Notes under the pieces: generated by a model
The model's input: only the letters and a program-made list of their open reading frames with translations
The model's database searches: none
Told to the model about the DNA's origin: nothing
Program-made: the position numbers and the translations under genes
Assembly: GCA_020446815.1 (NCBI GenBank)
Contig: JAGRDY010000008.1
Coordinates: forward strand, 216,768-280,767
Reading direction: 5' to 3'
DNA from: Paracoccaceae bacterium
GTDB lineage: Bacteria; Pseudomonadota; Alphaproteobacteria; Rhodobacterales; Rhodobacteraceae
Length of the DNA stretch: 64,000 nt
Part shown: positions 1 to 64,000 of the stretch, in pieces
Position numbering within the stretch: position 1 is the first letter of the stretch
How the letters are laid out: every line of letters starts with the position of its first letter

Positions 1-163
1 GGTCGGGTGCTGGTCGTCAGGCCATGGCATTGGATAAGTGAAACACCGGCGGTCGACAAGCCTGGCAAATTCCGGCGCCAAAGATCAGCGGGATTTCCCC
101 CATCGCTTGCCAGCCGCCGCGGTACAGACTTATGGTTGCACCACGGAAATGGGGAATATCGTC

Positions 164-751
164 ATGCAGAAACTACAGACCCAGGGCGTTCACCACATCA
201 CATTGATGGGGGCGGACCGGCAAAGCTCGATCGATTTCTGGGAAGGCGTGCTTGGCATGCCGTTTGTGTTTGAGCAGCCGAATCTCGACGACCCTGGCGA
301 AGGGCACCTGTATTTCGACCCCGGTGACGGGCGGTTGATTACGGTATTTACCAATGAAGACAGGGCTGGCGGCGCGAAACCCCGCCGCGCCGACACCGGC
401 GAGGTGCATCATCTGGCATTTGCGGTGTCACGGGCGAGCTTTGCGCAGGCGGTCGGCCGGCTGGACGCGCGCGGGATCGCGCATTCCGGCGTGAAGGATC
501 GCGGCTTCATGGATTCGATCTATTTCCGTGACCCGCTTGGGCTGCTGGTGGAGCTTGCCAGTTATCGGTTCGAGCCGCCCTTTGGTTATTCGCATGTCGA
601 TGTATTGCATGAAGCGCATCTGATCCGGATTGAACGCGGCGCCGGCAACATCGCGGAGGTTCATCTTGCGGATGCGATCGAGGCCCTTGTCGCGAGACGG
701 CAGCGGTCATTGTCGGCAGATCGCGGGGCGAAGGATCCCTACGGGCGCTGA
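164..751 (+). CDS. VOC (glyoxalase/bleomycin-resistance fold) family protein
   Basis: This 195-residue protein opens with a typical vicinal-oxygen-chelate beta-alpha-beta unit (VHHITLMGADRQSSIDFWEG) and has a second unit containing HHLAFAV and the FRDPLGLLVELA segment near residues 140-150. The paired His and Glu residues expected for metal binding in glyoxalase or ring-cleaving dioxygenase relatives are therefore present. The substrate cannot be told from sequence. I chose the ATG at 164 because GGGGAA lies eight bases upstream and the VOC fold begins at once; an in-frame ATG at 149 and a longer upstream reading are less likely. A strong hairpin terminator follows the stop codon. The neighbouring genes on the right point the other way, so it appears to be a single-gene unit or the end of an operon entering from the left. 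Confidence 0.8.
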   Translation: MQKLQTQGVHHITLMGADRQSSIDFWEGVLGMPFVFEQPNLDDPGEGHLYFDPGDGRLITVFTNEDRAGGAKPRRADTGEVHHLAFAVSRASFAQAVGRLDARGIAHSGVKDRGFMDSIYFRDPLGLLVELASYRFEPPFGYSHVDVLHEAHLIRIERGAGNIAEVHLADAIEALVARRQRSLSADRGAKDPYGR

Positions 752-758
752 ATGAGCA

Positions 759-782
759 AAGGCGGCCCAAGGGCCGCCTTTT
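759..782 (+). terminator. Rho-independent terminator after the VOC gene
   Basis: A perfect 8-bp stem (GGCGGCCC / GGGCCGCC) with an AA loop is followed by TTTT and preceded by AAA. It begins seven bases after the stop of the VOC gene. The A-flanked stem would also work on the minus strand, about 57 bases beyond the stop of the PilJ-type gene, so it may be bidirectional. Confidence 0.8.
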
Positions 783-838
783 CGGATCTTTCCGGTGATT
801 CGTCGGCTGTGCAACTCAACTTTGCAACATCGCCATTT

Positions 839-2263
839 TCAAAGCAGCCGCTGCACGTTGATGCCAAAGGTTATCGCACCGATCATCTGGCCCGTTGCGG
901 GATCGTATATCGGAAGCGAGGCCTGGCTCTGGTAGAACTGGGTGCTGTCGTCGAACTCGACTTCGCTGATATCCATGTTGCCGCTGCCATCGCCAAAGGT
1001 GTTCTGCCACTTGCCTTCGTCACCCTGCCAGTAGTCCGAGGTTTCAACGCTCTGGGCTACATTCAGGCCCCGGTTGTCCATCACGAACACTTCGGTGACA
1101 AAACCGGCAGTCGCAGCGGATTGCTGACGCAACCATTCCGACGACGGGCGCGACAACAGATCAGTGATCAATTCCCCGCCGCCGGCCTTGCGCTCGGCGC
1201 GCCATTCCAGATCAAGCCCGTCGATATCGTCCTGGCTGAGGCTGGCATGCTTCGCATTCTGATCCTTGATCGCCTGAATCAGTTCCGGGTTGGTCAGCCA
1301 TTTCTTCAGTTCGTTTTCGGCATACGCCGCTAGAGGGACGCGATAGACATCTTCCTGACCGGGCGTCGACAGCATATATAGCGTCACGACATTCTGCATG
1401 TCATCCATCAGCGTATGGGCAAGCTCGGCGGTTGCGGTGACGCCTTCGGGGCTGATGCTGTCGGCGGAGGCGAACGCCACAAGGTCAGCCTGCTTGCCTT
1501 CCCAGATGGTATTGATCGCGGCCAGTTCGTTCTTGATCGCGTCATTGGGGGGCGGATTGATGCCGACATCGGGAAGGCCTTCGCGAAGGGCGGCCAGCGA
1601 CCGTTGGAACACTTCGACCGTTTCGGTAAGCTCGCCGGGTGTGCCGAGGCTCGCGTTATCGGTCGCCATGCCACAGACGGCGGTTGCGACCTGATTGATC
1701 AACATGCTTTGACGTCCGGCGATACCGATCGACATTGCGTCGCTTTGCAGCAACTCCTGCGGGTTGGAATATTCACCGGTAATTTCCGTTGACAGCACGA
1801 TAGTGGCTTCTTTCAACGCTTCGTTCGCGCCAGCAATCACGGCCAGATCGGCGGCCGATCCAGAGTTGGCCAGGATATTGGTCGAGGCGGCGCGCACCGG
1901 TGCCCAGGTATCCTTGACGCCCTTCAGCGCCTTGAGCGTGCGGCGGTTTCCTTCGGCGGACGGGATGCCCAAAGTAAGGTTTCCATTTTCCAGACCACTC
2001 AGGATCGTTGCGAAATCTTCCAGCGATACGCGCAGTTCCTCGCGGGCGTTTTCCGCGTCGATCCCGGCGGTCATGCGGCAACTTGCCGAGGTTACCTGCT
2101 GTGTCAGAGTGCGCAGTTTGCCGGCCAGATTCACCCGCGCCTTGCTGCCGTCGAAAACCGTTTCGGATAGTGCGGGGGCCGGGGTTAGCGCGGTCAACCC
2201 GGCCAGCAGCGCCGCACACGCCGCTCCATTAGGCGAAAGTTTCAGTCTTTTATTGCCTGACAT
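839..2263 (-). CDS. Exported PilJ-type sensor protein with no visible output domain
   Basis: This 474-residue protein has a signal peptide (ALLAGLTALTPAPALSE) and two PilJ-type (type IV pili methyl-accepting chemotaxis N-terminal) helical segments, each with a motif such as AGKLRTLTQQV or AGRQSMLINQVATAVCGM. A C-terminal PDC/Cache-like segment (VFVMDNRGLNVAQSVETSDY and the ITFGINVQRLL end) follows. There is no later membrane helix, HAMP or methyl-accepting output domain, so it should be a soluble periplasmic sensor. The ATG at 2263 is preceded by GAGGAA at good spacing. It is the last gene of a same-strand set with a PstS/OmpA protein, a PP2C phosphatase and a Ser/Thr kinase, which suggests it presents a signal to that kinase system. 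The ligand is unknown. Confidence 0.75.
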   Translation of the reverse strand: MSGNKRLKLSPNGAACAALLAGLTALTPAPALSETVFDGSKARVNLAGKLRTLTQQVTSASCRMTAGIDAENAREELRVSLEDFATILSGLENGNLTLGIPSAEGNRRTLKALKGVKDTWAPVRAASTNILANSGSAADLAVIAGANEALKEATIVLSTEITGEYSNPQELLQSDAMSIGIAGRQSMLINQVATAVCGMATDNASLGTPGELTETVEVFQRSLAALREGLPDVGINPPPNDAIKNELAAINTIWEGKQADLVAFASADSISPEGVTATAELAHTLMDDMQNVVTLYMLSTPGQEDVYRVPLAAYAENELKKWLTNPELIQAIKDQNAKHASLSQDDIDGLDLEWRAERKAGGGELITDLLSRPSSEWLRQQSAATAGFVTEVFVMDNRGLNVAQSVETSDYWQGDEGKWQNTFGDGSGNMDISEVEFDDSTQFYQSQASLPIYDPATGQMIGAITFGINVQRLL

Positions 2264-2414
2264 CACCAATTCCTCTTTTCGTCGTCTCGCAAATGCCAAT
2301 CCGGGTGAATTGCGGGATCTGTCATCATTTCCGGAGGTCGTTCCGCAAATTTGGGCAGCCTCCACGATACCGTGATGGTGCGCTGATCGCCAACGTTGCC
2401 GCCGGCGGCCAGCC

Positions 2415-4004
2415 CTAGTTGCTGGCCTCTACCCAGACTTCGACACGGCGGTTCAGACCCTTGCCGATCGACGTTGTATTGCAGGCCGCAGGGGACAATT
2501 CGCCGAAACCACTGGTAGAGATTTCGATATTCGAAAGGCCGGAAGGGGCGGCAGCCTTGATATCCGCTGCCACTTGTTCAGCCCGTGCAACCGAAAGCCT
2601 TCGGTTGGCATCAAAAGCACCTTCATCATCGGTAAAGCCGACAAAGCTGACCCGGGTCCCTTGCGGCAGCGTTTCGAGATAACTGATAAGGCGTGCCATA
2701 TCGAGGATACCTTTTTCATCCAGCTTCGACGAACCTGTCCGATAGCGGAATGTCGTTGAAAGGCGGTCCTGATCGACCATCGCGCCTAGCATTTCACGCA
2801 TCTGGCTGGATTGATAGGCATCATCTGTCGGCGCCATGAGCGCCCGCGCCCTGTTGCCTTTCAGATCCTGCTGCGTCCTGATGATGCCGAGGCTGATGAA
2901 ACCAGATTTAGCAATAACCGCATCCGAATCCGCCGAGGTCACATAATCCAGGAATTCCTGGGTGGCCGCATCGGTGTTGTCAGCGCGGTTATAGAAATAG
3001 AGGCGTCGCTGAATGGCGTATTCTTCGGTCTTGGCCGAGAACTCATCCGGCGAGGTCACGATACCGCATTCGTTTTCCACCTGAACCGCTTTGGCGCCAC
3101 GGGTGAACGCAAAGCCGACAAAACCGATCGCACCGGGATCTTCATTGACCAGAATAGACATCTGGTTGCTGTCGGCGGCTTCTTTCTGAGGCGCCGGACT
3201 GGCATTGGCGGCATCGCCGAAAATCCTGTCATAGAACACGGTTTCGGTGTCGACACCGTCCGCGTAACCGATCACGTCAATCGGCAGATCCGGGCCTCCG
3301 ACGGCGGACCAGTTGGTGATTTCGCCTGCATAGATACGGCGCAAATCATCGATGGACAGGGTGTTCACGGGGTTGCTGGGATGTGTGATGACGACGATGC
3401 TGTCGACTGCAACGACATGTTCCTGTGTCGGGCTGACCATGTTTCCCGCACCCGATTTCCGCAAGGCGCGGGCCTCTTCGGGGGTGATGCGGCGCGACGT
3501 CATGCCGATTTGGGCGGACTTGTCCATAAGCGCCTGAAATGCTTCGTCAGAGCCGGTGGACGTCACGAGATAACTGCCCAGTTCATCGCCGAACCCACGG
3601 TCGCCGATCAACTTGGTAATTGACTGCCCGCTTTGTGCGGTATTGGAGACTTCGGCCTCGGCGTCCTTGAAATCGGAAAACCCGGTCATCAGAAGCGGCA
3701 TGAGACCGACCGCGACGGTATCGGAGCCAGCGAAGCTCACATCGGCTTTTTCGGTTTCGAACACGGGACAAGCCGCGCCTTCGCACCGCACCCGGCTCGC
3801 GCTGATACGCAGATTGCCGAGACTTGTCTTGATGATATAGGTCTCATCGGCAAAATCCACGAATTCGCCGACCAGGTTGACCGTTCCGTCCGCTGATTTC
3901 AATGTCACGACATCCGCGAAGGATGCCGTCGGCGCCAGCCCCGCGCCAACAACGGCGATCGAGCTCAGCAGGTTTCTGACACGGGCTTTGTGCAAATTTA
4001 CCAC
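2415..4004 (-). CDS. PstS-like periplasmic binding domain fused to an OmpA peptidoglycan-binding domain
   Basis: This 529-residue protein starts with a signal peptide (LLSSIAVVGAGLAPTASFAD) and a short N-terminal module of about 70 residues. A PstS-type phosphate-binding-protein fold follows, with FAGSDTVAVGLMPLL, HPSNPVNTLSIDDLRRIYAG and DPGAIGFVGFAF. The last 130 residues are an OmpA-like domain (RYRTGSSKLDEKG, FVGFTDDEG, NRRLSVARAEQV, and the NRRVEVW end) that normally binds peptidoglycan. A binding domain tethered to the cell wall, with no ABC permease nearby, points to sensing or anchoring rather than phosphate import. The GTG at 4004 has GGGAG seven bases upstream. It lies between the PilJ-type and PP2C genes on the same strand. 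Confidence 0.85.
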   Translation of the reverse strand: MVNLHKARVRNLLSSIAVVGAGLAPTASFADVVTLKSADGTVNLVGEFVDFADETYIIKTSLGNLRISASRVRCEGAACPVFETEKADVSFAGSDTVAVGLMPLLMTGFSDFKDAEAEVSNTAQSGQSITKLIGDRGFGDELGSYLVTSTGSDEAFQALMDKSAQIGMTSRRITPEEARALRKSGAGNMVSPTQEHVVAVDSIVVITHPSNPVNTLSIDDLRRIYAGEITNWSAVGGPDLPIDVIGYADGVDTETVFYDRIFGDAANASPAPQKEAADSNQMSILVNEDPGAIGFVGFAFTRGAKAVQVENECGIVTSPDEFSAKTEEYAIQRRLYFYNRADNTDAATQEFLDYVTSADSDAVIAKSGFISLGIIRTQQDLKGNRARALMAPTDDAYQSSQMREMLGAMVDQDRLSTTFRYRTGSSKLDEKGILDMARLISYLETLPQGTRVSFVGFTDDEGAFDANRRLSVARAEQVAADIKAAAPSGLSNIEISTSGFGELSPAACNTTSIGKGLNRRVEVWVEASN

Positions 4005-4134
4005 TGTAATTCTCCCAAGTAACTCGGTGGGTCATTTTGGCAGGTGACAGCCTTTATCGTGGTGCAAACGATGTGTTTCACGAGCGGTGCTGCACTTTCG
4101 TGCCAAGGTATTGATAGTCTGGTCTTCTGCTTAT

Positions 4135-4200
4135 GATTGTTTCCCAATTATGTCACCAACTTGAGAACAGCGTGGCTCTTTTGTGAAATTGGAAACAATC
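4135..4200. repeat. Long inverted repeat upstream of the PstS/OmpA gene
   Basis: The arms GATTGTTTCC(C)AATT at 4135-4149 and AATTGGAAACAATC at 4187-4200 match over 14 bases apart from one bulged C, around a 37-base loop. The element is in the 244-base gap between the PP2C stop and the PstS/OmpA start, in a locally AT-rich stretch. It could be an operator, an mRNA processing site or an attenuator. No T-run supports simple termination. Confidence 0.6.
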
Positions 4201-4248
4201 ACGATGGTAGGAACCCATAAAGGCGCAATGGTTATGCGATCGACTTGG

Positions 4249-5214
4249 CTATTGGCCGTTCGACGCCCTGGCAAAGCGGGAACCGGACGATTTTCTGGCA
4301 TATCCCGTCGTGGCGGCGATCTGACCGGCACCGCCTTCATTCGCGGCTTTTGGTTGCAGCGCAGGCGCATGCTGGAAATTCGAAAGTTGTGGCGCGGGCG
4401 CCGTTTGTTTCCTGACCGAAACCAGCCTGTTGATCTTCACGACCGAAATCGTGACATTGTCCTGATCGGGGTCCTTTAACGCTTCGACAGAGGTCAGCAG
4501 CGCCCGCGCTATTTCAGTGCAGCGTTCCTTGCGGTTCTTGTGAAGGATTTTCTCGATCTGGGTGTCTTGCAGATATTGCAGACCGTCACTGGCAACGATG
4601 AAGATGTCGCCTTGCTTGATTTCAAAAGGCTCTGCCGGGCAATCCTTCTTGGCGATATCTTCGCCCATGATTACCGAGGTAAGGCAATTGCGGTTCGGGT
4701 GGTTCCTGCCGGTTTCGGCATCCATCATGCCGGCCTCGACCAGAAAGTCGATCTGCGGTGACAAGGAATGGTCTTCATTCAGCTGGCTGAGCTTGCCATT
4801 TCTGAAATGAAACAAGGGTGAATCACCGATCGACATCCAATAGAGCCGGTTATCGACAAAAACGGTTGAAACGAGGGTCGCGCCCATGCCCGCCGCGTCG
4901 GGGTGTTTGGCGATATGGCGCATGGTGGCCAAGTTGGCGGCGGTCGCCGCTTCGCCAAGCAGGGCGGGAATATTGGTGCCTTGGTACGGGATGCTATCGG
5001 ACCTGAACTTGAGATGACGGAACACTTCGGTAACCACGGTCTTGCTGGCGACATCACCGGCGGCATGGCCACCCATCCCGTCGGCCAAAACAACCATTCC
5101 GAATTCCGCACCGACAGGAAAATCGGCGATGACCGCATCCTCCTGATAGTCGCGGCTGCCCTGGCTGATCGCCGATGCCACGTCGATATCGGGTTCTGAT
5201 GGATGCCAAAACAT
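4249..5214 (-). CDS. PP2C-family Ser/Thr protein phosphatase
   Basis: This 321-residue protein is a metal-dependent PPM/PP2C phosphatase. The metal-binding motifs are all present: SRDYQEDA with E25 and D26, LADGMGGHAAGD with D45 and G46, a central SIGDSPLFHF, VASDGL, and DNVTISV near the end of the domain. The last 60 or so residues are low-complexity and basic. The ATG at 5214 is preceded by GGAGG seven bases upstream, and an in-frame ATG at 5268 lacks such a site. It follows a membrane Ser/Thr kinase on the same strand, so it is very likely the enzyme that reverses that kinase's phosphorylation in the cytoplasm. No membrane segment or signal peptide is seen. Confidence 0.92.
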   Translation of the reverse strand: MFWHPSEPDIDVASAISQGSRDYQEDAVIADFPVGAEFGMVVLADGMGGHAAGDVASKTVVTEVFRHLKFRSDSIPYQGTNIPALLGEAATAANLATMRHIAKHPDAAGMGATLVSTVFVDNRLYWMSIGDSPLFHFRNGKLSQLNEDHSLSPQIDFLVEAGMMDAETGRNHPNRNCLTSVIMGEDIAKKDCPAEPFEIKQGDIFIVASDGLQYLQDTQIEKILHKNRKERCTEIARALLTSVEALKDPDQDNVTISVVKINRLVSVRKQTAPAPQLSNFQHAPALQPKAANEGGAGQIAATTGYARKSSGSRFARASNGQ

Positions 5215-5347
5215 CTTTATCCTCCAGCTTCGATTCATGCGCCTGGCTGGCATGGCCACGCCAGGCACTGGTTGAAGTCATTCTTGAAATGCAGGCACTC
5301 GTGCAAAATCAACAGAGGTTGGCGGCACAGGGCCGCCTGGGTGGCGG

Positions 5348-7813
5348 TCAGTTAGGCACCGCGTTCTTGTATGAATAGGTGGTGAACCAGATACCGCCGT
5401 CGCGCATTACGGTAAAATTGAGGGTGACGAGCTTTTCAGAAGCCTTGCCCGCCAGTATTCTGGCCAGGGTGTCATACCCCGATATTTCTTCACCATTTGC
5501 CGCATAGGCCACAAGGATGTCACCCGGACGCATATCGGTATCGACCTGGGCAGGGATTTCGACAGCCTTGGTCTGCCATGCCTGGTCAATGTACCGGGCC
5601 TCAAACCTGGTGCCGTTCAGAAAGACGATTTCATGCATGACCGGCAGCGCGGCAAGTTGCTCTGAAACGCTTCCCGTTGACGCATCGACGACACTGAAGG
5701 CAGCCTGAACCATGGGCGCGTCGCCCGGATCAACGGAATCGCGCAGGATCGGCGCGATTTCATCAAGCGATGTAATCTGCTGGCCGTTCACGGCGATAAT
5801 CTGAACACCTTTTTGCATCCAAGGCAGGGCTGGCCCGGTGATTGCGCCGATCGTGTCTGGTGCTTTGGGCGAAGCGGTGAAAGGCAGGGTCACCGACCAG
5901 CCTGACATGACCGACGACACATCCGATGCCAGGACACCCGAAGCGTCATCTGTTGCCGTCACGGCTTCCGGCGCCGATGCGTCGGTCGCCGCGTCCACTG
6001 CCACCGCTTTTGAAACAGCGGCTGGCGCGGGCTTGGAGGTTTCGGAAATATCTTGCGCGGCGCCCGGACTGGCCGGGGGGATTGCCGGCGCACTGACGGA
6101 AAAGTGGATTTCCAGCGTCGCGTTCGGCGCCGCAAGTTCAGGCGACATCGAGGCGGCAAGCACAGAAGGCCTTGGCGGCAGAATCGATGGACGAACCAGA
6201 CCGGATATTGTCCCGGTTATCGTTCCGGCGGGCTCCAGCCTGGCATTGTTGGTCGCCGTCACGACGGGCGGCGCCAACGTGTCAGCTTGAACAAAGCCTT
6301 GGCCAGTATCGGTCGTCGGGACGCCAACGGGAGCGACCGCGCTCATTGCGGCGCGCGGAGCGTTCATCCCGGTCTCCGGCTTCACATCGACCTCCGCAGT
6401 GCGGGCCCGTTCGGTCGGAACCGCCTGCATGATCGGGCTATCAATCGACTCGGCTGCAAAGGGCGGGGCTTCATTCGCCGGTTCGGCCTGCATTACCGGG
6501 GCGGGCGCAATCGGGGTCGCGGATGCGTGCTGCGGTGACGTATTTGCAACGGATCCCGTTTCGACAGGCTTGGCAACGGGTGGTGGCGTATCCTTCGACA
6601 ATCCACCAAAGGTGTAGAGGCCAACGGCGCCGATCACCGTGATTGCGGCGGCCGATGCCAGCAACAGGCCGATACGCGATGTATTGCCGTCAACGGCTGC
6701 GGTCGCATCCCGTGTTGACGCAGGCGGTTTCGGGGCGGCGGGCGTCTGGGGCCTGTCGACATTGGTGACCAGTTTGACGACAGGGTTTTCGGCGGGAGTA
6801 TTTTCAGAGGGGGAATTTTCGGCGGGAAGATTTTCAGCCACGGGTCTTTTGATGGGCGTAACCGTCTTTGCGGCAGGTCTTGCCGCCTCATTGCCGATCT
6901 GCGCCAACCATTCGGATGCTTCCTGAATGCGGTCCTTGGGCAAAACACGCAGGGCAGCGTCAATGGCGTCAAGAAACGAAATGTCATAGCCCGTTGTCTT
7001 CTGGCTGAGCGGAAGGCATGGATCGGCTTCGCCACCCGCAATGGCGGCAAGGCGGGCCTGACTATTGGGCGGGGCTTCGCCAGCGATGAGATGATAGAAG
7101 GTCGCCGCCAGGGCGTAGAGGTCGCTGCACGGGTATTGCGGGCTGCCGGCAAGATAGAATTCCTGCGGCGAATATCCGTCCTTGACCACCCGGAAGGCCG
7201 ACATTGCCCGCTCGGACTTGGGCATCTGCTGGCGCGCAGCGCCAAAATCGATCAGGATCGGTTTGTTGTTGGCATCGAGCAGAATATTGTCGGGCGAGAT
7301 GTCTCGGTGAAGAATTTTCTGGCCATGCATGAAGCTGACGGCCTCAAGAAGCTGAACGAGGATCGATTTGATCTCGGATGGCTTGAGACCGTGGTCCGGG
7401 TCGCTCAGCGTATCGTGAAGATCGCGGCCATCGACAAAATCAAGCGCCATATAGGCTGTATGGTTGTCTTCGAATACCTGGTGTACGCCGACGATATTGG
7501 GATGCTTCAGCCGCGACAGGCTTTTTGCCTCTTGCACGAAGAGCTTAACGATGGATTGAAAATCTGCCTGATGTTCGCGCGAACGGGCGCGCACGATGGC
7601 ACGGGTGCGCTGACAAAACGCGTTGGGAAAACACTCCTTGATAACGACCTTGCGATCGAGGCTGTCGCGGGCGGTGTAGGTGATGCCGAACCCACCACTG
7701 TTGAGAAAGCTCTCGATCGTGAATTGCCCTTGCAACAGGGAGTGGCCCGGCTGGAGATGATCGGAAACTTCCTCAATATCGATGTCATCCTTGAGTTTGC
7801 GTACAGAACCCAT
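5348..7813 (-). CDS. Membrane Ser/Thr protein kinase with a large extracytoplasmic C-terminal region
   Basis: This 821-residue protein has a Hanks-type kinase domain at about residues 28-305: glycine loop NSGGFGITY (38-46), Lys59 in VIKE, Glu95, HRDISPDN (169-176) and DFG (189-191). A Pro/Glu-rich linker with short repeats follows (about 318-370), then one membrane helix at about 381-404. The rest, about 410 residues, should be periplasmic: a long Pro/Ala-rich stretch and, near the end, two PDZ-like segments (GVQIIAVNGQQITSLDEI and MRPGDILVAYAANGEEISGY). No PASTA repeats are seen. It heads the cassette that continues with a PP2C phosphatase, so it probably converts a periplasmic signal into cytoplasmic phosphorylation. 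The ATG at 7813 is used; its ribosome site is modest (AAGGATG, GGTG). Confidence 0.9.
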   Translation of the reverse strand: MGSVRKLKDDIDIEEVSDHLQPGHSLLQGQFTIESFLNSGGFGITYTARDSLDRKVVIKECFPNAFCQRTRAIVRARSREHQADFQSIVKLFVQEAKSLSRLKHPNIVGVHQVFEDNHTAYMALDFVDGRDLHDTLSDPDHGLKPSEIKSILVQLLEAVSFMHGQKILHRDISPDNILLDANNKPILIDFGAARQQMPKSERAMSAFRVVKDGYSPQEFYLAGSPQYPCSDLYALAATFYHLIAGEAPPNSQARLAAIAGGEADPCLPLSQKTTGYDISFLDAIDAALRVLPKDRIQEASEWLAQIGNEAARPAAKTVTPIKRPVAENLPAENSPSENTPAENPVVKLVTNVDRPQTPAAPKPPASTRDATAAVDGNTSRIGLLLASAAAITVIGAVGLYTFGGLSKDTPPPVAKPVETGSVANTSPQHASATPIAPAPVMQAEPANEAPPFAAESIDSPIMQAVPTERARTAEVDVKPETGMNAPRAAMSAVAPVGVPTTDTGQGFVQADTLAPPVVTATNNARLEPAGTITGTISGLVRPSILPPRPSVLAASMSPELAAPNATLEIHFSVSAPAIPPASPGAAQDISETSKPAPAAVSKAVAVDAATDASAPEAVTATDDASGVLASDVSSVMSGWSVTLPFTASPKAPDTIGAITGPALPWMQKGVQIIAVNGQQITSLDEIAPILRDSVDPGDAPMVQAAFSVVDASTGSVSEQLAALPVMHEIVFLNGTRFEARYIDQAWQTKAVEIPAQVDTDMRPGDILVAYAANGEEISGYDTLARILAGKASEKLVTLNFTVMRDGGIWFTTYSYKNAVPN

Positions 7814-8305
7814 GTTTCACCACATCCTTGCAGCCGCGCCGGCATTTCGCAGGCCGCCGGCACCTGTCGCTGTCAGTTTCGCTTGATTGTTTATGCTCAG
7901 AAAATGTGGCCTAAAAGAGGACGCTTTTCCGTGGTTTGTGGCTTTATTGTGGGAATTTTCACCAACAATTGCAGCGCCATCGTCGCTGAATTCGGGCCAC
8001 TGAAATGGCTTGCCTGCCAGGTTCTGATATCAAAATCGCATAAAAATACAGACAATGATCGCCTGCTGCGGGAAAGAAACCGGTTGGGCGGTCTCGGGTC
8101 CATTGCCCAATTTCCCGCCATGGCGAGGTTTTCGGCCGCGCGAGGCTCGGCCCGGGGGCGAACCTGTTGCAAAGCCCGGATTAGTTGCCGCCGCTTGCAA
8201 TGTACGGGCCCGGAAATGCATGCTCGGGATTGTCCGCGGAAGGTTGTGACGCCGGTCTGCCGCGGCCCATGCGAACAAGAACCTGAGTTCGGAAAGGGAA
8301 TTGAA
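7814..8305. other. Non-coding gap between the divergent kinase and cupin genes
   Basis: These roughly 490 bases separate two divergently read genes and must carry their promoters. The part next to the kinase (7880-8060) is clearly more AT-rich than its surroundings, which fits promoter DNA. Open frames here run into the flanking genes in the wrong frame and have no ribosome site. I see no convincing RNA gene, terminator or operator. Confidence 0.5.
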
Positions 8306-8983
8306 ATGGAGCTGAATGCCGATTTCACGGTGCGCGTGGTCATCGATTCCGATACGCTCGAATGGCAGGCCTCACCGATGAAAGGGGTCGAGCGGCGGAT
8401 GCTCGACCGCATCGGAGACGAAGTGGCGCGGGCGACAACGATCGTGCGCTATGCGCCCAATAGCCATTTTTCGCCCCATACACATACCGGCGGCGAGGAA
8501 TTTGTCGTGCTCGAAGGTGTGTTTCAGGACGAACATGGCGATTTTCCGGCCGGGTCATATGTACGCAATCCACCGATGTCATCGCACAGGCCGGGATCAG
8601 AGAAGGGCTGTGTCATTTTTGTCAAGCTGCGGCAATTTGCGCCCGAGGATCGCACGCAGGTGATGATCGACACGAACAAGATGGAACCTGTCGCGGCGGC
8701 CAATCGTGCCGGGGTGTCGATCGTGCCGCTGTTTCACGACCTTCGGGAAACGGTGCGAATTGAATTCTGGGCGGCGGATACCGAAGTGGATCTTGATCTG
8801 CCGGATGGGGGCGAGTTCCTGGTTCTCGAGGGCGGGTTCGAGGACGGCAGGGACAGGCTCGGCAAAGGTGGCTGGCTGCGGTTGCCGGTGCGCAGCAGGC
8901 TGAAGGCGACGGCGGGAAGCAAGGGCGCCAAGGTCTGGATGAAGCTGCGCCATATGCCCCATGCCGGGCCGCCCGATCGCTGA
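8306..8983 (+). CDS. Cupin-domain protein, ChrR-like
   Basis: This 225-residue protein contains a clear cupin: RYAPNSHFSPHTHTGGEEFVVLEG at about residues 47-70, with the His and Glu residues of the first cupin motif, and PPMSSHRPGSEKGCVIFVKL for the second. A more degenerate second copy follows (VDLDLPDGGEFLVLEGGFED ... VWMKLRH). This resembles the cupin part of ChrR anti-sigma factors, but the N-terminal zinc/sigma-binding domain is absent and no sigma gene is beside it, so an anti-sigma role is not supported. The first cupin probably binds a metal. The ATG at 8306 has AAAGGGAA upstream. It precedes the phosphonate transporter operon by about 125 bases, with a small hairpin between them. Confidence 0.75.
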   Translation: MELNADFTVRVVIDSDTLEWQASPMKGVERRMLDRIGDEVARATTIVRYAPNSHFSPHTHTGGEEFVVLEGVFQDEHGDFPAGSYVRNPPMSSHRPGSEKGCVIFVKLRQFAPEDRTQVMIDTNKMEPVAAANRAGVSIVPLFHDLRETVRIEFWAADTEVDLDLPDGGEFLVLEGGFEDGRDRLGKGGWLRLPVRSRLKATAGSKGAKVWMKLRHMPHAGPPDR

Positions 8984-8992
8984 CAAAGGCCG

Positions 8993-9010
8993 CCGAAAGG
9001 GTGCTTTCGG
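8993..9010 (+). terminator. Weak terminator-like hairpin after the cupin gene
   Basis: A 7-bp perfect stem CCGAAAG / CTTTCGG with a GGTG loop begins nine bases after the cupin stop. No T-run follows, so termination would be weak or factor-assisted. Confidence 0.4.
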
Positions 9011-9110
9011 GTGGCGCTCCCAGCTTCCGCTGTCATCGGCAGGCCGGAAATTGCTTGCCAGTTGCGGTCAAACCGATACTTTCGGGGGATAAAAAAACGG
9101 GAGGAAGAAG

Positions 9111-10088
9111 ATGAAGTTTGTTGGAACCCTGATTTCGACGGCCGCCCTTGCGGCCGGATTGGCCTTTTTCGGGGGGGCCGCCGCGGCGCAGGAATGCCCG
9201 CATGGCGATCTGGACAAGCGGTTTTGCGATGTCGATGGCGATCTGATCGCGGATATTCCGACAGATCCGGCACAACAGGTCGATCCGGACACCCTGATTT
9301 TCGCCTATACTCCGGTCGAAGATCCGGCCGTTTACAAGACTGCATGGGCGGATTTTCTGACCTATCTTGAAAAGGAAACGGGAAAGAAAGTTGTGTTTTT
9401 CCCGGTTCAGAACAACGCGGCCCAGATCGAGGCGATGCGCTCTGGCCGGTTGCATATTGCGGGTTTCAACACCGGCTCGAACCCTCTGGCCGTCAACTGC
9501 GCCGGATTCCGGCCCTTCACCATCATGGCGTCTCCTGACGGCTCGTTCGGGTATGAGATGGAAATCATCACCTATCCCGGCTCCGGCATCGAGAAGATGG
9601 AGGATATAAAGGGCAGGAAGCTGGCCTTCACGGCGCCGACCTCGAATTCCGGGTTCAAGGCGCCTTCGGCAATCCTGAAAGCCGATTACGATCTGCTGCC
9701 GGATCGCGATTTCGAGCCGGTTTTCTCTGGCAAGCACGACAATTCCGTTCTCGGTGTCGCCAACAAGGACTATCCGGCCGCGGCCATCGCCAATTCGGTC
9801 ATGACCCGGATGTTCGAGCGCGGTGTCGTTGACCGTGATCAGATCGTGACGCTTTACAAATCGCAAACCTTTCCGACCACCGGATACGGTGTCGTCTATA
9901 ATCTGACGCCGGAGTTGCAGGAGAAGATCAAGAACGCCTTCTTCAGCTTCAACTGGGAGGGAACCTCGCTTCAAGAAGAATTCCAGAAGAATGGCGAAGG
10001 CCAGTTCCTGCCGATCACCTACAAGGAATATTGGGATGTGATCCGCAAGATCGACAAGGCCAACGACGTCTCCTACGCCTGCAAGTGA
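9111..10088 (+). CDS. phnD: Phosphonate/phosphate-type ABC transporter periplasmic binding protein
   Basis: This 325-residue protein has a signal peptide (LISTAALAAGLAFFGGAAAAQ) and a PhnD-like fold: FAYTPVEDPAVY, FFPVQNNAAQIEAMRSG, AGFNTGSNPLAVNC and the ligand-loop-like FTAPTSNSGFKAPSAIL. Two cysteines soon after the cleavage site (ECPHGDLDKRFCD) may form a disulfide. The protein would capture phosphonates, phosphite or a related oxyanion and deliver them to the PhnE permeases. GGGAGGAAG sits just before the ATG. It is the first gene of phnD-phnC-phnE1-phnE2, with an intercistronic hairpin before phnC. The exact ligand is not readable from sequence; 2-aminoethylphosphonate is attractive because its degradation genes are nearby. 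Confidence 0.9.
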   Translation: MKFVGTLISTAALAAGLAFFGGAAAAQECPHGDLDKRFCDVDGDLIADIPTDPAQQVDPDTLIFAYTPVEDPAVYKTAWADFLTYLEKETGKKVVFFPVQNNAAQIEAMRSGRLHIAGFNTGSNPLAVNCAGFRPFTIMASPDGSFGYEMEIITYPGSGIEKMEDIKGRKLAFTAPTSNSGFKAPSAILKADYDLLPDRDFEPVFSGKHDNSVLGVANKDYPAAAIANSVMTRMFERGVVDRDQIVTLYKSQTFPTTGYGVVYNLTPELQEKIKNAFFSFNWEGTSLQEEFQKNGEGQFLPITYKEYWDVIRKIDKANDVSYACK

Positions 10089-10097
10089 CCTGACAAC

Positions 10098-10130
10098 AAA
10101 GGGCGGCACGGCGTGATCCGGGCCGCCTTT
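10098..10130 (+). repeat. Intercistronic hairpin between phnD and phnC
   Basis: AAAGGGCGGC and GCCGCCTTT form a stem of about nine pairs with one bulged G around a 14-base loop. It sits between phnD and phnC. Such hairpins after binding-protein genes commonly protect the upstream message or partly terminate transcription, which keeps the binding protein in excess; that role is an inference here. Confidence 0.6.
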
Positions 10131-10154
10131 CAAGAACAAGAGCAGGGGACAGGC

Positions 10155-10946
10155 ATGCTGCGGCTGGAAAAGCTGACCAAAACCTATCGCACTGGCGACA
10201 TGGCGCTGAAGGCCGTCGATCTGGAAATCCCGCAAGGCCAGGTGCTTGCGCTGATCGGGCCATCGGGTGCGGGTAAATCGACGCTGATCCGATGTATCAA
10301 CCGGCTGGTGGAACCGACCAGCGGCAAGGTCTGGCTGGGCGATGTCGAACTCACCCATCTTGGCGCCGCCGCGTTGCGCCGCGAGCGCCGCCGAATGGGC
10401 ATGATCTTTCAGGAATACGCGCTGGTTGAACGGCTGACGGTGATGGAGAACGTTCTGTCGGGCAGGCTGGGCTATGTCGGCTTCTGGCGCAGCTTTACCC
10501 GCAGGTTTCCGCAAACCGATGTCGACGAAGCGTTTCGCTTGCTCGATCGGGTGGGCCTGCTGGAAATGGCCGACAAGCGCGCCGATGAATTGTCGGGCGG
10601 TCAGCGCCAGCGCGTCGGCATCTGCCGCGCGTTGATCCAGAACCCGGCACTTTTGCTCGTCGATGAACCGACCGCATCTCTCGATCCCAAGACCAGCCGC
10701 CAGATCATGCGGCTGATATGCGAACTTTGCGCCGAACGCGGGTTGGCGGCGATCATCAACATTCACGATGTTGCGCTGGCGCAAATGTTTGTCCAGCGCG
10801 TCATCGGGCTAAGGCTGGGTGCCGTCGAATTCGATGGGCCGCCCGACGCGCTGAGCCCGGATGTTCTGACGACGATCTATGGTGAGGAAGATTGGCAGGC
10901 GACGATCCGCAAGGTTGAGGATGAAGAGGAAGAGGCACTGGCATGA
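10155..10946 (+). CDS. phnC: Phosphonate ABC transporter ATP-binding protein
   Basis: This 263-residue ABC ATPase has Walker [10 protein letters not shown], signature LSGGQRQRV, Walker [13 protein letters not shown] and the switch His in INIHDV. The PhnC family is recognised by its position and by segments such as [19 protein letters not shown]. It energises import through the two PhnE permeases at the cytoplasmic face of the inner membrane. The ATG at 10155 follows AGGGGACAGG. Its stop overlaps the start of phnE1 (ATGA), indicating translational coupling. Confidence 0.92.
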
Positions 10947-11758
10947 GCACCGCTACCCTCGATGCGTGCATCGGAAGGCGCTGGCGCAAGCCACCGATGA
11001 TCAGGCGGGCATGGCTGCGCTGGGGTCTTTCCATCGGGGCTGTCGTCTATCTGGTCGCGGCCATCTCGTCGATCGAGGTAAACTGGGCGCGCGTCTACGA
11101 AGGGCTTGACCGCGGAGCAGCGTTCATCGCTTCTTTTGCACGGCCGGATTTCATCAGCCGTTGGGGCGGCATATGGGAAGGGATGGTGGAAAGCGTGGTG
11201 ATGACGGTCGCTTCCACGGTTGTCGGCATTGCCATATCGGTTCCCATCGGCCTTGGTGCAGCCCGCAACATCGCACCTTTGCCTGTCTATCTGATCTGCC
11301 GCGGCATCGTCGCACTCAGCCGGGCCTTGCAGGAAATCATCGTGGCCATTCTGCTGGTGGCGATTTTCGGCTTCGGTCCGCTGGCCGGGTTTCTGACACT
11401 ATCCTTTGCCACCATCGGCTTTCTGTCCAAGTTACTGGCCGAAGACATCGAATCGATGGACAAATCTCAGGCAGAAGCCGTGCGCGCCACCGGGTCGCGC
11501 TGGTGGCAATGGATCAATTACGGTGTGCAGCCGCAGGTGATGCCGCGCCTCATCGGGCTGTCAATGTACCGTCTGGATATCAATTTCCGCGAAAGCGCCA
11601 TTCTTGGGCTCGTGGGTGCCGGCGGCATCGGCGCGACGCTGAACACAGCCTTCGACCGCTATGAATTCGATACGGCGGCCGCGATTCTGTTGTTGATCAT
11701 CGGTACGGTCATGATGCTTGAATACCTGTCGGGCATCATCAGGGCGCAGGTTCAGTAA
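10943..11758 (+). CDS. phnE: Phosphonate ABC transporter permease 1
   Basis: This 271-residue inner-membrane protein has about six hydrophobic segments and the PhnE-type cytoplasmic coupling loop [20 protein letters not shown]. It continues with [20 protein letters not shown], characteristic of the family. It overlaps phnC by four bases at the 5' end and shares one base (TAATG) with the next permease gene. Two different PhnE-like permeases probably form a heterodimeric channel. Confidence 0.92.
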
Positions 11759-12576
11759 TGCCGATCGTAACTCATTCCGATGGCCGGCAGGGCTGGCAGC
11801 GGCGCGACACCAAGGCCCGGATGCTGCGCTGGTTTGGCTGGCTTATCGGCGTTGCCGCCTTTGTCTGGTGCTGGAACCGGATATCGGAAACGACGACCTG
11901 GTTCTTCGTCTGGGACGCGCCACGCATCGCAGGCGACATCCTGGGCCGCGCAACACCGCCGCGCTGGTCCTATATCGACAAGCTCTGGTGGCCGATCTGG
12001 GACACTCTCAACATTGCCACCCTGGGCACCATCGGCGCGTTGATCATGGCTGTTCCGGTGGCCTTCATGGCGGCGCGAAATACCACCCCGTCACGGCTGT
12101 TCGTCCGGCCCCTGGCGCTTTTGATCATCGTTGCCACGCGGTCGATCAACTCGCTGATATGGGCGCTGCTGCTCATCGCCATCATCGGGCCGGGGGTTTT
12201 CGCCGGTGTCGTGGCCATCGCCATCCGTTCGATCGGTTTTTGCGCCAAGCTGCTTTATGAGGCGATCGAGGAAATCGACCATACCCAAGTCGAGGCGATA
12301 ACGGCCACCGGCGCCAGCCGCTGGCAGGTGATGGCCTACGGCATCGTTCCACAGGTGATGCCCGCCTTCGCGGGGATCTCGGTGTTCCGATGGGATATCA
12401 ATATCCGCGAATCAACCGTACTGGGCCTGGTCGGCGCAGGTGGGATCGGCCTGCAACTCTCGGCGTCGCTCAATACGCTGGCATGGCCGCAAGTGTCCTT
12501 GATCCTGTTGGTGATCCTGCTGGCGGTGGGCATCAGCGAATGGGTTTCGGCAAAGGTGCGTGGCGCCATCATCTGA
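11758..12576 (+). CDS. phnE: Phosphonate ABC transporter permease 2
   Basis: This 272-residue paralogue of the preceding permease has several hydrophobic helices, a coupling loop (VEAITATGASRWQVMAYGIV) and the [19 protein letters not shown] signature. Its start overlaps the stop of the first permease gene by one base. It probably completes the membrane channel of the importer. A short run of direct 12-base repeats follows the stop codon before the aminotransferase gene. Confidence 0.92.
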   Translation: MPIVTHSDGRQGWQRRDTKARMLRWFGWLIGVAAFVWCWNRISETTTWFFVWDAPRIAGDILGRATPPRWSYIDKLWWPIWDTLNIATLGTIGALIMAVPVAFMAARNTTPSRLFVRPLALLIIVATRSINSLIWALLLIAIIGPGVFAGVVAIAIRSIGFCAKLLYEAIEEIDHTQVEAITATGASRWQVMAYGIVPQVMPAFAGISVFRWDINIRESTVLGLVGAGGIGLQLSASLNTLAWPQVSLILLVILLAVGISEWVSAKVRGAII

Positions 12577-12580
12577 GACC

Positions 12581-12614
12581 ATCGGCACCGGGATCGGCAC
12601 CGGGATCGGCACCG
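12581..12614. repeat. Tandem 12-base repeat (ATCGGCACCGGG, about 2.8 copies)
   Basis: ATCGGCACCGGG occurs at 12581-12592 and 12593-12604, with a partial third copy to 12614, between phnE2 and the aminotransferase gene. It looks like a slipped-strand expansion in non-coding DNA. The copy number may vary between strains; no function is evident. Confidence 0.85.
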
Positions 12615-12680
12615 TTATGATATTGAGCCGCCCTCGCAAGAAGGATATGGCTCTGCCAGAGCATTCCGATGGAGAATTAA

Positions 12681-13952
12681 ATGAAAAACGCTGAGATCGA
12701 AACCCGCCGCCAGTCCGCCATGTCGCGCGGTGTCGGCGTGATGACGCAAATCTACGCCGATCGGGCCGAGAATGCCGAAATATGGGATGCGGAAGGCAAC
12801 CGATATATCGACTTTGCGAGCGGTATTGCGGTTTTGAACACCGGTCACCGCCACCCCAGGGTCATCGCCGCGGTCAAGGCTCAGATCGACAGGTTTACCC
12901 ATACCTGCCATCAGGTAGTGCCTTACGAGAATTATGTGCGGCTGGCCGAACGGCTGAACGGCCTGGTACTGGGCAAGGGCGAAAAGAAGTCGATTTTCGT
13001 GACAACCGGCGCCGAGGCGGTTGAAAACGCCGTCAAGATCGCCCGCGCCGCCACCGGGCGCCCCGCTGTGATCGCCTTTTCCGGCGCGTTCCATGGCCGT
13101 ACCTTCATGGGCATGGCGTTGACGGGCAAGGTCGTGCCCTACAAGGTCGGGTTCGGGGCGATGCCGAATGATGTTTTTCATGTACCCTTTCCGGTGCCGC
13201 TGCACGGTGTCTCGGTCCAGCAGTCGCTTGATACGCTCAACTATCTCTTCAAGGCGGATGTCGATCCCAAGCGCGTGGCCGCAATCATTGTGGAGCCGGT
13301 GCAGGGCGAAGGTGGATTCTATGAGGCCCCGCGCGATTTCATAAGCAAACTGCGGGAAATCTGCGATGAACACGGGATTTTGCTGATCGCCGATGAGGTT
13401 CAGACCGGGTTCGCGCGGACAGGCAAGATGTTCGCGATGGAACATCATGATGTTTCACCGGACCTGACAACAATGGCCAAATCGCTGGCCGGTGGCTTTC
13501 CGCTGGCCGCCGTGACGGGGCGGGCCGAAATCATGGATGCGCCTGCGCCCGGCGGCCTGGGCGGCACCTACGGCGGCAGCCCCCTGGGCATTGCCGCAGC
13601 CAATGCGGTACTCGATGTGATTGAGGAAGAAGGGCTGTGCGACCGGGCCAACCAGCTTGGCAGCCGTCTCAAACAGCATCTGGCGAGCTTGCGCGACGAT
13701 GTACCCGAAATTGCCGATATCCGCGGCCCCGGCTTCATGAATGCGGTCGAATTCAATGTCGGCGGCAAGCCGAGCGCCGATTTCGCCGGAAAGGTCCGGG
13801 CCGAGGCGCTGAAACGCGGTCTGCTGCTTCTGACTTGCGGGGTTTACGGCAATGTGGTGCGCTTCCTGTCGCCGATAACCATTCAGGATACCGTATTCAC
13901 CGAGGCGCTGGGCAAGCTCGAAGAATCCATTCGCGCCGCCCGCAAGGGCTGA
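12681..13952 (+). CDS. gabT: Class III PLP aminotransferase, 4-aminobutyrate--2-oxoglutarate type
   Basis: This 423-residue protein matches GABA transaminase in length and motifs: ASGIAVLNTGHRHPRV near the start, TTGAEAVENAVKIAR for PLP-phosphate binding, IIVEPVQGEGGF, LLIADEVQTGFARTG, and the PLP lysine in TMAKSLAGGFPL. It would move the amino group of 4-aminobutyrate (or a similar omega-amine such as 5-aminovalerate) to 2-oxoglutarate, giving a semialdehyde. It follows the phosphonate importer on the same strand after about 100 bases. An amine-bearing phosphonate as indirect link is possible but unproven. No succinate-semialdehyde dehydrogenase is adjacent. Confidence 0.85.
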   Translation: MKNAEIETRRQSAMSRGVGVMTQIYADRAENAEIWDAEGNRYIDFASGIAVLNTGHRHPRVIAAVKAQIDRFTHTCHQVVPYENYVRLAERLNGLVLGKGEKKSIFVTTGAEAVENAVKIARAATGRPAVIAFSGAFHGRTFMGMALTGKVVPYKVGFGAMPNDVFHVPFPVPLHGVSVQQSLDTLNYLFKADVDPKRVAAIIVEPVQGEGGFYEAPRDFISKLREICDEHGILLIADEVQTGFARTGKMFAMEHHDVSPDLTTMAKSLAGGFPLAAVTGRAEIMDAPAPGGLGGTYGGSPLGIAAANAVLDVIEEEGLCDRANQLGSRLKQHLASLRDDVPEIADIRGPGFMNAVEFNVGGKPSADFAGKVRAEALKRGLLLLTCGVYGNVVRFLSPITIQDTVFTEALGKLEESIRAARKG

Positions 13953-14278
13953 ACCCGCAGCCAGCCATTATCCGGCGAAAGCGCGCGCGAAGCGACGGTT
14001 TTCATCATGCCGCCTGTGTGACGCGGCGCGATGTCGCCGGCGGATTTCGTCGCCGCGCCATGAAAGGGGTAAGGCAGACGGCGGCGCGAGCGTCGGCCGA
14101 AGCTCCATCGCGTGGCAGTGACTGGCCCATACGCGAATTCTCACTTTGAAAGGGCGCAAGGGCCAATGTTTTCCCCAGGCAAGTTTTTGGTGGCGAAGGA
14201 AGGGCTGTACCGCCGGATTGCACGACAGGTACGAACCGGTAGGATGGGTGCGTCGGGCAAGAGAATTCGGACCCATCC
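13953..14278. other. Non-coding gap before the lytic transglycosylase gene
   Basis: These 326 bases hold no frame that I can support as a gene. The only structure I see is the hairpin at the right end next to the transglycosylase ATG. No terminator with a T-run is seen after the aminotransferase. Confidence 0.5.
14242..14278 (+). promoter_or_regulatory. Hairpin ending directly at the transglycosylase start codon
   Basis: GGATGGGT (14242-14249) and ACCCATCC (14271-14278) are perfect 8-base complements around a 21-base loop, and the ATG follows at 14279. In mRNA the stem would bury the bases just before the start codon, where the only weak ribosome-site candidate (CGGA) lies. This could limit translation, but may be chance. 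Confidence 0.5.
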
Positions 14279-15424
14279 ATGCGCATATCGCGACGTAGTT
14301 TCGGAATGAGTATCCTGGCCCTTGCGCTTGGCGGATGCGGCAGGCCGGGGCCATTGCGGGTTGTCGCCTCCGGCCCGGCGGTCGTGGCCGCTGATCTTCG
14401 GCCTGTCGCGAACAAGGGTTATGATGCCTGGGTGGCAGCGTTTCGCACCCGCGCGGGCCGGCATGGCCTGTCAGAGGCGACGCTCATGACGGGGTTTCGC
14501 GGGGCGGGGTATCTGCCCGGCGCGGTCACGCGCGACCGAAACCAGACGGAATTCAGCCGTAGCCTGGAGGATTACCTGTCCATCGCCGCCTCGGATGAGC
14601 GCATCAGAAAGGGCCGCGCCGCCTTTGCCCGGAATCGGGGCACATTCGCGGCGCTGGAGGCCAGATACGGTGTTGACGCCGAAATCATCGCGGCGATCTG
14701 GGGGCTGGAGAGCTTTTATGGCGAACGCCGGGGTGACGTGCCGGTTATTTCGGCCACCTCGACACTGGCCTATGACGGGCGGCGCAGGGCGTTCTTCGAA
14801 CGACAGCTCATCGCGGCGCTGAGCATTCTGCAAGACGGCGATGTCACAGCGAACCACCTGACCGGAAGCTGGGCCGGGGCGATGGGGCATACACAGTTCA
14901 TTCCGACCTCTTATCAGGCTTATGCGGTCGATTTTACCGGTGATGGGCGGCGCGACATCTGGTCCGACGATCCCAGCGACGCGCTGGCTTCGACCGCCGC
15001 CTATCTTGCGCGCAACGGATGGGTGCGGGGGCTGCATTGGGGCGGCGAGCTGGGGGCGGGTGCGGCTGCAGGCGATATCCTTCAGCCCCAGCCAGGCGGG
15101 CCGCGCTTTGCCGTGACAAACAATTTCGCCGTGATCAAGCGGTACAACCATTCGGATGCCTATGCGATCGGGGTGGGGCATCTTGCCGACAGGATCGCCG
15201 GGGCGGGGCCGCTGCGCGGCGGCTTTCCACCCGATGCCAACGGCATGACCAAGAAAGACCGCATTTCACTGCAGCGGCGGCTGACCGCCGCCGGCTTCGA
15301 CGCTGGCGGCAGCGATGGCGTGATCGGCCCCGATACCCGCCGCGCGATCAGCGCCTATCAGGCCAGCCGTGGCTTGCCGGTAACGGGAGAGCCGTCGCTG
15401 ACGTTGCTGCGCAACCTCGGCTAG
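14279..15424 (+). CDS. Lytic murein transglycosylase lipoprotein, MltB-like (SLT family 2), with peptidoglycan-binding domain
   Basis: This 381-residue protein starts with a lipoprotein signal (SRRSFGMSILALALGGCG): a twin-Arg-like start and an LGGC lipobox. The catalytic domain has AAIWGLESFYGERRG with the expected catalytic glutamate, then GSWAGAMGHTQFIPTSYQAY. The C-terminal 65 residues form a PG_binding_1 domain (LQRRLTAAGFDAGGSDGVIG ... AISAYQASRG). It cleaves glycan strands to 1,6-anhydro-muropeptides from the outer-membrane inner face. The N-terminal RRSF pattern could also allow Tat export. It stands alone between the aminotransferase and the convergent tdh-kbl operon. Confidence 0.9.
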   Translation: MRISRRSFGMSILALALGGCGRPGPLRVVASGPAVVAADLRPVANKGYDAWVAAFRTRAGRHGLSEATLMTGFRGAGYLPGAVTRDRNQTEFSRSLEDYLSIAASDERIRKGRAAFARNRGTFAALEARYGVDAEIIAAIWGLESFYGERRGDVPVISATSTLAYDGRRRAFFERQLIAALSILQDGDVTANHLTGSWAGAMGHTQFIPTSYQAYAVDFTGDGRRDIWSDDPSDALASTAAYLARNGWVRGLHWGGELGAGAAAGDILQPQPGGPRFAVTNNFAVIKRYNHSDAYAIGVGHLADRIAGAGPLRGGFPPDANGMTKKDRISLQRRLTAAGFDAGGSDGVIGPDTRRAISAYQASRGLPVTGEPSLTLLRNLG

Positions 15425-15651
15425 CGCGGTATCTGCCGGATCAAGCGAGGGGGTCACTCCGCCCCTGTTCGGCAGTGCGGCCCGAAACGGCATGATGCGC
15501 CGATGGCAGTTCTTGGGCTGCTTGTCATTGGCGAATGCCGAGATGGCTGAAAAAAGCGCGCGCCGGAATGGGTTTTCGCCCGGCAGAGTTCTGATGTATT
15601 GCCCGGATCGCAAGCGGTCATCGGCCTTGCGCCGGACCGGGGGCAACGCAA

Positions 15652-16689
15652 TCATCCCCAGTCGAGCACCACCTTGCCGCTCTTGCCCGACCGCATCACG
15701 GCGAAACCCGCCTCGAATTCGTCGACATCGAAGCGATGGGTGATCACCTTTCTGACGTCGAGCCCGTTTTGCAGCATTGCGATCATCTTGTACCAGGTTT
15801 CGAAAATCTCGCGCCCATAGACGCCCTTGATGGTGATCGCCTTGAAGACGATGCGGCTCCAGTCGACCGGGGACTTTCCGGGCGGGATGCCCAGCATCGC
15901 GATGCGGCCGCCCATCACCATTGCCTCGACCATCTGATCCAGGGCTGCCTGATTGCCGGACATTTCCATGCCGACATCGAAACCCTGTTTCATCTTGAGC
16001 CGGGCAATCACGTCTTTGAGATCCTCATCGGTCACGTTGACCGGCACGACATCGACCACCTCTGCGGCCAGCGCCAAACGCGCCGGGTTGACGTCGGTAA
16101 TCACCACATGGCGCGCGCCGACATGGCGGGCGATGGCCCCGGCCATGATGCCGATCGGCCCCGCCCCGGTGATCATCACGTCCTCGCCCACCATGTCAAA
16201 GCTGAGCGCCGTGTGCACGGCGTTGCCCAAGGGGTCGAGAATGGCGCCGATATCGTCGTCGATCTCATCCGGCAAAGGCACCACATTGAAAGCCGGCAGG
16301 CGTAGATACTGGGCAAAGGCCCCCGGCTCATTCACACCGATACCACGCGTGGCCGGATCAAGGTGAAACTTTCCGGCCCGCGACTGGCGGCTTTGCTTGC
16401 CGATCAGATGGCCTTCGCCGGAACATCGCTGGCCAATGCTCAGGCCCTCCACATTGCGGCCCAGTTCGACAATTTCACCCGCGAATTCATGCCCCGTGAC
16501 CAATGGTATCGGTACTGTCCTGGCCGCCCACTCATCCCAGTTCCAGATATGGATATCGGTACCGCAGATGCCGGTCTTGCGGATGCGGATCAGGACATCA
16601 TCGGGCCCTATTTCCGGCACCGGACGGCGCTCCATCCACAGGCCGGGTTCGGGTCTGGCCTTGACCAGCGCCTTCATCTCGTTCGACAT
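15652..16689 (-). CDS. tdh: L-threonine 3-dehydrogenase lacking the structural-zinc cysteines
   Basis: This 345-residue zinc alcohol dehydrogenase oxidises L-threonine to 2-amino-3-ketobutyrate with NAD+. It aligns closely with E. coli Tdh: [17 protein letters not shown] with catalytic-zinc Cys42, TGHEFAG with His67 and Glu68, [13 protein letters not shown] for NAD binding, and [12 protein letters not shown]. The segment that in E. coli carries four structural-zinc cysteines (GHITCGHCRNCRGGRTHLC) reads [19 protein letters not shown], with all four replaced and no gap. Its start overlaps the stop of kbl (ATGA), so the two are coupled and the ketobutyrate passes directly to Kbl. Confidence 0.95.
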
Positions 16690-17900
16690 CAGAGTGCCCC
16701 CACCGCTTTGCCGGCGCCACGAAAGGCGTCCAGAGCGAAATCCAGATCATCGCGAGTCAGCCGCGCGTTCATCTGTGTCCTTATCCGGGCCTGTCCCTTG
16801 GGCACCACCGGGAAAAAGAATCCCGCAACATAGATGCCTCGCTCGAACAATTCTGCTGCGAGGCGCTGCGACAGGGCTGCGTCTCCCAACATCACCGGCA
16901 CGATCGGATGTTCGCCCGGCAACAGCCGGAATCCCGCATCGGCGAGACCTGCCCGCCAATAGGCGGCGTTGTCGAAAAGCCGCGCGCGCAGATCGTCGGC
17001 CGCCTCGACCAGATCGAGCGCGGCAAGCCCGGCGGCCACCACGGCAGGCGGCAACGCGTTGGAAAAAAGATAGGGCCTTGCGCGCTGGCGCAAGAGATCC
17101 ACCACGGCCTGTGGCCCGGCGACAAACCCGCCGAGAGCCCCGCCCAACGCCTTGCCAAGCGTGCCCGTCATGATATCGACCTTGCCCTCGACCCCTGCAT
17201 GATGGGGCGTGCCCCTGCCCTTTGGCCCCATGAACCCGGTGGCATGGCAATCATCTACCATAACCAAGGCACCATATCTTTCGGCCAGTTCGGTGATCTC
17301 GGCCAGTTCGGCCAGATAGCCGTCCATCGAAAACACGCCGTCGGTAGCGATCATGATGAACCGTGCGCCTGCATCGCGCGCCTCGACCAGCCGCGCCTCC
17401 AGTTCATCCATGTTCGAATTGGCGTAACGGTAACGCTGTGCCTTGCAAAGCCGGATACCGTCGATGACAGAGGCGTGGTTCAAGGCGTCGGATATGATCG
17501 CATCTTCCGGGCCCAGAAGCGGCTCGAACAAACCACCGTTGGCGTCAAAGCAGGCGGCAAATAGAATGGAATCGTCCTTGCCGAGAAACCGGGCCAGCCG
17601 GATCTCCAACGCGCGATGAAGATCTTGGGTGCCGCAAATGAACCGAACCGAAGCCATCCCGTAGCCATGATCGTCCATCGCCTTTTTTGCCGCCGCGATC
17701 AGCGCCGGATGGTTGGCAAGCCCGAGATAATTATTGGCGCAAAGGTTGACGATCCCGTCGCGCCGCGCCGCGCCGCTACCCACGGAAATCCGGCTCCCCT
17801 GCGGTGAAGTGATCAAGCGTTCATGCTTTGTCAGGCCAGCGTCGCTGATCCCGGCAAGCACCTGACCCAGATGATCCAGAAAACCGCCCCTGTCGGACAT
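16689..17900 (-). CDS. kbl: Glycine C-acetyltransferase (2-amino-3-ketobutyrate CoA ligase)
   Basis: This 403-residue alpha-oxoamine synthase cleaves 2-amino-3-ketobutyrate with CoA to glycine and acetyl-CoA. Family motifs include [56 protein letters not shown] and the PLP lysine in [13 protein letters not shown]. The ATG at 17900 has GGAGGAA about nine bases upstream. It is the first gene of the kbl-tdh operon, which makes glycine and acetyl-CoA from threonine. A LysR regulator gene lies upstream on the same strand about 65 bases away. Confidence 0.95.
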
Positions 17901-17965
17901 TGCTACAAATTCCTCCGGTAATGCGGGCCGTTCCTTCAACAGGGTGATCCGCCTTCCGCAAAAGG

Positions 17966-18883
17966 TCAACGGGGCAGATATTCAATGCGGTCAGGATCAG
18001 CGGCTTCGGCAAGCAACCATTCCTTGAAGGCCTGGAGCGGCGGATACCAGGCCCCGACACTGGGCCAGACAAGAAAATAGCTTCCGTCGCCCTGCACCGG
18101 TTCACCCCAGGCGGCAACCAGCCGGCCGTCGGCCAGTTCCGGCTTGGCCAGAAATTCCGGCAGCAGCGCCACGCCCAGCCCGTGGATCGTGGCCTGGATC
18201 ATCGGGGCAAACTGATCGAACAGCATACCCTGCGGCACCGGGCCACCGACCCCGTGATGGGCAAACCAGGATGCCCAGGCGCCGGGCCGGGTTTCCAGTT
18301 GCAGCAATGGCTGGCCGATCAGGTCATTCGGTTGCGACAAGGGATGGGCGGCCAGAAACCCCGGCGCACAGGTGGCGATCAACTGTTCGTCAAACAGTTT
18401 CGCCGCCCCGGCCTGAGACCAGGTGTCAGCACCAAAATGGATGGCGGCGTCAAAACCTTCCTCCTCGAAATCGAATGGCTTCACCCTGGTTCCGAGATTG
18501 ATGGTGATGCCGGGATGTTCCGCCAGAAACCGGGACAGTCGCGGCGCCAGCCAGCGGGTTCCGAAAGTCGGCAGGATCGCCAGCGACAGGGTGCCTCCGC
18601 CGGTGTTCGAGCGCACCCGCATCGAGCCGCGTGAAATGAGATCGAGCGCCTTGACCACATCGCGGGCATAGGCCAGCGCATGATCGGTCGGCACCAGCCG
18701 CCGCCGGTCACGCAGGAACAATGTGACCCCCAACTGGATTTCAAGATTCTGGATCAGCCGGCTGACGGCCCCTTGGGTGAGGTCGAGATCACGAGCCGCG
18801 GCCAATGTCGAACCGGTACGGCAGACGGCTTCGAACGCCGCCAGCAGGCTGATCGAGGGCAAAAGGCGCCTTGGAGTTGCCAT
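17966..18883 (-). CDS. LysR-type regulator of the GcvA/GcdR group
   Basis: This 305-residue protein has an N-terminal winged helix-turn-helix ([21 protein letters not shown] then [20 protein letters not shown]) and a LysR effector domain. The [17 protein letters not shown] start is typical of the GcvA-like branch. It is divergent from gcdH with a 136-base gap, the classic arrangement for a LysR protein that controls its neighbour, so it is probably the activator of glutaryl-CoA/lysine catabolism. It is also upstream of kbl-tdh on the same strand. I prefer the ATG at 18883 over that at 18913 because GGAA precedes it and homologues start near PRRLLPS. Confidence 0.85.
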
Positions 18884-18948
18884 GTATTTCCATAACTCAT
18901 AGTTTTGCGCCAAATTAGCGATGGATAGGCCGGATTGAAAGGCGCATA

Positions 18949-18960
18949 ATACATATGTAT
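18949..18960. promoter_or_regulatory. Palindrome in the LysR-gcdH divergent promoter region
   Basis: ATACATATGTAT is a perfect 12-base palindrome in the AT-richest part of the gap, about 60 bases before the gcdH start. It could be part of the LysR-type operator. A second, imperfect palindrome (TTTTGCGCCAAA) lies about 45 bases to its left. Confidence 0.4.
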
Positions 18961-19019
18961 ATCGACTCTGGGATCACGCCCCAGGCTTTCGACCACATCC
19001 TGGCGCCAAAGGAGACATC

Positions 19020-20231
19020 ATGGCCAACCTCAAAGCCAAGGACGCCCCCGATCTTGCCCGTTTCGACTGGCAAGACGCCTTTCGCCTCGAAGAACAGCTT
19101 TCCGATGAAGAACGGATGTTGCGCGATGGAGCCCGCGCATATGCCCAGGAAAAGCTGCAACCCCGCGTCATCGCCGCCTACCGCGATGAGAACACCGATC
19201 CGGCGATATTCCGCGAAATGGGCGAAACGGGTCTTTTGGGTGTGACGGTTCCCGAAGAATATGGCGGCCTTGGGTCGTCTTACACCGCCTACGGCCTGAT
19301 CGCGCGGGAGATCGAGCGGGTGGACAGCGGATACCGGTCGATGATGTCGGTGCAATCCTCGCTGGTCATGTACCCGATCCACGCCTATGGCTCGGAAGAA
19401 CAGCGCCGGAAATACCTGCCGAAACTGGCCCGCGGAGAATCGATCGGCTGTTTTGGTCTGACAGAGCCCGACGCCGGGTCGGACCCCGCCGGGATGAAGA
19501 CACGGGCCGTCAGGACCGCCAATGGCTATGTGCTGAACGGTTCCAAGATGTGGATATCCAACGCCCCCATCGCCGATGTCTTCGTGATCTGGGCCAAGTC
19601 CGAAGCCCATGGCGGCAAGATACGGGGCTTCGTGCTCGAAAACGGCATGAAGGGACTTTCCGCCCCGAAAATCGGTGGCAAGCTTTCGCTGCGCGCCTCG
19701 ATCACCGGCGAGATTGTCATGAAGGATGTCGAAGTGGGTGAAGACGCGTTGTTGCCGGACGTCGAGGGGCTGAAAGGACCATTTGGCTGCCTCAACCGGG
19801 CACGCTACGGCATTGCCTGGGGGGTCCTGGGGGCCGCCGAATTCTGTTGGCATGCGGCGCGTCAATATGGGCTTGACCGCAAACAGTTCAACCGGCCGCT
19901 TGCCCAGACCCAGCTCTTCCAGAAGAAACTGGCCGACATGATGACCGAAATCTCGCTTGGCCTTCAGGCCTGCCTGACCGTCGGACGGCTGATGGACGAG
20001 GCCAGGGCGGCGCCCGAGATGATCTCGATTATCAAACGCAACAATTGCGGCAAGGCGCTGGATATTGCCCGGATGGCGCGCGATATGCACGGCGGCAACG
20101 GCATTCAGGAAGATTATCAGATCATGCGCCACTCGGCGAATCTGGAAACCGTGAACACCTATGAGGGCACACATGATGTTCATGCGCTGATCCTCGGGCG
20201 GGCAATCACCGGTTTGCAGGCATTCTTCTGA
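19020..20231 (+). CDS. gcdH: Glutaryl-CoA dehydrogenase
   Basis: This 403-residue acyl-CoA dehydrogenase oxidises and decarboxylates glutaryl-CoA to crotonyl-CoA. Diagnostic features are [20 protein letters not shown] at the N terminus, [20 protein letters not shown] for FAD and substrate binding, [20 protein letters not shown], and the catalytic-glutamate region [20 protein letters not shown]. The start ATG at 19020 has AAGGAGACATC before it. It opens a same-strand run with a fused E1, a FabD-like protein and aminoadipate-semialdehyde dehydrogenase, placing it at the end of a lysine/2-oxoadipate pathway. The divergent LysR gene probably regulates it. An extragenic palindrome separates it from the E1 gene. 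Confidence 0.95.
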
Positions 20232-20232
20232 T

Positions 20233-20316
20233 TTCTTCTGTTCGAAAATACCTCCGCCGGAGGCTCCCGTCCCAACCTCCCGAAGCCTCCGGCGGGAGTA
20301 TTTGGGCAAAGAAGAA
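20233..20316. repeat. Extragenic inverted repeat of Rhodobacterales type
   Basis: Two arms of about 33 bases (20233-20265 and 20284-20316) are complementary apart from a few mismatches. Their core is AATACCTCCGCCGGAGGCT on the left and AGCCTCCGGCGGGAGTATT on the right, with TTCTTCTG and CAAAGAAGAA outside. It lies between gcdH and the E1 gene. It would fold into a long hairpin and could act as a partial terminator. From memory, very similar CCTCCGGCGGGAGTATTT palindromes occur between genes in many Rhodobacteraceae. Confidence 0.75.
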
Positions 20317-20336
20317 ACTGGTTTTGGAAAGGCACG

Positions 20337-22526
20337 ATGGACCGCGCTGACATTGTTCACGAGAATTTCCTGCGGCGGGTTGCCAGCGGCGATCTGCCTG
20401 CCGGCGCCGATCCGTCCGGGACGCTCGGGCCCGCCGAGGCAGTGGCGATCTATCGGGCCGCGTGCCTGTCGCGCGCACTTGACCGGCAGAGCCGCGCCAT
20501 GCAGCGGGCCGGGCAGGGGTTTTACACGATCGGCTCGTCCGGGCACGAAGGGATGGCGGCGGTTGCGGCGGCATTACGTCCGACTGATATGGCATTCCTG
20601 CATTACCGCGATGCGGCGTTTCAGATTGCACGGTCGGGGCAGGTAGCGGGCCAGAGCGCCGCCTGGGACATGCTTTTGAGCTTTGCCGCTTCTTGCGAAG
20701 ACCCCATTTCCGGGGGACGGCACAAGGTGTTGGGATCACGGGCGTTGATGATACCGCCCCAGACCTCGACCATCGCCAGCCATTTGCCCAAGGCGGTGGG
20801 GGCCGCCTATGCGATCGGCGCCGCCCGCCGCCATGTGCCGGAGCACCGTATCCTGGCTGATGACGCCATTGTCTGCTGTTCCTTTGGCGATGCCTCGGCC
20901 AACCATTCAACGGCGCAGGGCGCGTTCAATACCGCAGGCTGGACCTCTTACCAGTCGATCCCGCTGCCGCTGCTTTTCATCTGCGAGGATAACGGGATCG
21001 GCATTTCGACAAAGACACCAGCCGGCTGGGTCGCTGCCGGGTTCGAGAGCCGGCCGGGGCTCAGGTATTTTGCCTGTAACGGGCTCGATATATATGAGAC
21101 GTTTCGGATCGCCAAAGATGCCGAGCACTATGTCCGGCATCGCAGAAAGCCGGCATTTCTGCATATCGCCACAATCCGCCTGTATGGTCATGCGGGGGCA
21201 GACTTGCCGACCGCATATCTTCCTCGCGGTGAAATCGAGGCCGAAGAGGCGGACGACCCGCTGCTGCACTGCGTTCGGTTGCTGGATCGGGCCGGGGCGC
21301 TTTCCCGTTCAGAGGCTTTGGCGATTTACGAGCAGACCAATGCCCGTGTGCAGCGTGTCGCCGCCGAGGCCGTCAAACGGCCTCGGTTGAAGAGCGCCAA
21401 AGAGGTGATGGCAAGCCTCATTCCGCCGGCGCGAAAGTGCCGCCCGACCAACGGTCCCTCGGACGAGGCGCGAAGCGATGTCTTTGGCGGTGACATCAAG
21501 GCGATGGAAGAGCCGCAGATCATGTCACGGCACATCAACTGGGCGCTGACCGACCTGATGCTGGAACATGGCGAAATTTCCCTGATGGGAGAAGATGTCG
21601 GCCGCAAGGGCGGCGTCTATGGTGTCACACAAAAATTATACCAGCGTTTCGGCCCTGACCGGGTGATCGACACGTTGCTAGACGAGCAATCCATCCTCGG
21701 GCTGGCCATCGGCATGGCACAAAACGGCTTCGTGCCGATCCCGGAGATCCAGTTTCTTGCCTATCTGCACAATGCCGAGGATCAATTGCGCGGCGAGGCC
21801 GCGACGCTACCATTTTTCTCGAACGGGCAATTCACCAATCCGATGGTGCTCAGGATTGCGGGACTCGGCTATCAAAAGGGTTTTGGCGGGCATTTCCACA
21901 ACGACAATTCCGTGGCGGTGATCCGCGACATTCCGGGTGTGATCCTCGCCTGCCCGTCGAACGGGGCGGATGCGGCGCGGATGTTGCGCGAATGTGTGCG
22001 CCTGGCACGCGAGGAACAACGTGTGGTGGTGTTTCTGGAACCCATTGCCCTATATTCGATGCGCGATCTTCATTCCGACAAGGATGGTGGTTGGATGCAG
22101 CTCTATCCGTCCCGAAACGAGGTGATTCCGTTGGGTCAGGTCGGCATTCACGGGAAAGGCCGTGATCTGGCGATTGTGAGTTATGGCAACGGTTTCTATT
22201 TGTCACGTCAGGCGGAAAAACGACTGGCGGCGACGGGTGTCGAAACACGGGTGATCGACCTGCGCTGGCTGTCGCCCCTGCCGGAAGAGGCGTTGTTGAG
22301 TGCCGTCAAAGGGTGCAGGCGCATACTCGTCGTCGATGAGTGCCGCAGAACCGGCGGACCGGCCGAAGGGTTGATGGCACTGTTGGGTGAGCAGACCGAT
22401 ATTCCCCACGCGCGCGTCACATCGCAGGATTCGTTCATCGCCACCGGCCCGGCCTATGCCGCAACGATGCCTTCGGCGGAGTCCATCTTTGATGCGGCAA
22501 TGACGCTGGCCGGAGACAAGCGATGA
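20337..22526 (+). CDS. Fused alpha-beta 2-oxo acid dehydrogenase E1 (branched-chain/2-oxoadipate type)
   Basis: This 729-residue protein joins both subunits of a heterotetrameric thiamine-diphosphate E1. The alpha part (about 1-370) has the ThDP motif FGDASAN (184-189) and a conserved GSSGHEGMAA. The beta part (about 390-729) has LMGEDVGRKGGVYGVTQKL, DEQSILGLAIGMAQNGFVPI and VIDLRWLSPLP. Related enzymes decarboxylate branched-chain 2-oxo acids onto the lipoyl arm of E2. Placed between glutaryl-CoA dehydrogenase and aminoadipate-semialdehyde dehydrogenase, it is a good candidate for the 2-oxoadipate to glutaryl step, but no E2 or E3 gene is present here. It overlaps the next gene by four bases (ATGA). 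Confidence 0.88.
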   Translation: MDRADIVHENFLRRVASGDLPAGADPSGTLGPAEAVAIYRAACLSRALDRQSRAMQRAGQGFYTIGSSGHEGMAAVAAALRPTDMAFLHYRDAAFQIARSGQVAGQSAAWDMLLSFAASCEDPISGGRHKVLGSRALMIPPQTSTIASHLPKAVGAAYAIGAARRHVPEHRILADDAIVCCSFGDASANHSTAQGAFNTAGWTSYQSIPLPLLFICEDNGIGISTKTPAGWVAAGFESRPGLRYFACNGLDIYETFRIAKDAEHYVRHRRKPAFLHIATIRLYGHAGADLPTAYLPRGEIEAEEADDPLLHCVRLLDRAGALSRSEALAIYEQTNARVQRVAAEAVKRPRLKSAKEVMASLIPPARKCRPTNGPSDEARSDVFGGDIKAMEEPQIMSRHINWALTDLMLEHGEISLMGEDVGRKGGVYGVTQKLYQRFGPDRVIDTLLDEQSILGLAIGMAQNGFVPIPEIQFLAYLHNAEDQLRGEAATLPFFSNGQFTNPMVLRIAGLGYQKGFGGHFHNDNSVAVIRDIPGVILACPSNGADAARMLRECVRLAREEQRVVVFLEPIALYSMRDLHSDKDGGWMQLYPSRNEVIPLGQVGIHGKGRDLAIVSYGNGFYLSRQAEKRLAATGVETRVIDLRWLSPLPEEALLSAVKGCRRILVVDECRRTGGPAEGLMALLGEQTDIPHARVTSQDSFIATGPAYAATMPSAESIFDAAMTLAGDKR

Positions 22527-23560
22527 AAACCGCCGTCGTCATCTGCCCCGGAAGAGGCACTTATGGTAAGGCCGAACTAGGCTACCTGAAGCGCCATTTC
22601 AGCGACCGCGCCCAGCTTGCCGGGTTCGATGCCGCCCGTGCCGCACTGGGGCAGGAAACACTGAGCGAGCTGGACAGCGCGCCGTCCTACGCGTCTGGCA
22701 GGCACACGCGGGGGGACAATGCCTCGGGCCTCATCTATGCCGCGACGCTTGGCGATTTCAGGGCCATTGACGATAACAGCGTTGAAATCGTCGCCGTGAC
22801 CGGAAATTCGATGGGCTGGTATTCGGCGCTTGCCGTCGCCGGGGCATTGACTGGTGAGGCTGGCTTCGAACTGGTCAATACAATGGGCACGCTGATGCAC
22901 GAGGCGTCGATCGGCGGCCAGATCATCTATCCGTTCATGGATGAGGACTGGCGGCCCAATCCAGCAAGGAAAGCGGAGCTGCTGGCGCTGGCCGATGAGA
23001 TTTCCGGGCGGGCCGATCATGTACTGACGCTTTCCATCGACCTTGGCGGGATGCTGGTCCTTGCGGGGAACGATGCGGGGCTTGCGGCTTTCGAAAGCGC
23101 AGTTGCGCGGGTGCAGGGCCGCTTTCCGATGCGGCTGACCAATCATGGGGCCTTTCATTCGCGCCTTCAGGCGCCGGTTGCCGAAAGAGGCCGTGCCCGG
23201 CTGTTCCCCGACATTTTCGGCCAGCCCAGATTGCCGGCGATCGACGGGCGCGGGGCGATCTGGTGGCCGGGGGCGACAGATAGCCATGCGCTTTGGGATT
23301 ATACATTGGGCCATCAGGTAACCGAAACCTATGATTTCACCCATGCGATCCGTATCGCCGCCCGCGAATTCGCCCCCGATCTTTTCATCATCACCGGACC
23401 CGGCACCACCCTGGGCGGGGCCGTGGCCCAATCGCTGATCCTGGCGAATTGGCGGGGCATGGCATCCAAGAACGATTTTCAGACATTGCAACAGACAACG
23501 CCTCTGCTGGTCTCCATGGGCATGGATGGCCAGCGCCGCACCGTCACCAAGGGAGACTGA
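22523..23560 (+). CDS. FabD-like acyltransferase lacking the malonate-binding arginine
   Basis: This 345-residue protein has the malonyl-CoA:ACP transacylase fold: VICPGRGTYGK near the start, nucleophile Ser96 in GNSMGWY, His212 in GAFHSRLQ, and a GPGTTLGGA end. E. coli FabD has LVEMRGKFMQEAV, where the Arg salt-bridges the malonyl carboxylate; here the same stretch reads LVNTMGTLMHEAS, giving Met121 at that site. It is also somewhat longer than FabD. It is translationally coupled to the E1 gene before it and sits one base from the aldehyde dehydrogenase gene after it, so it probably works on an acyl group of the lysine pathway rather than in fatty-acid synthesis. The true substrate is unknown. 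Confidence 0.8.
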   Translation: MKTAVVICPGRGTYGKAELGYLKRHFSDRAQLAGFDAARAALGQETLSELDSAPSYASGRHTRGDNASGLIYAATLGDFRAIDDNSVEIVAVTGNSMGWYSALAVAGALTGEAGFELVNTMGTLMHEASIGGQIIYPFMDEDWRPNPARKAELLALADEISGRADHVLTLSIDLGGMLVLAGNDAGLAAFESAVARVQGRFPMRLTNHGAFHSRLQAPVAERGRARLFPDIFGQPRLPAIDGRGAIWWPGATDSHALWDYTLGHQVTETYDFTHAIRIAAREFAPDLFIITGPGTTLGGAVAQSLILANWRGMASKNDFQTLQQTTPLLVSMGMDGQRRTVTKGD

Positions 23561-23561
23561 C

Positions 23562-25061
<1,500 letters not shown>

Positions 25062-25078
25062 GGTATTATGCGATGCAA

Positions 25079-25097
25079 TCCCGGACCTGATCCGGGA
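25079..25097 (+). repeat. Small hairpin preceding the terminator
   Basis: TCCCGGA and TCCGGGA form a perfect 7-bp stem around CCTGA, 18 bases after the dehydrogenase stop. With the larger hairpin just beyond, it may form a double terminator structure. Confidence 0.5.
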
Positions 25098-25112
25098 CCT
25101 CTGCCAGACCGA

Positions 25113-25144
25113 AGAGGCCCCGGATAAAATTCGGGGCCTTTTTT
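25113..25144 (+). terminator. Rho-independent terminator of the gcdH-to-AASADH operon
   Basis: AGGCCCCG and CGGGGCCT form a perfect 8-bp stem with a nine-base AT-rich loop, followed by six T residues. It lies 52 bases after the aldehyde dehydrogenase stop. It marks the end of the plus-strand operon before the opposite-strand unknown gene. Confidence 0.9.
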
Positions 25145-25233
25145 CAGGCCTGAGCATCGGCTCAGTGAAACCCTCATGGTCCATGGCCAATTTCACCATG
25201 AAGCGTTGAGCGCGGATTTGGTTTACCGATTTG

Positions 25234-25860
25234 CTATTGGTTTGCTGTCGATAGACCGATTGCATTGGCCGCTGCCTTGAGCCGCCGATAGAACTCAGTC
25301 AAACTGTCGACAACCTCGGGGCGGTTAACCACTGAACACATCAACGTAAAGTCTTTGTCCAAAAGTACGGAGCGCGTTTGCCATGCCTTGATGGCCAGGT
25401 ACATCTCTGGCCGGTGTCCACCTCTGGGCGCTTCTTCGAGGTAAAAGTTTTCGATGGATCTTTCGTCGGCCAGTTCGAGAACCTTGGGTATCGCATGCCG
25501 CTTCACGAATGCAGCCAGCCGCTCCAGACCTGATTTTGGACCAATCGCCGGATGGAAACTTAGTTGAGGTTCGCCAACGTTGCCAAGGGACCACATGCGC
25601 GAACGCGTAGGTATCCTCGTGGCGCTGTACTCTTGACCGGTTCCAGCGCAGTAGATGCGTTGGACTGGCTGCCAGTAAATCTGCGGATACGTGTCGATCC
25701 AAACATTTCCATCCGCGAACTCACGATGCTGCAATGCGATCGCCCCGAGCATCTGATCGTTCAAACGACATGCAACCAAACCGCGACGCACACGTCGCCC
25801 GCCCATCTCAGCGAGGCGGTTCGTGCAAAAGTCAAGAATTTGTCGCGTATGGGGCTTCAA
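25234..25860 (-). CDS. Unrecognised protein inserted between the lysine-pathway genes
   Basis: I do not recognise this 208-residue protein. It has no signal peptide or membrane helix and looks soluble, with mixed alpha/beta character (RLNDQMLGAIALQHREF, VWIDTYPQIYWQPVQRIY, FYLEEAPRGGHRPEMYLAI). The start is best placed at a TTG (25860): AGGAG lies seven bases upstream, while the ATG-like start 114 bases further out has no such site and would add an odd tail. Its composition is more AT-rich than its neighbours and its strand is opposite, lying between aminoadipate-semialdehyde dehydrogenase and saccharopine dehydrogenase. This suggests insertion by transfer. No transposase or repeat marks the edges. 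Confidence 0.65.
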   Translation of the reverse strand: MKPHTRQILDFCTNRLAEMGGRRVRRGLVACRLNDQMLGAIALQHREFADGNVWIDTYPQIYWQPVQRIYCAGTGQEYSATRIPTRSRMWSLGNVGEPQLSFHPAIGPKSGLERLAAFVKRHAIPKVLELADERSIENFYLEEAPRGGHRPEMYLAIKAWQTRSVLLDKDFTLMCSVVNRPEVVDSLTEFYRRLKAAANAIGLSTANQ

Positions 25861-26113
25861 GTGCCAACTCCTAAAATCTCGCAAAGTAATATTGGTGTTT
25901 GTGGATGGCCACAACGGGCCTGGCAAGGACGTTGAAACGCTAGTTGGCTCCCGCCCTCGATCCTTCCGGCACATTGACCGACCACTCTGGCACTTTTTTG
26001 CGTTCTTTCGTCAAAACCGTCGGAATAACGGCAGAAATCGCCAGCCGTTCGGGCGATTGTGGCGGCGTACCGGCGCATCGCCGGAGGCGTCAAGGAAGCA
26101 AAGGAAGCGCGTC

Positions 26114-27196
26114 ATGTCGTTCAACAAGGTTGCCGTTCTCGGCCTCGGAAAGGTGGGCCATCTGGCCGCAGAATTGCTCGCCGAGGCAGGCTTTGCCGTC
26201 ACCGGCGTCGATGCGCGCGAGATTTCGGGCTGTCCGTTCCCGACAAAGGCGGCCGACCTGACAGACAAGGATGCGCTGGCCGCGATCCTCAAGGGTCAGG
26301 AGGCGGTTCTGTCCTGTCTTCCCTATCATCTCAATATCGGCGTCTCCACCGTTGCCCACGGCCTTGGTCTTCACTATTTCGACCTGACCGAAGACGTGCC
26401 GACGACGAAACACATCCGCGATCTGGCCAAGACCGCGAAGGGAATCATGGCGCCACAATGCGGGCTCGCGCCGGGTTTCGTCGGAATCGTCGGCGCGCAT
26501 CTGGCGGATCAGTTCGAGCGTGTCCGCTCGATCCGGCTCCGCGTCGGCGCGCTGCCGCAGAACCCCACGGGGCTTCTCGGCTACGCTTTCAACTGGTCGC
26601 CCGAGGGCGTGGTCAACGAATATCTCAACGACTGTGAGGTGATCGAGGAGGGTGTGCTGAAATCGGTCTCGGCGATGGAATGGCTTGAGACGATCTATAT
26701 CGACGGCATGAAGCTCGAAGCCTTTACCACGTCGGGCGGTCTGGGCACGATGTGCGAAACCTATGCCGACCGGATCGAAAACCTCGATTACAAGACCATG
26801 CGCTATCCCGGCCATGTGGAGCTGATGAATTTCTTCTTCCACGAATTGCTGATGCGCGAGAACCGCACCGAGGCAGGGCGTATCCTGACCAATGCCAAGC
26901 CGCCGGTGGATGAGGATGTGGTCTATGTCCATGTTGCCGCCGAAGGCTATGCCGATGGACAATTGAAGCGGCGCGAATTCGTGCGCTCCTATTATCCGCT
27001 GGAAATCGGCGGCAAACGGCGTACGGCAATTGCCTGGACCACCTCTGCCTCGGTCGTGGCGGTGATCGAGATGGCGCGTGATGGCAAACTGCCCGCCAAG
27101 GGTTTCCTGAAACAGGAAGAAATCCCGCTCATGTCCTATCTCGAAACGCGCACCGGCAATTATTACAACATCGGCCACAAAGGCCGTCACGGCTAA
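26114..27196 (+). CDS. Saccharopine dehydrogenase (glutamate-forming)
   Basis: This 360-residue protein has an N-terminal Rossmann motif (VAVLGLGKVGHLAAELLAEA) followed by the saccharopine dehydrogenase C-terminal domain (CGLAPGFVGIVGAHLADQFE, GALPQNPTGLLGYAFNWSPE, MRYPGHVELMNFFFHELLM). It would oxidise saccharopine to glutamate and 2-aminoadipate 6-semialdehyde, the substrate of the dehydrogenase gene upstream. AAGGAAG precedes the ATG at 26114. Its partner lysine-ketoglutarate reductase is not found in the window. Its TAA stop overlaps the TAG stop of the convergent pbfA gene. Confidence 0.9.
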   Translation: MSFNKVAVLGLGKVGHLAAELLAEAGFAVTGVDAREISGCPFPTKAADLTDKDALAAILKGQEAVLSCLPYHLNIGVSTVAHGLGLHYFDLTEDVPTTKHIRDLAKTAKGIMAPQCGLAPGFVGIVGAHLADQFERVRSIRLRVGALPQNPTGLLGYAFNWSPEGVVNEYLNDCEVIEEGVLKSVSAMEWLETIYIDGMKLEAFTTSGGLGTMCETYADRIENLDYKTMRYPGHVELMNFFFHELLMRENRTEAGRILTNAKPPVDEDVVYVHVAAEGYADGQLKRREFVRSYYPLEIGGKRRTAIAWTTSASVVAVIEMARDGKLPAKGFLKQEEIPLMSYLETRTGNYYNIGHKGRHG

Positions 27197-28557
27197 GGCG
27201 TTTCGGCAAGAATGGCCGTTTCAACAATGGTCAGCGCGCGGTCGAGATCCGCTTTGGCAATGGTCAATGGCGGCGACAGGGTCAGTACCGACCCGGCGCT
27301 GATCTTGAAGCTCAGCCCGGCCTCGAGGCAGCGATAGTAGATCCGTTCGGCCCGGTCGCGCGACGGGATACGGCCGGCTTTGTCTTCAACGATCTCGACC
27401 CCGAACATCAGGCCGCGCCCGCGAATATCGCCGACAAAGGGGCTTTGGGCTGCAAGCGACGCCAGACGGTCGAGCGCATGGGCTCCCAGTTCGGCGGAAC
27501 GCTCGACCAGCCCTTCGTCGCGGATGATCGCGATGGTGGTGAGCGCGGCGCGCGCCGTCACGGGGTTTTTCTCATGCGTATAATGGCCGATGGCGAAATC
27601 GCCGCAAACGTCGAGATCACGGCGCGCGACCACTGCCGCGATGGGCAGAATGCCACCGCCCAACGCCTTGCCCATGGTGACGATATCGGGGACCACTCCG
27701 TCATGTTCGAAGGCATACATGCGCCCCGTCTTGCCAAGGCCGGTAGGGATTTCATCGAGGATCAGCAACGTACCGCGGCGGTCACAGGCGTCGCGCACCG
27801 CTTTCCAGAACCCTGGCGGCGGAACAACCGGCACCGCGCGCATCGGTTCGGCAATCAAGGCGGCGACGTCACCTTCGCGTTCGAGCACATAATCGACCAT
27901 CTTCGCACAGGCGAGCGCGCAATGCTCTGGCCCTGAATGGCCATAAGCGCAGTGGTAGCAGTTGAAAGGGGCGACATGTTCGGCACCGGGCAGCAACGGC
28001 CCGGCAACATGGCTGCGAAACGTCGCCTCGCCGCCGACGCTGGCGGCGCCGAAACCCGCACCGTGAAAGGCATCCCAGAAGCTGAGCGTCTTGAACCGCC
28101 CGGTAGCGGCACGTGCGATCTTGAGCGCGACTTCATTGGCATCCGAACCGCCGGTGGTGAAGAGAACCTTGCCCAGATCACCCGGCGCGATTTCAGCCAG
28201 GGTTTCGGCGAGTTCCACGGCTATTTCATTGGTGAAGCGGCGCGGTGCAAAGCTCAGATCATCGAGCTGCGCCTTGATCGCCGCGATCAGCCTTGGATGG
28301 CCGTAACCGATGTGGTGAACGGAATTGCCGTGGAAATCCATGTAGCGGCGCCCGGCGGTATCCTCGATCCAGATGCCTTCGGCCCTGACGATGGTCGATA
28401 CGCAGGGCGACGACAGGCTTTGATGCAGAAAAACGTCACTATCCCGGCTCAAAAGGCGTTGGGTGGCGGCATCGGAATGCCGCGCTGCCCAATCGCGCCG
28501 GGCCGCCGACCTGTTGGATTCACCTTCGGTATGGGTGATCACGGCCTTGCCTTTCAT
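27193..28557 (-). CDS. pbfA: Class III PLP enzyme, probable (R)-1-hydroxy-2-aminoethylphosphonate ammonia-lyase
   Basis: This 454-residue protein has the class III aminotransferase fold: YMDFHGNSVHHIGYGHPRL, LFTTGGSDANEVALKIAR, LLILDEIPTGLGKTGRMYAF and the PLP lysine in TMGKALGGGILPI. Enzymes of this type beside phnW, phnY and phnA have been identified as PbfA, which eliminates ammonia from (R)-1-hydroxy-2-aminoethylphosphonate to give phosphonoacetaldehyde. Here it is the last gene after phnW-phnA-phnY, so I infer the same role; another aminotransferase activity is possible. The start is uncertain: ATG 28557 is used, but GTG codons at 28590 and 28542 are open and no strong ribosome site settles it. 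Confidence 0.75.
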   Translation of the reverse strand: MKGKAVITHTEGESNRSAARRDWAARHSDAATQRLLSRDSDVFLHQSLSSPCVSTIVRAEGIWIEDTAGRRYMDFHGNSVHHIGYGHPRLIAAIKAQLDDLSFAPRRFTNEIAVELAETLAEIAPGDLGKVLFTTGGSDANEVALKIARAATGRFKTLSFWDAFHGAGFGAASVGGEATFRSHVAGPLLPGAEHVAPFNCYHCAYGHSGPEHCALACAKMVDYVLEREGDVAALIAEPMRAVPVVPPPGFWKAVRDACDRRGTLLILDEIPTGLGKTGRMYAFEHDGVVPDIVTMGKALGGGILPIAAVVARRDLDVCGDFAIGHYTHEKNPVTARAALTTIAIIRDEGLVERSAELGAHALDRLASLAAQSPFVGDIRGRGLMFGVEIVEDKAGRIPSRDRAERIYYRCLEAGLSFKISAGSVLTLSPPLTIAKADLDRALTIVETAILAETP

Positions 28558-28561
28558 TTGG

Positions 28562-28672
28562 GGCGTTTCGGGAAATACCTGATCGAACACGCATCGTCAA
28601 AAACCCGAGAACGCCGAACGCGTGGCAGTGTGCTGGCTTTTCGGGATTTTGCCGAAACGCCGTTGATCCCGA
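28562..28672. repeat. Inverted repeats between phnY and pbfA
   Basis: GGCGTTTCGG (28562-28571) and CCGAAACGCC (28652-28661) are perfect 10-base complements 80 bases apart. A second pair, TCGGGAT (28641-28647) and ATCCCGA (28666-28672), overlaps it. They fill the 140-base gap between phnY and pbfA and could set the amount of pbfA message. Confidence 0.6.
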
Positions 28673-28698
28673 AACCGCAGCCAGAGGCTTTTGCCGGC

Positions 28699-30165
28699 TC
28701 AACGCGGCCAGGGCAGCGAATAGGTCTTGACGTTGGTGAAGAATTTCATTGCCTCCAGCACACCTTCCTTGACGCCATTGCCGCTGTCCTTGATGCCGCC
28801 GAAGGGCGACATCTCAATACGGTAGCCGGGCTGTTCCCAGATGTTCACCGTACCGACATCGAGGCCGTTCACATAGGCGATGGCGCGGTTGAGATCATTG
28901 GTGCAGACGCCCGACGACAGGCCGAAATCGGTGCTGTTGGAAATTGCCATGACTTCGGCATCATTGTCGGGAACGCGGACGATGGGCACGATGGGGCCAA
29001 AGGTTTCCTCCATCACAAGTTCGCTGTCATGCGGCACGTTATCGACCACGATGGGAGGCAGCAGGGCGCCGCGCCGGCCGGGGTGATAAAGGATGCGTGC
29101 CCCCTGCTTTTCGGCATCATGGACCCGTTTTTCGAACAACTCGGCCGCTTTGGAATGGATCACGCAGCCAAGCTGGGTATCCGGGTCCATCGGGTCGCCG
29201 AACCGGATTGCCTTGGCCTTTGCCAGAACCAGTGGCACGAACCGGTCGGCGATACTTTCCTGTACCAGGATGCGCTTGACCGCCGTGCAACGCTGGCCGG
29301 AATTGCCGGTGGCACCTGCCACGGCGATGGTTGCGGCCTTTTCCAGATCGGCATCCGACAGATCGTTGAGAATGATGATCGGGTCATTGCCACCCAGTTC
29401 CAGCGCCGTACGCTTGTACCCGGCTTTGGAGGCGATCATCTTGCCCACCGGCACCCCGCCGGTAAAGGTGATGATGTCGATATTGGGATTGGTGATCATT
29501 TCGTCACCGATGTCCTGGGGCCAACCGGTCACGACCTGAAACATCTCATGCGGCAACCCCGCCTCGTAAAGGATGTCAGCCAGCGCAATTGCCGTCAGCG
29601 GCGTCAGCTCGGTCGGTTTGCAGACCACGCAATTGTTGGTGGCAATCGCGGGGGCGACCTTGTGGCTGACCATGTTCAGCGGGTGGTTGAAAGGCGTGAT
29701 CGCCGAGATTGCCCGCACCGGTTCGCGCAGGGTGAAAATCTTGCGTTCCTTGCCCTGGGGCGTCAGGTCGCAGGAAAAGATCTGGCCGTCGTCGAGAATG
29801 GCCATCTGGCCGGCAAGCATGAACACATCATAGGCGCGGCCGGTTTCATAAAGCGCGTGCTGCTTGCAGATGCCCAGTTCCAGCACCAGCCAATGGGCAA
29901 GTTCCTCGCGTTTGGAGCGGATCAGTTCGGCCGCCTTGAACAGGATCTGCTGTCGCTGATAGCGGCTGAGCTTCGGCCTGTAGGCCGCTGCGATCTCGAA
30001 TGCGCGGGCGGCATGTTCCGCCTTGCCCGCCGGAACCGTACCGATGACTTCGTCGGTATAGGGATAAAGCACCTCGATCACATCGTCGGCAAAGACGATT
30101 TCGCCGCCGATACGCATCCCTTCGTGGCGAATGCCGGTTTTGTCTTTCATCGCATTGTCTTTCAT
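28699..30165 (-). CDS. phnY: Phosphonoacetaldehyde dehydrogenase
   Basis: This 488-residue aldehyde dehydrogenase has [52 protein letters not shown] with the catalytic glutamate and [13 protein letters not shown] with the catalytic cysteine. Its place between phnA and pbfA, downstream of phnW, identifies it as PhnY, which oxidises phosphonoacetaldehyde to phosphonoacetate with NAD+. The ATG at 30165 overlaps nothing but lies one base after the phnA stop. An in-frame ATG at 30150 is an alternative, as both have weak ribosome sites. It is translated directly behind phnA, so coupling is likely. Confidence 0.92.
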
Positions 30166-30166
30166 T

Positions 30167-31417
30167 TCAGAGCGCCGCGGCCGTGGTTGCATAGAAGAAC
30201 GCATCGAAATTGCGCAATACGGGCTGGTTGGGCAGATCGATCACCCGATTGACGATGAACGGCACTTCCTGCTCGGTCAAGCCGCCGTGGCTGCGCAGAG
30301 GCTCCTTCAGCGCCGCCAGGTCATGCCGGTGCGCCGAGGTACCGATGGTCATGCCTTCAGTCGAGATCATCACGATATCGCCGATGCGGTCGCCGGGCAA
30401 TTCGAAGCGGCGAACGGCCTCGGCCTTGCTCATCACCTCGAGGATTTCGGGACGGGCGGCAAGACGCGCGATGATCTCGGCCTGATTCGCGCCTTCGGGC
30501 AGATAGGCCGTGCCAAAGCCGCCAAGGGCGCCGTGATGAACCACATAAGGGTCGGTAATCGGCAATATCACCCGCGCTTTGCCTTCGCCCAGCCATGTGT
30601 CGAGAAGATCCTGGACGTAGATCACCGCCGGGTCGCCTTTTGCGTCATGCTTGGGCTTCATGCCATGGTCGGCGGTGACGACAATAGCCGCGCCCAGCGC
30701 ATCCAGTTCGCCCAGATACTTGTCGAACATCTTGTAGAATGCCTTCGCTTCGGGCTGTTCGGGGGCATATTTGTGCTGCACATAATCCGTTGTGGTGAGG
30801 TACATCACATCCGGTTTCCATTCGCGCAGGAGCTTGACGCCGGCGGCAAAGACGAATTCGGAGAGTTCGGCGGAATAAACCTCGGGCTGGGGCATGTTCA
30901 GCCATTTGCTGGCGGCGTCCTGGCCGTGCTCGGCCTTTGTGGAACTATCGGATTTTTCCGCCGAGAAGCATTTGGCACGATCATCGTCGAATTTCAGCCC
31001 GGCCCCCAGCAACGCACGCAGCTTGTCCTTGGCGGTGACGACCGCGACGCGGGCACCGGCTTCGTAGAATTTGGCGAAAACGGTCGGCGCGCGCAGGAAG
31101 CGCACATCATTCATCATCACTTCCTGGCCGGTCTCGGGCTCATACAGATAATTGCCGCAAATGCCGTGCACAGCGGGCGGCCGGCCGGTGGCGATGGAAA
31201 GGTTGTTGGGGTTGGTGAAAGACGGAATGACCGAATGGGCCAGCCGATCGGTGCCGGTTTCACGCATCCGCTTCAGCGTCGGCATCAACCCGTCCTTGAT
31301 CGCCACTTCCAGATAGGCCGGTTCGCACCCGTCCAGGCAGATCGCTATCGCGGGCACCTTCGGCCAGGGATAGGCGCGGTCATTGACCATCACGGGCGCA
31401 TGGGTGGTCTTGGTCAT
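30167..31417 (-). CDS. phnA: Phosphonoacetate hydrolase
   Basis: This 416-residue alkaline-phosphatase-superfamily enzyme hydrolyses phosphonoacetate to acetate and phosphate using two zinc ions. The metal and nucleophile regions are present: [33 protein letters not shown] with the nucleophile Thr, [14 protein letters not shown] and [13 protein letters not shown]. There is no signal peptide, so it is cytoplasmic. AAGGA lies six to seven bases before the ATG at 31417. It sits between phnW and phnY and completes the pathway from 2-aminoethylphosphonate to acetate and phosphate. Confidence 0.95.
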
Positions 31418-31449
31418 TTCTTGTCCTTCCAACATGTCTTGTCTGTGTT

Positions 31450-32649
31450 TCACGCGGCCAGTTTCGCGCGTTCGGCAATGGCCGATGCGGGCGGGGCGGC
31501 ATCATCCACACCCATTTCCGCCAGGGCCTCGCCCGCCGCCGCAACAACCCGCGACATCACATGTTCATCCATCCGGCCTATGCAGCCGATACGGAACGAG
31601 TCGACCACGGTCAGCTTGCCGGGATAGATGATAAAGCCTCTTTGCTTCATCAGATCATAGAACCGGGCGAATTCGAAGTTAGGATGCGCCGGGTTGAAGA
31701 AGGTCACGATGATCGGGCTCAGCCATCGGTCCTTCAACAGGGTTTCAAACCCGAGATCGCGCATTCCGGCAACCATGACATCGCGGTTGCGGGTATACCG
31801 GGCGCCGCGCGCCGCAACACCCCCTTCGGCAGCATGGATGCGCAAGGCTTCGAGAAACGCGGCGACCACATGGGTCGGCGGCGTATAACGCCACTGCCCG
31901 GTTTTTACCATAGCCGCCCATTGCGCATGGACATCGAGCGACAGCGAATGACTATTGCCCTTGGTGGTTTCCAGCTCGGACTTGCGGGCGATGACGAAAC
32001 CAAAGCCTGGAACGCCCTCGATGCATTTGTTGGCCGAGGAAACCATCGCCTCATAGCGGATGCGGCTCACATCAAGATCCAGGGCGCCAAAGGCGCTCAT
32101 CGAATCGATCAACAGTTTACGGCCCCGCGCATAGACGGCCTCGGAAATTTCGGCGACCGGGTTCAAGATGCCAGACGAGGTTTCGCAGTGAATGGCAATG
32201 ACATGGCTGATGGCCGGATCGGCATCGAGCGCCGCGCCCACCTCATCGCCGCGCGGCGGCATGTAATCGCCCTTGTCGATCAGGCTATAGGCGCGGCCCA
32301 GATACCGCATGGTTTCCGCCGCGCGAAGCCCGTAGGCCCCGTTGGCCAGTACCAGCACCTTGCCATCCCTGGGAATGAAGGTGCCGAGCAGCGCCTCGAC
32401 GCAATAGGTTCCCGACCCCTGCATCGGTACGCAGACAAATTCGCCCCTGGTGTCGCCGGCAAGCGCGACAAGCTGATCGCAAAGCGATTTCGTCATGGCG
32501 CGAAAGTCACTATCCCACGACCCCCAATCACGAAGCATGGCCTGCTTGACTTCAAATGCGGTGGTCAGGGGGCCGGGGGTCAGCAGATAGGGCTCGCCCA
32601 GCGGCGGTGCCTGAAACGGTCGATTGTGGGAAGAGGCAGACGGTGACAT
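31450..32649 (-). CDS. phnW: 2-aminoethylphosphonate--pyruvate transaminase
   Basis: This 399-residue class V PLP aminotransferase has [20 protein letters not shown] at the start, [20 protein letters not shown], and the PLP lysine in [20 protein letters not shown]. It transfers the amino group of 2-aminoethylphosphonate to pyruvate, giving phosphonoacetaldehyde and alanine. The ATG at 32649 has GGAG six bases upstream; the frame stays open far upstream but homology starts here. It is the first gene of the phnW-phnA-phnY-pbfA operon and is divergent from a LysR regulator gene across 135 bases that contain a pair of direct repeats. Confidence 0.95.
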
Positions 32650-32697
32650 GGATGCTCCTTCGTGTCGGGCGGGTTTTCGAAGTGCTTTTGTCATGTG

Positions 32698-32739
32698 TTG
32701 ATCTATATGTAAAATCGTTATTTTAGATTGACCTATAAG
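32698..32739. promoter_or_regulatory. Direct-repeat operator candidate between phnW and its LysR gene
   Basis: TTGATCTATATG (32698-32709) and TTGACCTATAAG (32728-32739) match at 10 of 12 bases and are exactly 30 bases apart, about three helical turns. Between them lies AAAATCGTTATTTT with complementary 5-base ends. The stretch is strikingly AT-rich for this genome and lies in the divergent promoter gap, so it is a good candidate site for the LysR protein and the phnW promoter. Confidence 0.6.
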
Positions 32740-32784
32740 TTTGCCTCGAATATTGACGCTGTGCTGATGGAACGAGGATAGCCC

Positions 32785-33660
32785 ATGCGTTATGTACAGT
32801 TGCGTGCCTTTCACCATGTTGCGGTCTGTGGCGGGTTTTCCCGCGCGGCAGAATATCTGCGCCTGACCCAGCCGGCGATTTCCGATCAGGTGCGCAAGCT
32901 GGAGGAAGAATATGATGTGTTGCTGTTCAACAGGCACAAGAAGCAGGTCGCGATGACGCCATCGGGTGAAAAGCTGCTGGAAATCACCCGGCGGCTTTTC
33001 GACAATGAAGAACAGGCGCTGGAACTGCTGTCGGAAAGCCGTGCGCTCAGGTCCGGGACGTTGCGCATCGTGGCGGATTCCGCCCATCATGTGCTGCACA
33101 TTTTGGCCCGTTTCCGCGAAACCCACCCCGGTGTCCGGGTCACCTTTCACAGCGGCAATACCGACGAGGTGATCAACAGGTTATATAGCTACGAGGCCGA
33201 TATCGGTGTTCTGGGGGATATGCCTGCGGCCCGCGATTTCGAATGTGTTCAGCTCAACTCGACACCGATTTCCGCCTTTGTCGCCGCCTGTCACCCTTTG
33301 GCCGAACGGCGATCGCTCTCATTTGCCGAGCTTGCGAAGCTGCCTTTGGTGCTACGCGAAAAGGGGTCTCGGACGCGCAGCAAACTTGAAGAGACTGCAT
33401 CCGCCGCAGGTTACAGCTTGCAACCCGTGATCGAAGCCGAAGGGCGCGAAGCGGTGCGTGAAATCGTCGCCTCGGGCGCAGGCGTCGGGTTCGTATCTGC
33501 CGCAGAGTTTGGCCAGGACGCGCGGCTGGTAAGGATCGACATAGAGGGCGGCGAAGCGATGACGATGGACGAGGCACTGATCTGCCTGAGTGACCGCAAG
33601 GGCGGCAAACTGGTGCAGGCTTTCCTTGACATTGCGCGCGGTTTCGCAGCCGAAGCGTAG
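32785..33660 (+). CDS. LysR-type regulator of the 2-aminoethylphosphonate operon
   Basis: This 291-residue protein has a LysR winged helix at residues 4-60 ([40 protein letters not shown]) and an effector domain with [17 protein letters not shown], usual for ligand binding. It is divergent from phnW, the standard layout for a LysR activator of 2-aminoethylphosphonate catabolism, so it probably responds to that compound or a pathway intermediate rather than to phosphate starvation. AGGA lies about seven bases before the ATG. It converges on the hydantoinase-A-like gene with a gap of only ten bases. Confidence 0.88.
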
Positions 33661-33670
33661 AGCGGCATGT

Positions 33671-35683
33671 TCAGTTTCGGGCAATGCGCGGCCGGCCATG
33701 CGCCGTTACCTTCAGCCTGGCCTCGATGAAGATCGTCTGACCTTCGATTTCCACCTCGGACAGGTTCTGTTCGGATGTCAGGCGTATTTCTTCGATACCC
33801 GCCCTGCCTGCCTTTTGCAAAGCCTCCTCGGTCAGGGCCGCCTGCAAGGCGGCAAGTGCGGTGCCACGGTCAGAGAAGGTTTCCGGCCCGGTCGGCAGAT
33901 GCACCACAAAACGCCCCGGACCAGGGCTGGTGACGCTTCCTTCGGCATGCATGGCGATCTGTCCGACAACCGCGCCGATGGCATTGGCAACGCCGGCGTG
34001 TTCAGGCAGGACCATGCGTACCCCGAGCCGTTCACCGACCGCGCCGTAATAGCTGGGTGCGGAGGCCCCGAGGCCGATCACAGGTACACCCAGCGTGGCG
34101 GAAATCTGCACCACATCCTTGTGCCCATCCAACGCCGCCAGCATCACTGGATGACGCGCCAGGGTTTCGGGGGAATTATTCCCCCAATCGCGACGGTCTT
34201 CAAAAAAGGCCGCCTCCAGGAGGCAATCGACGGTTTGCGATTGCAGTTGATCAATGATCGCCAGAGCCAGGGCTTCGGGCCCCGGCGTAATCCGGTCGCC
34301 ACGGCCATTTCTCCGGCGGGCAAACAGCGTCACGGCCTTGGTCGCGGCGGCACCGTCCCAGCTATCCAGCTTGCCCAGCACATGCGACGCATCCGACGGG
34401 GTCACCCCGGCAATCATCACCTCGCCCTGTGAAACCAGCCGCATCAATGCCGGATGTTCCAGCCGGGTTCTCACGGCATCGGAAAGCCGTAACGGCCCCC
34501 CAAGCAGCCGAGCCACCACTGCCTCTTCACGCCCCGACAGTCCCGCGGGCGGATGATCTTGCCACATCGGCAAGACAAACCGGCCGTCATGTTCACCCGG
34601 AGATTCGAGCAACAATGCCTTGTCCAGCGCCTCGTGGACCAGATCCGGCCAACGGCTTGCCGCAAGCGCCACGGGAACCAGCCGCCGCGGCCCGAGACGC
34701 AGCCGGGTTGCCATCCCCTCGACAAGATTAACCTCGCTGTCACCGCCAAGGCCGGTGGTGCGCATTGCCACCGCCTCGACCATGGTGCGATATTTTCCGA
34801 CACGGGCACCCATCGGGTCGATCGCCGGTTTCCCATTTCGCAGCAGGCAGACATCGGTCGTGGTGCCGCCAATATCGCTGACAAGGGCATCCTTTTCACC
34901 TGTCAGCCAGCTTGCCCCGGCGATCGAGGCGGCAGGGCCGGACAGGATCGTTTCGATGGGATGCTCGCGTGCAAGCACCGCCGATACCAAGGCCCCGTCA
35001 CCACGCACCACCATAAGCGGGGCGCGAATACCCAAATGGGCCATATGTGCCTCGCAGGATGACACGAGGTGGTCGATCATGCCGATCAGGCGTGCGTTCA
35101 GCACAGCCGTCAGTGCCCGACGCGGGCCGTTCAGGGCAGCGGAAAGTTCGTGCGAACAGGTTACCGGCCGCCCGGTGATCCTGCGGATCAGATCACGCGC
35201 AGCAAGTTCGTGGCCCGGATTGCGGGTGGCAAAGCTCGCCGCCACGGCAAAACCGGTAATCCCTGGCCCGAGTGCGGCCAATTCAGTCTCTAATGCGGCC
35301 AGATTCAGCGTCGAGATTTCGGCGCCGGCATGGGTGTGCCCGCCAGAAAGCCAAATCACCGGATCGCCCTTCAGGGCGTCTTCCAACCCGGCGCGGGCCA
35401 GCTCGGATGTGTCGAATCCGATGAAGATCAATGCCACGCGCCCGCCCTGACCTTCGACGAGTGCGTTGGTCGCCAAAGTCGTCGACAGCGAGACCATGGC
35501 GATATCGGTCGCCTCGATCCCGGCATTGGCGATCGCCATATCGATCGCGCTGCCGACACCATGAGAAAGATCGGGGCGGGTCGTCAGCGATTTGGCCGAG
35601 GCGATGACCCGGTCTTCGGTGTCATCCAGAACAACGGCATCAGTGTAGGTTCCGCCAGTATCAACGCCAAGTAAGAGTGCCAT
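33671..35683 (-). CDS. Hydantoinase/oxoprolinase A-like protein (HyuA family), without HyuB partner
   Basis: This 670-residue protein has the ASKHA-type ATP-binding signature of the family: LLGVDTGGTYTDAVVLDD at the start and VSDIGGTTTDVCLLRNGKPA in the middle, with an N-terminal and a main HyuA domain. HyuA proteins normally pair with HyuB to open hydantoin or oxoproline rings with ATP, or with partners in carboxylases. No HyuB-like gene is adjacent. It is the last gene of a minus-strand row with a GMC oxidoreductase, an MttB-like methyltransferase and two flavoprotein-aminomethyltransferase fusions, which hints at a methylated or cyclic amine such as an N-methylhydantoin. AGGAAACACGA precedes the ATG. 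Confidence 0.8.
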   Translation of the reverse strand: MALLLGVDTGGTYTDAVVLDDTEDRVIASAKSLTTRPDLSHGVGSAIDMAIANAGIEATDIAMVSLSTTLATNALVEGQGGRVALIFIGFDTSELARAGLEDALKGDPVIWLSGGHTHAGAEISTLNLAALETELAALGPGITGFAVAASFATRNPGHELAARDLIRRITGRPVTCSHELSAALNGPRRALTAVLNARLIGMIDHLVSSCEAHMAHLGIRAPLMVVRGDGALVSAVLAREHPIETILSGPAASIAGASWLTGEKDALVSDIGGTTTDVCLLRNGKPAIDPMGARVGKYRTMVEAVAMRTTGLGGDSEVNLVEGMATRLRLGPRRLVPVALAASRWPDLVHEALDKALLLESPGEHDGRFVLPMWQDHPPAGLSGREEAVVARLLGGPLRLSDAVRTRLEHPALMRLVSQGEVMIAGVTPSDASHVLGKLDSWDGAAATKAVTLFARRRNGRGDRITPGPEALALAIIDQLQSQTVDCLLEAAFFEDRRDWGNNSPETLARHPVMLAALDGHKDVVQISATLGVPVIGLGASAPSYYGAVGERLGVRMVLPEHAGVANAIGAVVGQIAMHAEGSVTSPGPGRFVVHLPTGPETFSDRGTALAALQAALTEEALQKAGRAGIEEIRLTSEQNLSEVEIEGQTIFIEARLKVTAHGRPRIARN

Positions 35684-35712
35684 TCGTGTTTCCTGTCCCC
35701 TGCCGAGAGAAA

Positions 35713-37332
35713 CTACGCATCCGCCAGGATGCGCTCCGCACCGATCCAGCCAACCAGAATGCTCGGGGCATTGGTATTGCCCCCGATCAGCGCGGGAAAG
35801 ACCGATGCGTCACAAACACGCAGGCCTTCGGTGCCATGAACCTTCAGATCCGGGCCTGTCACGGAACTTGCCGCGTCCATGCCCATGCGCGCCGTACAGG
35901 ACGGGTGATACACCGTGCCCGACCGGGCGCGCATGTCTGCGATCAGGTCCGCGTCGCTTCGCACCTCCGGTCCGGGGCGCAGCTCTTCGGCAATCAGCCC
36001 GCGCATCGGATCGCAGGCGGCGATCCGGCGAAGAAACTTCACCGCCGTCAGCATTTCCGCCACATCCTGATCGGTCGAATAGGCATTGGCGACGATCTTC
36101 GGATGCGCGAAGGGATCGCTGGAATGGAGCGTGATCCGGCCCCGGCTTGTCGGCCGGCAATTCGACAGGCCCAGAGACAGGCCTGAAAACGGATCCGGCG
36201 TCAGCAGCGGGCGTTCGCCGTCGCGGGGGATAAGCGTGGAAAACGCCTGCATGTAAAGCTGCATGTTGGGGCGCGGCAAATCCGGGCTGGTGCGGAAAAA
36301 GCCGCCGGCATGATTGATCGACTTGGCCAGGGGCCCGCCACCGGTCAGGAAATATTGCATTCCCACCCACATCTTGCCCCACCAGGGACGCAGGATGTCA
36401 TTGTAGGTCGGCACCTTCATCCGCCAAGTATAGTTCAAACCCTGATGATCGCTCAGATGGGCGCCCACGTTCGGATTGTCGGCAACCACGGGCAGGCCCT
36501 TGTCCTTCAGGTGCCCGGCCGCGCCGATGCCCGACAGCATCAAAAGCTGTGGCGAGTTGATGGCCCCACCCGACAGGATCACCTCGCGCCCCGCGCGTAT
36601 CTGGTGCAGGGTGCCCTTATGGCGGTATTCGACACCGCTGGCGCGGCGGCCCTCAAAAATAACCCGGCTGACCTGGGCATCGGTGAGGACGGTGACATTG
36701 CCGCGTTTCATCGCAGGGCGCAGAAACGCCCGTGCCGCCGAATTGCGCCGGCGGCCCTTTATGGTCATCTGGTAGATGCCTACGCCTTCCTGTTCGGCCC
36801 CGTTGAAATCCTTGTTGGCCGCCAACCCGGCGGCGCCGGCCGATTTGATGAACGTATCGCAAAGCGGATGCAGGTCATGACGGTTGGCGGAAATGAACAA
36901 GGGACCGCCGGTGCCCCGATAGGCGTCGCCGCCGGCTTCGTTGTCCTCGATCTGGCGGTAGGCCGCCCGGACCGCCTGCGGCCCCCAGGCATCCCCGGCA
37001 AGGGCGCCCCAGTCCGTGTAGTCGCTGGCATGACCGCGAATCCAGACCATCGCATTGATCGAACTGGAACCGCCCAGAATACGCCCTCTTGGCCAGTGAT
37101 CGCGGTTGCCCGCCAGCCCGGGGTCTGGCTCGGTCTTGTAAAGCCAATTGACGGCGGGATCATAGAACAGCTTGCCGTAGCCCAATGGCAGGTGAACATA
37201 AAACCGCCGGTCGCTGCCACCCGCTTCGAGCACGAGCACCCTGTACCGCCCGTTGACCGAAAGGCGTTCGGCCAGCACGCATCCCGCGGATCCGGCGCCG
37301 ACAATGATATAGTCGAATTTCGTCTCTGGCAC
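35713..37332 (-). CDS. GMC-family FAD oxidoreductase (choline dehydrogenase-like)
   Basis: This 539-residue flavoprotein has YIIVGAGSAGCVLAERLS for ADP binding, GRILGGSSSINAMVWIRG, and the family signatures GAINSPQLLMLSGIG and MGMDAASSVTGPDLKVHG. BetA-type choline dehydrogenase is the closest familiar group, but many GMC alcohol oxidoreductases share these motifs and the substrate is not settled. The beta-strand segment YHPSCTARMG carries the catalytic-base histidine. It lies between the MttB homologue and HyuA on the same strand, suggesting oxidation of an alcohol in the same pathway. The start is a GTG at 37332. A hairpin separates it from the MttB-like gene. Confidence 0.85.
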   Translation of the reverse strand: MPETKFDYIIVGAGSAGCVLAERLSVNGRYRVLVLEAGGSDRRFYVHLPLGYGKLFYDPAVNWLYKTEPDPGLAGNRDHWPRGRILGGSSSINAMVWIRGHASDYTDWGALAGDAWGPQAVRAAYRQIEDNEAGGDAYRGTGGPLFISANRHDLHPLCDTFIKSAGAAGLAANKDFNGAEQEGVGIYQMTIKGRRRNSAARAFLRPAMKRGNVTVLTDAQVSRVIFEGRRASGVEYRHKGTLHQIRAGREVILSGGAINSPQLLMLSGIGAAGHLKDKGLPVVADNPNVGAHLSDHQGLNYTWRMKVPTYNDILRPWWGKMWVGMQYFLTGGGPLAKSINHAGGFFRTSPDLPRPNMQLYMQAFSTLIPRDGERPLLTPDPFSGLSLGLSNCRPTSRGRITLHSSDPFAHPKIVANAYSTDQDVAEMLTAVKFLRRIAACDPMRGLIAEELRPGPEVRSDADLIADMRARSGTVYHPSCTARMGMDAASSVTGPDLKVHGTEGLRVCDASVFPALIGGNTNAPSILVGWIGAERILADA

Positions 37333-37371
37333 GGCGCGTGGAATCCTTTTTCCACTGACGAGAGATCAACA

Positions 37372-37393
37372 GAAGGCGATGATTTACGCCTTC
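37372..37393. repeat. Intercistronic hairpin between the MttB-like and GMC genes
   Basis: GAAGGCG and CGCCTTC form a perfect 7-bp stem around an eight-base AT-rich loop in the 104-base gap. It could modulate expression between the two genes; no T-run follows on the minus strand. Confidence 0.5.
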
Positions 37394-37436
37394 AATTGCG
37401 ACGGCAAAAGTCGTTTTTACTCAATTCGATCGGCCG

Positions 37437-38990
37437 TCAGCGGAAATAGATATTATAGGCCTTGCGGATAGCCTGATCGAGTGCGGGGTCAATCACACTG
37501 CCTGCCTTTGCCAGAATATCGTTCTTGCGGGCGATCGCGGCATCCAGCAGCAACGGCTTTCCGGCCTCGTTCCATTCCTTGGGGCTCATCCGGTTGGCAA
37601 CAGAGGGATAGATATATTCCGTCTGCATCAGCGCTAGCGTCTGATCGGCACCAAGGTAATGGCCCGGCCCGCCCATGCAAACGGCTTTCATCGCCTCGAT
37701 GCTGGTGCTGTCTTCGTTCACATCGATCCCGCGCACAAGGCGCATGGCCTGGCCCAGAAGATCGTCCCCGAGCACCAGGCTCTCCATGCAGAACCCCAAT
37801 AGCGAGGCATGCATCCCCACCGCCTCATAGCACATATTCAATCCGGCAAGACCTGCCAGCGCATTGGTGATGCCCTGCTCCCAGCCTGCCTGCATGTCTG
37901 GCAGCTTGCTGTCGGAAATGCCGCTCGCCGCACCCCCCGGCAGGTCATAAAACCGGTGCATCTGCGCGCAGCCCGCCGTCAAGAGCGCCTGTTCGGCCGA
38001 TCCGCCCGACATGGCCCCTGTCCGCAGGTCCGATACGAAAGGCCAGGTGCCGAAAATGGCCGGTGCGCCCTTCTTGATCGCGTTGACATAGACAACGCCC
38101 GCCAGGCATTCCGCAACCGCCTGAACGATGGTCAACGCAATAGGCGCCGGGGCCGTGGCTCCGGCCTGCCCGGCGGAAAGCAACAGCATCGGCATCCCGC
38201 GACGGATGCATTCCTCCATCGTGATGCAGCTTTCCTCGGCAAATTTCATCGGCGGTACGACAAAGCAGTTGGAGTTCGACACGAAGGGGCGTTCGAGCCA
38301 TTTTTCCTCGCCGCCCGCCACCATGTAGAGCATGTCGAAACAGTCCTTGACGTGGCTCGGATCACTGAAAGATGTGCCGACATGCTTGCGTGTGCCCGAA
38401 AGCGACCCGTAAAGGGTATTCAGATCCATCTCCAGGTTATCCAACACATCGCGGCAGACCATGGTGCGCTGATAGAAATGGATATTGTCGAGATTCTCGA
38501 CCAATCGCGCCGCATCATAAAGATCCTGCGCGGTGGAGTCGCGATACTCCAGCGTGACCGGATCGACAATATGTACGGCGGCGCCCGCAGTGCCGTAATG
38601 AACCCTGGTGCCGCACAGATGCAGGTCGTGCCGGGGGTCGCGCGCATGAAGCGTGATATCGCGCGCCGCTACCGCCAGCATATCCTCGACCAGGGCGCGA
38701 GGAAAGCGGATGCGCCCGTCCTCACCCAGAATGGCGCCCGCCTCGGTAAGCAGCCTCACCCCCGATTCCGGTGCCTGACTAAGCCCGATCACCTCGAGCG
38801 CCTCAAGGGCCGCGGCGTGGATTCGGGCCACATCCGCATCGCTCAACGGTTTGTACTGCCCCCCAGGCATGCCGGGGCGAACCGGGCGAACCGCTTCTGT
38901 CAGGGGGGCCGCCCGCAATGCGCGGCGCGCCTCGCGCCCGCCCGCCCGCGCCGGGCGTTTCGCTTCCATCTTCAGCGCTTCTTCCGACAT
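37437..38990 (-). CDS. MttB-superfamily corrinoid methyltransferase homologue without pyrrolysine
   Basis: This 517-residue protein belongs to the trimethylamine methyltransferase (MttB) superfamily: YGTAGAAVHIVDPVTLEYRD, MLLLSAGQAGATAPAPIALT, IFGTWPFVSDLRTGAMSGGS, and GGPGHYLGADQTLALMQTEY. The frame has no internal amber codon, so it is of the pyrrolysine-free group. Members characterised in anaerobes demethylate glycine betaine, proline betaine or carnitine onto a corrinoid protein. No corrinoid protein or activator gene lies in this window. The N-terminal 35 residues are basic and Ala/Arg-rich. I chose the ATG at 38990 because GGAG sits eight bases upstream. The surrounding flavoprotein genes suggest quaternary-amine catabolism. 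Confidence 0.88.
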   Translation of the reverse strand: MSEEALKMEAKRPARAGGREARRALRAAPLTEAVRPVRPGMPGGQYKPLSDADVARIHAAALEALEVIGLSQAPESGVRLLTEAGAILGEDGRIRFPRALVEDMLAVAARDITLHARDPRHDLHLCGTRVHYGTAGAAVHIVDPVTLEYRDSTAQDLYDAARLVENLDNIHFYQRTMVCRDVLDNLEMDLNTLYGSLSGTRKHVGTSFSDPSHVKDCFDMLYMVAGGEEKWLERPFVSNSNCFVVPPMKFAEESCITMEECIRRGMPMLLLSAGQAGATAPAPIALTIVQAVAECLAGVVYVNAIKKGAPAIFGTWPFVSDLRTGAMSGGSAEQALLTAGCAQMHRFYDLPGGAASGISDSKLPDMQAGWEQGITNALAGLAGLNMCYEAVGMHASLLGFCMESLVLGDDLLGQAMRLVRGIDVNEDSTSIEAMKAVCMGGPGHYLGADQTLALMQTEYIYPSVANRMSPKEWNEAGKPLLLDAAIARKNDILAKAGSVIDPALDQAIRKAYNIYFR

Positions 38991-39048
38991 TTTCGTCACT
39001 CCATTGAAAGACTGCTGCTTTCGGCTTGGGTCAAATACCTTCCGGGGT

Positions 39049-39069
39049 CCGGGGGCGCAAAGCCCCCGG
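39049..39069 (-). terminator. GC-rich hairpin between the first flavoprotein gene and the MttB-like gene
   Basis: CCGGGGGC and GCCCCCGG form a perfect 8-bp stem around GCAAA, nine bases beyond the stop of the flavoprotein gene on the minus strand. The downstream bases (ACCCCGGAAGGTATTTGACC) have only a short T-run. Partial termination would lower expression of the MttB, GMC and HyuA genes relative to the flavoproteins. Confidence 0.6.
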
Positions 39070-39077
39070 CTTGCCGG

Positions 39078-41522
39078 TCACATCCGCATACGTTCCGATT
39101 TCGGGTCATAGATCGGGGCCAAAGACGCCTCGGCCACAACCCTGCGGCCGGCGATTTCGACCTCATAGGTCGATCCCTGCACATCGGACGCGGTTTCGCC
39201 CGCGCAGGGGACATAACCCATGCCGACGGCCGCCCCGACATGATGGCCGTAAGCGCCCGACGAAAGGTAGCTCACGATCTTGCCGTCGCGGATCAGCGGC
39301 TCGTTGTGATAGAGCATCACTTCCGGGTCCGTCATCCTGAACTGCACCATCCGCTTGGCCAGCCCGGTTTCCTTCTTGCGCAGTACCGCGTCGCGACCGA
39401 TGAAATCGGGCTTGGCGGTCTTGACCGCGAAACCAAGCCCCGCTTCCAGCACATGGTCCTCGCAGGTGATGTCATGGCCGAAATGGCGATAGGCCTTCTC
39501 AATGCGGCAACTGTCCATCATGTGCATGCCGCACAGCTTCACGCCCAGGTCCTGCCCGGCGCTCCACAGGGTTTCGAAAACATGCCCGGCCATGTCGGAG
39601 GAGACATAGATTTCCCAGCCGAGTTCGCCCACATAGGAAACGCGGTGGGCACGGGCCAGCCCCATACCCAGCTCGATCTGCTGCGCGGTGCCAAAGGGGT
39701 TGGCTGTATTGGAAAAATCATTCGGGCTGACCTTTTGCATCAACTTGCGCGCGTTCGGCCCCATGACAGCCAGCACGCCTTCGCCTGCGGTCACGTCGGT
39801 CAGAACCACATTGAAGTCGCCCTGGTGACGGCGCATCCAAACCTGGTCCTTCAGCCGCGTCACCGCCGGTGTCACCACGAGATAGGCGGTTTCCGAAAGG
39901 CGCGTGACCGTCACATCGGCCTCGATCCCCGCCTTGGCATTCAGAAACTGGGTATAGACGATCTTGCCGACCGGAACCGACATGTTCGCGCCAGAAATAT
40001 GGTTCAGGAACGCCTCGGCATCACGGCCTTCGACCCTGATCTTGCCAAAGGACGACATGTCATACATGCCGATATTTTCGCGTACCGCCTTGTGCTCTGC
40101 GGCCTGATTGGCAAACCAGTTTTGCGGCCCCCAGGAATATTGATACGCTCGGTCCTGGCCCCGATCGGCAAACCAGTTGGCGCGTTCCCAGCCGCCGACC
40201 TCGCCGAACACCGCACCTTCGGCTTGCAAGTGCGCGTGAAACGGCGTCCGGCGCACACCGCGCGCGGTTTCCTTTTGCCGGAAAGGATAGTGGTCGGCGT
40301 ATAGCAGCCCCAGGGTTTCCTTGGACCGTTCGTAAAGATAATGCCGGTTGCCCTGAAACGGTTGATTGCGCCCAACATCCACATCGCCGAGATCGAAAGG
40401 CTTTTCGCCCGTCTCCATCCATTCGGCCAGGGCCATGCCGGCGCCGCCCGCAGACTGGATGCCGATCGAATTGAACCCGGCCGCCACCCAGAAATTGTCC
40501 ACCTCCAGCGATTGGCCCAGATTGTAGGCATCATCCGGCGTAAAGCTTTCGGGACCGTTGAAGAACGTGTGTATCCCCGCGTCGGCCAGCATCGGCAGCC
40601 GGTTGATGGCACGCTCCAGGATCGGCTCGAAATGGTCGAAATCTTCGGGCAGCTGGTCAAAACAGAAATCTTCGGGGATGCCGTTCATCCCCCAGGGCTT
40701 GGCGTTCGGCTCGAATGCGCCCAGAAGATATTTGCCGGCATCCTCCTTGTAATAGGCGCATTCGTCGGGGACGCGAAGCACCGGCATCTGGGCGAGGCCG
40801 GGGATCGGCTCGGTCACGATGTAAAAATGCTCGCAGGCGTGCAATGGCACGTTTACGCCCGCCATGCGGCCCACCTCATGGCCCCACATGCCGCCGCAGT
40901 TGACGACATGCTCGGCGGCGATCTCGCCTGTTTCGTCTCCCTGCTGCCAACGGACAGACCGCGCGCGGCCCTTGTCGACCGAGACACCCGTGACCTTCAC
41001 GCCTTCAGCCACCAGGGCACCGCGCTGCCGTGCGCCCTTGGCCAGTGCCAGGGCGATATTGGCCGGGTCGCCCTGCCCGTCGGTCGGCAGCCAGACGCCT
41101 GCCGTCACGCCGTCGATGTTGAGATGGCCATAACGTTCCTGAACCTCGGTTGGCGACAGTTCTTCGACAGGCACGCCGAAGGCGCGCGCCATCGAGGCGG
41201 ATCGAAACAATTCCTCCTTGCGCGCCCCGGTCAGCGCGACCGAAACCGAGCCTACCTGCCGCACCCCGGTGGCCAGGCCTGTCTCTGCCTCCAGGCCCCG
41301 GTACAGATCGGCGGAGTACTTGGCCAGCCGGGTCATGTTGGCCGAAGCGCGCAATTGTCCGATCAGCCCCGCCGCGTGCCAGGTCGTGCCACAGGTCAAC
41401 TGCCGGCGTTCCAGCAAGAGCACATCCTTCCAGCCAAGTTTGGTCAGGTGGTAGGCCACCGAACAGCCGACCACACCACCCCCGATGATCACGACCCGCG
41501 CGTTTCTTGGCAGATTAGACAC
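39078..41522 (-). CDS. Dimethylglycine/sarcosine dehydrogenase-like flavoprotein with GcvT domain (copy 1)
   Basis: This 814-residue protein combines an N-terminal DAO-type FAD domain (VVIIGGGVVGCSVAYHLTKL; GTTWHAAG, where the His is the covalent FAD site in dimethylglycine dehydrogenase), a FAO_M-like middle, and a C-terminal GcvT aminomethyltransferase domain from about 430 (NIGMYDMSSFGKIRVEGRDA, GELGWEIYVSSDMAGHV). It should oxidise an N-methylated glycine and pass the methylene to tetrahydrofolate. A GTG start at 41522 has AAAGGG seven bases upstream. A paralogue of nearly equal length lies just upstream with only 62 bases between, so the two probably act on successive substrates, for example dimethylglycine and sarcosine. 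Confidence 0.92.
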   Translation of the reverse strand: MSNLPRNARVVIIGGGVVGCSVAYHLTKLGWKDVLLLERRQLTCGTTWHAAGLIGQLRASANMTRLAKYSADLYRGLEAETGLATGVRQVGSVSVALTGARKEELFRSASMARAFGVPVEELSPTEVQERYGHLNIDGVTAGVWLPTDGQGDPANIALALAKGARQRGALVAEGVKVTGVSVDKGRARSVRWQQGDETGEIAAEHVVNCGGMWGHEVGRMAGVNVPLHACEHFYIVTEPIPGLAQMPVLRVPDECAYYKEDAGKYLLGAFEPNAKPWGMNGIPEDFCFDQLPEDFDHFEPILERAINRLPMLADAGIHTFFNGPESFTPDDAYNLGQSLEVDNFWVAAGFNSIGIQSAGGAGMALAEWMETGEKPFDLGDVDVGRNQPFQGNRHYLYERSKETLGLLYADHYPFRQKETARGVRRTPFHAHLQAEGAVFGEVGGWERANWFADRGQDRAYQYSWGPQNWFANQAAEHKAVRENIGMYDMSSFGKIRVEGRDAEAFLNHISGANMSVPVGKIVYTQFLNAKAGIEADVTVTRLSETAYLVVTPAVTRLKDQVWMRRHQGDFNVVLTDVTAGEGVLAVMGPNARKLMQKVSPNDFSNTANPFGTAQQIELGMGLARAHRVSYVGELGWEIYVSSDMAGHVFETLWSAGQDLGVKLCGMHMMDSCRIEKAYRHFGHDITCEDHVLEAGLGFAVKTAKPDFIGRDAVLRKKETGLAKRMVQFRMTDPEVMLYHNEPLIRDGKIVSYLSSGAYGHHVGAAVGMGYVPCAGETASDVQGSTYEVEIAGRRVVAEASLAPIYDPKSERMRM

Positions 41523-41584
41523 TGTTTTGCCCTTTCATTCTGGCACAAATGCAATTGAGAATCCGGCGACTGAAATCCCCGGTT

Positions 41585-44032
41585 TCAGGCCCGGATACGG
41601 GCGTTTTCCGCATCCCACAGCGGTTGGTCGGCCTGGATGACGGCGCGGCAGCGGGCACCATAAATCTCGACCTCGATCTCGGTTCCCGGTACCGCCAGAT
41701 CGGCGCGGATCATGCCCAAGGCGATCGACGCATTGACCCGGTACCCCCAGGCCCCCGATGTGGTCTCGCCGACAACCTCGCCGCCATGCCAGAGCGTCGA
41801 CATGTAGGGCGCGTCACAGTCCTTGGCGTCGACGATCAGCGTGACGAAGCGCTTTTTCGCGCCGCGCTGCTTTTCTGCCAGAAGTGCCGCCTTTCCGGTA
41901 AAGTCCTGCGGTTTGTCGAATTTCACGAACCTGTCCAGCCCGCCTTCCAGAAGCGAGTAGTCGGTTGAAAGATCACCTTTCCACGCCCGGTAACCCTTCT
42001 CGATGCGGAGCGAGTTCAAGGCCCACATGCCGAAAGGCGTCGCCCCCGCCGCAGTGACCGCATCCCAGATCGCCGCGGCATCGGCCATTGCGCAGTGAAT
42101 TTCCCAGCCCAGCTCGCCGGCGAAAGACACCCGGACCAGCGCGCAATCGCGGCCCGCCACCTTGCCCTTGATGCTGACGCTCAGCCACGGCGCGTCAAGG
42201 TCGTGATCGCTCAGCGGCGCGAGAATCTCGCGCGCCCTGGGGCCGGTGACCAGCAGGCATTCAACTTCGTCGGAATGGTCGCTTACCGTGATCCCCTCGG
42301 GCGCCTGCCGTGACAGCAGCTCTCCGTCGTGCCACTGCGCCACGCCGGCGGTGATCAGCCCGACCTCGTCCGGCCCGTGCACCATCACCGACATCTCGGT
42401 CAGGATGCGCCCCCGGTCGTCGGGGAAATAGGCCAGCCCGATCCGGCCCGGTTTCGGCAGGCGTGTCGCGGTCAGCCCATCGACGTAATCCCGCGCGCCC
42501 GGACCTGCGACCTTCAGCCGGGTAAACCCGGTGATGGCGAGGATACCGCAGTTGTCACGAACCGCCTCGCATTCCTCGCGGATGCGCGCCTCCCACGGGC
42601 CGGCGCGGTTCCAGGTCTGGGTCGATTCCTCGGAGGTATCGTCGCCGGGCCTGGCGAACCAGTTGGCACGCTCCCAACCGTTATAGGCGCCAAAGACCGC
42701 CCCCGCGGCCCTGAGCCTTTCGTGCAGGCTGGAATGCCTCTTGTCGCCCCCGGCCGGCCAACGGTGCCAGGGGAAGTGCATCGCATATTCGTGACCGTAG
42801 GTCTCCATCCCCTTGGCGATGCAGTAGTCGCGATCGGCATAGGCAGTGTAGCGCCGCGGATCGCACGACCACATGTCCCATTCGGTCGCGCCCTCGGTGA
42901 CCCATTCGGCCAGTACCTTGCCCGCTCCGCCCGCCTGGGCGATGCCGAAGGTAAAGACGCAGGCCTCGAATGCGTTGGGCACCCCCGGCATCGGCCCGAT
43001 AAGCGGCAGCCCGTCGGGTGCATAGGGGATGGGGCCATTGATGACGCGGCTGATCCCGGCGGTGCCCAGAAGCGGCACACGGGCCATCGCGTCCTCGATA
43101 TACCATTCCAGCCTGTCGAGATCGTCGGGATAGAGCTGGAAGCTGAAATCCTCGGGCATCGGGTCGTCGGGTGTCACCCAATGCGCCTTGCAGCCCCGCT
43201 CATACGGGCCGAGGTTGAGGCCGGTCTTTTCCTGGCGCAGATAGTAGGAACTGTCGACGTCGCGCAGAAGCGGCAGCTTGCGGCCATGTTCCTTCGACCA
43301 GGCTTCCAGCTCGGCGATCGGCTCGGACAGCATGTACTGGTGGCTCATCACCATCATCGGCACGGTGCGCCCGCCAAAGGGCTTGAACCATTCACCGACC
43401 TTCTGTGCGTAATAGCCGGCGGCATTGACGACGTATTCGCAGCGGATATCACCCTTGCCGGTATGCACGATCCATTCGCCGTTCTCGCGGCTCACCCCGA
43501 TCGCGGGGGTGAAGCGCAGAATCGTCGCGCCCATGTCGCGGGCACCCTTGGCCAGCGCCTGCGTCAGTTGCGCCGGGTCGATGTCGCCATCCGCCGGGTC
43601 GTAGAGCGCGCCTTTCAGATCGTGGGTCTCGAGGAACGGATATTTGCCCTTGATCTCGCCCGTGCCGAGAATCTCGATCTCCATGCCTTGATAGCGGCCC
43701 ATGCCTCGGGCGCGTTCGAATTCCTGCATCCGCTCCTTGGAATGCGCGAGCCGGATCGAGCCCGTTACATGGTAGTTCATCGGGTAGTCGACCGCCTGCC
43801 CGAGGCCACGGTAAAGCTCGGTCGAATAGCGCTGCAGGTTCATGATCGACCATGATGTGGAAAAAGTTGGCACATTGCCCGCAGCGTGCCAGGTAGACCC
43901 GGCAGTCAGTTCGTTCTTTTCCAGAAGAACACAATCGGTCCAGCCGGCCCTGGCCAGATGATAGAGCGACGATGCGCCCACCGCACCCCCGCCAATGATA
44001 ACCACCCGTGCCGTTGTCGGTATTGTACTCAT
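41585..44032 (-). CDS. Dimethylglycine/sarcosine dehydrogenase-like flavoprotein with GcvT domain (copy 2)
   Basis: This 815-residue paralogue of the preceding gene has VVIIGGGAVGASSLYHLARA, GSTWHAAG with the flavin-linking His, and a GcvT region with NCGILAITGFTRLKVAGPGA and GELGWEIHCAMADAAAIWDA. The two proteins share architecture but differ clearly in sequence, which argues for different substrates and an old duplication. It is the first gene of the leftward operon that ends with HyuA, and it is divergent from a LysR regulator gene. The ATG at 44032 has GAGGACGGGGAC before it. Products would be formaldehyde equivalents on folate and less methylated glycine. Confidence 0.92.
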   Translation of the reverse strand: MSTIPTTARVVIIGGGAVGASSLYHLARAGWTDCVLLEKNELTAGSTWHAAGNVPTFSTSWSIMNLQRYSTELYRGLGQAVDYPMNYHVTGSIRLAHSKERMQEFERARGMGRYQGMEIEILGTGEIKGKYPFLETHDLKGALYDPADGDIDPAQLTQALAKGARDMGATILRFTPAIGVSRENGEWIVHTGKGDIRCEYVVNAAGYYAQKVGEWFKPFGGRTVPMMVMSHQYMLSEPIAELEAWSKEHGRKLPLLRDVDSSYYLRQEKTGLNLGPYERGCKAHWVTPDDPMPEDFSFQLYPDDLDRLEWYIEDAMARVPLLGTAGISRVINGPIPYAPDGLPLIGPMPGVPNAFEACVFTFGIAQAGGAGKVLAEWVTEGATEWDMWSCDPRRYTAYADRDYCIAKGMETYGHEYAMHFPWHRWPAGGDKRHSSLHERLRAAGAVFGAYNGWERANWFARPGDDTSEESTQTWNRAGPWEARIREECEAVRDNCGILAITGFTRLKVAGPGARDYVDGLTATRLPKPGRIGLAYFPDDRGRILTEMSVMVHGPDEVGLITAGVAQWHDGELLSRQAPEGITVSDHSDEVECLLVTGPRAREILAPLSDHDLDAPWLSVSIKGKVAGRDCALVRVSFAGELGWEIHCAMADAAAIWDAVTAAGATPFGMWALNSLRIEKGYRAWKGDLSTDYSLLEGGLDRFVKFDKPQDFTGKAALLAEKQRGAKKRFVTLIVDAKDCDAPYMSTLWHGGEVVGETTSGAWGYRVNASIALGMIRADLAVPGTEIEVEIYGARCRAVIQADQPLWDAENARIRA

Positions 44033-44108
44033 GTCCCCGTCCTCTGATTTGCCGCCGGAATTATTGTGGGAAAAACACCGGCTTTCAATTCGATCACTGC
44101 ATGTTTAT

Positions 44109-44127
44109 TAATCGGAGATCCCGATTA
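44109..44127. promoter_or_regulatory. Perfect LysR-type palindrome in the divergent promoter gap
   Basis: TAATCGG-AGATC-CCGATTA has perfect 7-base arms and fits the T-N11-A rule for LysR sites. It lies 9 bases before the LysR ATG, in an AT-rich gap of 104 bases shared with the flavoprotein operon. It is a strong candidate for autoregulation and for control of the divergent operon. Confidence 0.7.
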
Positions 44128-44136
44128 GGAATAGCC

Positions 44137-45018
44137 ATGCAAATTGACCTGATCAAAACCTTTCTGGATCTGTGCGAAACCCGAAGTTTCAACCAGACGG
44201 CCGATCGGCTGGGGGTGACGCAATCAACCGTTTCCGGGCGCCTGAAAACGCTCGAATCTGTGTTGGAACGACGGCTATTCACCCGTTCGCGGGCTGGCAC
44301 GCAGCTTACCACCGATGGTTTGCGCTTTGCGCCCCATGCCCGGTCGCTGCTGCATGACTGGACCGAGGCACTTCATGCCCTGGGCGATGCCACCGCCGGG
44401 GCCGTCACAATGCGCATCGGCATTCAGCATGATCTGGTCGGCGTTCATTTCAGCGACCTGATCCTTGGTTTTCGCAGCGCCTTGCCCGACACGTCGTTTT
44501 TCTTCGAGGCCGATTACTCGGCTCAGATGAGTTCGGATCTGATTACCGGAATCGAGGATTTCGCGATTCTCTTTTCACCGCGTTTTCATCCCGATCTCTA
44601 TTTCGAGACCCTGGGCGAGATTACCTACCTGATGGTCTCGACCGAGACGGACCGGCTGTCGGAGGTGCGGCCCGACACATATATCCTGCCGCATTTTTCC
44701 GACGCAATCCCGCATATCCATTCCGGATTGCATCCGAAACTGTCGACCGCGACCCTGTCGATCGGCCAGAACGCCGCGATGGTGGCGCTGATCGGGTCGC
44801 TGGGCGGGGCGGCCTATGTCCTGCGTCAATCGGCGCAGGAGATGGTTCAGGCGGGAATCTGCAAGCTGGTGTCCGATGCGCCACCAATTCCGCAACCGGT
44901 TTTCGCCGGGCTCCATATTCGGAACCGGCACCGGGCAATGCACAGGCGAATCCTGCAAATCCTGCGAACACGGTTCGGGCCGGACCGCATGACGGACGCA
45001 CGGCGCCGGGTCGGTTAG
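44137..45018 (+). CDS. LysR-type regulator of the methylated-amine operon
   Basis: This 293-residue protein has a LysR helix-turn-helix at the N terminus (FLDLCETRSFNQTADRLGVT, QSTVSGRLKTLESVLERRLF) and a divergent effector domain. Its head-to-head position with the flavoprotein operon and the palindrome just before its start suggest it regulates that operon and itself. The inducer is probably a betaine, dimethylglycine or a related amine, but this is inference. The ATG at 44137 has AGGA seven bases upstream; frames reading further upstream are not supported. Confidence 0.88.
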   Translation: MQIDLIKTFLDLCETRSFNQTADRLGVTQSTVSGRLKTLESVLERRLFTRSRAGTQLTTDGLRFAPHARSLLHDWTEALHALGDATAGAVTMRIGIQHDLVGVHFSDLILGFRSALPDTSFFFEADYSAQMSSDLITGIEDFAILFSPRFHPDLYFETLGEITYLMVSTETDRLSEVRPDTYILPHFSDAIPHIHSGLHPKLSTATLSIGQNAAMVALIGSLGGAAYVLRQSAQEMVQAGICKLVSDAPPIPQPVFAGLHIRNRHRAMHRRILQILRTRFGPDRMTDARRRVG

Positions 45019-45238
45019 CGTGCGCCGATGGCCGATGCCAGCGCGCCGTGCTGCGTGTCGGCGAGAACGCGGCGGAAGATCACGAGATGCGGACATTACT
45101 GTAACGCACTTGGCCAGAGGCAGGCAGTTGGTACAGATGACTGACGATGGAGAACCGAAAGCCAATGACACATAAGCGGCGCATGTTCCACCGGCAGGAA
45201 TATCTGACAGAAATGGCCGGATATGCGGGAATGGATAA

Positions 45239-47389
45239 ATGAAAAAGCCGATCCTGTTCGCGCTGGTTGCCGCGGTCATCGTCGTTACCCTCTACTTGCT
45301 CGCCAGGAATCCCGTCGATCTCGAGATGCTGCGCGCGGAACTCGACGGGCTCGATCGTTTGCGGGCGGCGCGGCCGCTTCTTGTCGTTGCGGTTTTCTTT
45401 GCCGTTTATGTCGCCGTTGCTGCCCTTTCGTTGCCACTGGCCCTCTGGATGACGCTGGCCGCGGGTGCGCTGTTCGGCTTTGGCTGGGGGTTGGTGCTGG
45501 TTTCCTTTGCCTCTTCGATCGGGGCGACTCTTGCCTTTCTTGCCGCCCGCTACTTCCTGCGCGATTGGGTTCAGGACAGGCTGGGCGATCGGATCGGCAC
45601 CATCAACGACGGAATCGCCCGTGATGGCGGGTTCTATCTGTTCACGCTCCGGCTCATTCCTGCGGTGCCTTTCTTTGTCGTCAATCTGCTGATGGGGCTG
45701 ACACCGATCAAGGCCTGGGTTTTTTATGGCGTGAGCCAGCTTGGGATGCTTGCCGGCACCGCCGTTTATGTGAATGCCGGTACTCAGCTGGCGCAGCTTG
45801 AGGGGGTTTCCGGCATTCTGTCGCTACCGCTTGTCGTTTCATTCGTTTTGCTGGGTATCTTCCCATGGATCGCAAAGCTGGCCATCGGCGCCATCAAGCG
45901 CCGCCGAGCCTATGCGGGCTGGAACAGGCCCGCCAGATATGACCGCAATCTGATTGTCATCGGCGCCGGCGCCGCGGGCCTGGTCTCGGCCTATGTTGGC
46001 GCGACGGTCAAGGCCAAGGTCACGCTGATCGAAAGCCATAAAATGGGTGGAGACTGCCTGAACTTCGGTTGTGTGCCGTCAAAGGCCTTGATCGCCAGCG
46101 CCAAACTGGCACAGAAAATGCGCCATGCCGACCGCTATGGCCTTTCTGCCGTCTCACCCGTGTTTTCATTCAGAAAAATATTTGAACGGATCCACGCCAT
46201 CATCGCCAGGATAGAGCCGCATGACAGTGCCGAGCGATATAAAGGCATGGGCGTCGAAGTTCTGCAAGGGCACGCCCGGCTGATTGACCCCTGGACCGTT
46301 GAAATCACCGGAGCCGACGGCGAAGTCAGCCGGCTGACCGCACGCGCGCTTGTCATTGCCACAGGCGCGGCGCCTTTTGTACCACCGTTGCCGGGCATCG
46401 AAGACAGCGGCTATGTCACTTCGGATACTTTGTGGGAGAGGTTCGTGACGCTGGACGAGCCTCCGGAACGCATGGTGGTGTTGGGCGGCGGCCCGATCGG
46501 GTGTGAACTGGCGCAGAGCTTCGCGCGCCTGGGATCGCAGGTCACACAGGTGGAAATGGTATCGCGCATTCTGATTCGGGAGGATGAAGAAGTCTCTGAC
46601 CTGGCCAAAATGGCCCTGGAATCCGATGGCGTCAGAGTTTTGACCGGGCACAAGGCTCTGTCATGCGGCATCGACAACGGCGAAAGATACATCGAAGTCG
46701 AGGCCAATGGCGAAACCTCGCGCCTGCCGTTCGATGCGTTGTTGGTGGCCGTTGGCCGCGCGGCCCGGCTGACCGGTTTCGGGTTGGAGGATCTGGGGAT
46801 TCCGGCCGATCGTGTGGTCGAAACAAATGACTATCTCGAAACGCTCTACCCCAATATCTATGCCGCGGGTGATGTGGCCGGGCCGTATCAGTTCACCCAT
46901 ACGGCAGCACATCAGGCCTGGTTCGCGTCAGTCAACGCGCTTTTCGGGATGTTCAAACGTTTCAAGGCCGATTACCGGGTCATCCCCCGGGTCACGTTCA
47001 CCGACCCCGAAGTGGCGCATGTGGGCCTGAATGAACAAGAGGCCCGTGAAAAGGGCGTATCATTCGAAGTGACCCGATATGGCATCGATGATCTTGACCG
47101 CGCGATCACCGATGGCACGGATCACGGGTTCATCAAGGTGCTGACATCGCCAGGCAAGGATAGAATTCTTGGTGTCACCATCGTCGGCGAACATGCCGGC
47201 GATCTTTTGGCCGAATTTGGGCTGGCGATGAAACATGGGCTGGGCCTGAACAAGATACTTGGCACGATTCATGCCTATCCGACACTGGCCGAAGCCAACA
47301 AGTTCGCCGCCGGCGAATGGCGTCGCGCCCATGTGAACCCGCGTATTCTGGACCTGGCGGAGCGGTTCCATACATGGCGGAGAGGATAA
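45239..47389 (+). CDS. Fusion of a TVP38/TMEM64 (DedA-like) membrane protein and a pyridine-nucleotide disulfide oxidoreductase
   Basis: This 716-residue protein has about five membrane helices in residues 1-220 with TVP38/TMEM64 features (AGALFGFGWGLVLVSFASSI, LRLIPAVPFFVVNLLMGLTP). It then has a complete disulfide-reductase flavoprotein: FAD motif VIGAGAAGLVSAYVG (240-254), redox pair C273/C278 in GGDCLNFGCVPSKAL, NAD motif VVLGGGPIGCELAQSFARLG, and the dimer-interface HAYPTLAEANKF. It resembles mercuric reductase but has no HMA domain or C-terminal cysteine pair, so mercury reduction is not supported. It heads a plus-strand operon with a CDP-alcohol phosphatidyltransferase and a YnjBCD-type transporter, suggesting redox work on a membrane-linked substrate. 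GGGAA lies seven bases before the ATG. Confidence 0.9.
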   Translation: MKKPILFALVAAVIVVTLYLLARNPVDLEMLRAELDGLDRLRAARPLLVVAVFFAVYVAVAALSLPLALWMTLAAGALFGFGWGLVLVSFASSIGATLAFLAARYFLRDWVQDRLGDRIGTINDGIARDGGFYLFTLRLIPAVPFFVVNLLMGLTPIKAWVFYGVSQLGMLAGTAVYVNAGTQLAQLEGVSGILSLPLVVSFVLLGIFPWIAKLAIGAIKRRRAYAGWNRPARYDRNLIVIGAGAAGLVSAYVGATVKAKVTLIESHKMGGDCLNFGCVPSKALIASAKLAQKMRHADRYGLSAVSPVFSFRKIFERIHAIIARIEPHDSAERYKGMGVEVLQGHARLIDPWTVEITGADGEVSRLTARALVIATGAAPFVPPLPGIEDSGYVTSDTLWERFVTLDEPPERMVVLGGGPIGCELAQSFARLGSQVTQVEMVSRILIREDEEVSDLAKMALESDGVRVLTGHKALSCGIDNGERYIEVEANGETSRLPFDALLVAVGRAARLTGFGLEDLGIPADRVVETNDYLETLYPNIYAAGDVAGPYQFTHTAAHQAWFASVNALFGMFKRFKADYRVIPRVTFTDPEVAHVGLNEQEAREKGVSFEVTRYGIDDLDRAITDGTDHGFIKVLTSPGKDRILGVTIVGEHAGDLLAEFGLAMKHGLGLNKILGTIHAYPTLAEANKFAAGEWRRAHVNPRILDLAERFHTWRRG

Positions 47390-47392
47390 GCC

Positions 47393-48019
47393 ATGATTGA
47401 TCGCCTCTTGCTTCCGTTCCAGAAGCGATTGCTGCAATGGCCCGCACGGGCGCTGGCCGGGGCAGGTATTTCGGCGGATTCCTTGACGCTTGCGGGGTTT
47501 GTGCTGGGTCTGGCGGCGGTTCCCTGTCTGGCGGCGGGGGCATATGCGCCTGCACTTGGCTTGATCCTTTTGAACAGGGTCGCTGATGGGCTGGACGGTG
47601 CGGTGGCGCGCCTGACAGCACCGACCGATCGGGGGGCATTTCTGGACATCGCATTCGACTTTTTCTTTTATTCCGCCATCCCGCTTGGGTTCGCGCTGGC
47701 CGATCCGGCGGCGAACGCGCTTGCGGCGGCGATTCTCATCACCGCCTTTGTCGGCACGGGATCAAGCTTTCTGGCCTTTGCAGCCATCGCCGCCAAGCGC
47801 AGGCAACTGCCCGAAGGCTATACCGCGAAAGGCATCTACTATCTTGGTGGGCTGACCGAAGGGGCCGAAACCATCGCGGTTTTCGCCCTAATGTGCCTGT
47901 TCCCCGCCATCTTCCCGGTTTTGGCACTGATTTTTGCCGCCGCCTGCATGCTGACAACCGTGATCCGTTGGCACCAGGGCTGGACAACGTTTTTCAACAC
48001 CGACGCAATAAAAAACTGA
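47393..48019 (+). CDS. CDP-alcohol phosphatidyltransferase (YnjF-like)
   Basis: This 208-residue integral membrane protein has the full CDP-alcohol phosphotransferase motif D65xxD68G69xxA72R73...G81xxxD85xxxD89 and about five further hydrophobic helices. Such enzymes move a phospho-alcohol or phosphatidyl group from a CDP carrier to an alcohol. It begins three bases after the fusion protein's stop, with AGAGG upstream, and precedes a YnjBCD-type transporter. In E. coli the homologous ynjF also belongs to a ynj gene set, so the association is old. The acceptor alcohol is unknown. Confidence 0.9.
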   Translation: MIDRLLLPFQKRLLQWPARALAGAGISADSLTLAGFVLGLAAVPCLAAGAYAPALGLILLNRVADGLDGAVARLTAPTDRGAFLDIAFDFFFYSAIPLGFALADPAANALAAAILITAFVGTGSSFLAFAAIAAKRRQLPEGYTAKGIYYLGGLTEGAETIAVFALMCLFPAIFPVLALIFAAACMLTTVIRWHQGWTTFFNTDAIKN

Positions 48020-48030
48020 ATGGAGAGACC

Positions 48031-49218
48031 ATGCGCTTAGCTGTTCTTGCCGCAGCGATCCTGGCGGCCGCATCACCGGTCATGGCCACGAATTGGAACG
48101 ATACACTGGCCGCCGCAAAGGGCCAGACAGTCTACTGGAACGCGTGGGGCGGCGATGAGCGAACCAACAGTTTCATTGCCTGGGCCAGTGATGCATTGTC
48201 GGCCCGATACGGCGTGACGATCCAGCAGGTCAAATTGACCGATACAGCCGAAGCAGTCACCCGCGTCATCGCCGAAAAGGCCGCAGGGGTCACCGAGAAC
48301 GGGTCCGTCGACATGATATGGATCAATGGCGCGAATTTTCTGTCGATGAAGCAACAGGGGTTGCTCTTTGGTCCGTTTGTCGCCGATCTTCCCAATGCAA
48401 GATATCTGGATCTGGCGTCCGGCTCCGCCGCAACAGTTGATTTCACCGTCCCCGTGGAGGGCTACGAATCGCCCTGGAGGCTGGCGAAATTCGTCATGAC
48501 CTATGACAGCGCGCGGGTATCCGAACCGCCCCGTTCTATGAGGGCGCTTTTGAAATGGGCCCAGCAACATCCGGGCCGGTTCACCCACCCGGCCGTATCC
48601 AACTTCATGGGGGCGACATTTCTCAAACAGGCGCTGATCGAACTGGCACCCGACGCATCGGTCCTTCAGTCGCCTGTCACGGATGAAGCCTTCGCTGCCG
48701 CCACCGGCCCGCTTTGGCAATGGTACGATGCCTTGCGGCCCAATCTGTGGCATTCGGGAGAAACCTTTCCCGAAAACGCCTCGATTCAAGAACAGATGCT
48801 GAATGATGGCGAAATCGACATTGCCATGTCTTTCGACCCGGCCTCGACCGCCGCTGCCATCGAAAAAGGGCTGCTGCCCGGCACAGCACGCGCCTACGGG
48901 CTTGAAGGCGGCACGATCGGCAATATCAGTTTTGTCGCCATTCCCTTCAATGCCGCCCACAAGGAAGGCGCGATGGTGGTGGCCAATTTCCTGCTTGACC
49001 CCGCCACCCAGGCGCGGGCGCAGGACATCACCGTTCTGGGCAGCTATTCGGTTCTTGACCAGGACAAGTTGGGCCCACAGGAACGGGCGGAATTCGCCGC
49101 CCTGCCGACCTCACCCGCGCTGCCCACCAATGAGGAGCTTGGCGTGACACTGGTGGAACCACACCCCAGCTGGATGACCCGGCTGACCGACGTTTGGGCA
49201 CAGCGATACACGAAATGA
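48031..49218 (+). CDS. YnjB-like ABC transporter substrate-binding protein
   Basis: This 395-residue protein has a signal peptide (LAVLAAAILAAASPVMAT) and a bilobed binding-protein fold (QTVYWNAWGGDERTNSFIAW, GSVDMIWINGANFLSMKQQG, VPVEGYESPWRLAKFVMTYD). It resembles E. coli YnjB and more distantly thiamine or spermidine binding proteins. It would capture a small solute in the periplasm for the permease and ATPase genes that follow. GGAGAG precedes the ATG at 48031, and its stop overlaps the permease start (ATGA). The ligand is not known for this family. Confidence 0.88.
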   Translation: MRLAVLAAAILAAASPVMATNWNDTLAAAKGQTVYWNAWGGDERTNSFIAWASDALSARYGVTIQQVKLTDTAEAVTRVIAEKAAGVTENGSVDMIWINGANFLSMKQQGLLFGPFVADLPNARYLDLASGSAATVDFTVPVEGYESPWRLAKFVMTYDSARVSEPPRSMRALLKWAQQHPGRFTHPAVSNFMGATFLKQALIELAPDASVLQSPVTDEAFAAATGPLWQWYDALRPNLWHSGETFPENASIQEQMLNDGEIDIAMSFDPASTAAAIEKGLLPGTARAYGLEGGTIGNISFVAIPFNAAHKEGAMVVANFLLDPATQARAQDITVLGSYSVLDQDKLGPQERAEFAALPTSPALPTNEELGVTLVEPHPSWMTRLTDVWAQRYTK

Positions 49219-50924
49219 CCGGTGCAGAGGGCCGCTGGCTTCGGTTTTTTGTGTTGCTGCTGGTCACCGGTGGATTGGTCCTGCCAATCCTGACCGGTCT
49301 TTGGGAAACCGGCCGCGCGGCTTTTGGCATTTTGCCCGCGATCGGTGCGGAAACCTGGTCACTGGCACCTTGGCAGCGGCTCTTTACCCTTCCGGGAATT
49401 GGCTCCAGCCTGAAGCTCAGCCTTTGGACCGGCCTTGCATCCACCTTGCTGGCGCTGCTTCTGGCGACCGGGTTCTGCGCCGCAATTCACGGCTGGTCAG
49501 GGCAACGGCATGTCAGCCGCATCCTTGGTCCGCTGCTGGCGGCCCCTCACGCCGCGCTTGCCATCGGGATTGCCTTTTTGATCGCTCCGTCCGGCTGGAT
49601 CGCGCGCATGATCAGCCCATGGGCCACCGGCTGGAACCTGCCGCCGAACATCGCGACAGTGAATGATCAGATGGGGCTGGCTCTTGTTCTCGGGCTCTTG
49701 GTCAAGGAAGTTCCCTTTTTGCTGTTGGTGATGCTTGGAGCACTTGGACAAATACCGGTGAACGCGCAATTGGCGGCGGGCCGCGCCTTGGGCTATGGCC
49801 GTGGTGTCGTGTGGATCAAGGTGATCTTGCCGCAGGTCTACCCGCTGATCCGTCTACCGGTTTTCGTTGTCTTGTCCTTTGCCTTGTCGGTAGTCGATAT
49901 GGCGATCATCCTTGGGCCTTCCAACCCGCCGGTTCTGTCGGTTGCAGTGACCCGTTGGTATTTCGCCGCCGATACATCGCTGATCCTGCCCGCATCTGCG
50001 GCGGCGCTGGCACAGGCCTTTGTGGTCGCGTTCGGCATCTTGCTGTGGATATGTGCCGAACAGGTGGCGGCGCGGGCCGGGCGGTGGTGGATACGCCGTG
50101 GCGGGCGCGGCTATTCGGCGGGGCCGGGGCTGATCCTGGCCAGTGGCGCGACGCTAATCTTGATGGGCCTTGGGGCGTCAGCTCTGATTGATCTGGCGAT
50201 CTGGTCGGTGACCTGGCGCTGGTCCTTTCCATCTGCCCTGCCGGAAGGCTGGTCATCGGGCATCTGGGCGCGGCCCGGCTCTGGCTGGGGCAGCGCATTC
50301 ATTCAGACGACGGTCATCGGCCTGACAACGACGGCGATCGCGGTTCTGCTGGCGATTGCCTGGCTCGAAGGGGAGGATCGTGCCGGGATGCAGCGCGCCC
50401 GCTGGGCCGAGGTATTGATCTATCTGCCCTTGCTGGTGCCGCAAATTGCCTTCCTTTATGGGCTGAACGTGGTCTTTCTGCGCGCCGGGCTGACGGGCGG
50501 ACTCGGCGCAGTCATCTGGGCGCAGGCGTTGTTCGTGTTTCCCTATGTGATGATTGCACTTTCCGATCCGTGGCGGGCGCTTGACCGGCGTCTGGTGTGC
50601 GCGTCGGCGGCACTGGGAGCCGGGCCGATGCGACGGTTGGTCGCGGTAAAGCTGCCGATCTTGCTGCGCCCGCTTTTGACTGCGGCGGCAATCGGATTCG
50701 CGGTATCGGTCGCCCAGTACCTGCCGACGCTTTTCATGGGGGCGGGCCGGGTCGCCACACTCACCACCGAGGCGGTAACGCTTTCGTCCGGCTCCGACCG
50801 CCGCGTGACGGGTGTTTACGCGGTGTTGCAGGCGGTATTGCCGCTGGGCACTTATGTGGCGGCGCTGTTTCTGCCTGCCTTCGTGCATCGGAACCGTCGC
50901 GGGCTTTCCGGGGGCGCGGCATGA
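49215..50924 (+). CDS. YnjC-like ABC transporter permease (duplicated)
   Basis: This 569-residue inner-membrane protein has about twelve helices in two similar halves, each with a permease coupling loop (ALGYGRGVVWIKVILPQVYP and ALGAGPMRRLVAVKLPILLR). It therefore forms the whole membrane channel alone, as in YnjC and ThiP. Both junctions overlap by four bases (ATGA with the binding-protein gene before and the ATPase gene after), indicating tight coupling. Confidence 0.9.
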   Translation: MTGAEGRWLRFFVLLLVTGGLVLPILTGLWETGRAAFGILPAIGAETWSLAPWQRLFTLPGIGSSLKLSLWTGLASTLLALLLATGFCAAIHGWSGQRHVSRILGPLLAAPHAALAIGIAFLIAPSGWIARMISPWATGWNLPPNIATVNDQMGLALVLGLLVKEVPFLLLVMLGALGQIPVNAQLAAGRALGYGRGVVWIKVILPQVYPLIRLPVFVVLSFALSVVDMAIILGPSNPPVLSVAVTRWYFAADTSLILPASAAALAQAFVVAFGILLWICAEQVAARAGRWWIRRGGRGYSAGPGLILASGATLILMGLGASALIDLAIWSVTWRWSFPSALPEGWSSGIWARPGSGWGSAFIQTTVIGLTTTAIAVLLAIAWLEGEDRAGMQRARWAEVLIYLPLLVPQIAFLYGLNVVFLRAGLTGGLGAVIWAQALFVFPYVMIALSDPWRALDRRLVCASAALGAGPMRRLVAVKLPILLRPLLTAAAIGFAVSVAQYLPTLFMGAGRVATLTTEAVTLSSGSDRRVTGVYAVLQAVLPLGTYVAALFLPAFVHRNRRGLSGGAA

Positions 50925-51559
50925 ATACGCTGGCGCTGAGCGATGTGGAAATCCGGCGACACGGGGCAAGCGGGCCACTTTTCGCACCGCTGTCGCTGAT
51001 CGTTCCGGCCGGAACGATCACAACCGTCATGGGCCCTTCGGGCATCGGAAAATCGACTCTGATAGATTTCATCGGCGGGCATCTTGGCTCGGGGTTCGTC
51101 GCCACGGGCAAGATCATGCTGAACGGCCTGGACGTGACACATGTTCGTGCCGAAAATCGACGTATCGGCATACTGTTTCAAGATGAGCTTTTGTTTCCGC
51201 ATCTTTCGGTGGGTGACAATCTGGCCTTCGGGTTGGCTGCACGGCATCACGGTCGCGCAGCGCGGCGAAGGGCTGTTGACGCCGCCCTGGAACAGGCTGG
51301 CCTGGCGGGATTTCACGATCGCGATCCGGCCACGCTATCGGGTGGCCAGAGGGCACGGGTGGCACTGATGCGGGCCTTGCTGGCGGAACCTCGGGCATTG
51401 CTTCTGGATGAGCCGTTTGCCAAGCTCGACGCGGAGTTGCGGACCGAGATACGGAGTTTCGTTTTCTCTCATATCCGTGCGCGGGGGGTGCCGGTACTGT
51501 TGGTCAGCCACGATGCGTCCGATGCCGACGCGGCGGCCGGGCCGGTAGTGGCGATGTGA
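50921..51559 (+). CDS. YnjD-like ABC transporter ATP-binding protein
   Basis: This 212-residue short ATPase has Walker A GPSGIGKST (38-46), signature LSGGQRARVAL, Walker B ALLLDEPFAKLD and switch His in LVSHDASDADA. The short length is normal for YnjD/ThiQ-type ATPases. It starts within the last codons of the permease gene. A 28-base perfect palindrome lies just after its stop, before the convergent phosphatase gene. It powers the importer together with the fused permease. Confidence 0.92.
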   Translation: MNTLALSDVEIRRHGASGPLFAPLSLIVPAGTITTVMGPSGIGKSTLIDFIGGHLGSGFVATGKIMLNGLDVTHVRAENRRIGILFQDELLFPHLSVGDNLAFGLAARHHGRAARRRAVDAALEQAGLAGFHDRDPATLSGGQRARVALMRALLAEPRALLLDEPFAKLDAELRTEIRSFVFSHIRARGVPVLLVSHDASDADAAAGPVVAM

Positions 51560-51584
51560 CAGGGCAGCAGCGCTTCAAGGATCA

Positions 51585-51612
51585 GTTCAATCAGACCGCG
51601 GTCTGATTGAAC
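51585..51612. terminator. Perfect 28-base palindrome between convergent genes
   Basis: GTTCAATCAGACCG is followed directly by its exact complement CGGTCTGATTGAAC, with centre CCGCGG and no loop. It lies between the ATPase stop (51559) and the phosphatase stop (51616), so as RNA it would form a stem at the 3' end of both genes. It lacks a T-run; it may stabilise or terminate both messages, or be a protein-binding site. Confidence 0.7.
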
Positions 51613-51615
51613 CTG

Positions 51616-52455
51616 TCAGCGCTGCAAGAACACGGCACCTTGCATGGACTGTGGAACACCGGCGCCTAAAAGGGTCAGGATGGTTGGGGCAAGCTGGAGC
51701 TGGTCGAGGACGGTATCCGGCGCCGGCCCCGTCGCCGCGCCGAAATAGTAAAGTGCGAAATCCTGTTGCAGGTCACTGCGCCCGCCGTGGTGGCCGCGTT
51801 CGTCCTGGCCATGATCAGCGGTGACGATGACCTCGTATCCCATCGACCGCCATCGCGCGACATAAGGCGCGAGCATTTCATCGAGCTTGAAACAGGCGTC
51901 ATCCATTTCGCGGCAATCGTGGTAGAAACGGTGCCCCATACTGTCGAGCGTGCAGCTGTGCAGGATGCCGTAGTCGAGACCGTGGCGCTGGCAGAGCATC
52001 GTCAGGGTGGCGAACAGATCGGCATCGCAGGGGGTTGTCTGGTTAATCAGCCCATACCCGGTCATTGTATGGAACCGTCCGTGATTGATCGTCGCGCTGT
52101 CTGGCTCGTCATATTCGATGTCGCGGACAGGATCGAAGGGCGAACGGTTGAAGAATTCAGACCAGAAGGAATGGGTAACCGCCCCGGTGATGCCGCCTGC
52201 CTCGCGTGTTTGAGAAAAGATGTCGGGGAGTTTCAGCCGGAACACATTGGCATTGCCGGTGCAGCCATGTACCGCCGGTGTCACGCCCGTATGAATCGAG
52301 GCATAACAGGAGGCCGAGGTGGAAGGCAGAACCGAGCGCATTTTCCACACCCGTGCCGCGCCGTTATCCACCCAGCCTTCCAGATTGCCGAATAGCCTGC
52401 GCCAGTTGCGCCATGGAACGCCGTCGATAACGATCAGCAGGAGCTTGTTTTGCAC
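51616..52455 (-). CDS. Alkaline-phosphatase-superfamily phosphodiesterase/nucleotide pyrophosphatase-like protein
   Basis: This 279-residue protein starts with LLLIVIDGVPWRNWRR (metal Asp11), has a nucleophile region SVLPSTSASCYASIHTG near Thr46, and later DSMGHRFYHDC and VIVTADHGQDERGHHGGRSD. These are the zinc ligands of the nucleotide pyrophosphatase/phosphodiesterase group. There is no signal peptide, so it is cytoplasmic. It converges on the ynj-like transporter operon, separated only by a 28-base palindrome, which suggests it may process the imported solute, perhaps a phosphodiester. A mono-esterase activity cannot be excluded. Confidence 0.82.
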   Translation of the reverse strand: MQNKLLLIVIDGVPWRNWRRLFGNLEGWVDNGAARVWKMRSVLPSTSASCYASIHTGVTPAVHGCTGNANVFRLKLPDIFSQTREAGGITGAVTHSFWSEFFNRSPFDPVRDIEYDEPDSATINHGRFHTMTGYGLINQTTPCDADLFATLTMLCQRHGLDYGILHSCTLDSMGHRFYHDCREMDDACFKLDEMLAPYVARWRSMGYEVIVTADHGQDERGHHGGRSDLQQDFALYYFGAATGPAPDTVLDQLQLAPTILTLLGAGVPQSMQGAVFLQR

Positions 52456-52476
52456 GATTGTTCCTGTCGTGGCTGT

Positions 52477-52504
52477 CTGTTGGATTCAGGCTGTTGGATT
52501 CAGG
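52477..52504. repeat. Tandem 14-base duplication covering the hemY-like stop codon
   Basis: CTGTTGGATTCAGG occurs twice in direct tandem (52477-52490 and 52491-52504). On the minus strand the first copy contains the TGA of the hemY-like gene. It looks like a recent duplication that did not alter the protein. Confidence 0.8.
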
Positions 52505-53987
52505 GCCGGCCGGCTCCATCTTCGTCGATGATCATGGTTTCGTCATGCCCATTGGCGTCGCTATCGCCGGATCGGTCGAGCCGGTCTTCGCCGGCAGCAT
52601 CCGCCGAGGCAAGATGGCCTACGATCAGCGGCAGCATGTCGGATCCGTGGGCCATGGGGCTTTCGCTTTGCGGCGGTTCGCGCCAAGACAAGGTATCGAG
52701 ACCCCCGCAGCCTTCACAGGTGGGCGCCCATTCGGAATAGACGTTGTGGCATTTGTCACAGACCCATTTCGGGCCACGGCTCGCCGTCAGGGCGCGTGTC
52801 AGCCATCCGCGCACCAGAACGTCATCGGCACCTTCGCCGCGGGTGATCGCCGCCATGATCGTCAGGCTGCGGGCTGTCGGGTGGCTTTCGGGCAGATTGC
52901 CCAGCGCCCGGCGTGCTGCGGGGAAATCTTCGGCGGCGATATTGAGTTCGGCACGCAACATGCGGGTTTCTTCGTCCTGGGGATTTATCGCCATCAGCGG
53001 CTCGAATCGCCTGAGCCGCGCAGCGGCGGTTTCGTCGGGCACAATGGCCGCGAAGGCGGTTGCCAGATCCGGATGGGGCTGCGCCTCCCATGCCTTTTTC
53101 AGAATTCTCGTGGCCAGTTTTGGCTTGCCATTCATGATATAGCTTTGCGCGGCAAGAACGGCCGCCGGAATCAGATCGGGTGACAGGCGATTAGCGGCGA
53201 TCGCGGCCTCGCGCGCCTCGATCGAAGCGTTTTCGTCAAACACCTGCCTGGCTTCTTGCAAGGCGAGCACCGCATCGCGGCGCTGGTGCACGTCGCGCGG
53301 CAAGAGCCCCTGTTTTCGCTTGGCCCCAAGAACATCACGGGCGCCTTTCCAATCGCCTTTCGATGTCTGGAGTTTCAGCAAGGCGTTCTGCAACTCTTCG
53401 TGGCGCGGCTTCAACGCATAGGCGGTTTCGGCCAGTTTCAGTGCAACGTCGGTGTCGCCTTCGGCCAGTTTCTGTTTCATCAGCCCACGGATGCCGACAA
53501 AGCGGGTCCGATCGTCACCCAAAAGGCGTTTGTAAACCTCGGTCGCGCGTCGCGTGTCGCCGGAAAGTTCGGCAGCCTGGGCGGTCAGGAGATTGGTCAG
53601 TTCGGGGCGGTTAAGGTATTTTTCGGCCTTGGACGCCTGAGACATTGCCACGCGCGCCTCGCCGGAGGCGAGCGCCATCACAGCGTCGGACAACGCCTGA
53701 TACCCCTTGCGTTCACGATTGCGGTCAAAGTACCGGCTCAACGCAGTTTCATCCCCGTTGAGAAATTTCACCAGCGCCACGATCAGACCGAGAAGCTTTA
53801 GCGCGATCCAGAAAAGCAGCAAGGCCACCAGCGCGAGGATGATGGCCTGCACCGGGCCGAGGTTGAACTCCATGTTGGCGACAGTGATGCGTACACCGTC
53901 GCCGTTTTCCGAAAGATACCCGGCCAAAAGGGTCAGGCCCGCGACGGCAGCGACGAAAAGAACGATTTTGACAAATGACCAGATCAT
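52500..53987 (-). CDS. hemY: HemY-like membrane TPR protein with C-terminal zinc knuckle
   Basis: This 495-residue protein has two N-terminal membrane helices (FVKIVLFVAAVAGLTLLAG and AIILALVALLLFWIALKLLG) and the HemY_N domain, followed by TPR-like helical repeats (about 90-400). It ends in a rubredoxin-like knuckle with C410, C413, C424 and C427 (VCDKCHNVYSEWAPTCEGCG). The name HemY in proteobacteria is historical; it is not protoporphyrinogen oxidase, and its exact role near heme synthesis is unproven. The knuckle resembles that of LapB/YciM. The ATG has GAGG at five bases. It follows the mitofilin-like gene by eight bases and lies in the same operon as hemD. Confidence 0.88.
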   Translation of the reverse strand: MIWSFVKIVLFVAAVAGLTLLAGYLSENGDGVRITVANMEFNLGPVQAIILALVALLLFWIALKLLGLIVALVKFLNGDETALSRYFDRNRERKGYQALSDAVMALASGEARVAMSQASKAEKYLNRPELTNLLTAQAAELSGDTRRATEVYKRLLGDDRTRFVGIRGLMKQKLAEGDTDVALKLAETAYALKPRHEELQNALLKLQTSKGDWKGARDVLGAKRKQGLLPRDVHQRRDAVLALQEARQVFDENASIEAREAAIAANRLSPDLIPAAVLAAQSYIMNGKPKLATRILKKAWEAQPHPDLATAFAAIVPDETAAARLRRFEPLMAINPQDEETRMLRAELNIAAEDFPAARRALGNLPESHPTARSLTIMAAITRGEGADDVLVRGWLTRALTASRGPKWVCDKCHNVYSEWAPTCEGCGGLDTLSWREPPQSESPMAHGSDMLPLIVGHLASADAAGEDRLDRSGDSDANGHDETMIIDEDGAGRP

Positions 53988-53994
53988 CTATTCC

Positions 53995-55308
53995 TCAATT
54001 CATCGCGCCGGCAATTGCCGCGACTGCTTTTGTCGCTGCGATCCGGCGTTCGGCAAGCGCTACCCATTCGGCCATCTTCGCCTGCCCTGTTTGAGGAAGC
54101 TTCGACAACTCTGACACCGCCATTTCGAGATCATGCGCCTTCAGCGCGGCTTCGGCACGCGACAACACCGCATCGGGGTCGACGCCCGACCGGGGGCTTA
54201 ATGATCTTGCGCCAAGCTGGCTCTTGAAAAACCCGACAAGCCGTTCCCAGGTGCCAGAACCGGTGGATTCCTTTAGCGAAGCCGACAGCGCTTCGCGCGC
54301 GGCGGCGGGAAACTTGTCGCGCAAGGTGGCAAAACTTGCTACGCCCTGTGCCTGATCGGACAGTTCGGGCGGGATGGTGATTCCGGCGGAGGCGAGATCA
54401 GCCAGGCTGGGCTCAAGTGCGGCGCCACTTTCCAGAGCCGCCTGCACGCGGCTGAGCGCGGCGCGTGCCCTGGCCCTTTCGCCTGCCGCCTCGGTGTCGG
54501 CGCGAAGTTGGGCGGCTTCTGCCTGTGCGGCCTCGATCCGTGCCGCTGCCTGTTCGGCTGTGGCCTTGATCTGGGCCTGCGCGGCTGATGCCGCTTCGCG
54601 GTTGGCATCGATTTCGGCCCTGAACTTGGCCATTTCGCGGCCGAATGCCTCGAGCGCCAGATTGGATGCCGCTCCATCGGCCAGAGGGCGCTTTTCCACC
54701 TCGGAAAGCCGGGCGTCGAGCGAATCAAGGCTTGCGGTGTTCTGGTCCAGTCTTTTCGAAAGCCCGGCGGCGGCGGTCTCGATCTCCTGGGAAAGCCGGG
54801 AAGAAAGATCCGATTGGGCGGCCGCCAGATCGGCAACGCTAGTGTCGGATTTCTGCGCGTCCACCTGCGCGCGCAGCGTGGTGATACGCTCGTTCTGATC
54901 GGCGATCGCCTTTTCCAGTACCGATGTATCGGCCTTTGGCGGTGCCGGCGGGGTCAGAATTTTCGGCAGCACATAGACCGCCGTGCCAAAACCAATGCCT
55001 GCCGCAACCGCACCGCCCATCACCATGGGGAAAAACCCGCCCCTCGATCCGGGCTCTGGCGGCCGAGAGGGCGGCGCCTCGGTCGAGATTTCCGGCTCCG
55101 GTTGTTGGGGTGTGGCATCGTCATGCAGGGGTTCGGCCTGATCGGTTTCAGACCCGGCACTTTCCAATGCATCACCCGCCGCGCCGCCTTGCCCGTCATC
55201 CCGTGCCAGATCGGCGGAATCTTCGGGGGTATTCGCCGGCGATTCATCGTTGCCGGGTGAAGAAACAGGCGCTCTTGCATCGGTGTCGATCTTTGGTGTC
55301 TTGGCCAC
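53995..55308 (-). CDS. Mitofilin (Mic60)-like inner-membrane coiled-coil protein
   Basis: This 437-residue protein has an acidic N terminus (SPGNDESPANTPEDSADLAR), one membrane helix at about residues 93-113 (FFPMVMGGAVAAGIGFGTAV), a long Ala/Glu-rich coiled coil (KAIADQNERITTLRAQVDAQ through AARIEAAQAEAAQLRADTEA) and a C-terminal mitofilin-signature region. Alphaproteobacterial homologues are considered the ancestors of mitochondrial Mic60, which bends inner membranes and forms contact sites; they are known to lie next to hemD and hemY, as here. It starts at a GTG with GGAGAG six bases upstream. Confidence 0.88.
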   Translation of the reverse strand: MAKTPKIDTDARAPVSSPGNDESPANTPEDSADLARDDGQGGAAGDALESAGSETDQAEPLHDDATPQQPEPEISTEAPPSRPPEPGSRGGFFPMVMGGAVAAGIGFGTAVYVLPKILTPPAPPKADTSVLEKAIADQNERITTLRAQVDAQKSDTSVADLAAAQSDLSSRLSQEIETAAAGLSKRLDQNTASLDSLDARLSEVEKRPLADGAASNLALEAFGREMAKFRAEIDANREAASAAQAQIKATAEQAAARIEAAQAEAAQLRADTEAAGERARARAALSRVQAALESGAALEPSLADLASAGITIPPELSDQAQGVASFATLRDKFPAAAREALSASLKESTGSGTWERLVGFFKSQLGARSLSPRSGVDPDAVLSRAEAALKAHDLEMAVSELSKLPQTGQAKMAEWVALAERRIAATKAVAAIAGAMN

Positions 55309-55391
55309 CCGAAACTCTCCCCTTGGTCGTAAGCTATCAACAAATCACCGTTCGCGATGCCGATCGAGTGTAGGCGGTGACGCAATGGTCC

Positions 55392-56138
55392 TCAAGGCTT
55401 GTCGTACCGGGATAACAACTCTGCCAATGCGTCAAGTAAATGATCTGAATCAGGGTGGCTGGCGACAGTGCAGGCAGCTTTGGTGATCCGATCAGTTGCA
55501 TCGGCGACGGTTGGGCTGATCGCAGCCAACAGGATCGGTGCGCGGATCTCGGGGTAGTTTATTCGGAAGATGTCTGCCGAGCGGCGTGAAAACAATGGCA
55601 GGAGTATCGGGGATCCACCTGCCAGAAGAGCCGCCGCCTCGGCCATGGGCGGGCAGCGTTCTTGACGGTACACAATAAGCTCAACAGTATCTATTCCGCC
55701 TGTTTCAAGCTTTTTCGACAGGTCAAAGGCAATATCGCGCGCACGAGGATAGAAGGCACGCCTGACCGTGCCTTCGGCAATGATGCGATCGGCCAGCTCT
55801 TCGGCGGTGCCGGGGCCGATGGTCGAGTCAAAACCTGCCATGCGGGCCGCCTCGGCGGTCTTTTTGCCAACACACCAGGCATGAAAACGCCGATCCGGCG
55901 TGAGACGGCTGAAACCGGCCACCCCATTTTGCGAGGTGAAAATCACATGCCCGATATCCTGGCCGTCAAAAGGCGGGTTGTGAAATTCCAGCCGAGCAAG
56001 CGGCGCGATGAGAATCGGCCAGTCGCTGCAAAAACGGGCGCGAAATTCCGCCGCAAATCCTTGCGATTGCGCAAAAGGGCGAGTGAGCAGCAAGGTGGGG
56101 TGCGGCTTTTCCAATTGCCCCTCGGGATTGTGCGGCAT
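55392..56138 (-). CDS. hemD: Uroporphyrinogen-III synthase
   Basis: This 248-residue protein has a two-domain HemD fold: [18 protein letters not shown] at the start, [15 protein letters not shown] and [16 protein letters not shown] in the first part, [16 protein letters not shown] and [15 protein letters not shown] in the second. It closes hydroxymethylbilane to uroporphyrinogen III in heme and corrinoid synthesis. The ATG at 56138 has no strong ribosome site, so the start is provisional. It is the first gene of hemD-mic60-hemY and is divergent from tsaD over 48 bases. Confidence 0.88.
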
Positions 56139-56186
56139 CGCCGCCGGTGTTACCTGCCAATGAGTTTTCACGCAACCGTCGGGAAC

Positions 56187-57281
56187 ATGGGCAAGACGAT
56201 CACGATCCTGGGCCTTGAGAGCAGCTGCGACGATACGGCGGCGGCGGTGGTGCGTTATTCCCATGGCCAGACCGAAATATTGTCATCCATCGTTTTCGGC
56301 CAAGGGGAGCTGCACGCCGATTTCGGTGGCGTCGTGCCGGAAATCGCCGCGCGCGCCCACGCGGAAAAACTGGATTATTGCGTGGAGGAGGCGTTGGCCT
56401 GCGCCAGTGTTTCGCTGACGGCGATCGACGCGGTCGCGGTGACAGCGGGACCGGGGTTGATTGGCGGCGTTGTCGCGGGTGTGATGTGCGCCAAGGGGAT
56501 CGCCGCGGGGGCGGGACTGCCGTTGATCGGCGTGAACCATCTGGCGGGTCACGCACTGACGCCGCGTTTGACGGATGGTCTGCCCTTTCCGTATTTGATG
56601 CTGCTGGTCTCGGGCGGGCATTGCCAGTTTCTCATTGTCAACAGCGCTGATGATTTCACCCGGCTTGGCGGCACTATCGACGATGCCCCTGGCGAGGCTT
56701 TCGACAAAACGGCGAAACTGCTGGGGTTGAGCCAGCCCGGCGGGCCCATGGTCGAGGCCGAGGCGCGTGGCGGTGACGCGGGGCGATTTGTCTTCCCGCG
56801 ACCGCTGCTGGACCGGACGGGGTGCGATATGTCGTTTTCCGGTCTCAAGACCGCGCTGATGCGGGCGCGCGATCGGGTTGTTGCGGAAAAAGGCGGCCTG
56901 GCAAGGCAGGATCGCGCCGATCTGTGTGCCGGATTTCAGGCGGCGGTTGCGGAGGTTCTGGCGGAAAAATCACGCCGGGCCATAAGGGAATATCTGGATG
57001 CAAAACCGGTTGCGCCGAATTTTGCGGTAGCCGGCGGTGTTGCCGCCAATAGTACCATTCGGCGTGCAATAGAGACTGTTTGCCAGGAATTTTCACTGCG
57101 CTTTGTGGCGCCGCCCGTGGCGCTTTGCACAGACAATGCGGCAATGATTTCCTGGGCGGGGATCGAGCGATTTCGCGCCGGCCTCATCGATGGTTTCGAT
57201 CTTGCCGCGCGCCCGCGCTGGCCGCTAGACCGGTCGCAACCCGCCATGCTCGGATCCGGCAAGAAGGGGGCAAAGGCGTGA
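56187..57281 (+). CDS. tsaD: tRNA N6-adenosine threonylcarbamoyltransferase
   Basis: This 364-residue ASKHA protein has [18 protein letters not shown], the metal-binding [44 protein letters not shown] and [15 protein letters not shown]. With TsaB, TsaC and TsaE it adds the threonylcarbamoyl group of t6A37 on ANN-decoding tRNAs. The ATG at 56187 has GGGA close upstream; an in-frame ATG at 56160 is an alternative. Its TGA overlaps the GTG start of gpsA. Confidence 0.95.
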
Positions 57282-58243
57282 AGATCGCTGTCTTGGGTGC
57301 AGGGGCGTTCGGCACGGCACTGGCCATTGCGTTGGCGCACCGGGGAAACCAGGTTGGCCTGTGGGCGCGGGATGCCCTGCAGGCCGAAGCCATGCGCGAA
57401 ACACGGCAAAATGCGCGGCGGCTGCCGGGTGTCGATTTGCCGGACACGGTCACGGTATCGGCGGATATTGCGGATTTTGACAGGGCGGAAATACTGCTGC
57501 TGGCGATGCCAATGCAACAGCTTGCCAGCTTCACGGCGCAACATGGCCCCATTCTGGCGGGCCGGATGCTGGTTGGCTGCGCCAAGGGTATCGATGTGGC
57601 CACGGGGCGTGGCGCGACACAGATCATCGCGGCATCTTGCCCGACATCCGATGTGGCCATTCTGACCGGCCCGAGCTTTGCCGCCGATATCGCTTCCGGT
57701 TTGCCGACGGCCCTGACATTGGCCTGCGGCGAAGAAGACAAAGGTGCCTGGCTGCAAGGGGCGCTATCGACAGCGACGCTGCGGATATACCGGACGACCG
57801 ATACCGCCGGCGCGGAACTGGGTGGCGCGTTGAAGAATGTCATCGCCATCGCGGCCGGTGTCGTTATCGGTGCAGGGCTTGGTGACAGCGCGCGGGCGGC
57901 ATTGATCACCCGCGGTTTTGCCGAGATGAGCCGGTTCGCGTCATTGCAAGGTGCGCAAGCCGAAACTCTGGCGGGGCTCGCGGGGCTGGGCGACCTGATT
58001 CTGACCTGCACGTCGGTGCAATCGCGCAATTTTCGCTTTGGGCAGTCCATCGGGGCTGGTTCGGCATTCGATGCGTCCGTGACGGTCGAAGGGGCGGCAA
58101 CCGCGAAAGCAGTCTCTAACCTTGCCAGGGAGCATGGCATCGAAATGCCCATTTCGACGATGGTGGCCGCGCTTGTCGATCGGCGCATAACTGTTAAGGA
58201 TGCCGTTGCGGCGCTGCTGGCGCGCCCGTTGAAAAGGGAATGA
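57278..58243 (+). CDS. gpsA: Glycerol-3-phosphate dehydrogenase [NAD(P)+]
   Basis: This 321-residue enzyme reduces dihydroxyacetone phosphate to sn-glycerol 3-phosphate for phospholipid synthesis. It has [20 protein letters not shown] for NAD(P) binding, [50 protein letters not shown] with the catalytic Lys, and [14 protein letters not shown]. The start is a GTG at 57278 overlapping the tsaD stop, with AAGGGGGCAAAG upstream. The next gene starts three bases after its stop. Confidence 0.95.
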
Positions 58244-58246
58244 ACG

Positions 58247-58516
58247 ATGTTGTTTGCTGTAATATGCCGGGACAAACCGGGATACACGCAGGTACGGGCG
58301 GAAACCCGTGCAGCCCATCTGGCGTATATCGAGGCAACCGGAATCGTGAAGATGGCCGGGCCTTTTTTGCAGGGCGGGGTGATGTGCGGCTCACTGATCA
58401 TCCTCGAAACGGACAGTCTGGCACAAGCCGAAGCCTGGGCAGCCAATGATCCCTACAAGGCGGCCGGGCTGTTTGCGGATGTAACGGTCATTGAATGGAA
58501 AAAGGTGATTGGCTGA
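58247..58516 (+). CDS. YciI-like small protein
   Basis: This 89-residue single-domain protein matches the YCII family: RDKPGYTQVRAETRAAHLAY, TGIVKMAGPFLQGGVMCGSL, and QAEAWAANDPYKAAGLFADV with the conserved His and Asp residues. Function within the family is uncertain; relatives include dehalogenase-like and sensor proteins. GGGA lies seven bases before the ATG, and the stop shares bases with the EVE gene (TGATG), so it is coupled to its neighbours in the tsaD-gpsA operon. Confidence 0.88.
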   Translation: MLFAVICRDKPGYTQVRAETRAAHLAYIEATGIVKMAGPFLQGGVMCGSLIILETDSLAQAEAWAANDPYKAAGLFADVTVIEWKKVIG

Positions 58517-58929
58517 TGGCGTATTGGTTGTTCAAGTCCGAACCCGATGCCTGGGGATGGGATGATCAGGTTGCCAAAGGCGATGCCGGCGAAGAATGGG
58601 ACGGTGTGCGCAATTATCAGGCACGCAACAACATGCGGGCCATGAAAATTGGCGATCTGGGTTTTTTCTATCATTCCAATGTCGGAAAAGAAGTGGTCGG
58701 CATTGTCGAGGTTTGCCGGCTATCGGCGCCTGACAGCACGACCGATGATCCGCGTTGGGACTGTGTCCACATCAGGGCCGTGAAGCCGCTGAAGCATCCC
58801 GTGACGCTCGAACAGGCGAAGCGCGATCCGAGGTTGGCGGAAATGGCGCTGGTGAAGAACACGCGCTTGTCGGTTCAACCCGTGACAGAAAGCGAATGGA
58901 AGGTAATCTGCGAATTGGGAGGGGTGTAG
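58516..58929 (+). CDS. EVE-domain protein
   Basis: This 137-residue protein is a stand-alone EVE (YTH-like PUA-superfamily) domain: YWLFKSEPDAWGWDD, WDGVRNYQARNNMRAMKIGD, GFFYHSNVGKEVVGIVEV and DPRLAEMALVKNTRLSVQPV. These domains bind modified nucleobases in DNA or RNA; the partner here is unknown. Position after tsaD, gpsA and yciI is common in alphaproteobacteria and argues for a housekeeping role rather than defence. Confidence 0.9.
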   Translation: MAYWLFKSEPDAWGWDDQVAKGDAGEEWDGVRNYQARNNMRAMKIGDLGFFYHSNVGKEVVGIVEVCRLSAPDSTTDDPRWDCVHIRAVKPLKHPVTLEQAKRDPRLAEMALVKNTRLSVQPVTESEWKVICELGGV

Positions 58930-59016
58930 ACTTCCGGTTTCGGCCGTGCACGTTGTGTTGGACCGGGAAGCCATTCCCGCGCATGATGACGGCACTGCGC
59001 GAAAAGGAGCATGATT

Positions 59017-59409
59017 ATGGAAGTCATCAACATTGTCGTGGCGGCGGCCGCCGCCTATGCGTTCGGTGCGCTCTGGTACATGACACTGGCAAAGAAGTGG
59101 GTTGCGGCCTCTGGTGTCGCTTGTGATGCCGACGGCAGACCCTCAAACCCGAGCAAGGCACCCTTTGTCATTTCAGCGGTTGCGATGCTGGTCGTGTCGG
59201 GGATGATGCGTCATATGTTCGGCCGGGCCGGGATCGACACTTTGGGTAGTGGTCTGGTGGCCGGGTTCGGATTGGGTGCGTTCATCGCCCTGCCCTGGAT
59301 CATGACCAACTATGCCTATGCGGACCGGCCCAAGGATCTGTTCTGGATCGACGGCGGTTTCGCAGTGATCGGATGCACCATCATGGGCACTGTCCTGGCG
59401 CTGTTTTGA
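59017..59409 (+). CDS. DUF1761 membrane protein
   Basis: This 130-residue protein has about four hydrophobic helices (INIVVAAAAAYAFGALWYMT, FVISAVAMLVVSGMM, TLGSGLVAGFGLGAFIALPW, VIGCTIMGTVLALF) and the DUF1761 pattern GALWY at the start. Its function is unknown. I prefer the ATG at 59017 over 59011 because AGGAG then sits seven bases upstream. A hairpin follows the stop. Confidence 0.85.
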   Translation: MEVINIVVAAAAAYAFGALWYMTLAKKWVAASGVACDADGRPSNPSKAPFVISAVAMLVVSGMMRHMFGRAGIDTLGSGLVAGFGLGAFIALPWIMTNYAYADRPKDLFWIDGGFAVIGCTIMGTVLALF

Positions 59410-59420
59410 AAAGGAAGGAA

Positions 59421-59447
59421 GGGCCCCGGAATACTGACCGGGACCCC
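59421..59447 (+). terminator. Terminator-like hairpin after the DUF1761 gene
   Basis: GGGCCCCGG and CCGGGACCC pair at eight of nine positions around an eight-base loop, about 12 bases after the stop. No T-run follows, so efficiency is uncertain. Confidence 0.45.
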
Positions 59448-59761
59448 TGCCACCCCGAGTGCACCCCTGCACCGCGTAGATCTGCCAGGTCACGGCCATA
59501 CTGGCCCGTTGCTTTCACGTTAGATGAACCTTGCCCGGGGCGCAAGATTCCAGTTTCTAAAATATCTTTCAAATTCAGACGATTAAGTCGTTTCACCAAT
59601 TACCTTATCCATCAAGCATCGGCAAAAGTCCCGAGAAGCTGATTGCGCGGCAGGGAATTGGCGATTCAGGCCTTCCTGAACCGCCACAATTTGACACCAT
59701 TACGCCTTGCAATGTCAAAACGTCCTCGCACACTACGGGCGCTTGAAGACGCGACCAGAGC
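59448..59761. other. Non-coding gap between convergent DUF1761 and DUF2853 genes
   Basis: About 310 bases hold no frame that I can support. The middle (59550-59620) is AT-rich with TAAAATATCTTT, and a small hairpin TTCAGG/CCTGAA lies near 59670. I see no tRNA or other RNA gene. Confidence 0.5.
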
Positions 59762-60103
59762 CTAATTGTAAACGGATTCCTTGCCAAAATGCTTGACCAG
59801 CATGTAGTAAACGACCGCGCGGTATTTGTTACGCTCTGATCTTCCATAGGTCTCGATCACCGAATTGATCGCATCCATCAATTGCGGGCTGTCTTGGAGG
59901 CCGAGTTTCTTGACGAGGAAATTGTTTTTGACCGTCTCCAGTTCGGAAGCCTGTCCGCCGGCAACAGTCGAAGCGTCGGCGTCATAAACGGACGGCCCGC
60001 AGCCTATGGTCACTTTGGTCAGTAGTGCCATGTCTGGCGTCATCTTGCATTTGGTTCTCAGATCATCCGCGTATCTGGCGATCAATTCGTCACGCTTTCC
60101 CAT
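59762..60103 (-). CDS. DUF2853 family protein
   Basis: This 113-residue small soluble protein matches DUF2853: ELIARYADDLRTKCKMTPDM at the start and SVIETYGRSERNKYRAVVYY with the VKHFGKESVY end. It is predicted all-helical with unknown function. GGGAG lies about seven bases before the ATG at 60103. The upstream frame has no good start. It stands alone between ahcY and the DUF1761 gene. Confidence 0.85.
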   Translation of the reverse strand: MGKRDELIARYADDLRTKCKMTPDMALLTKVTIGCGPSVYDADASTVAGGQASELETVKNNFLVKKLGLQDSPQLMDAINSVIETYGRSERNKYRAVVYYMLVKHFGKESVYN

Positions 60104-60279
60104 TGGTTCGCTCCCTCGATTCTGTCTCTGACCTAGATGCTGTTTCTTCACCACGGGCCACAAAAGCCCACAGGGGCCAAGGTTAACGGGAAACGGATTT
60201 GAGACAATGGTAAAGACAAGAAAGTTTTCCCATGACGCCATTACTCGGCATGATCCGGCACAGATCCGGTCAGATCAGC

Positions 60280-60312
60280 AAAAATCGGGGCAGGGAAATC
60301 GCCGGCCCCGAT
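60280..60312 (-). terminator. Rho-independent terminator of ahcY
   Basis: On the minus strand ATCGGGGC and GCCCCGAT form a perfect 8-bp stem around a 13-base loop and are followed by TTTT, 16 bases beyond the ahcY stop. Confidence 0.85.
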
Positions 60313-60328
60313 CAGCCATTCCGCGGCA

Positions 60329-61726
60329 TCAGTACCGATAATGCTCGGACTTGAACGGGCCATCGGGCGCAACACCGATATATTCTGCCTGGTCGGGCCT
60401 CAGCTTTGTGAGCTTCACACCAATTCGCTCAAGATGCAGGCGCGCAACTTTTTCGTCCAGATGCTTGGGCAGGATATAGACGCCGGGCGCGTATTCCTTG
60501 CCCTGCGTCCAAAGCTCCATCTGCGCCAGAACCTGATTGGTGAAACTGGCGGACATCACGAAAGACGGATGACCGGTCGCGTTGCCAAGGTTCAGAAGAC
60601 GGCCTTCGGACAGCAGGATGATGCGCGCACCCGAGGGCATCTCGATCATGTCCACCTGGTCCTTGATATGGGTCCATTTGTGGTTCTTCAGCGCCGCCAC
60701 CTGAATTTCGTTATCGAAATGGCCGATGTTGCCGACGATCGCCATATCCTTCATTTCACGGATATGTTCGATGCGGATCACGTCCTTGTTGCCGGTTGTC
60801 GTGATGAAAATGTCGGCGGTTGCCAGCTCGTCTTCCAGCAAGGTCACCTCAAATCCGTCCATTGCCGCCTGAAGTGCACAGATAGGATCGACTTCGGTCA
60901 CCTTTACCCGTGCACCGGCACCCCGCAAGGACGCTGCAGAGCCCTTGCCGACATCGCCGTAACCGCAGACGATCGCGACCTTGCCCGCCATCATCGTATC
61001 GGTGGCACGGCGGATGCCATCGACCAGCGATTCCCTGCACCCGTATTTGTTGTCGAATTTCGACTTGGTGACGGAATCGTTCACATTGATCGCGGGGAAG
61101 GGCAACAGGCCTTTCTTGTGCAGATCATAAAGCCGGTAGACACCGGTGGTGGTCTCTTCGGATACGCCCTTGATCGCATCGCGCTGTTTGGTGAACCATC
61201 CCGGCGAGGCTTTCAGCCTTTTTTTGATCTGATTGAAGAGACAGACTTCCTCCTCCGAGGCCGGCGCCTCGATGATATCGGTTTCACCCGCTTCGACGCG
61301 GGCGCCGAGCAGGATATACATCGTCGCGTCTCCGCCATCGTCGAGGATCAAGTTGCAGGTGCCACCCTCGCCGCCGAACTGGAAAATCCTGTCGGTATAG
61401 GCCCAGTAATCCGCAAGCGTTTCGCCCTTGATCGCGAATACCGGCACACCGCTTTGCGCAATGACCGCAGCGGCATGATCCTGGGTCGAAAAGATGTTGC
61501 AACTTGCCCAGCGCACCTCTGCACCCAGCGCGGTCAGCGTTTCGATCAGGGCGGCGGTCTGGATCGTCATGTGCAGTGAGCCGGCGATGCGCGCGCCTTT
61601 CAGCGGCTTTGCTGCACCGAACTCAGCGCGAAGCGCCATGAGGCCGGGCATTTCGGTTTCGGCGATATCCAGTTCCTTGCGGCCGTAGGCTGCCAGATCG
61701 ATATCCTTGATGATGTAGTCGGCCAT
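60329..61726 (-). CDS. ahcY: Adenosylhomocysteinase
   Basis: This 465-residue enzyme hydrolyses S-adenosylhomocysteine to adenosine and homocysteine with bound NAD. It has [72 protein letters not shown] for [14 protein letters not shown] and a C-terminal KSEHYRY. The length is that of the bacterial form with the extra insert. GGGAG lies about nine bases before the ATG at 61726. It is divergent from the flavodoxin/ferredoxin reductase-type gene; its location near hvrA and regA matches the Rhodobacter layout. It would supply the recycling needed by methyl-transfer pathways. Confidence 0.97.
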
Positions 61727-61901
61727 TTTGGTTTGCTCCCGGCATTGATCGGGCGGAGCCTTAACATCGGTCCGCAGGTATGGCAATGTACGCCCGAGCG
61801 ACGCGGTCGCGACAGCGTTTACGGGCGCTGCTACGGCAGGATGTTGCAGGAATTCCATGACGGACCCCGCATCCGGGATTGCGCGAGAAACGGAGGCCGA
61901 A

Positions 61902-62570
61902 ATGAAATTCACGCTGCCCCTGAAATCGATCGAGGCTGTTACCCACAACGTCTTTCGCCTGCGCTTCGACCGGCCGCGCGATTTCCGCTTCCAACCCGGT
62001 CAGGCGACCTTGATCCGCCTCGACCGCGACGGTTGGCGCGACAACAAGCATCCCTTCACGATGACCAGCCTGCCCGAAGACGACGAGCTTGAATTCACCA
62101 TCAAGAGCTATCCCGAACACCAGGGACTGACCGGCCAGATCGCACTGATGAAGCCTGGCGACAAGGTGATCATCGGCAATGCCTGGGGGGCGATCACGGA
62201 TTCGGGGCCGGGCGTCTTCATCGCCGGCGGTGCCGGGGTAACGCCGTTTGTCGCCATCTTGCGCCGCCGCCAGCGCGACAATGAATTGAAGGGGTGCATG
62301 TTGATCTTCTCGAATACGGTGGAAAAAGACATCATCCTGCGCGAGGAATGGGAAGCGATGAAGGATCTGAACACCGTTTTCACGCTGACCGGCGAGGATA
62401 GCGGCACCTTCCCCAACCGCAAGATCGACGGCGATTTCCTGGATGAGGTGCTGGAGGACTACGACCGGCGCTTCTATGTCTGCGGCCCGCCACCGATGGT
62501 AGATGCGATTTCAAAGATCCTGACGGCGAAGGGCGTACCCGAGGACCGGATCACGGTCGAGGCTTCCTAG
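61902..62570 (+). CDS. FAD/NAD(P)-binding ferredoxin reductase-type oxidoreductase
   Basis: This 222-residue protein has the FNR fold without a fused iron-sulfur domain: [20 protein letters not shown] for FAD binding, [28 protein letters not shown] for pyrophosphate binding, and [17 protein letters not shown] at the end. It would move electrons between NAD(P)H and a small carrier. The ATG at 61902 is preceded by GGAGG six bases upstream. It is divergent from ahcY and reads toward the HD phosphohydrolase. Confidence 0.88.
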
Positions 62571-62638
62571 AGTCGATCGCGGCTTTACATTGCCGCGCGG
62601 TTCCGGTGAGAACGGGCGGAACTGCAAGGAATGAACCG

Positions 62639-63238
62639 GTGTCCCGACAACCCCGTGCCTGGCAACGTATGCTTTCGGGCCGCAGGCTCGATCTGCTGGA
62701 CCCGACCCCGGTCGATATCGAGATCGAGGATATCGCCCATGGGCTGGCGTTCGTGGCGCGATGGAACGGGCAGACCGCAGGTGACTGGCCCTATTCGGTG
62801 GCCGAGCATTCATTGTTGGTGGAAGAGATTTTCAGTCGACTCAATCCCGGCATTGCCACCCGGTGGAAATTGGCGGCGTTACTGCATGACGCGCCCGAAT
62901 ATGTCATCGGCGACATGATCAGCCCGGTCAAGGCTGCGGTCGGGCCGGGATATGGGGCACTCGACGACCGGTTGGCGGCGGCGGTGCATCTGCGCTTTGG
63001 CCTGCCGACCGTTCTGCCCGCCGCAATCAAGAAAGAGATCAAGCGCGCCGACAGGATCTCTGCCTGGCTGGAAGCAGTGCAGATTGCCGGTTTCAGCCGC
63101 GCCGAGGCGGACCGGTTTTTTGGCGCGCCCGATGAACGCATTACCGGGCGTCAAAAAATACGGCTACGCGCGCCAGTGGAAGTGCGGGCGGAGTTTATCC
63201 ATCGGCATGCCACGCTGTTGTCGGATCTGCCGACATAG
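62639..63238 (+). CDS. HD-domain phosphohydrolase, YfbR-like
   Basis: This 199-residue protein has the HD metal motif: SVAEHSLLVEEIF, LAALLHDAPEYVIGDMISPV with the His-Asp pair, and a later KRADRISAWLE aspartate. It resembles YfbR-type deoxynucleotidases, acting on nucleotide monophosphates in the cytoplasm; the exact substrate is not established. The start is taken at a GTG (62639) with AAGGA upstream, since relatives begin near this SRQPRAWQRML; the ATG 33 bases earlier is weaker. Confidence 0.82.
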   Translation: MSRQPRAWQRMLSGRRLDLLDPTPVDIEIEDIAHGLAFVARWNGQTAGDWPYSVAEHSLLVEEIFSRLNPGIATRWKLAALLHDAPEYVIGDMISPVKAAVGPGYGALDDRLAAAVHLRFGLPTVLPAAIKKEIKRADRISAWLEAVQIAGFSRAEADRFFGAPDERITGRQKIRLRAPVEVRAEFIHRHATLLSDLPT

Positions 63239-63265
63239 GCAGTTTCGATTTCATGAAAGCGCGGA

Positions 63266-63580
63266 TCAAATCGCGATGTCGTCAAGCGACTTACCGGATT
63301 TCAGCACGTCGGCCACCCAAAGAGGTTTGCGACCGCGTCCCGTCCAGGTTTGTGATTTATTGGCCGGATTCGCGTATTTCGGCTTTGCGGGCCTTCGCGT
63401 GCGCTTTCCCGAAGTATTGACCAGCTCATTCAGCTTGTAACCCAACGCCCTGGCCTTGCCTTCCAATGCGGCGATTGCCTCTTGTTTCTTGCGGTCTTCA
63501 AATTCGACAATTGCACGGTCGACACGTTTTTTAAGATCCACGAGCTCTTCCTTGGAAAGCCCTTCAAGATTTATTTTCAC
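63266..63580 (-). CDS. hvrA: H-NS-family regulator, HvrA-like
   Basis: This 104-residue protein has an N-terminal coiled region (KINLEGLSKEELVDLKKRVD, then AIVEFEDRKKQEAIAALEGK) and a C-terminal H-NS-type AT-hook-like DNA-binding tail (NKSQTWTGRGRKPLWVADVL). HvrA in Rhodobacter tunes photosynthesis and nitrogen genes in low light and sits beside regA, as here. The start is a GTG at 63580 with AAGGA six bases upstream. Confidence 0.9.
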   Translation of the reverse strand: MKINLEGLSKEELVDLKKRVDRAIVEFEDRKKQEAIAALEGKARALGYKLNELVNTSGKRTRRPAKPKYANPANKSQTWTGRGRKPLWVADVLKSGKSLDDIAI

Positions 63581-63680
63581 GACTTGTCCTTCATCCCGGC
63601 GTCGGCGCGGCCATATATAATGGATTGGCGCGCCTATTAACAAGTGCATGTATTATTTTATTGTATCAGAAAGCCTGATT

Positions 63681-64000
63681 CTATTTAGGGCTGCGCTTGG
63701 CAAGGATCCTCTGAAGCGTGCGCCGGTGCATGCTTAATCTGCGCGCCGTTTCCGAAATATTCCGATCGCACAGCTCATATACCCTTTGGATATGCTCCCA
63801 GCGCACCCGATCGGCGGACATCGGGTTTTCCGGTGGCGGAGGCAATTTATCGCCGCTTGCCAGCAGGGCGTTGGTGATATCATTGGCGTCGGCGGGTTTG
63901 GACAGATAGTCGACCGCGCCTATCTTGACTGCCGCCACGGCGGTGGCGATCGCGCCATACCCGGTCAGAACGACGACACGGCAGTCCGGGCGTATTTCAC
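63681..64000 (-). CDS. regA: RegA/ActR/PrrA-type redox response regulator, C-terminal part, cut by window end
   Basis: The 106 residues seen are the end of a two-domain regulator whose start lies outside the window. The receiver part has RVVVLTGYGAIATAVAAVKI and GAVDYLSKP with the conserved lysine; after a proline-rich linker comes the Fis-type helix-turn-helix CDRNISETARRLSMHRRTLQ, which is nearly invariant among RegA proteins. With the RegB sensor kinase it controls redox-dependent genes for respiration, photosynthesis and nitrogen or carbon fixation. The phospho-accepting Asp lies outside the window. It precedes hvrA on the same strand. Confidence 0.95.
   Translation of the reverse strand, partial: EIRPDCRVVVLTGYGAIATAVAAVKIGAVDYLSKPADANDITNALLASGDKLPPPPENPMSADRVRWEHIQRVYELCDRNISETARRLSMHRRTLQRILAKRSPK

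Follow-up and report, generated by a model that had tools for sequence, protein, structure and literature searches.

A recurrent unit of a VTT–reductase fusion, a YnjF-like CDP-alcohol enzyme and a YnjBCD importer, and its possible role in head-group scavenging

Five + strand genes in the window (the whole 64,000-nucleotide stretch analyzed) form a recurrent unit, and chance grouping can be set aside. They encode a fusion of a VTT domain to a disulfide reductase, a predicted CDP-alcohol phosphatidyltransferase (CDP-OH enzyme) and a YnjBCD-type importer (Table 1). With a probability of about 40%, we propose a conserved membrane system with two forms: these genes would be its “take” form, with putative import of a riboside-like alcohol and phosphatidyl transfer, and its “make” form includes arsenosugar synthesis. 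As we infer the steps, YnjBCD would import a small polar alcohol that most likely contains ribose, and the YnjF-like enzyme would join this alcohol, or its phosphate, to phosphatidyl from CDP-diacylglycerol, giving a lipid with an unusual head group. The VTT domain would scramble or flip this lipid, or hand it over to the redox domain, an NAD(P)H-dependent disulfide reductase that would perform a reduction linked to the head group. Elsewhere, the fusion is found with a “make” pathway (ArsS, TIGR04282, TIGR04283, and often an ArsM-like methyltransferase) and not with an importer and CDP enzyme.

Table 1. Features of the locus, in window coordinates
Feature	Position	Strand	Family or evidence
LysR-type regulator, upstream of the five-gene unit	44137-45018	+	
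VTT-redox fusion, 716 aa	45239-47389	+	PF09335, PF07992, PF02852
CDP-OH enzyme (CDP-alcohol phosphatidyltransferase, YnjF-like subfamily, predicted), 208 aa	47393-48019	+	PF01066
YnjB-type periplasmic solute-binding protein, 395 aa	48031-49218	+	NF008633
YnjC-type fused permease	49215-50924	+	PF00528
YnjD-type ATP-binding subunit	50921-51559	+	PF00005
Perfect 28-base palindrome, between convergent genes	51585-51612	.	sequence
PF01663 phosphodiesterase/nucleotide pyrophosphatase, neighbour outside the module	51616-52455	-	66 bits
hemY	52500-53987	-	same strand as phosphodiesterase

The tight packing of the fusion, CDP-alcohol enzyme and YnjBCD genes described in the initial annotation is borne out across 45239-51559. 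Gaps of 3 and 11 bases separate the fusion from the CDP-OH gene and the latter from YnjB; the YnjB and YnjC frames overlap by 4 bases from the ATG at 49215, or by 25 from an alternative TTG at 49194 (giving a YnjC of 576 aa), and YnjC and YnjD overlap by 4. We gathered 192 YnjB loci and dropped five with identical sequence ends, leaving 187; sampling included 71 of 78 own-family (Rhodobacteraceae) match rows, the other seven being fragments at contig ends, and loci from 40 genomes outside that family. Beside YnjBCD, a CDP enzyme is encoded in 127/187 distinct loci and a VTT protein in 56/187, VTT counts leaving out loci where the reductase part alone was read (L085, L094, and L095, and, at contig ends, L150, L182, and L197). 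VTT/redox, CDP-OH and YnjBCD genes are linked in several alpha- and gammaproteobacterial families and in Escherichia coli, in the orders VTT-CDP-BCD, VTT-x-BCD-CDP and BCD-CDP-VTT as well as that of E. coli; the linkage therefore extends beyond the genus, the phosphodiesterase excepted.

The five genes could also have separate functions outside any shared pathway and form a frequently co-inherited neighbourhood that transfer has spread, an explanation we consider very improbable. It would suit the fusion-protein tree, which mixes classes, and the own-family loci, most of which retain YnjBCD, often with the CDP gene, in the absence of the fusion. Of the 71 own-family loci, 4 have VTT and a further 3 have just the reductase part; 25, some of them at contig ends, have no CDP gene next to YnjBCD. 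These own-family counts also weigh against the “take” proposal. Against separate functions stand the same content in varied orders, a CNT nucleoside transporter where the importer would lie, genes that overlap or almost touch, and a genome-level association that holds even when the genes are not adjacent.

The co-occurrence of five families that had been expected holds for VTT/redox, CDP-OH and YnjBCD and fails for the PF01663 phosphodiesterase. This alkaline-phosphatase-superfamily enzyme, which had been counted as part of the module, occurs at 1/187 YnjB loci, the window's only, and was rejected as a member; it lies 44 bases behind hemY. Since it is only a local neighbour, the locus gives no basis for the suggested removal of head groups from lipid. 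The 56 bases between it and YnjD contain the palindrome, possibly a boundary or shared terminator stem, which a terminator scan did not call. The LysR-type protein is a possible, putative regulator of the module; a LysR gene lies within 3.5 kb in 14/187 loci, and that of the window is divergent from a dimethylglycine/sarcosine-dehydrogenase-like gene. The latter was rejected as a choline/betaine clue: a DAO homologue, counted anywhere in each locus stretch, was present in 15/192 loci at varying distance and strand.

The VTT domain of the fusion, of the TVP38/COG0398 DedA type, exceeds the PF09335 cut-off (74.1 versus 33.9 bits), and the pyridine-nucleotide-disulfide oxidoreductase part scores 194 bits for PF07992 and 104 for PF02852 and contains the active-site motif GGDCLNFGCVPSK. 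Relatives in other Pseudomonadota share 51–68% identity. A Tyr in HAYPTLAEA occupies the place of the catalytic His of lipoamide and glutathione reductases. The reductase part falls in the PRK06370/lipoamide/MerA group, of which mercuric reductase MerA itself was rejected: TIGR02053 scores 359.9 bits, below its cut-off of 454.45, and the C-terminus, DLAERFHTWRRG, has no Cys, a C-terminal Cys pair being required for MerA membership. This grouping invites a defensive explanation, in which a MerA-like fusion detoxifies metalloids or reactive sulfur or selenium at the membrane, with YnjBCD and the CDP enzyme in indirect support. We regard it as unlikely. ArsS, ArsM-like and TIGR03169 genes adjoin the fusion elsewhere, the E. 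coli cluster includes YnjE (a sulfurtransferase) and YnjA (AhpD-like), and ydjXYZ-ynjABCD is listed as FNR-activated in an excerpt of PMC3688515, all of which would fit; the MerA score and missing Cys pair do not, and the explanation has no place for the CDP enzyme, which accompanies YnjBCD more constantly than any other partner. COG0398 DedA proteins have been suggested to be phospholipid scramblases (PMC10127716, in excerpt), the role that the “take” proposal would give the VTT domain.

Beyond the claims of the initial annotation, we found that in other genomes the fusion is tied to ArsS, TIGR04282 and TIGR04283. Of 138 matched genomes among 398 Pseudomonadota, 59 were counted as having the fusion (at least 50% identity and at least 587 bits), and the remaining 79, whose matches were weaker, unfused or confined to the reductase, were excluded (G215 is partial). 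YnjB is present in 21 of the 59, otherwise TIGR04283 in 35, otherwise a CDP gene within 2 kb in 3. With kinship ignored, the fusion occurs in 21/51 YnjB+ versus 38/347 YnjB− genomes (Fisher 6e-7), TIGR04283 (“arsenosugar” glycosyltransferase) occurs in 40/59 fusion versus 113/339 other genomes (1e-6), and YnjB and TIGR04283 coincide in only 7 of the 398 (5e-5). The partners are not obligate, as the fusion is absent from 30/51 YnjB+ and 113/153 TIGR04283 genomes, and family f51 has both YnjBCD and TIGR04282/TIGR04283, which counts against the “take” proposal.

ArsS, ArsM and CDP genes were surveyed in 80 chosen genomes (38/51 YnjB+, 32/38 YnjB-less fusion genomes, and 10 more from the alphaproteobacterial family f6). 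ArsS is present in 23/28 YnjB-less fusion genomes outside f6 and G209 versus 0/52 others (0/38 YnjB+, 0/13 f6 fusion, and 0/1, G209), fractions that describe these 80 and so give no base rate elsewhere. The YnjF-like CDP enzyme shows the opposite distribution, 1/28 versus 48/52 (36/38, 11/13, and 1/1). Kinship-corrected contrasts on starred branches number three for ArsS and two for CDP; they are not significant, and none is opposite in direction. On the fusion tree, 5–6 changes between types are needed (3–4 forced by starred branches), which favours the “take” proposal. YnjB and any known importer are both missing from three of the 52 (G595, G632, and G209). ArsS lies within 5 kb of the fusion in 10 of the 23 ArsS genomes. 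The genome of the window gave no match to ArsS (TIGR04167, E ≤ 1e-60), ArsM (NF008823, E ≤ 1e-40) or TIGR04283 (E ≤ 1e-40).

In f6, none of 13 fusion genomes has YnjB, and a CNT nucleoside transporter occupies the importer's position. Sought in f6 only and counted at an identity of at least 67%, this CNT subfamily is present in 10/89 genomes, all with the fusion, which itself is found in 12/89 (Fisher 1e-11); with the 53% and 43% homologues of the fusion-less G607 and G637 included, the count is 10/12 (Fisher 8e-10). CNT lies within 4.3 kb of the fusion in 9/10 genomes, and in the same nine it ends 3–16 bases before the CDP gene. The CNT motif GQTEAPL reads GVVESPL in 9/11 of the CNT genomes, and the Glu of NE-VA and the Asn and Ser of AN-xS are kept. 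According to an excerpt on vcCNT, Gln154 and Thr155 contact the base and Glu332, Asn368 and Ser371 the ribose, and 5'-deoxyuridine binds very poorly, which argues against 5-deoxyribosides (PMC4139061). Judged by these motifs, the f6 CNT retains the predicted ribose-contact residues and has altered base-contact ones; the 53% CNT homologue from G607 reads GVVESPL as well, which counts against the “take” proposal. Separately, an 8-oxoguanine deaminase gene follows VTT-CDP in G209 (L272), a single case and perhaps a pointer to purine nucleosides.

Of the roles initially suggested (use in lipid or removal from it), putative head-group uptake for incorporation into lipid is still the best simple reading; it is favoured by the gene linkage and by CNT preceding the CDP gene where YnjB is absent. 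YnjB scores 490.7 bits for NF008633 (curated cut-off 203), which places it in that family, and its N-terminus resembles a signal peptide by eye. Its AlphaFold model (pLDDT 92.6) matches PDB folds of mixed binders at ~15% identity, which are not decisive for a substrate; they include AfuA and a P5PA protein, both of which bind phospho-compounds. The CDP-OH enzyme (PF01066, 31.8 bits versus a cut-off of 22) has the catalytic Asp signature DGLDGAVAR(x7)GAFLDIAFD with a 7-residue linker. Its best sequence and fold matches are phosphatidylinositol-phosphate synthases (PIPS), AF2299 and IPCT-DIPPS.

These matches bear on another possible, if doubtful, explanation: that the unit scavenges an ordinary polyol or phospho-alcohol (inositol phosphate or a glycerophospho-compound) or a cationic alcohol head group with no ribose or arsenic link, in which case the VTT-redox protein would assist membrane redox in general, in ArsS pathways too. 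Besides the phospho-compound binders and PIPS relatives, it draws on an APH-family kinase gene (PF01636, scored in L117) that ends 3–31 bases before the YnjB frame in 4/40 non-family loci, and on the invariant R192 of the CDP-OH enzyme, which aligns in a very weak local match (3.1 bits) with MtPIPS R195 (numbered from the printed alignment), an inositol-phosphate-site residue in an excerpt of PMC4634129. However, the PIPS model NF045883 scores 27.7 bits versus a cut-off of 170 and was rejected, and, in the alignment to IPCT-DIPPS, an invariant E159-T160 stretch seems to stand where PIPS has its second phosphate arginine (R155); the CNT swap and ArsS pattern are also left unexplained. In excerpts, a 2022 paper notes a lack of direct studies on the E. 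coli ynjC substrate and reports a colistin-selected ynjC point mutation, with no mechanism given, and, for one cationic dye out of two, lower uptake upon ynjC deletion (PMC9184624). The mutation is compatible with a membrane role and is no proof of one; the dye result would suit a cationic solute and counts against the “take” proposal.

A more specific form of the “take” proposal, which we hold to be distinctly unlikely, is a putative salvage pathway in which YnjBCD or CNT imports arsenosugars or a closely related riboside from algae and ArsS bacteria, the YnjF-like enzyme makes an arsenosugar-phospholipid-type lipid, and the VTT-reductase moves and redox-manages it. If true, bacterial genes for arsenosugar uptake and lipid attachment would be named, and the E. 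coli ynj operon would gain a role in salvage of an arsenolipid or riboside-lipid. A 2025 review, in a passage on absorption and not on bacteria, describes how cells take up small organoarsenicals as largely unknown (PMC12608789). The make-or-take pattern narrows the candidate ligands to ribosides, arsenosugars and polyol phosphates, and the candidate products to phosphatidyl-ribosides. Among the literature matches listed, from a search with most subscription papers outside it, none joins TVP38-reductase fusions, CDP-alcohol enzymes and YnjBCD, and ynjBCD and ynjF are assigned a function in none of the titles; the nearest, in excerpt, is PMC10127716 on DedA subfamilies.

Among known systems, E. 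coli ydjXYZ-ynjABCD, ynjE and ynjF shows a likeness that goes beyond the ynjBCD/ynjF association initially pointed out: VTT proteins, YnjBCD and a YnjF-like enzyme with a 7-residue linker cluster as in the window. Unlike the window, its VTT proteins are unfused to a reductase, its ynjF converges on the rest of the cluster whereas the CDP-OH gene is co-directional, and it includes ydjY, ynjA and ynjE, homologues of which a profile search found in 1, 7 and 8 of the 192 loci, respectively, and not at the window's locus. PIPS and AF2299 share the fold and the DxxDGxxAR...GxxxDxxxD signature with the YnjF-like enzyme, but their linker has 8 residues and the acceptor site is alike only in part. NupC/vcCNT-type CNT transporters are represented by the f6 homologue ahead of the CDP gene; the window has none, and a member in L237 scores 272 bits versus the TIGR00804 cut-off of 442. 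Mitis streptococci, which make phosphatidylcholine from host metabolites (PMC6805115, in excerpt), likewise use a scavenged head group for lipid synthesis, as proposed here, with a different head group; the likeness is drawn at the level of description. Arsenosugar neighbourhoods (ArsS TIGR04167, ArsM, TIGR04282, and TIGR04283) in other genomes adjoin the same VTT-redox fusion, and in the window an importer and CDP-OH enzyme replace ArsS, ArsM and TIGR04283.

Direct reading confirmed the positions and spacings that the initial annotation gave for five plus-strand genes and a convergent minus-strand gene. Profile searches matched them to a protein joining a VTT domain and a pyridine-nucleotide-disulfide oxidoreductase (the fusion), a CDP-alcohol phosphatidyltransferase (the CDP enzyme), a permease, an ATPase and a PF01663 phosphodiesterase, and YnjB scored 490.7 bits against NF008633 (cut-off 203). 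A perfect 28-base palindrome separates the last plus-strand gene from the phosphodiesterase, behind which a HemY-type gene is located. At locus L060, hemY faces ynjD and the phosphodiesterase is absent. The dehydrogenase–LysR arrangement preceding the module is found again in another Rhodobacteraceae genome (L165).

Coordinates of the module and of neighboring features
Feature	Positions	Strand	Remark
Fusion, CDP enzyme, YnjB, YnjC, YnjD	45239–51559	+	window
PF01663 phosphodiesterase	51616–52455	-	window; orphan, between ynjD and hemY
Dimethylglycine/sarcosine-dehydrogenase-like gene and divergent LysR	41585–45018		window; precede the module
8-oxoguanine deaminase gene	5814–7175		locus L272, genome G209; after fusion and CDP gene; 710.7 bits (cut-off 532)

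NF008633 was present in 76 of 198 Rhodobacteraceae genomes and in 51 of 398 genomes across the phylum. We read 71 neighborhoods from the family and 40 from other families, as well as those of 80 named genomes and of E. coli K-12, typing neighbor genes with profiles built on window and E. coli seeds; counts refer to 187 distinct loci. In 127 of these the CDP enzyme is encoded no farther than 1.5 kb from the YnjBCD block, in 56 a VTT protein is encoded no farther than 3.5 kb from it, and 49 loci have both. The proposed linkage of VTT/redox protein, CDP enzyme and YnjBCD recurs outside Rhodobacteraceae, including in E. coli; the phosphodiesterase, initially counted with the module, sits beside YnjBCD at a single locus (1/187) and drops out of it. 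LysR is near the block in 14 of 187 loci, and the upstream LysR may target the dehydrogenase rather than the module.

Genes near YnjBCD by genome set
Set	CDP enzyme	VTT protein
Rhodobacteraceae	46/71 loci	4/71 loci
Other Pseudomonadota	25/40 loci	19/40 loci
Named genomes	55/75 loci	32/75 loci
E. coli	1/1 locus	1/1 locus

The fusion is absent from most Rhodobacteraceae loci; beyond the four with VTT, only the reductase part was read in three more. Gene order is fusion, CDP, BCD in Rhodobacterales, Rhizobiales and Oceanospirillaceae; fusion, DUF547-type gene, BCD, CDP in gammaproteobacterial families f40 and f69; and BCD, CDP, fusion at L130, while E. coli has its own separate arrangement. Because these orders differ, the linkage is not a single inherited block. 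DUF547-type genes, scored on the L126 homologue (family f62; PF04784) and elsewhere typed with a profile from that cluster, are common 3' of the fusion at importer and arsenosugar-synthesis loci alike (L115, L123, L126, L133, L134, L136, L142, L144; L228–L232, L235, L241); at L126 a TonB-receptor-like gene lies between this gene and YnjB.

The linker in the CDP-enzyme signature is seven residues long in E. coli YnjF and in 118 of 127 module members; it is eight residues long in the remaining nine members and in the two own-genome paralogues where the pattern was found. Residues invariant among 44 aligned enzymes include K146, E156, E159, T160 and R192. By sequence and predicted fold, the nearest relatives are inositol-phosphate-type CDP-alcohol enzymes; R192 aligns, in a weak match (3.1 bits), with MtPIPS R195 of the inositol-phosphate site, and the second arginine of that site seems to be missing.

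All 69 aligned fusion proteins carry the redox motif GGDCLNxGC(V/I)PSK, and a tyrosine precedes the conserved proline near the C-terminus in each of the 12 commonest variants (51/69 proteins). The MerA model score was not reached, and a MerA identity for the reductase domain was rejected. COG0398 DedA proteins are proposed scramblases, among which the VTT–reductase type is the commonest fusion (PMC10127716). Several loci carry, close to the fusion, a TIGR03169-like ('Nterm_to_SelD') oxidoreductase, scoring 330 bits at L149, 337 at L233 and 291 at L239 (below the cut-off of 310), with L153, L169, L235, L237 and L246 assigned by sequence likeness. The high-confidence AlphaFold model of YnjB matches the folds of STM0429 (a PhnS protein), ferric binders, AfuA, P5PA and polyamine binders; matches to this predicted structure place YnjB in a fold class and do not single out a ligand.

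The YnjBCD genes of family f51 precede those for TIGR04283 and TIGR04282 'arsenosugar biosynthesis glycosyltransferases' (a single member of each was scored, and each exceeded its cut-off), with the fusion next in three of four loci. All four loci (L117, L119, L137 and L146) also have a gene for an APH-family kinase (PF01636, scored in L117) that ends 3–31 bases 5' of the YnjB frame, and TIGR04283–TIGR04282-type genes follow YnjD, a set that possibly forms an import-phosphorylate-activate route. L214 has the glycosyltransferase pair, then a radical SAM gene, then YnjB; at L196 TIGR04283 and TIGR04282 are nearby but separate, TIGR04283 on the opposite strand. Radical SAM/SPASM-type genes (in L206, PF04055 and PF13186, all NCBIfam models below cut-off) lie directly 5' of YnjB at L194, L196, L202, L203, L204, L206 and L214, and 5' of YnjD–YnjB in Desulfobulbus (L198); none of these eight stretches yielded a CDP gene.

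Because f51 loci join YnjBCD to these glycosyltransferases, the fusion (at ≥50% identity) and TIGR04283 were sought in the same 398 genomes as YnjB. The fusion occurred in 59: 21 with YnjB, 35 with TIGR04283 but without YnjB, and three with neither, all three having a CDP gene within 2 kb of it. YnjB and TIGR04283 coincided in only seven of the 398. Neither is an obligate partner of the fusion, since 30 of 51 YnjB-positive and 113 of 153 TIGR04283 genomes lack it. Among 20 YnjB-less fusion loci, profiles typed DUF547 at seven, TIGR04283 at six, TIGR04282 at four and YnjF-type CDP genes at four; ArsS exceeded its cut-off at L232 and L236, and ArsM-like proteins at L236 and L243 fell below theirs.

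In 80 chosen genomes, to which alone these frequencies refer, ArsS was found in 0/38 with YnjB, 0/13 fusion genomes of f6 (an alphaproteobacterial family without YnjB), 0/1 (G209) and 23/28 other YnjB-less fusion genomes, all 28 of which carry TIGR04283. By coordinates, 10 of the 23 (G495, G317, G308, G275, G473, G316, G452, G489, G461 and G363) have ArsS no more than 5 kb from the fusion. In the same order, a YnjF-like enzyme occurred in 36/38, 11/13, 1/1 and 1/28 (G556), and ArsM (NF008823, E ≤ 1e-40) in 1/38, 4/13, 0/1 and 17/28, six of these 17 exceeding the curated cut-off. Searches of G209 for YnjB, TIGR04283 and ArsS gave no match. ArsS and the CDP enzyme share one genome among 63 with the fusion (Fisher 3e-9). 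Kinship has a bearing on these associations: with types assigned here from gene presence data, the fusion tree requires six type changes, four forced by starred branches, or five, three forced, when counted over 35 rows; only three independent contrasts on the fusion tree fall on starred branches, none in the wrong direction and none significant.

In f6, a Na+/nucleoside-transporter (CNT) homologue stands between fusion and CDP gene at L237 (PF07662, PF01773) and L239. Searched for in 89 f6 genomes, this subfamily (at least 67% identity) occurred in 10, all with the fusion, which is present in 12 of 89 overall. By coordinates, fusion and CNT gene are ≤4.3 kb apart in nine of the 10, where the CDP gene starts 3–16 bases past the CNT gene; in G570 the CNT gene is elsewhere. 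YnjB was found in none of 13 f6 fusion genomes, nor in G607, G637 or G209. Aligned with solved nucleoside permeases, the motif GQTEAPL becomes GVVESPL in nine of 11 genomes and GLVESPM or GPVESPL in the other two, and the NE-VA glutamate and the AN-xS asparagine and serine are kept in all 11. In vcCNT, the base is held directly by Gln154 and, via water, by Thr155 and Glu156; contacts to the ribose come from Glu332, Asn368 and Ser371, and Phe366 touches both (PMC4139061). With this numbering placed onto the motifs by us, the Phe366 position is valine in most of the 11 genomes and phenylalanine in two. The aligned residues point to a ribose-bearing solute that would lack an ordinary base. Against this count the very poor binding of 5'-deoxyuridine by vcCNT (PMC4139061) and the GVVESPL motif in the CNT of G607, a 53% homologue in a genome without the fusion.

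For the module itself, YnjBCD would import a solute, the CDP enzyme would carry out phosphatidyl transfer, the VTT domain would move the product and the flavoprotein domain of the fusion would perform a reduction; from gene patterns, we give this whole reading a probability of about 0.4. Import of an arsenosugar or riboside and its conversion to a phosphatidyl lipid, as bacterial arsenolipid or riboside-lipid salvage, is suggested by the fusion's partnership with ArsS/TIGR04283 in other genomes; TIGR04283, ArsS and ArsM were each sought in the window's genome and none was found, and we regard this version as unlikely. The odds of both are slightly lowered by the ArsS frequency, known from chosen genomes alone, and by a cationic-dye result in E. 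coli, where deleting ynjC reduced intake of one of two such dyes (PMC9184624). A ynjC point mutation was selected there under colistin, and the same paper describes the substrate as unstudied (PMC9184624). A wider class of substrates, ribosides or other alcohols, is more likely than arsenosugars alone, because E. coli combines the same CDP subfamily with YnjBCD.
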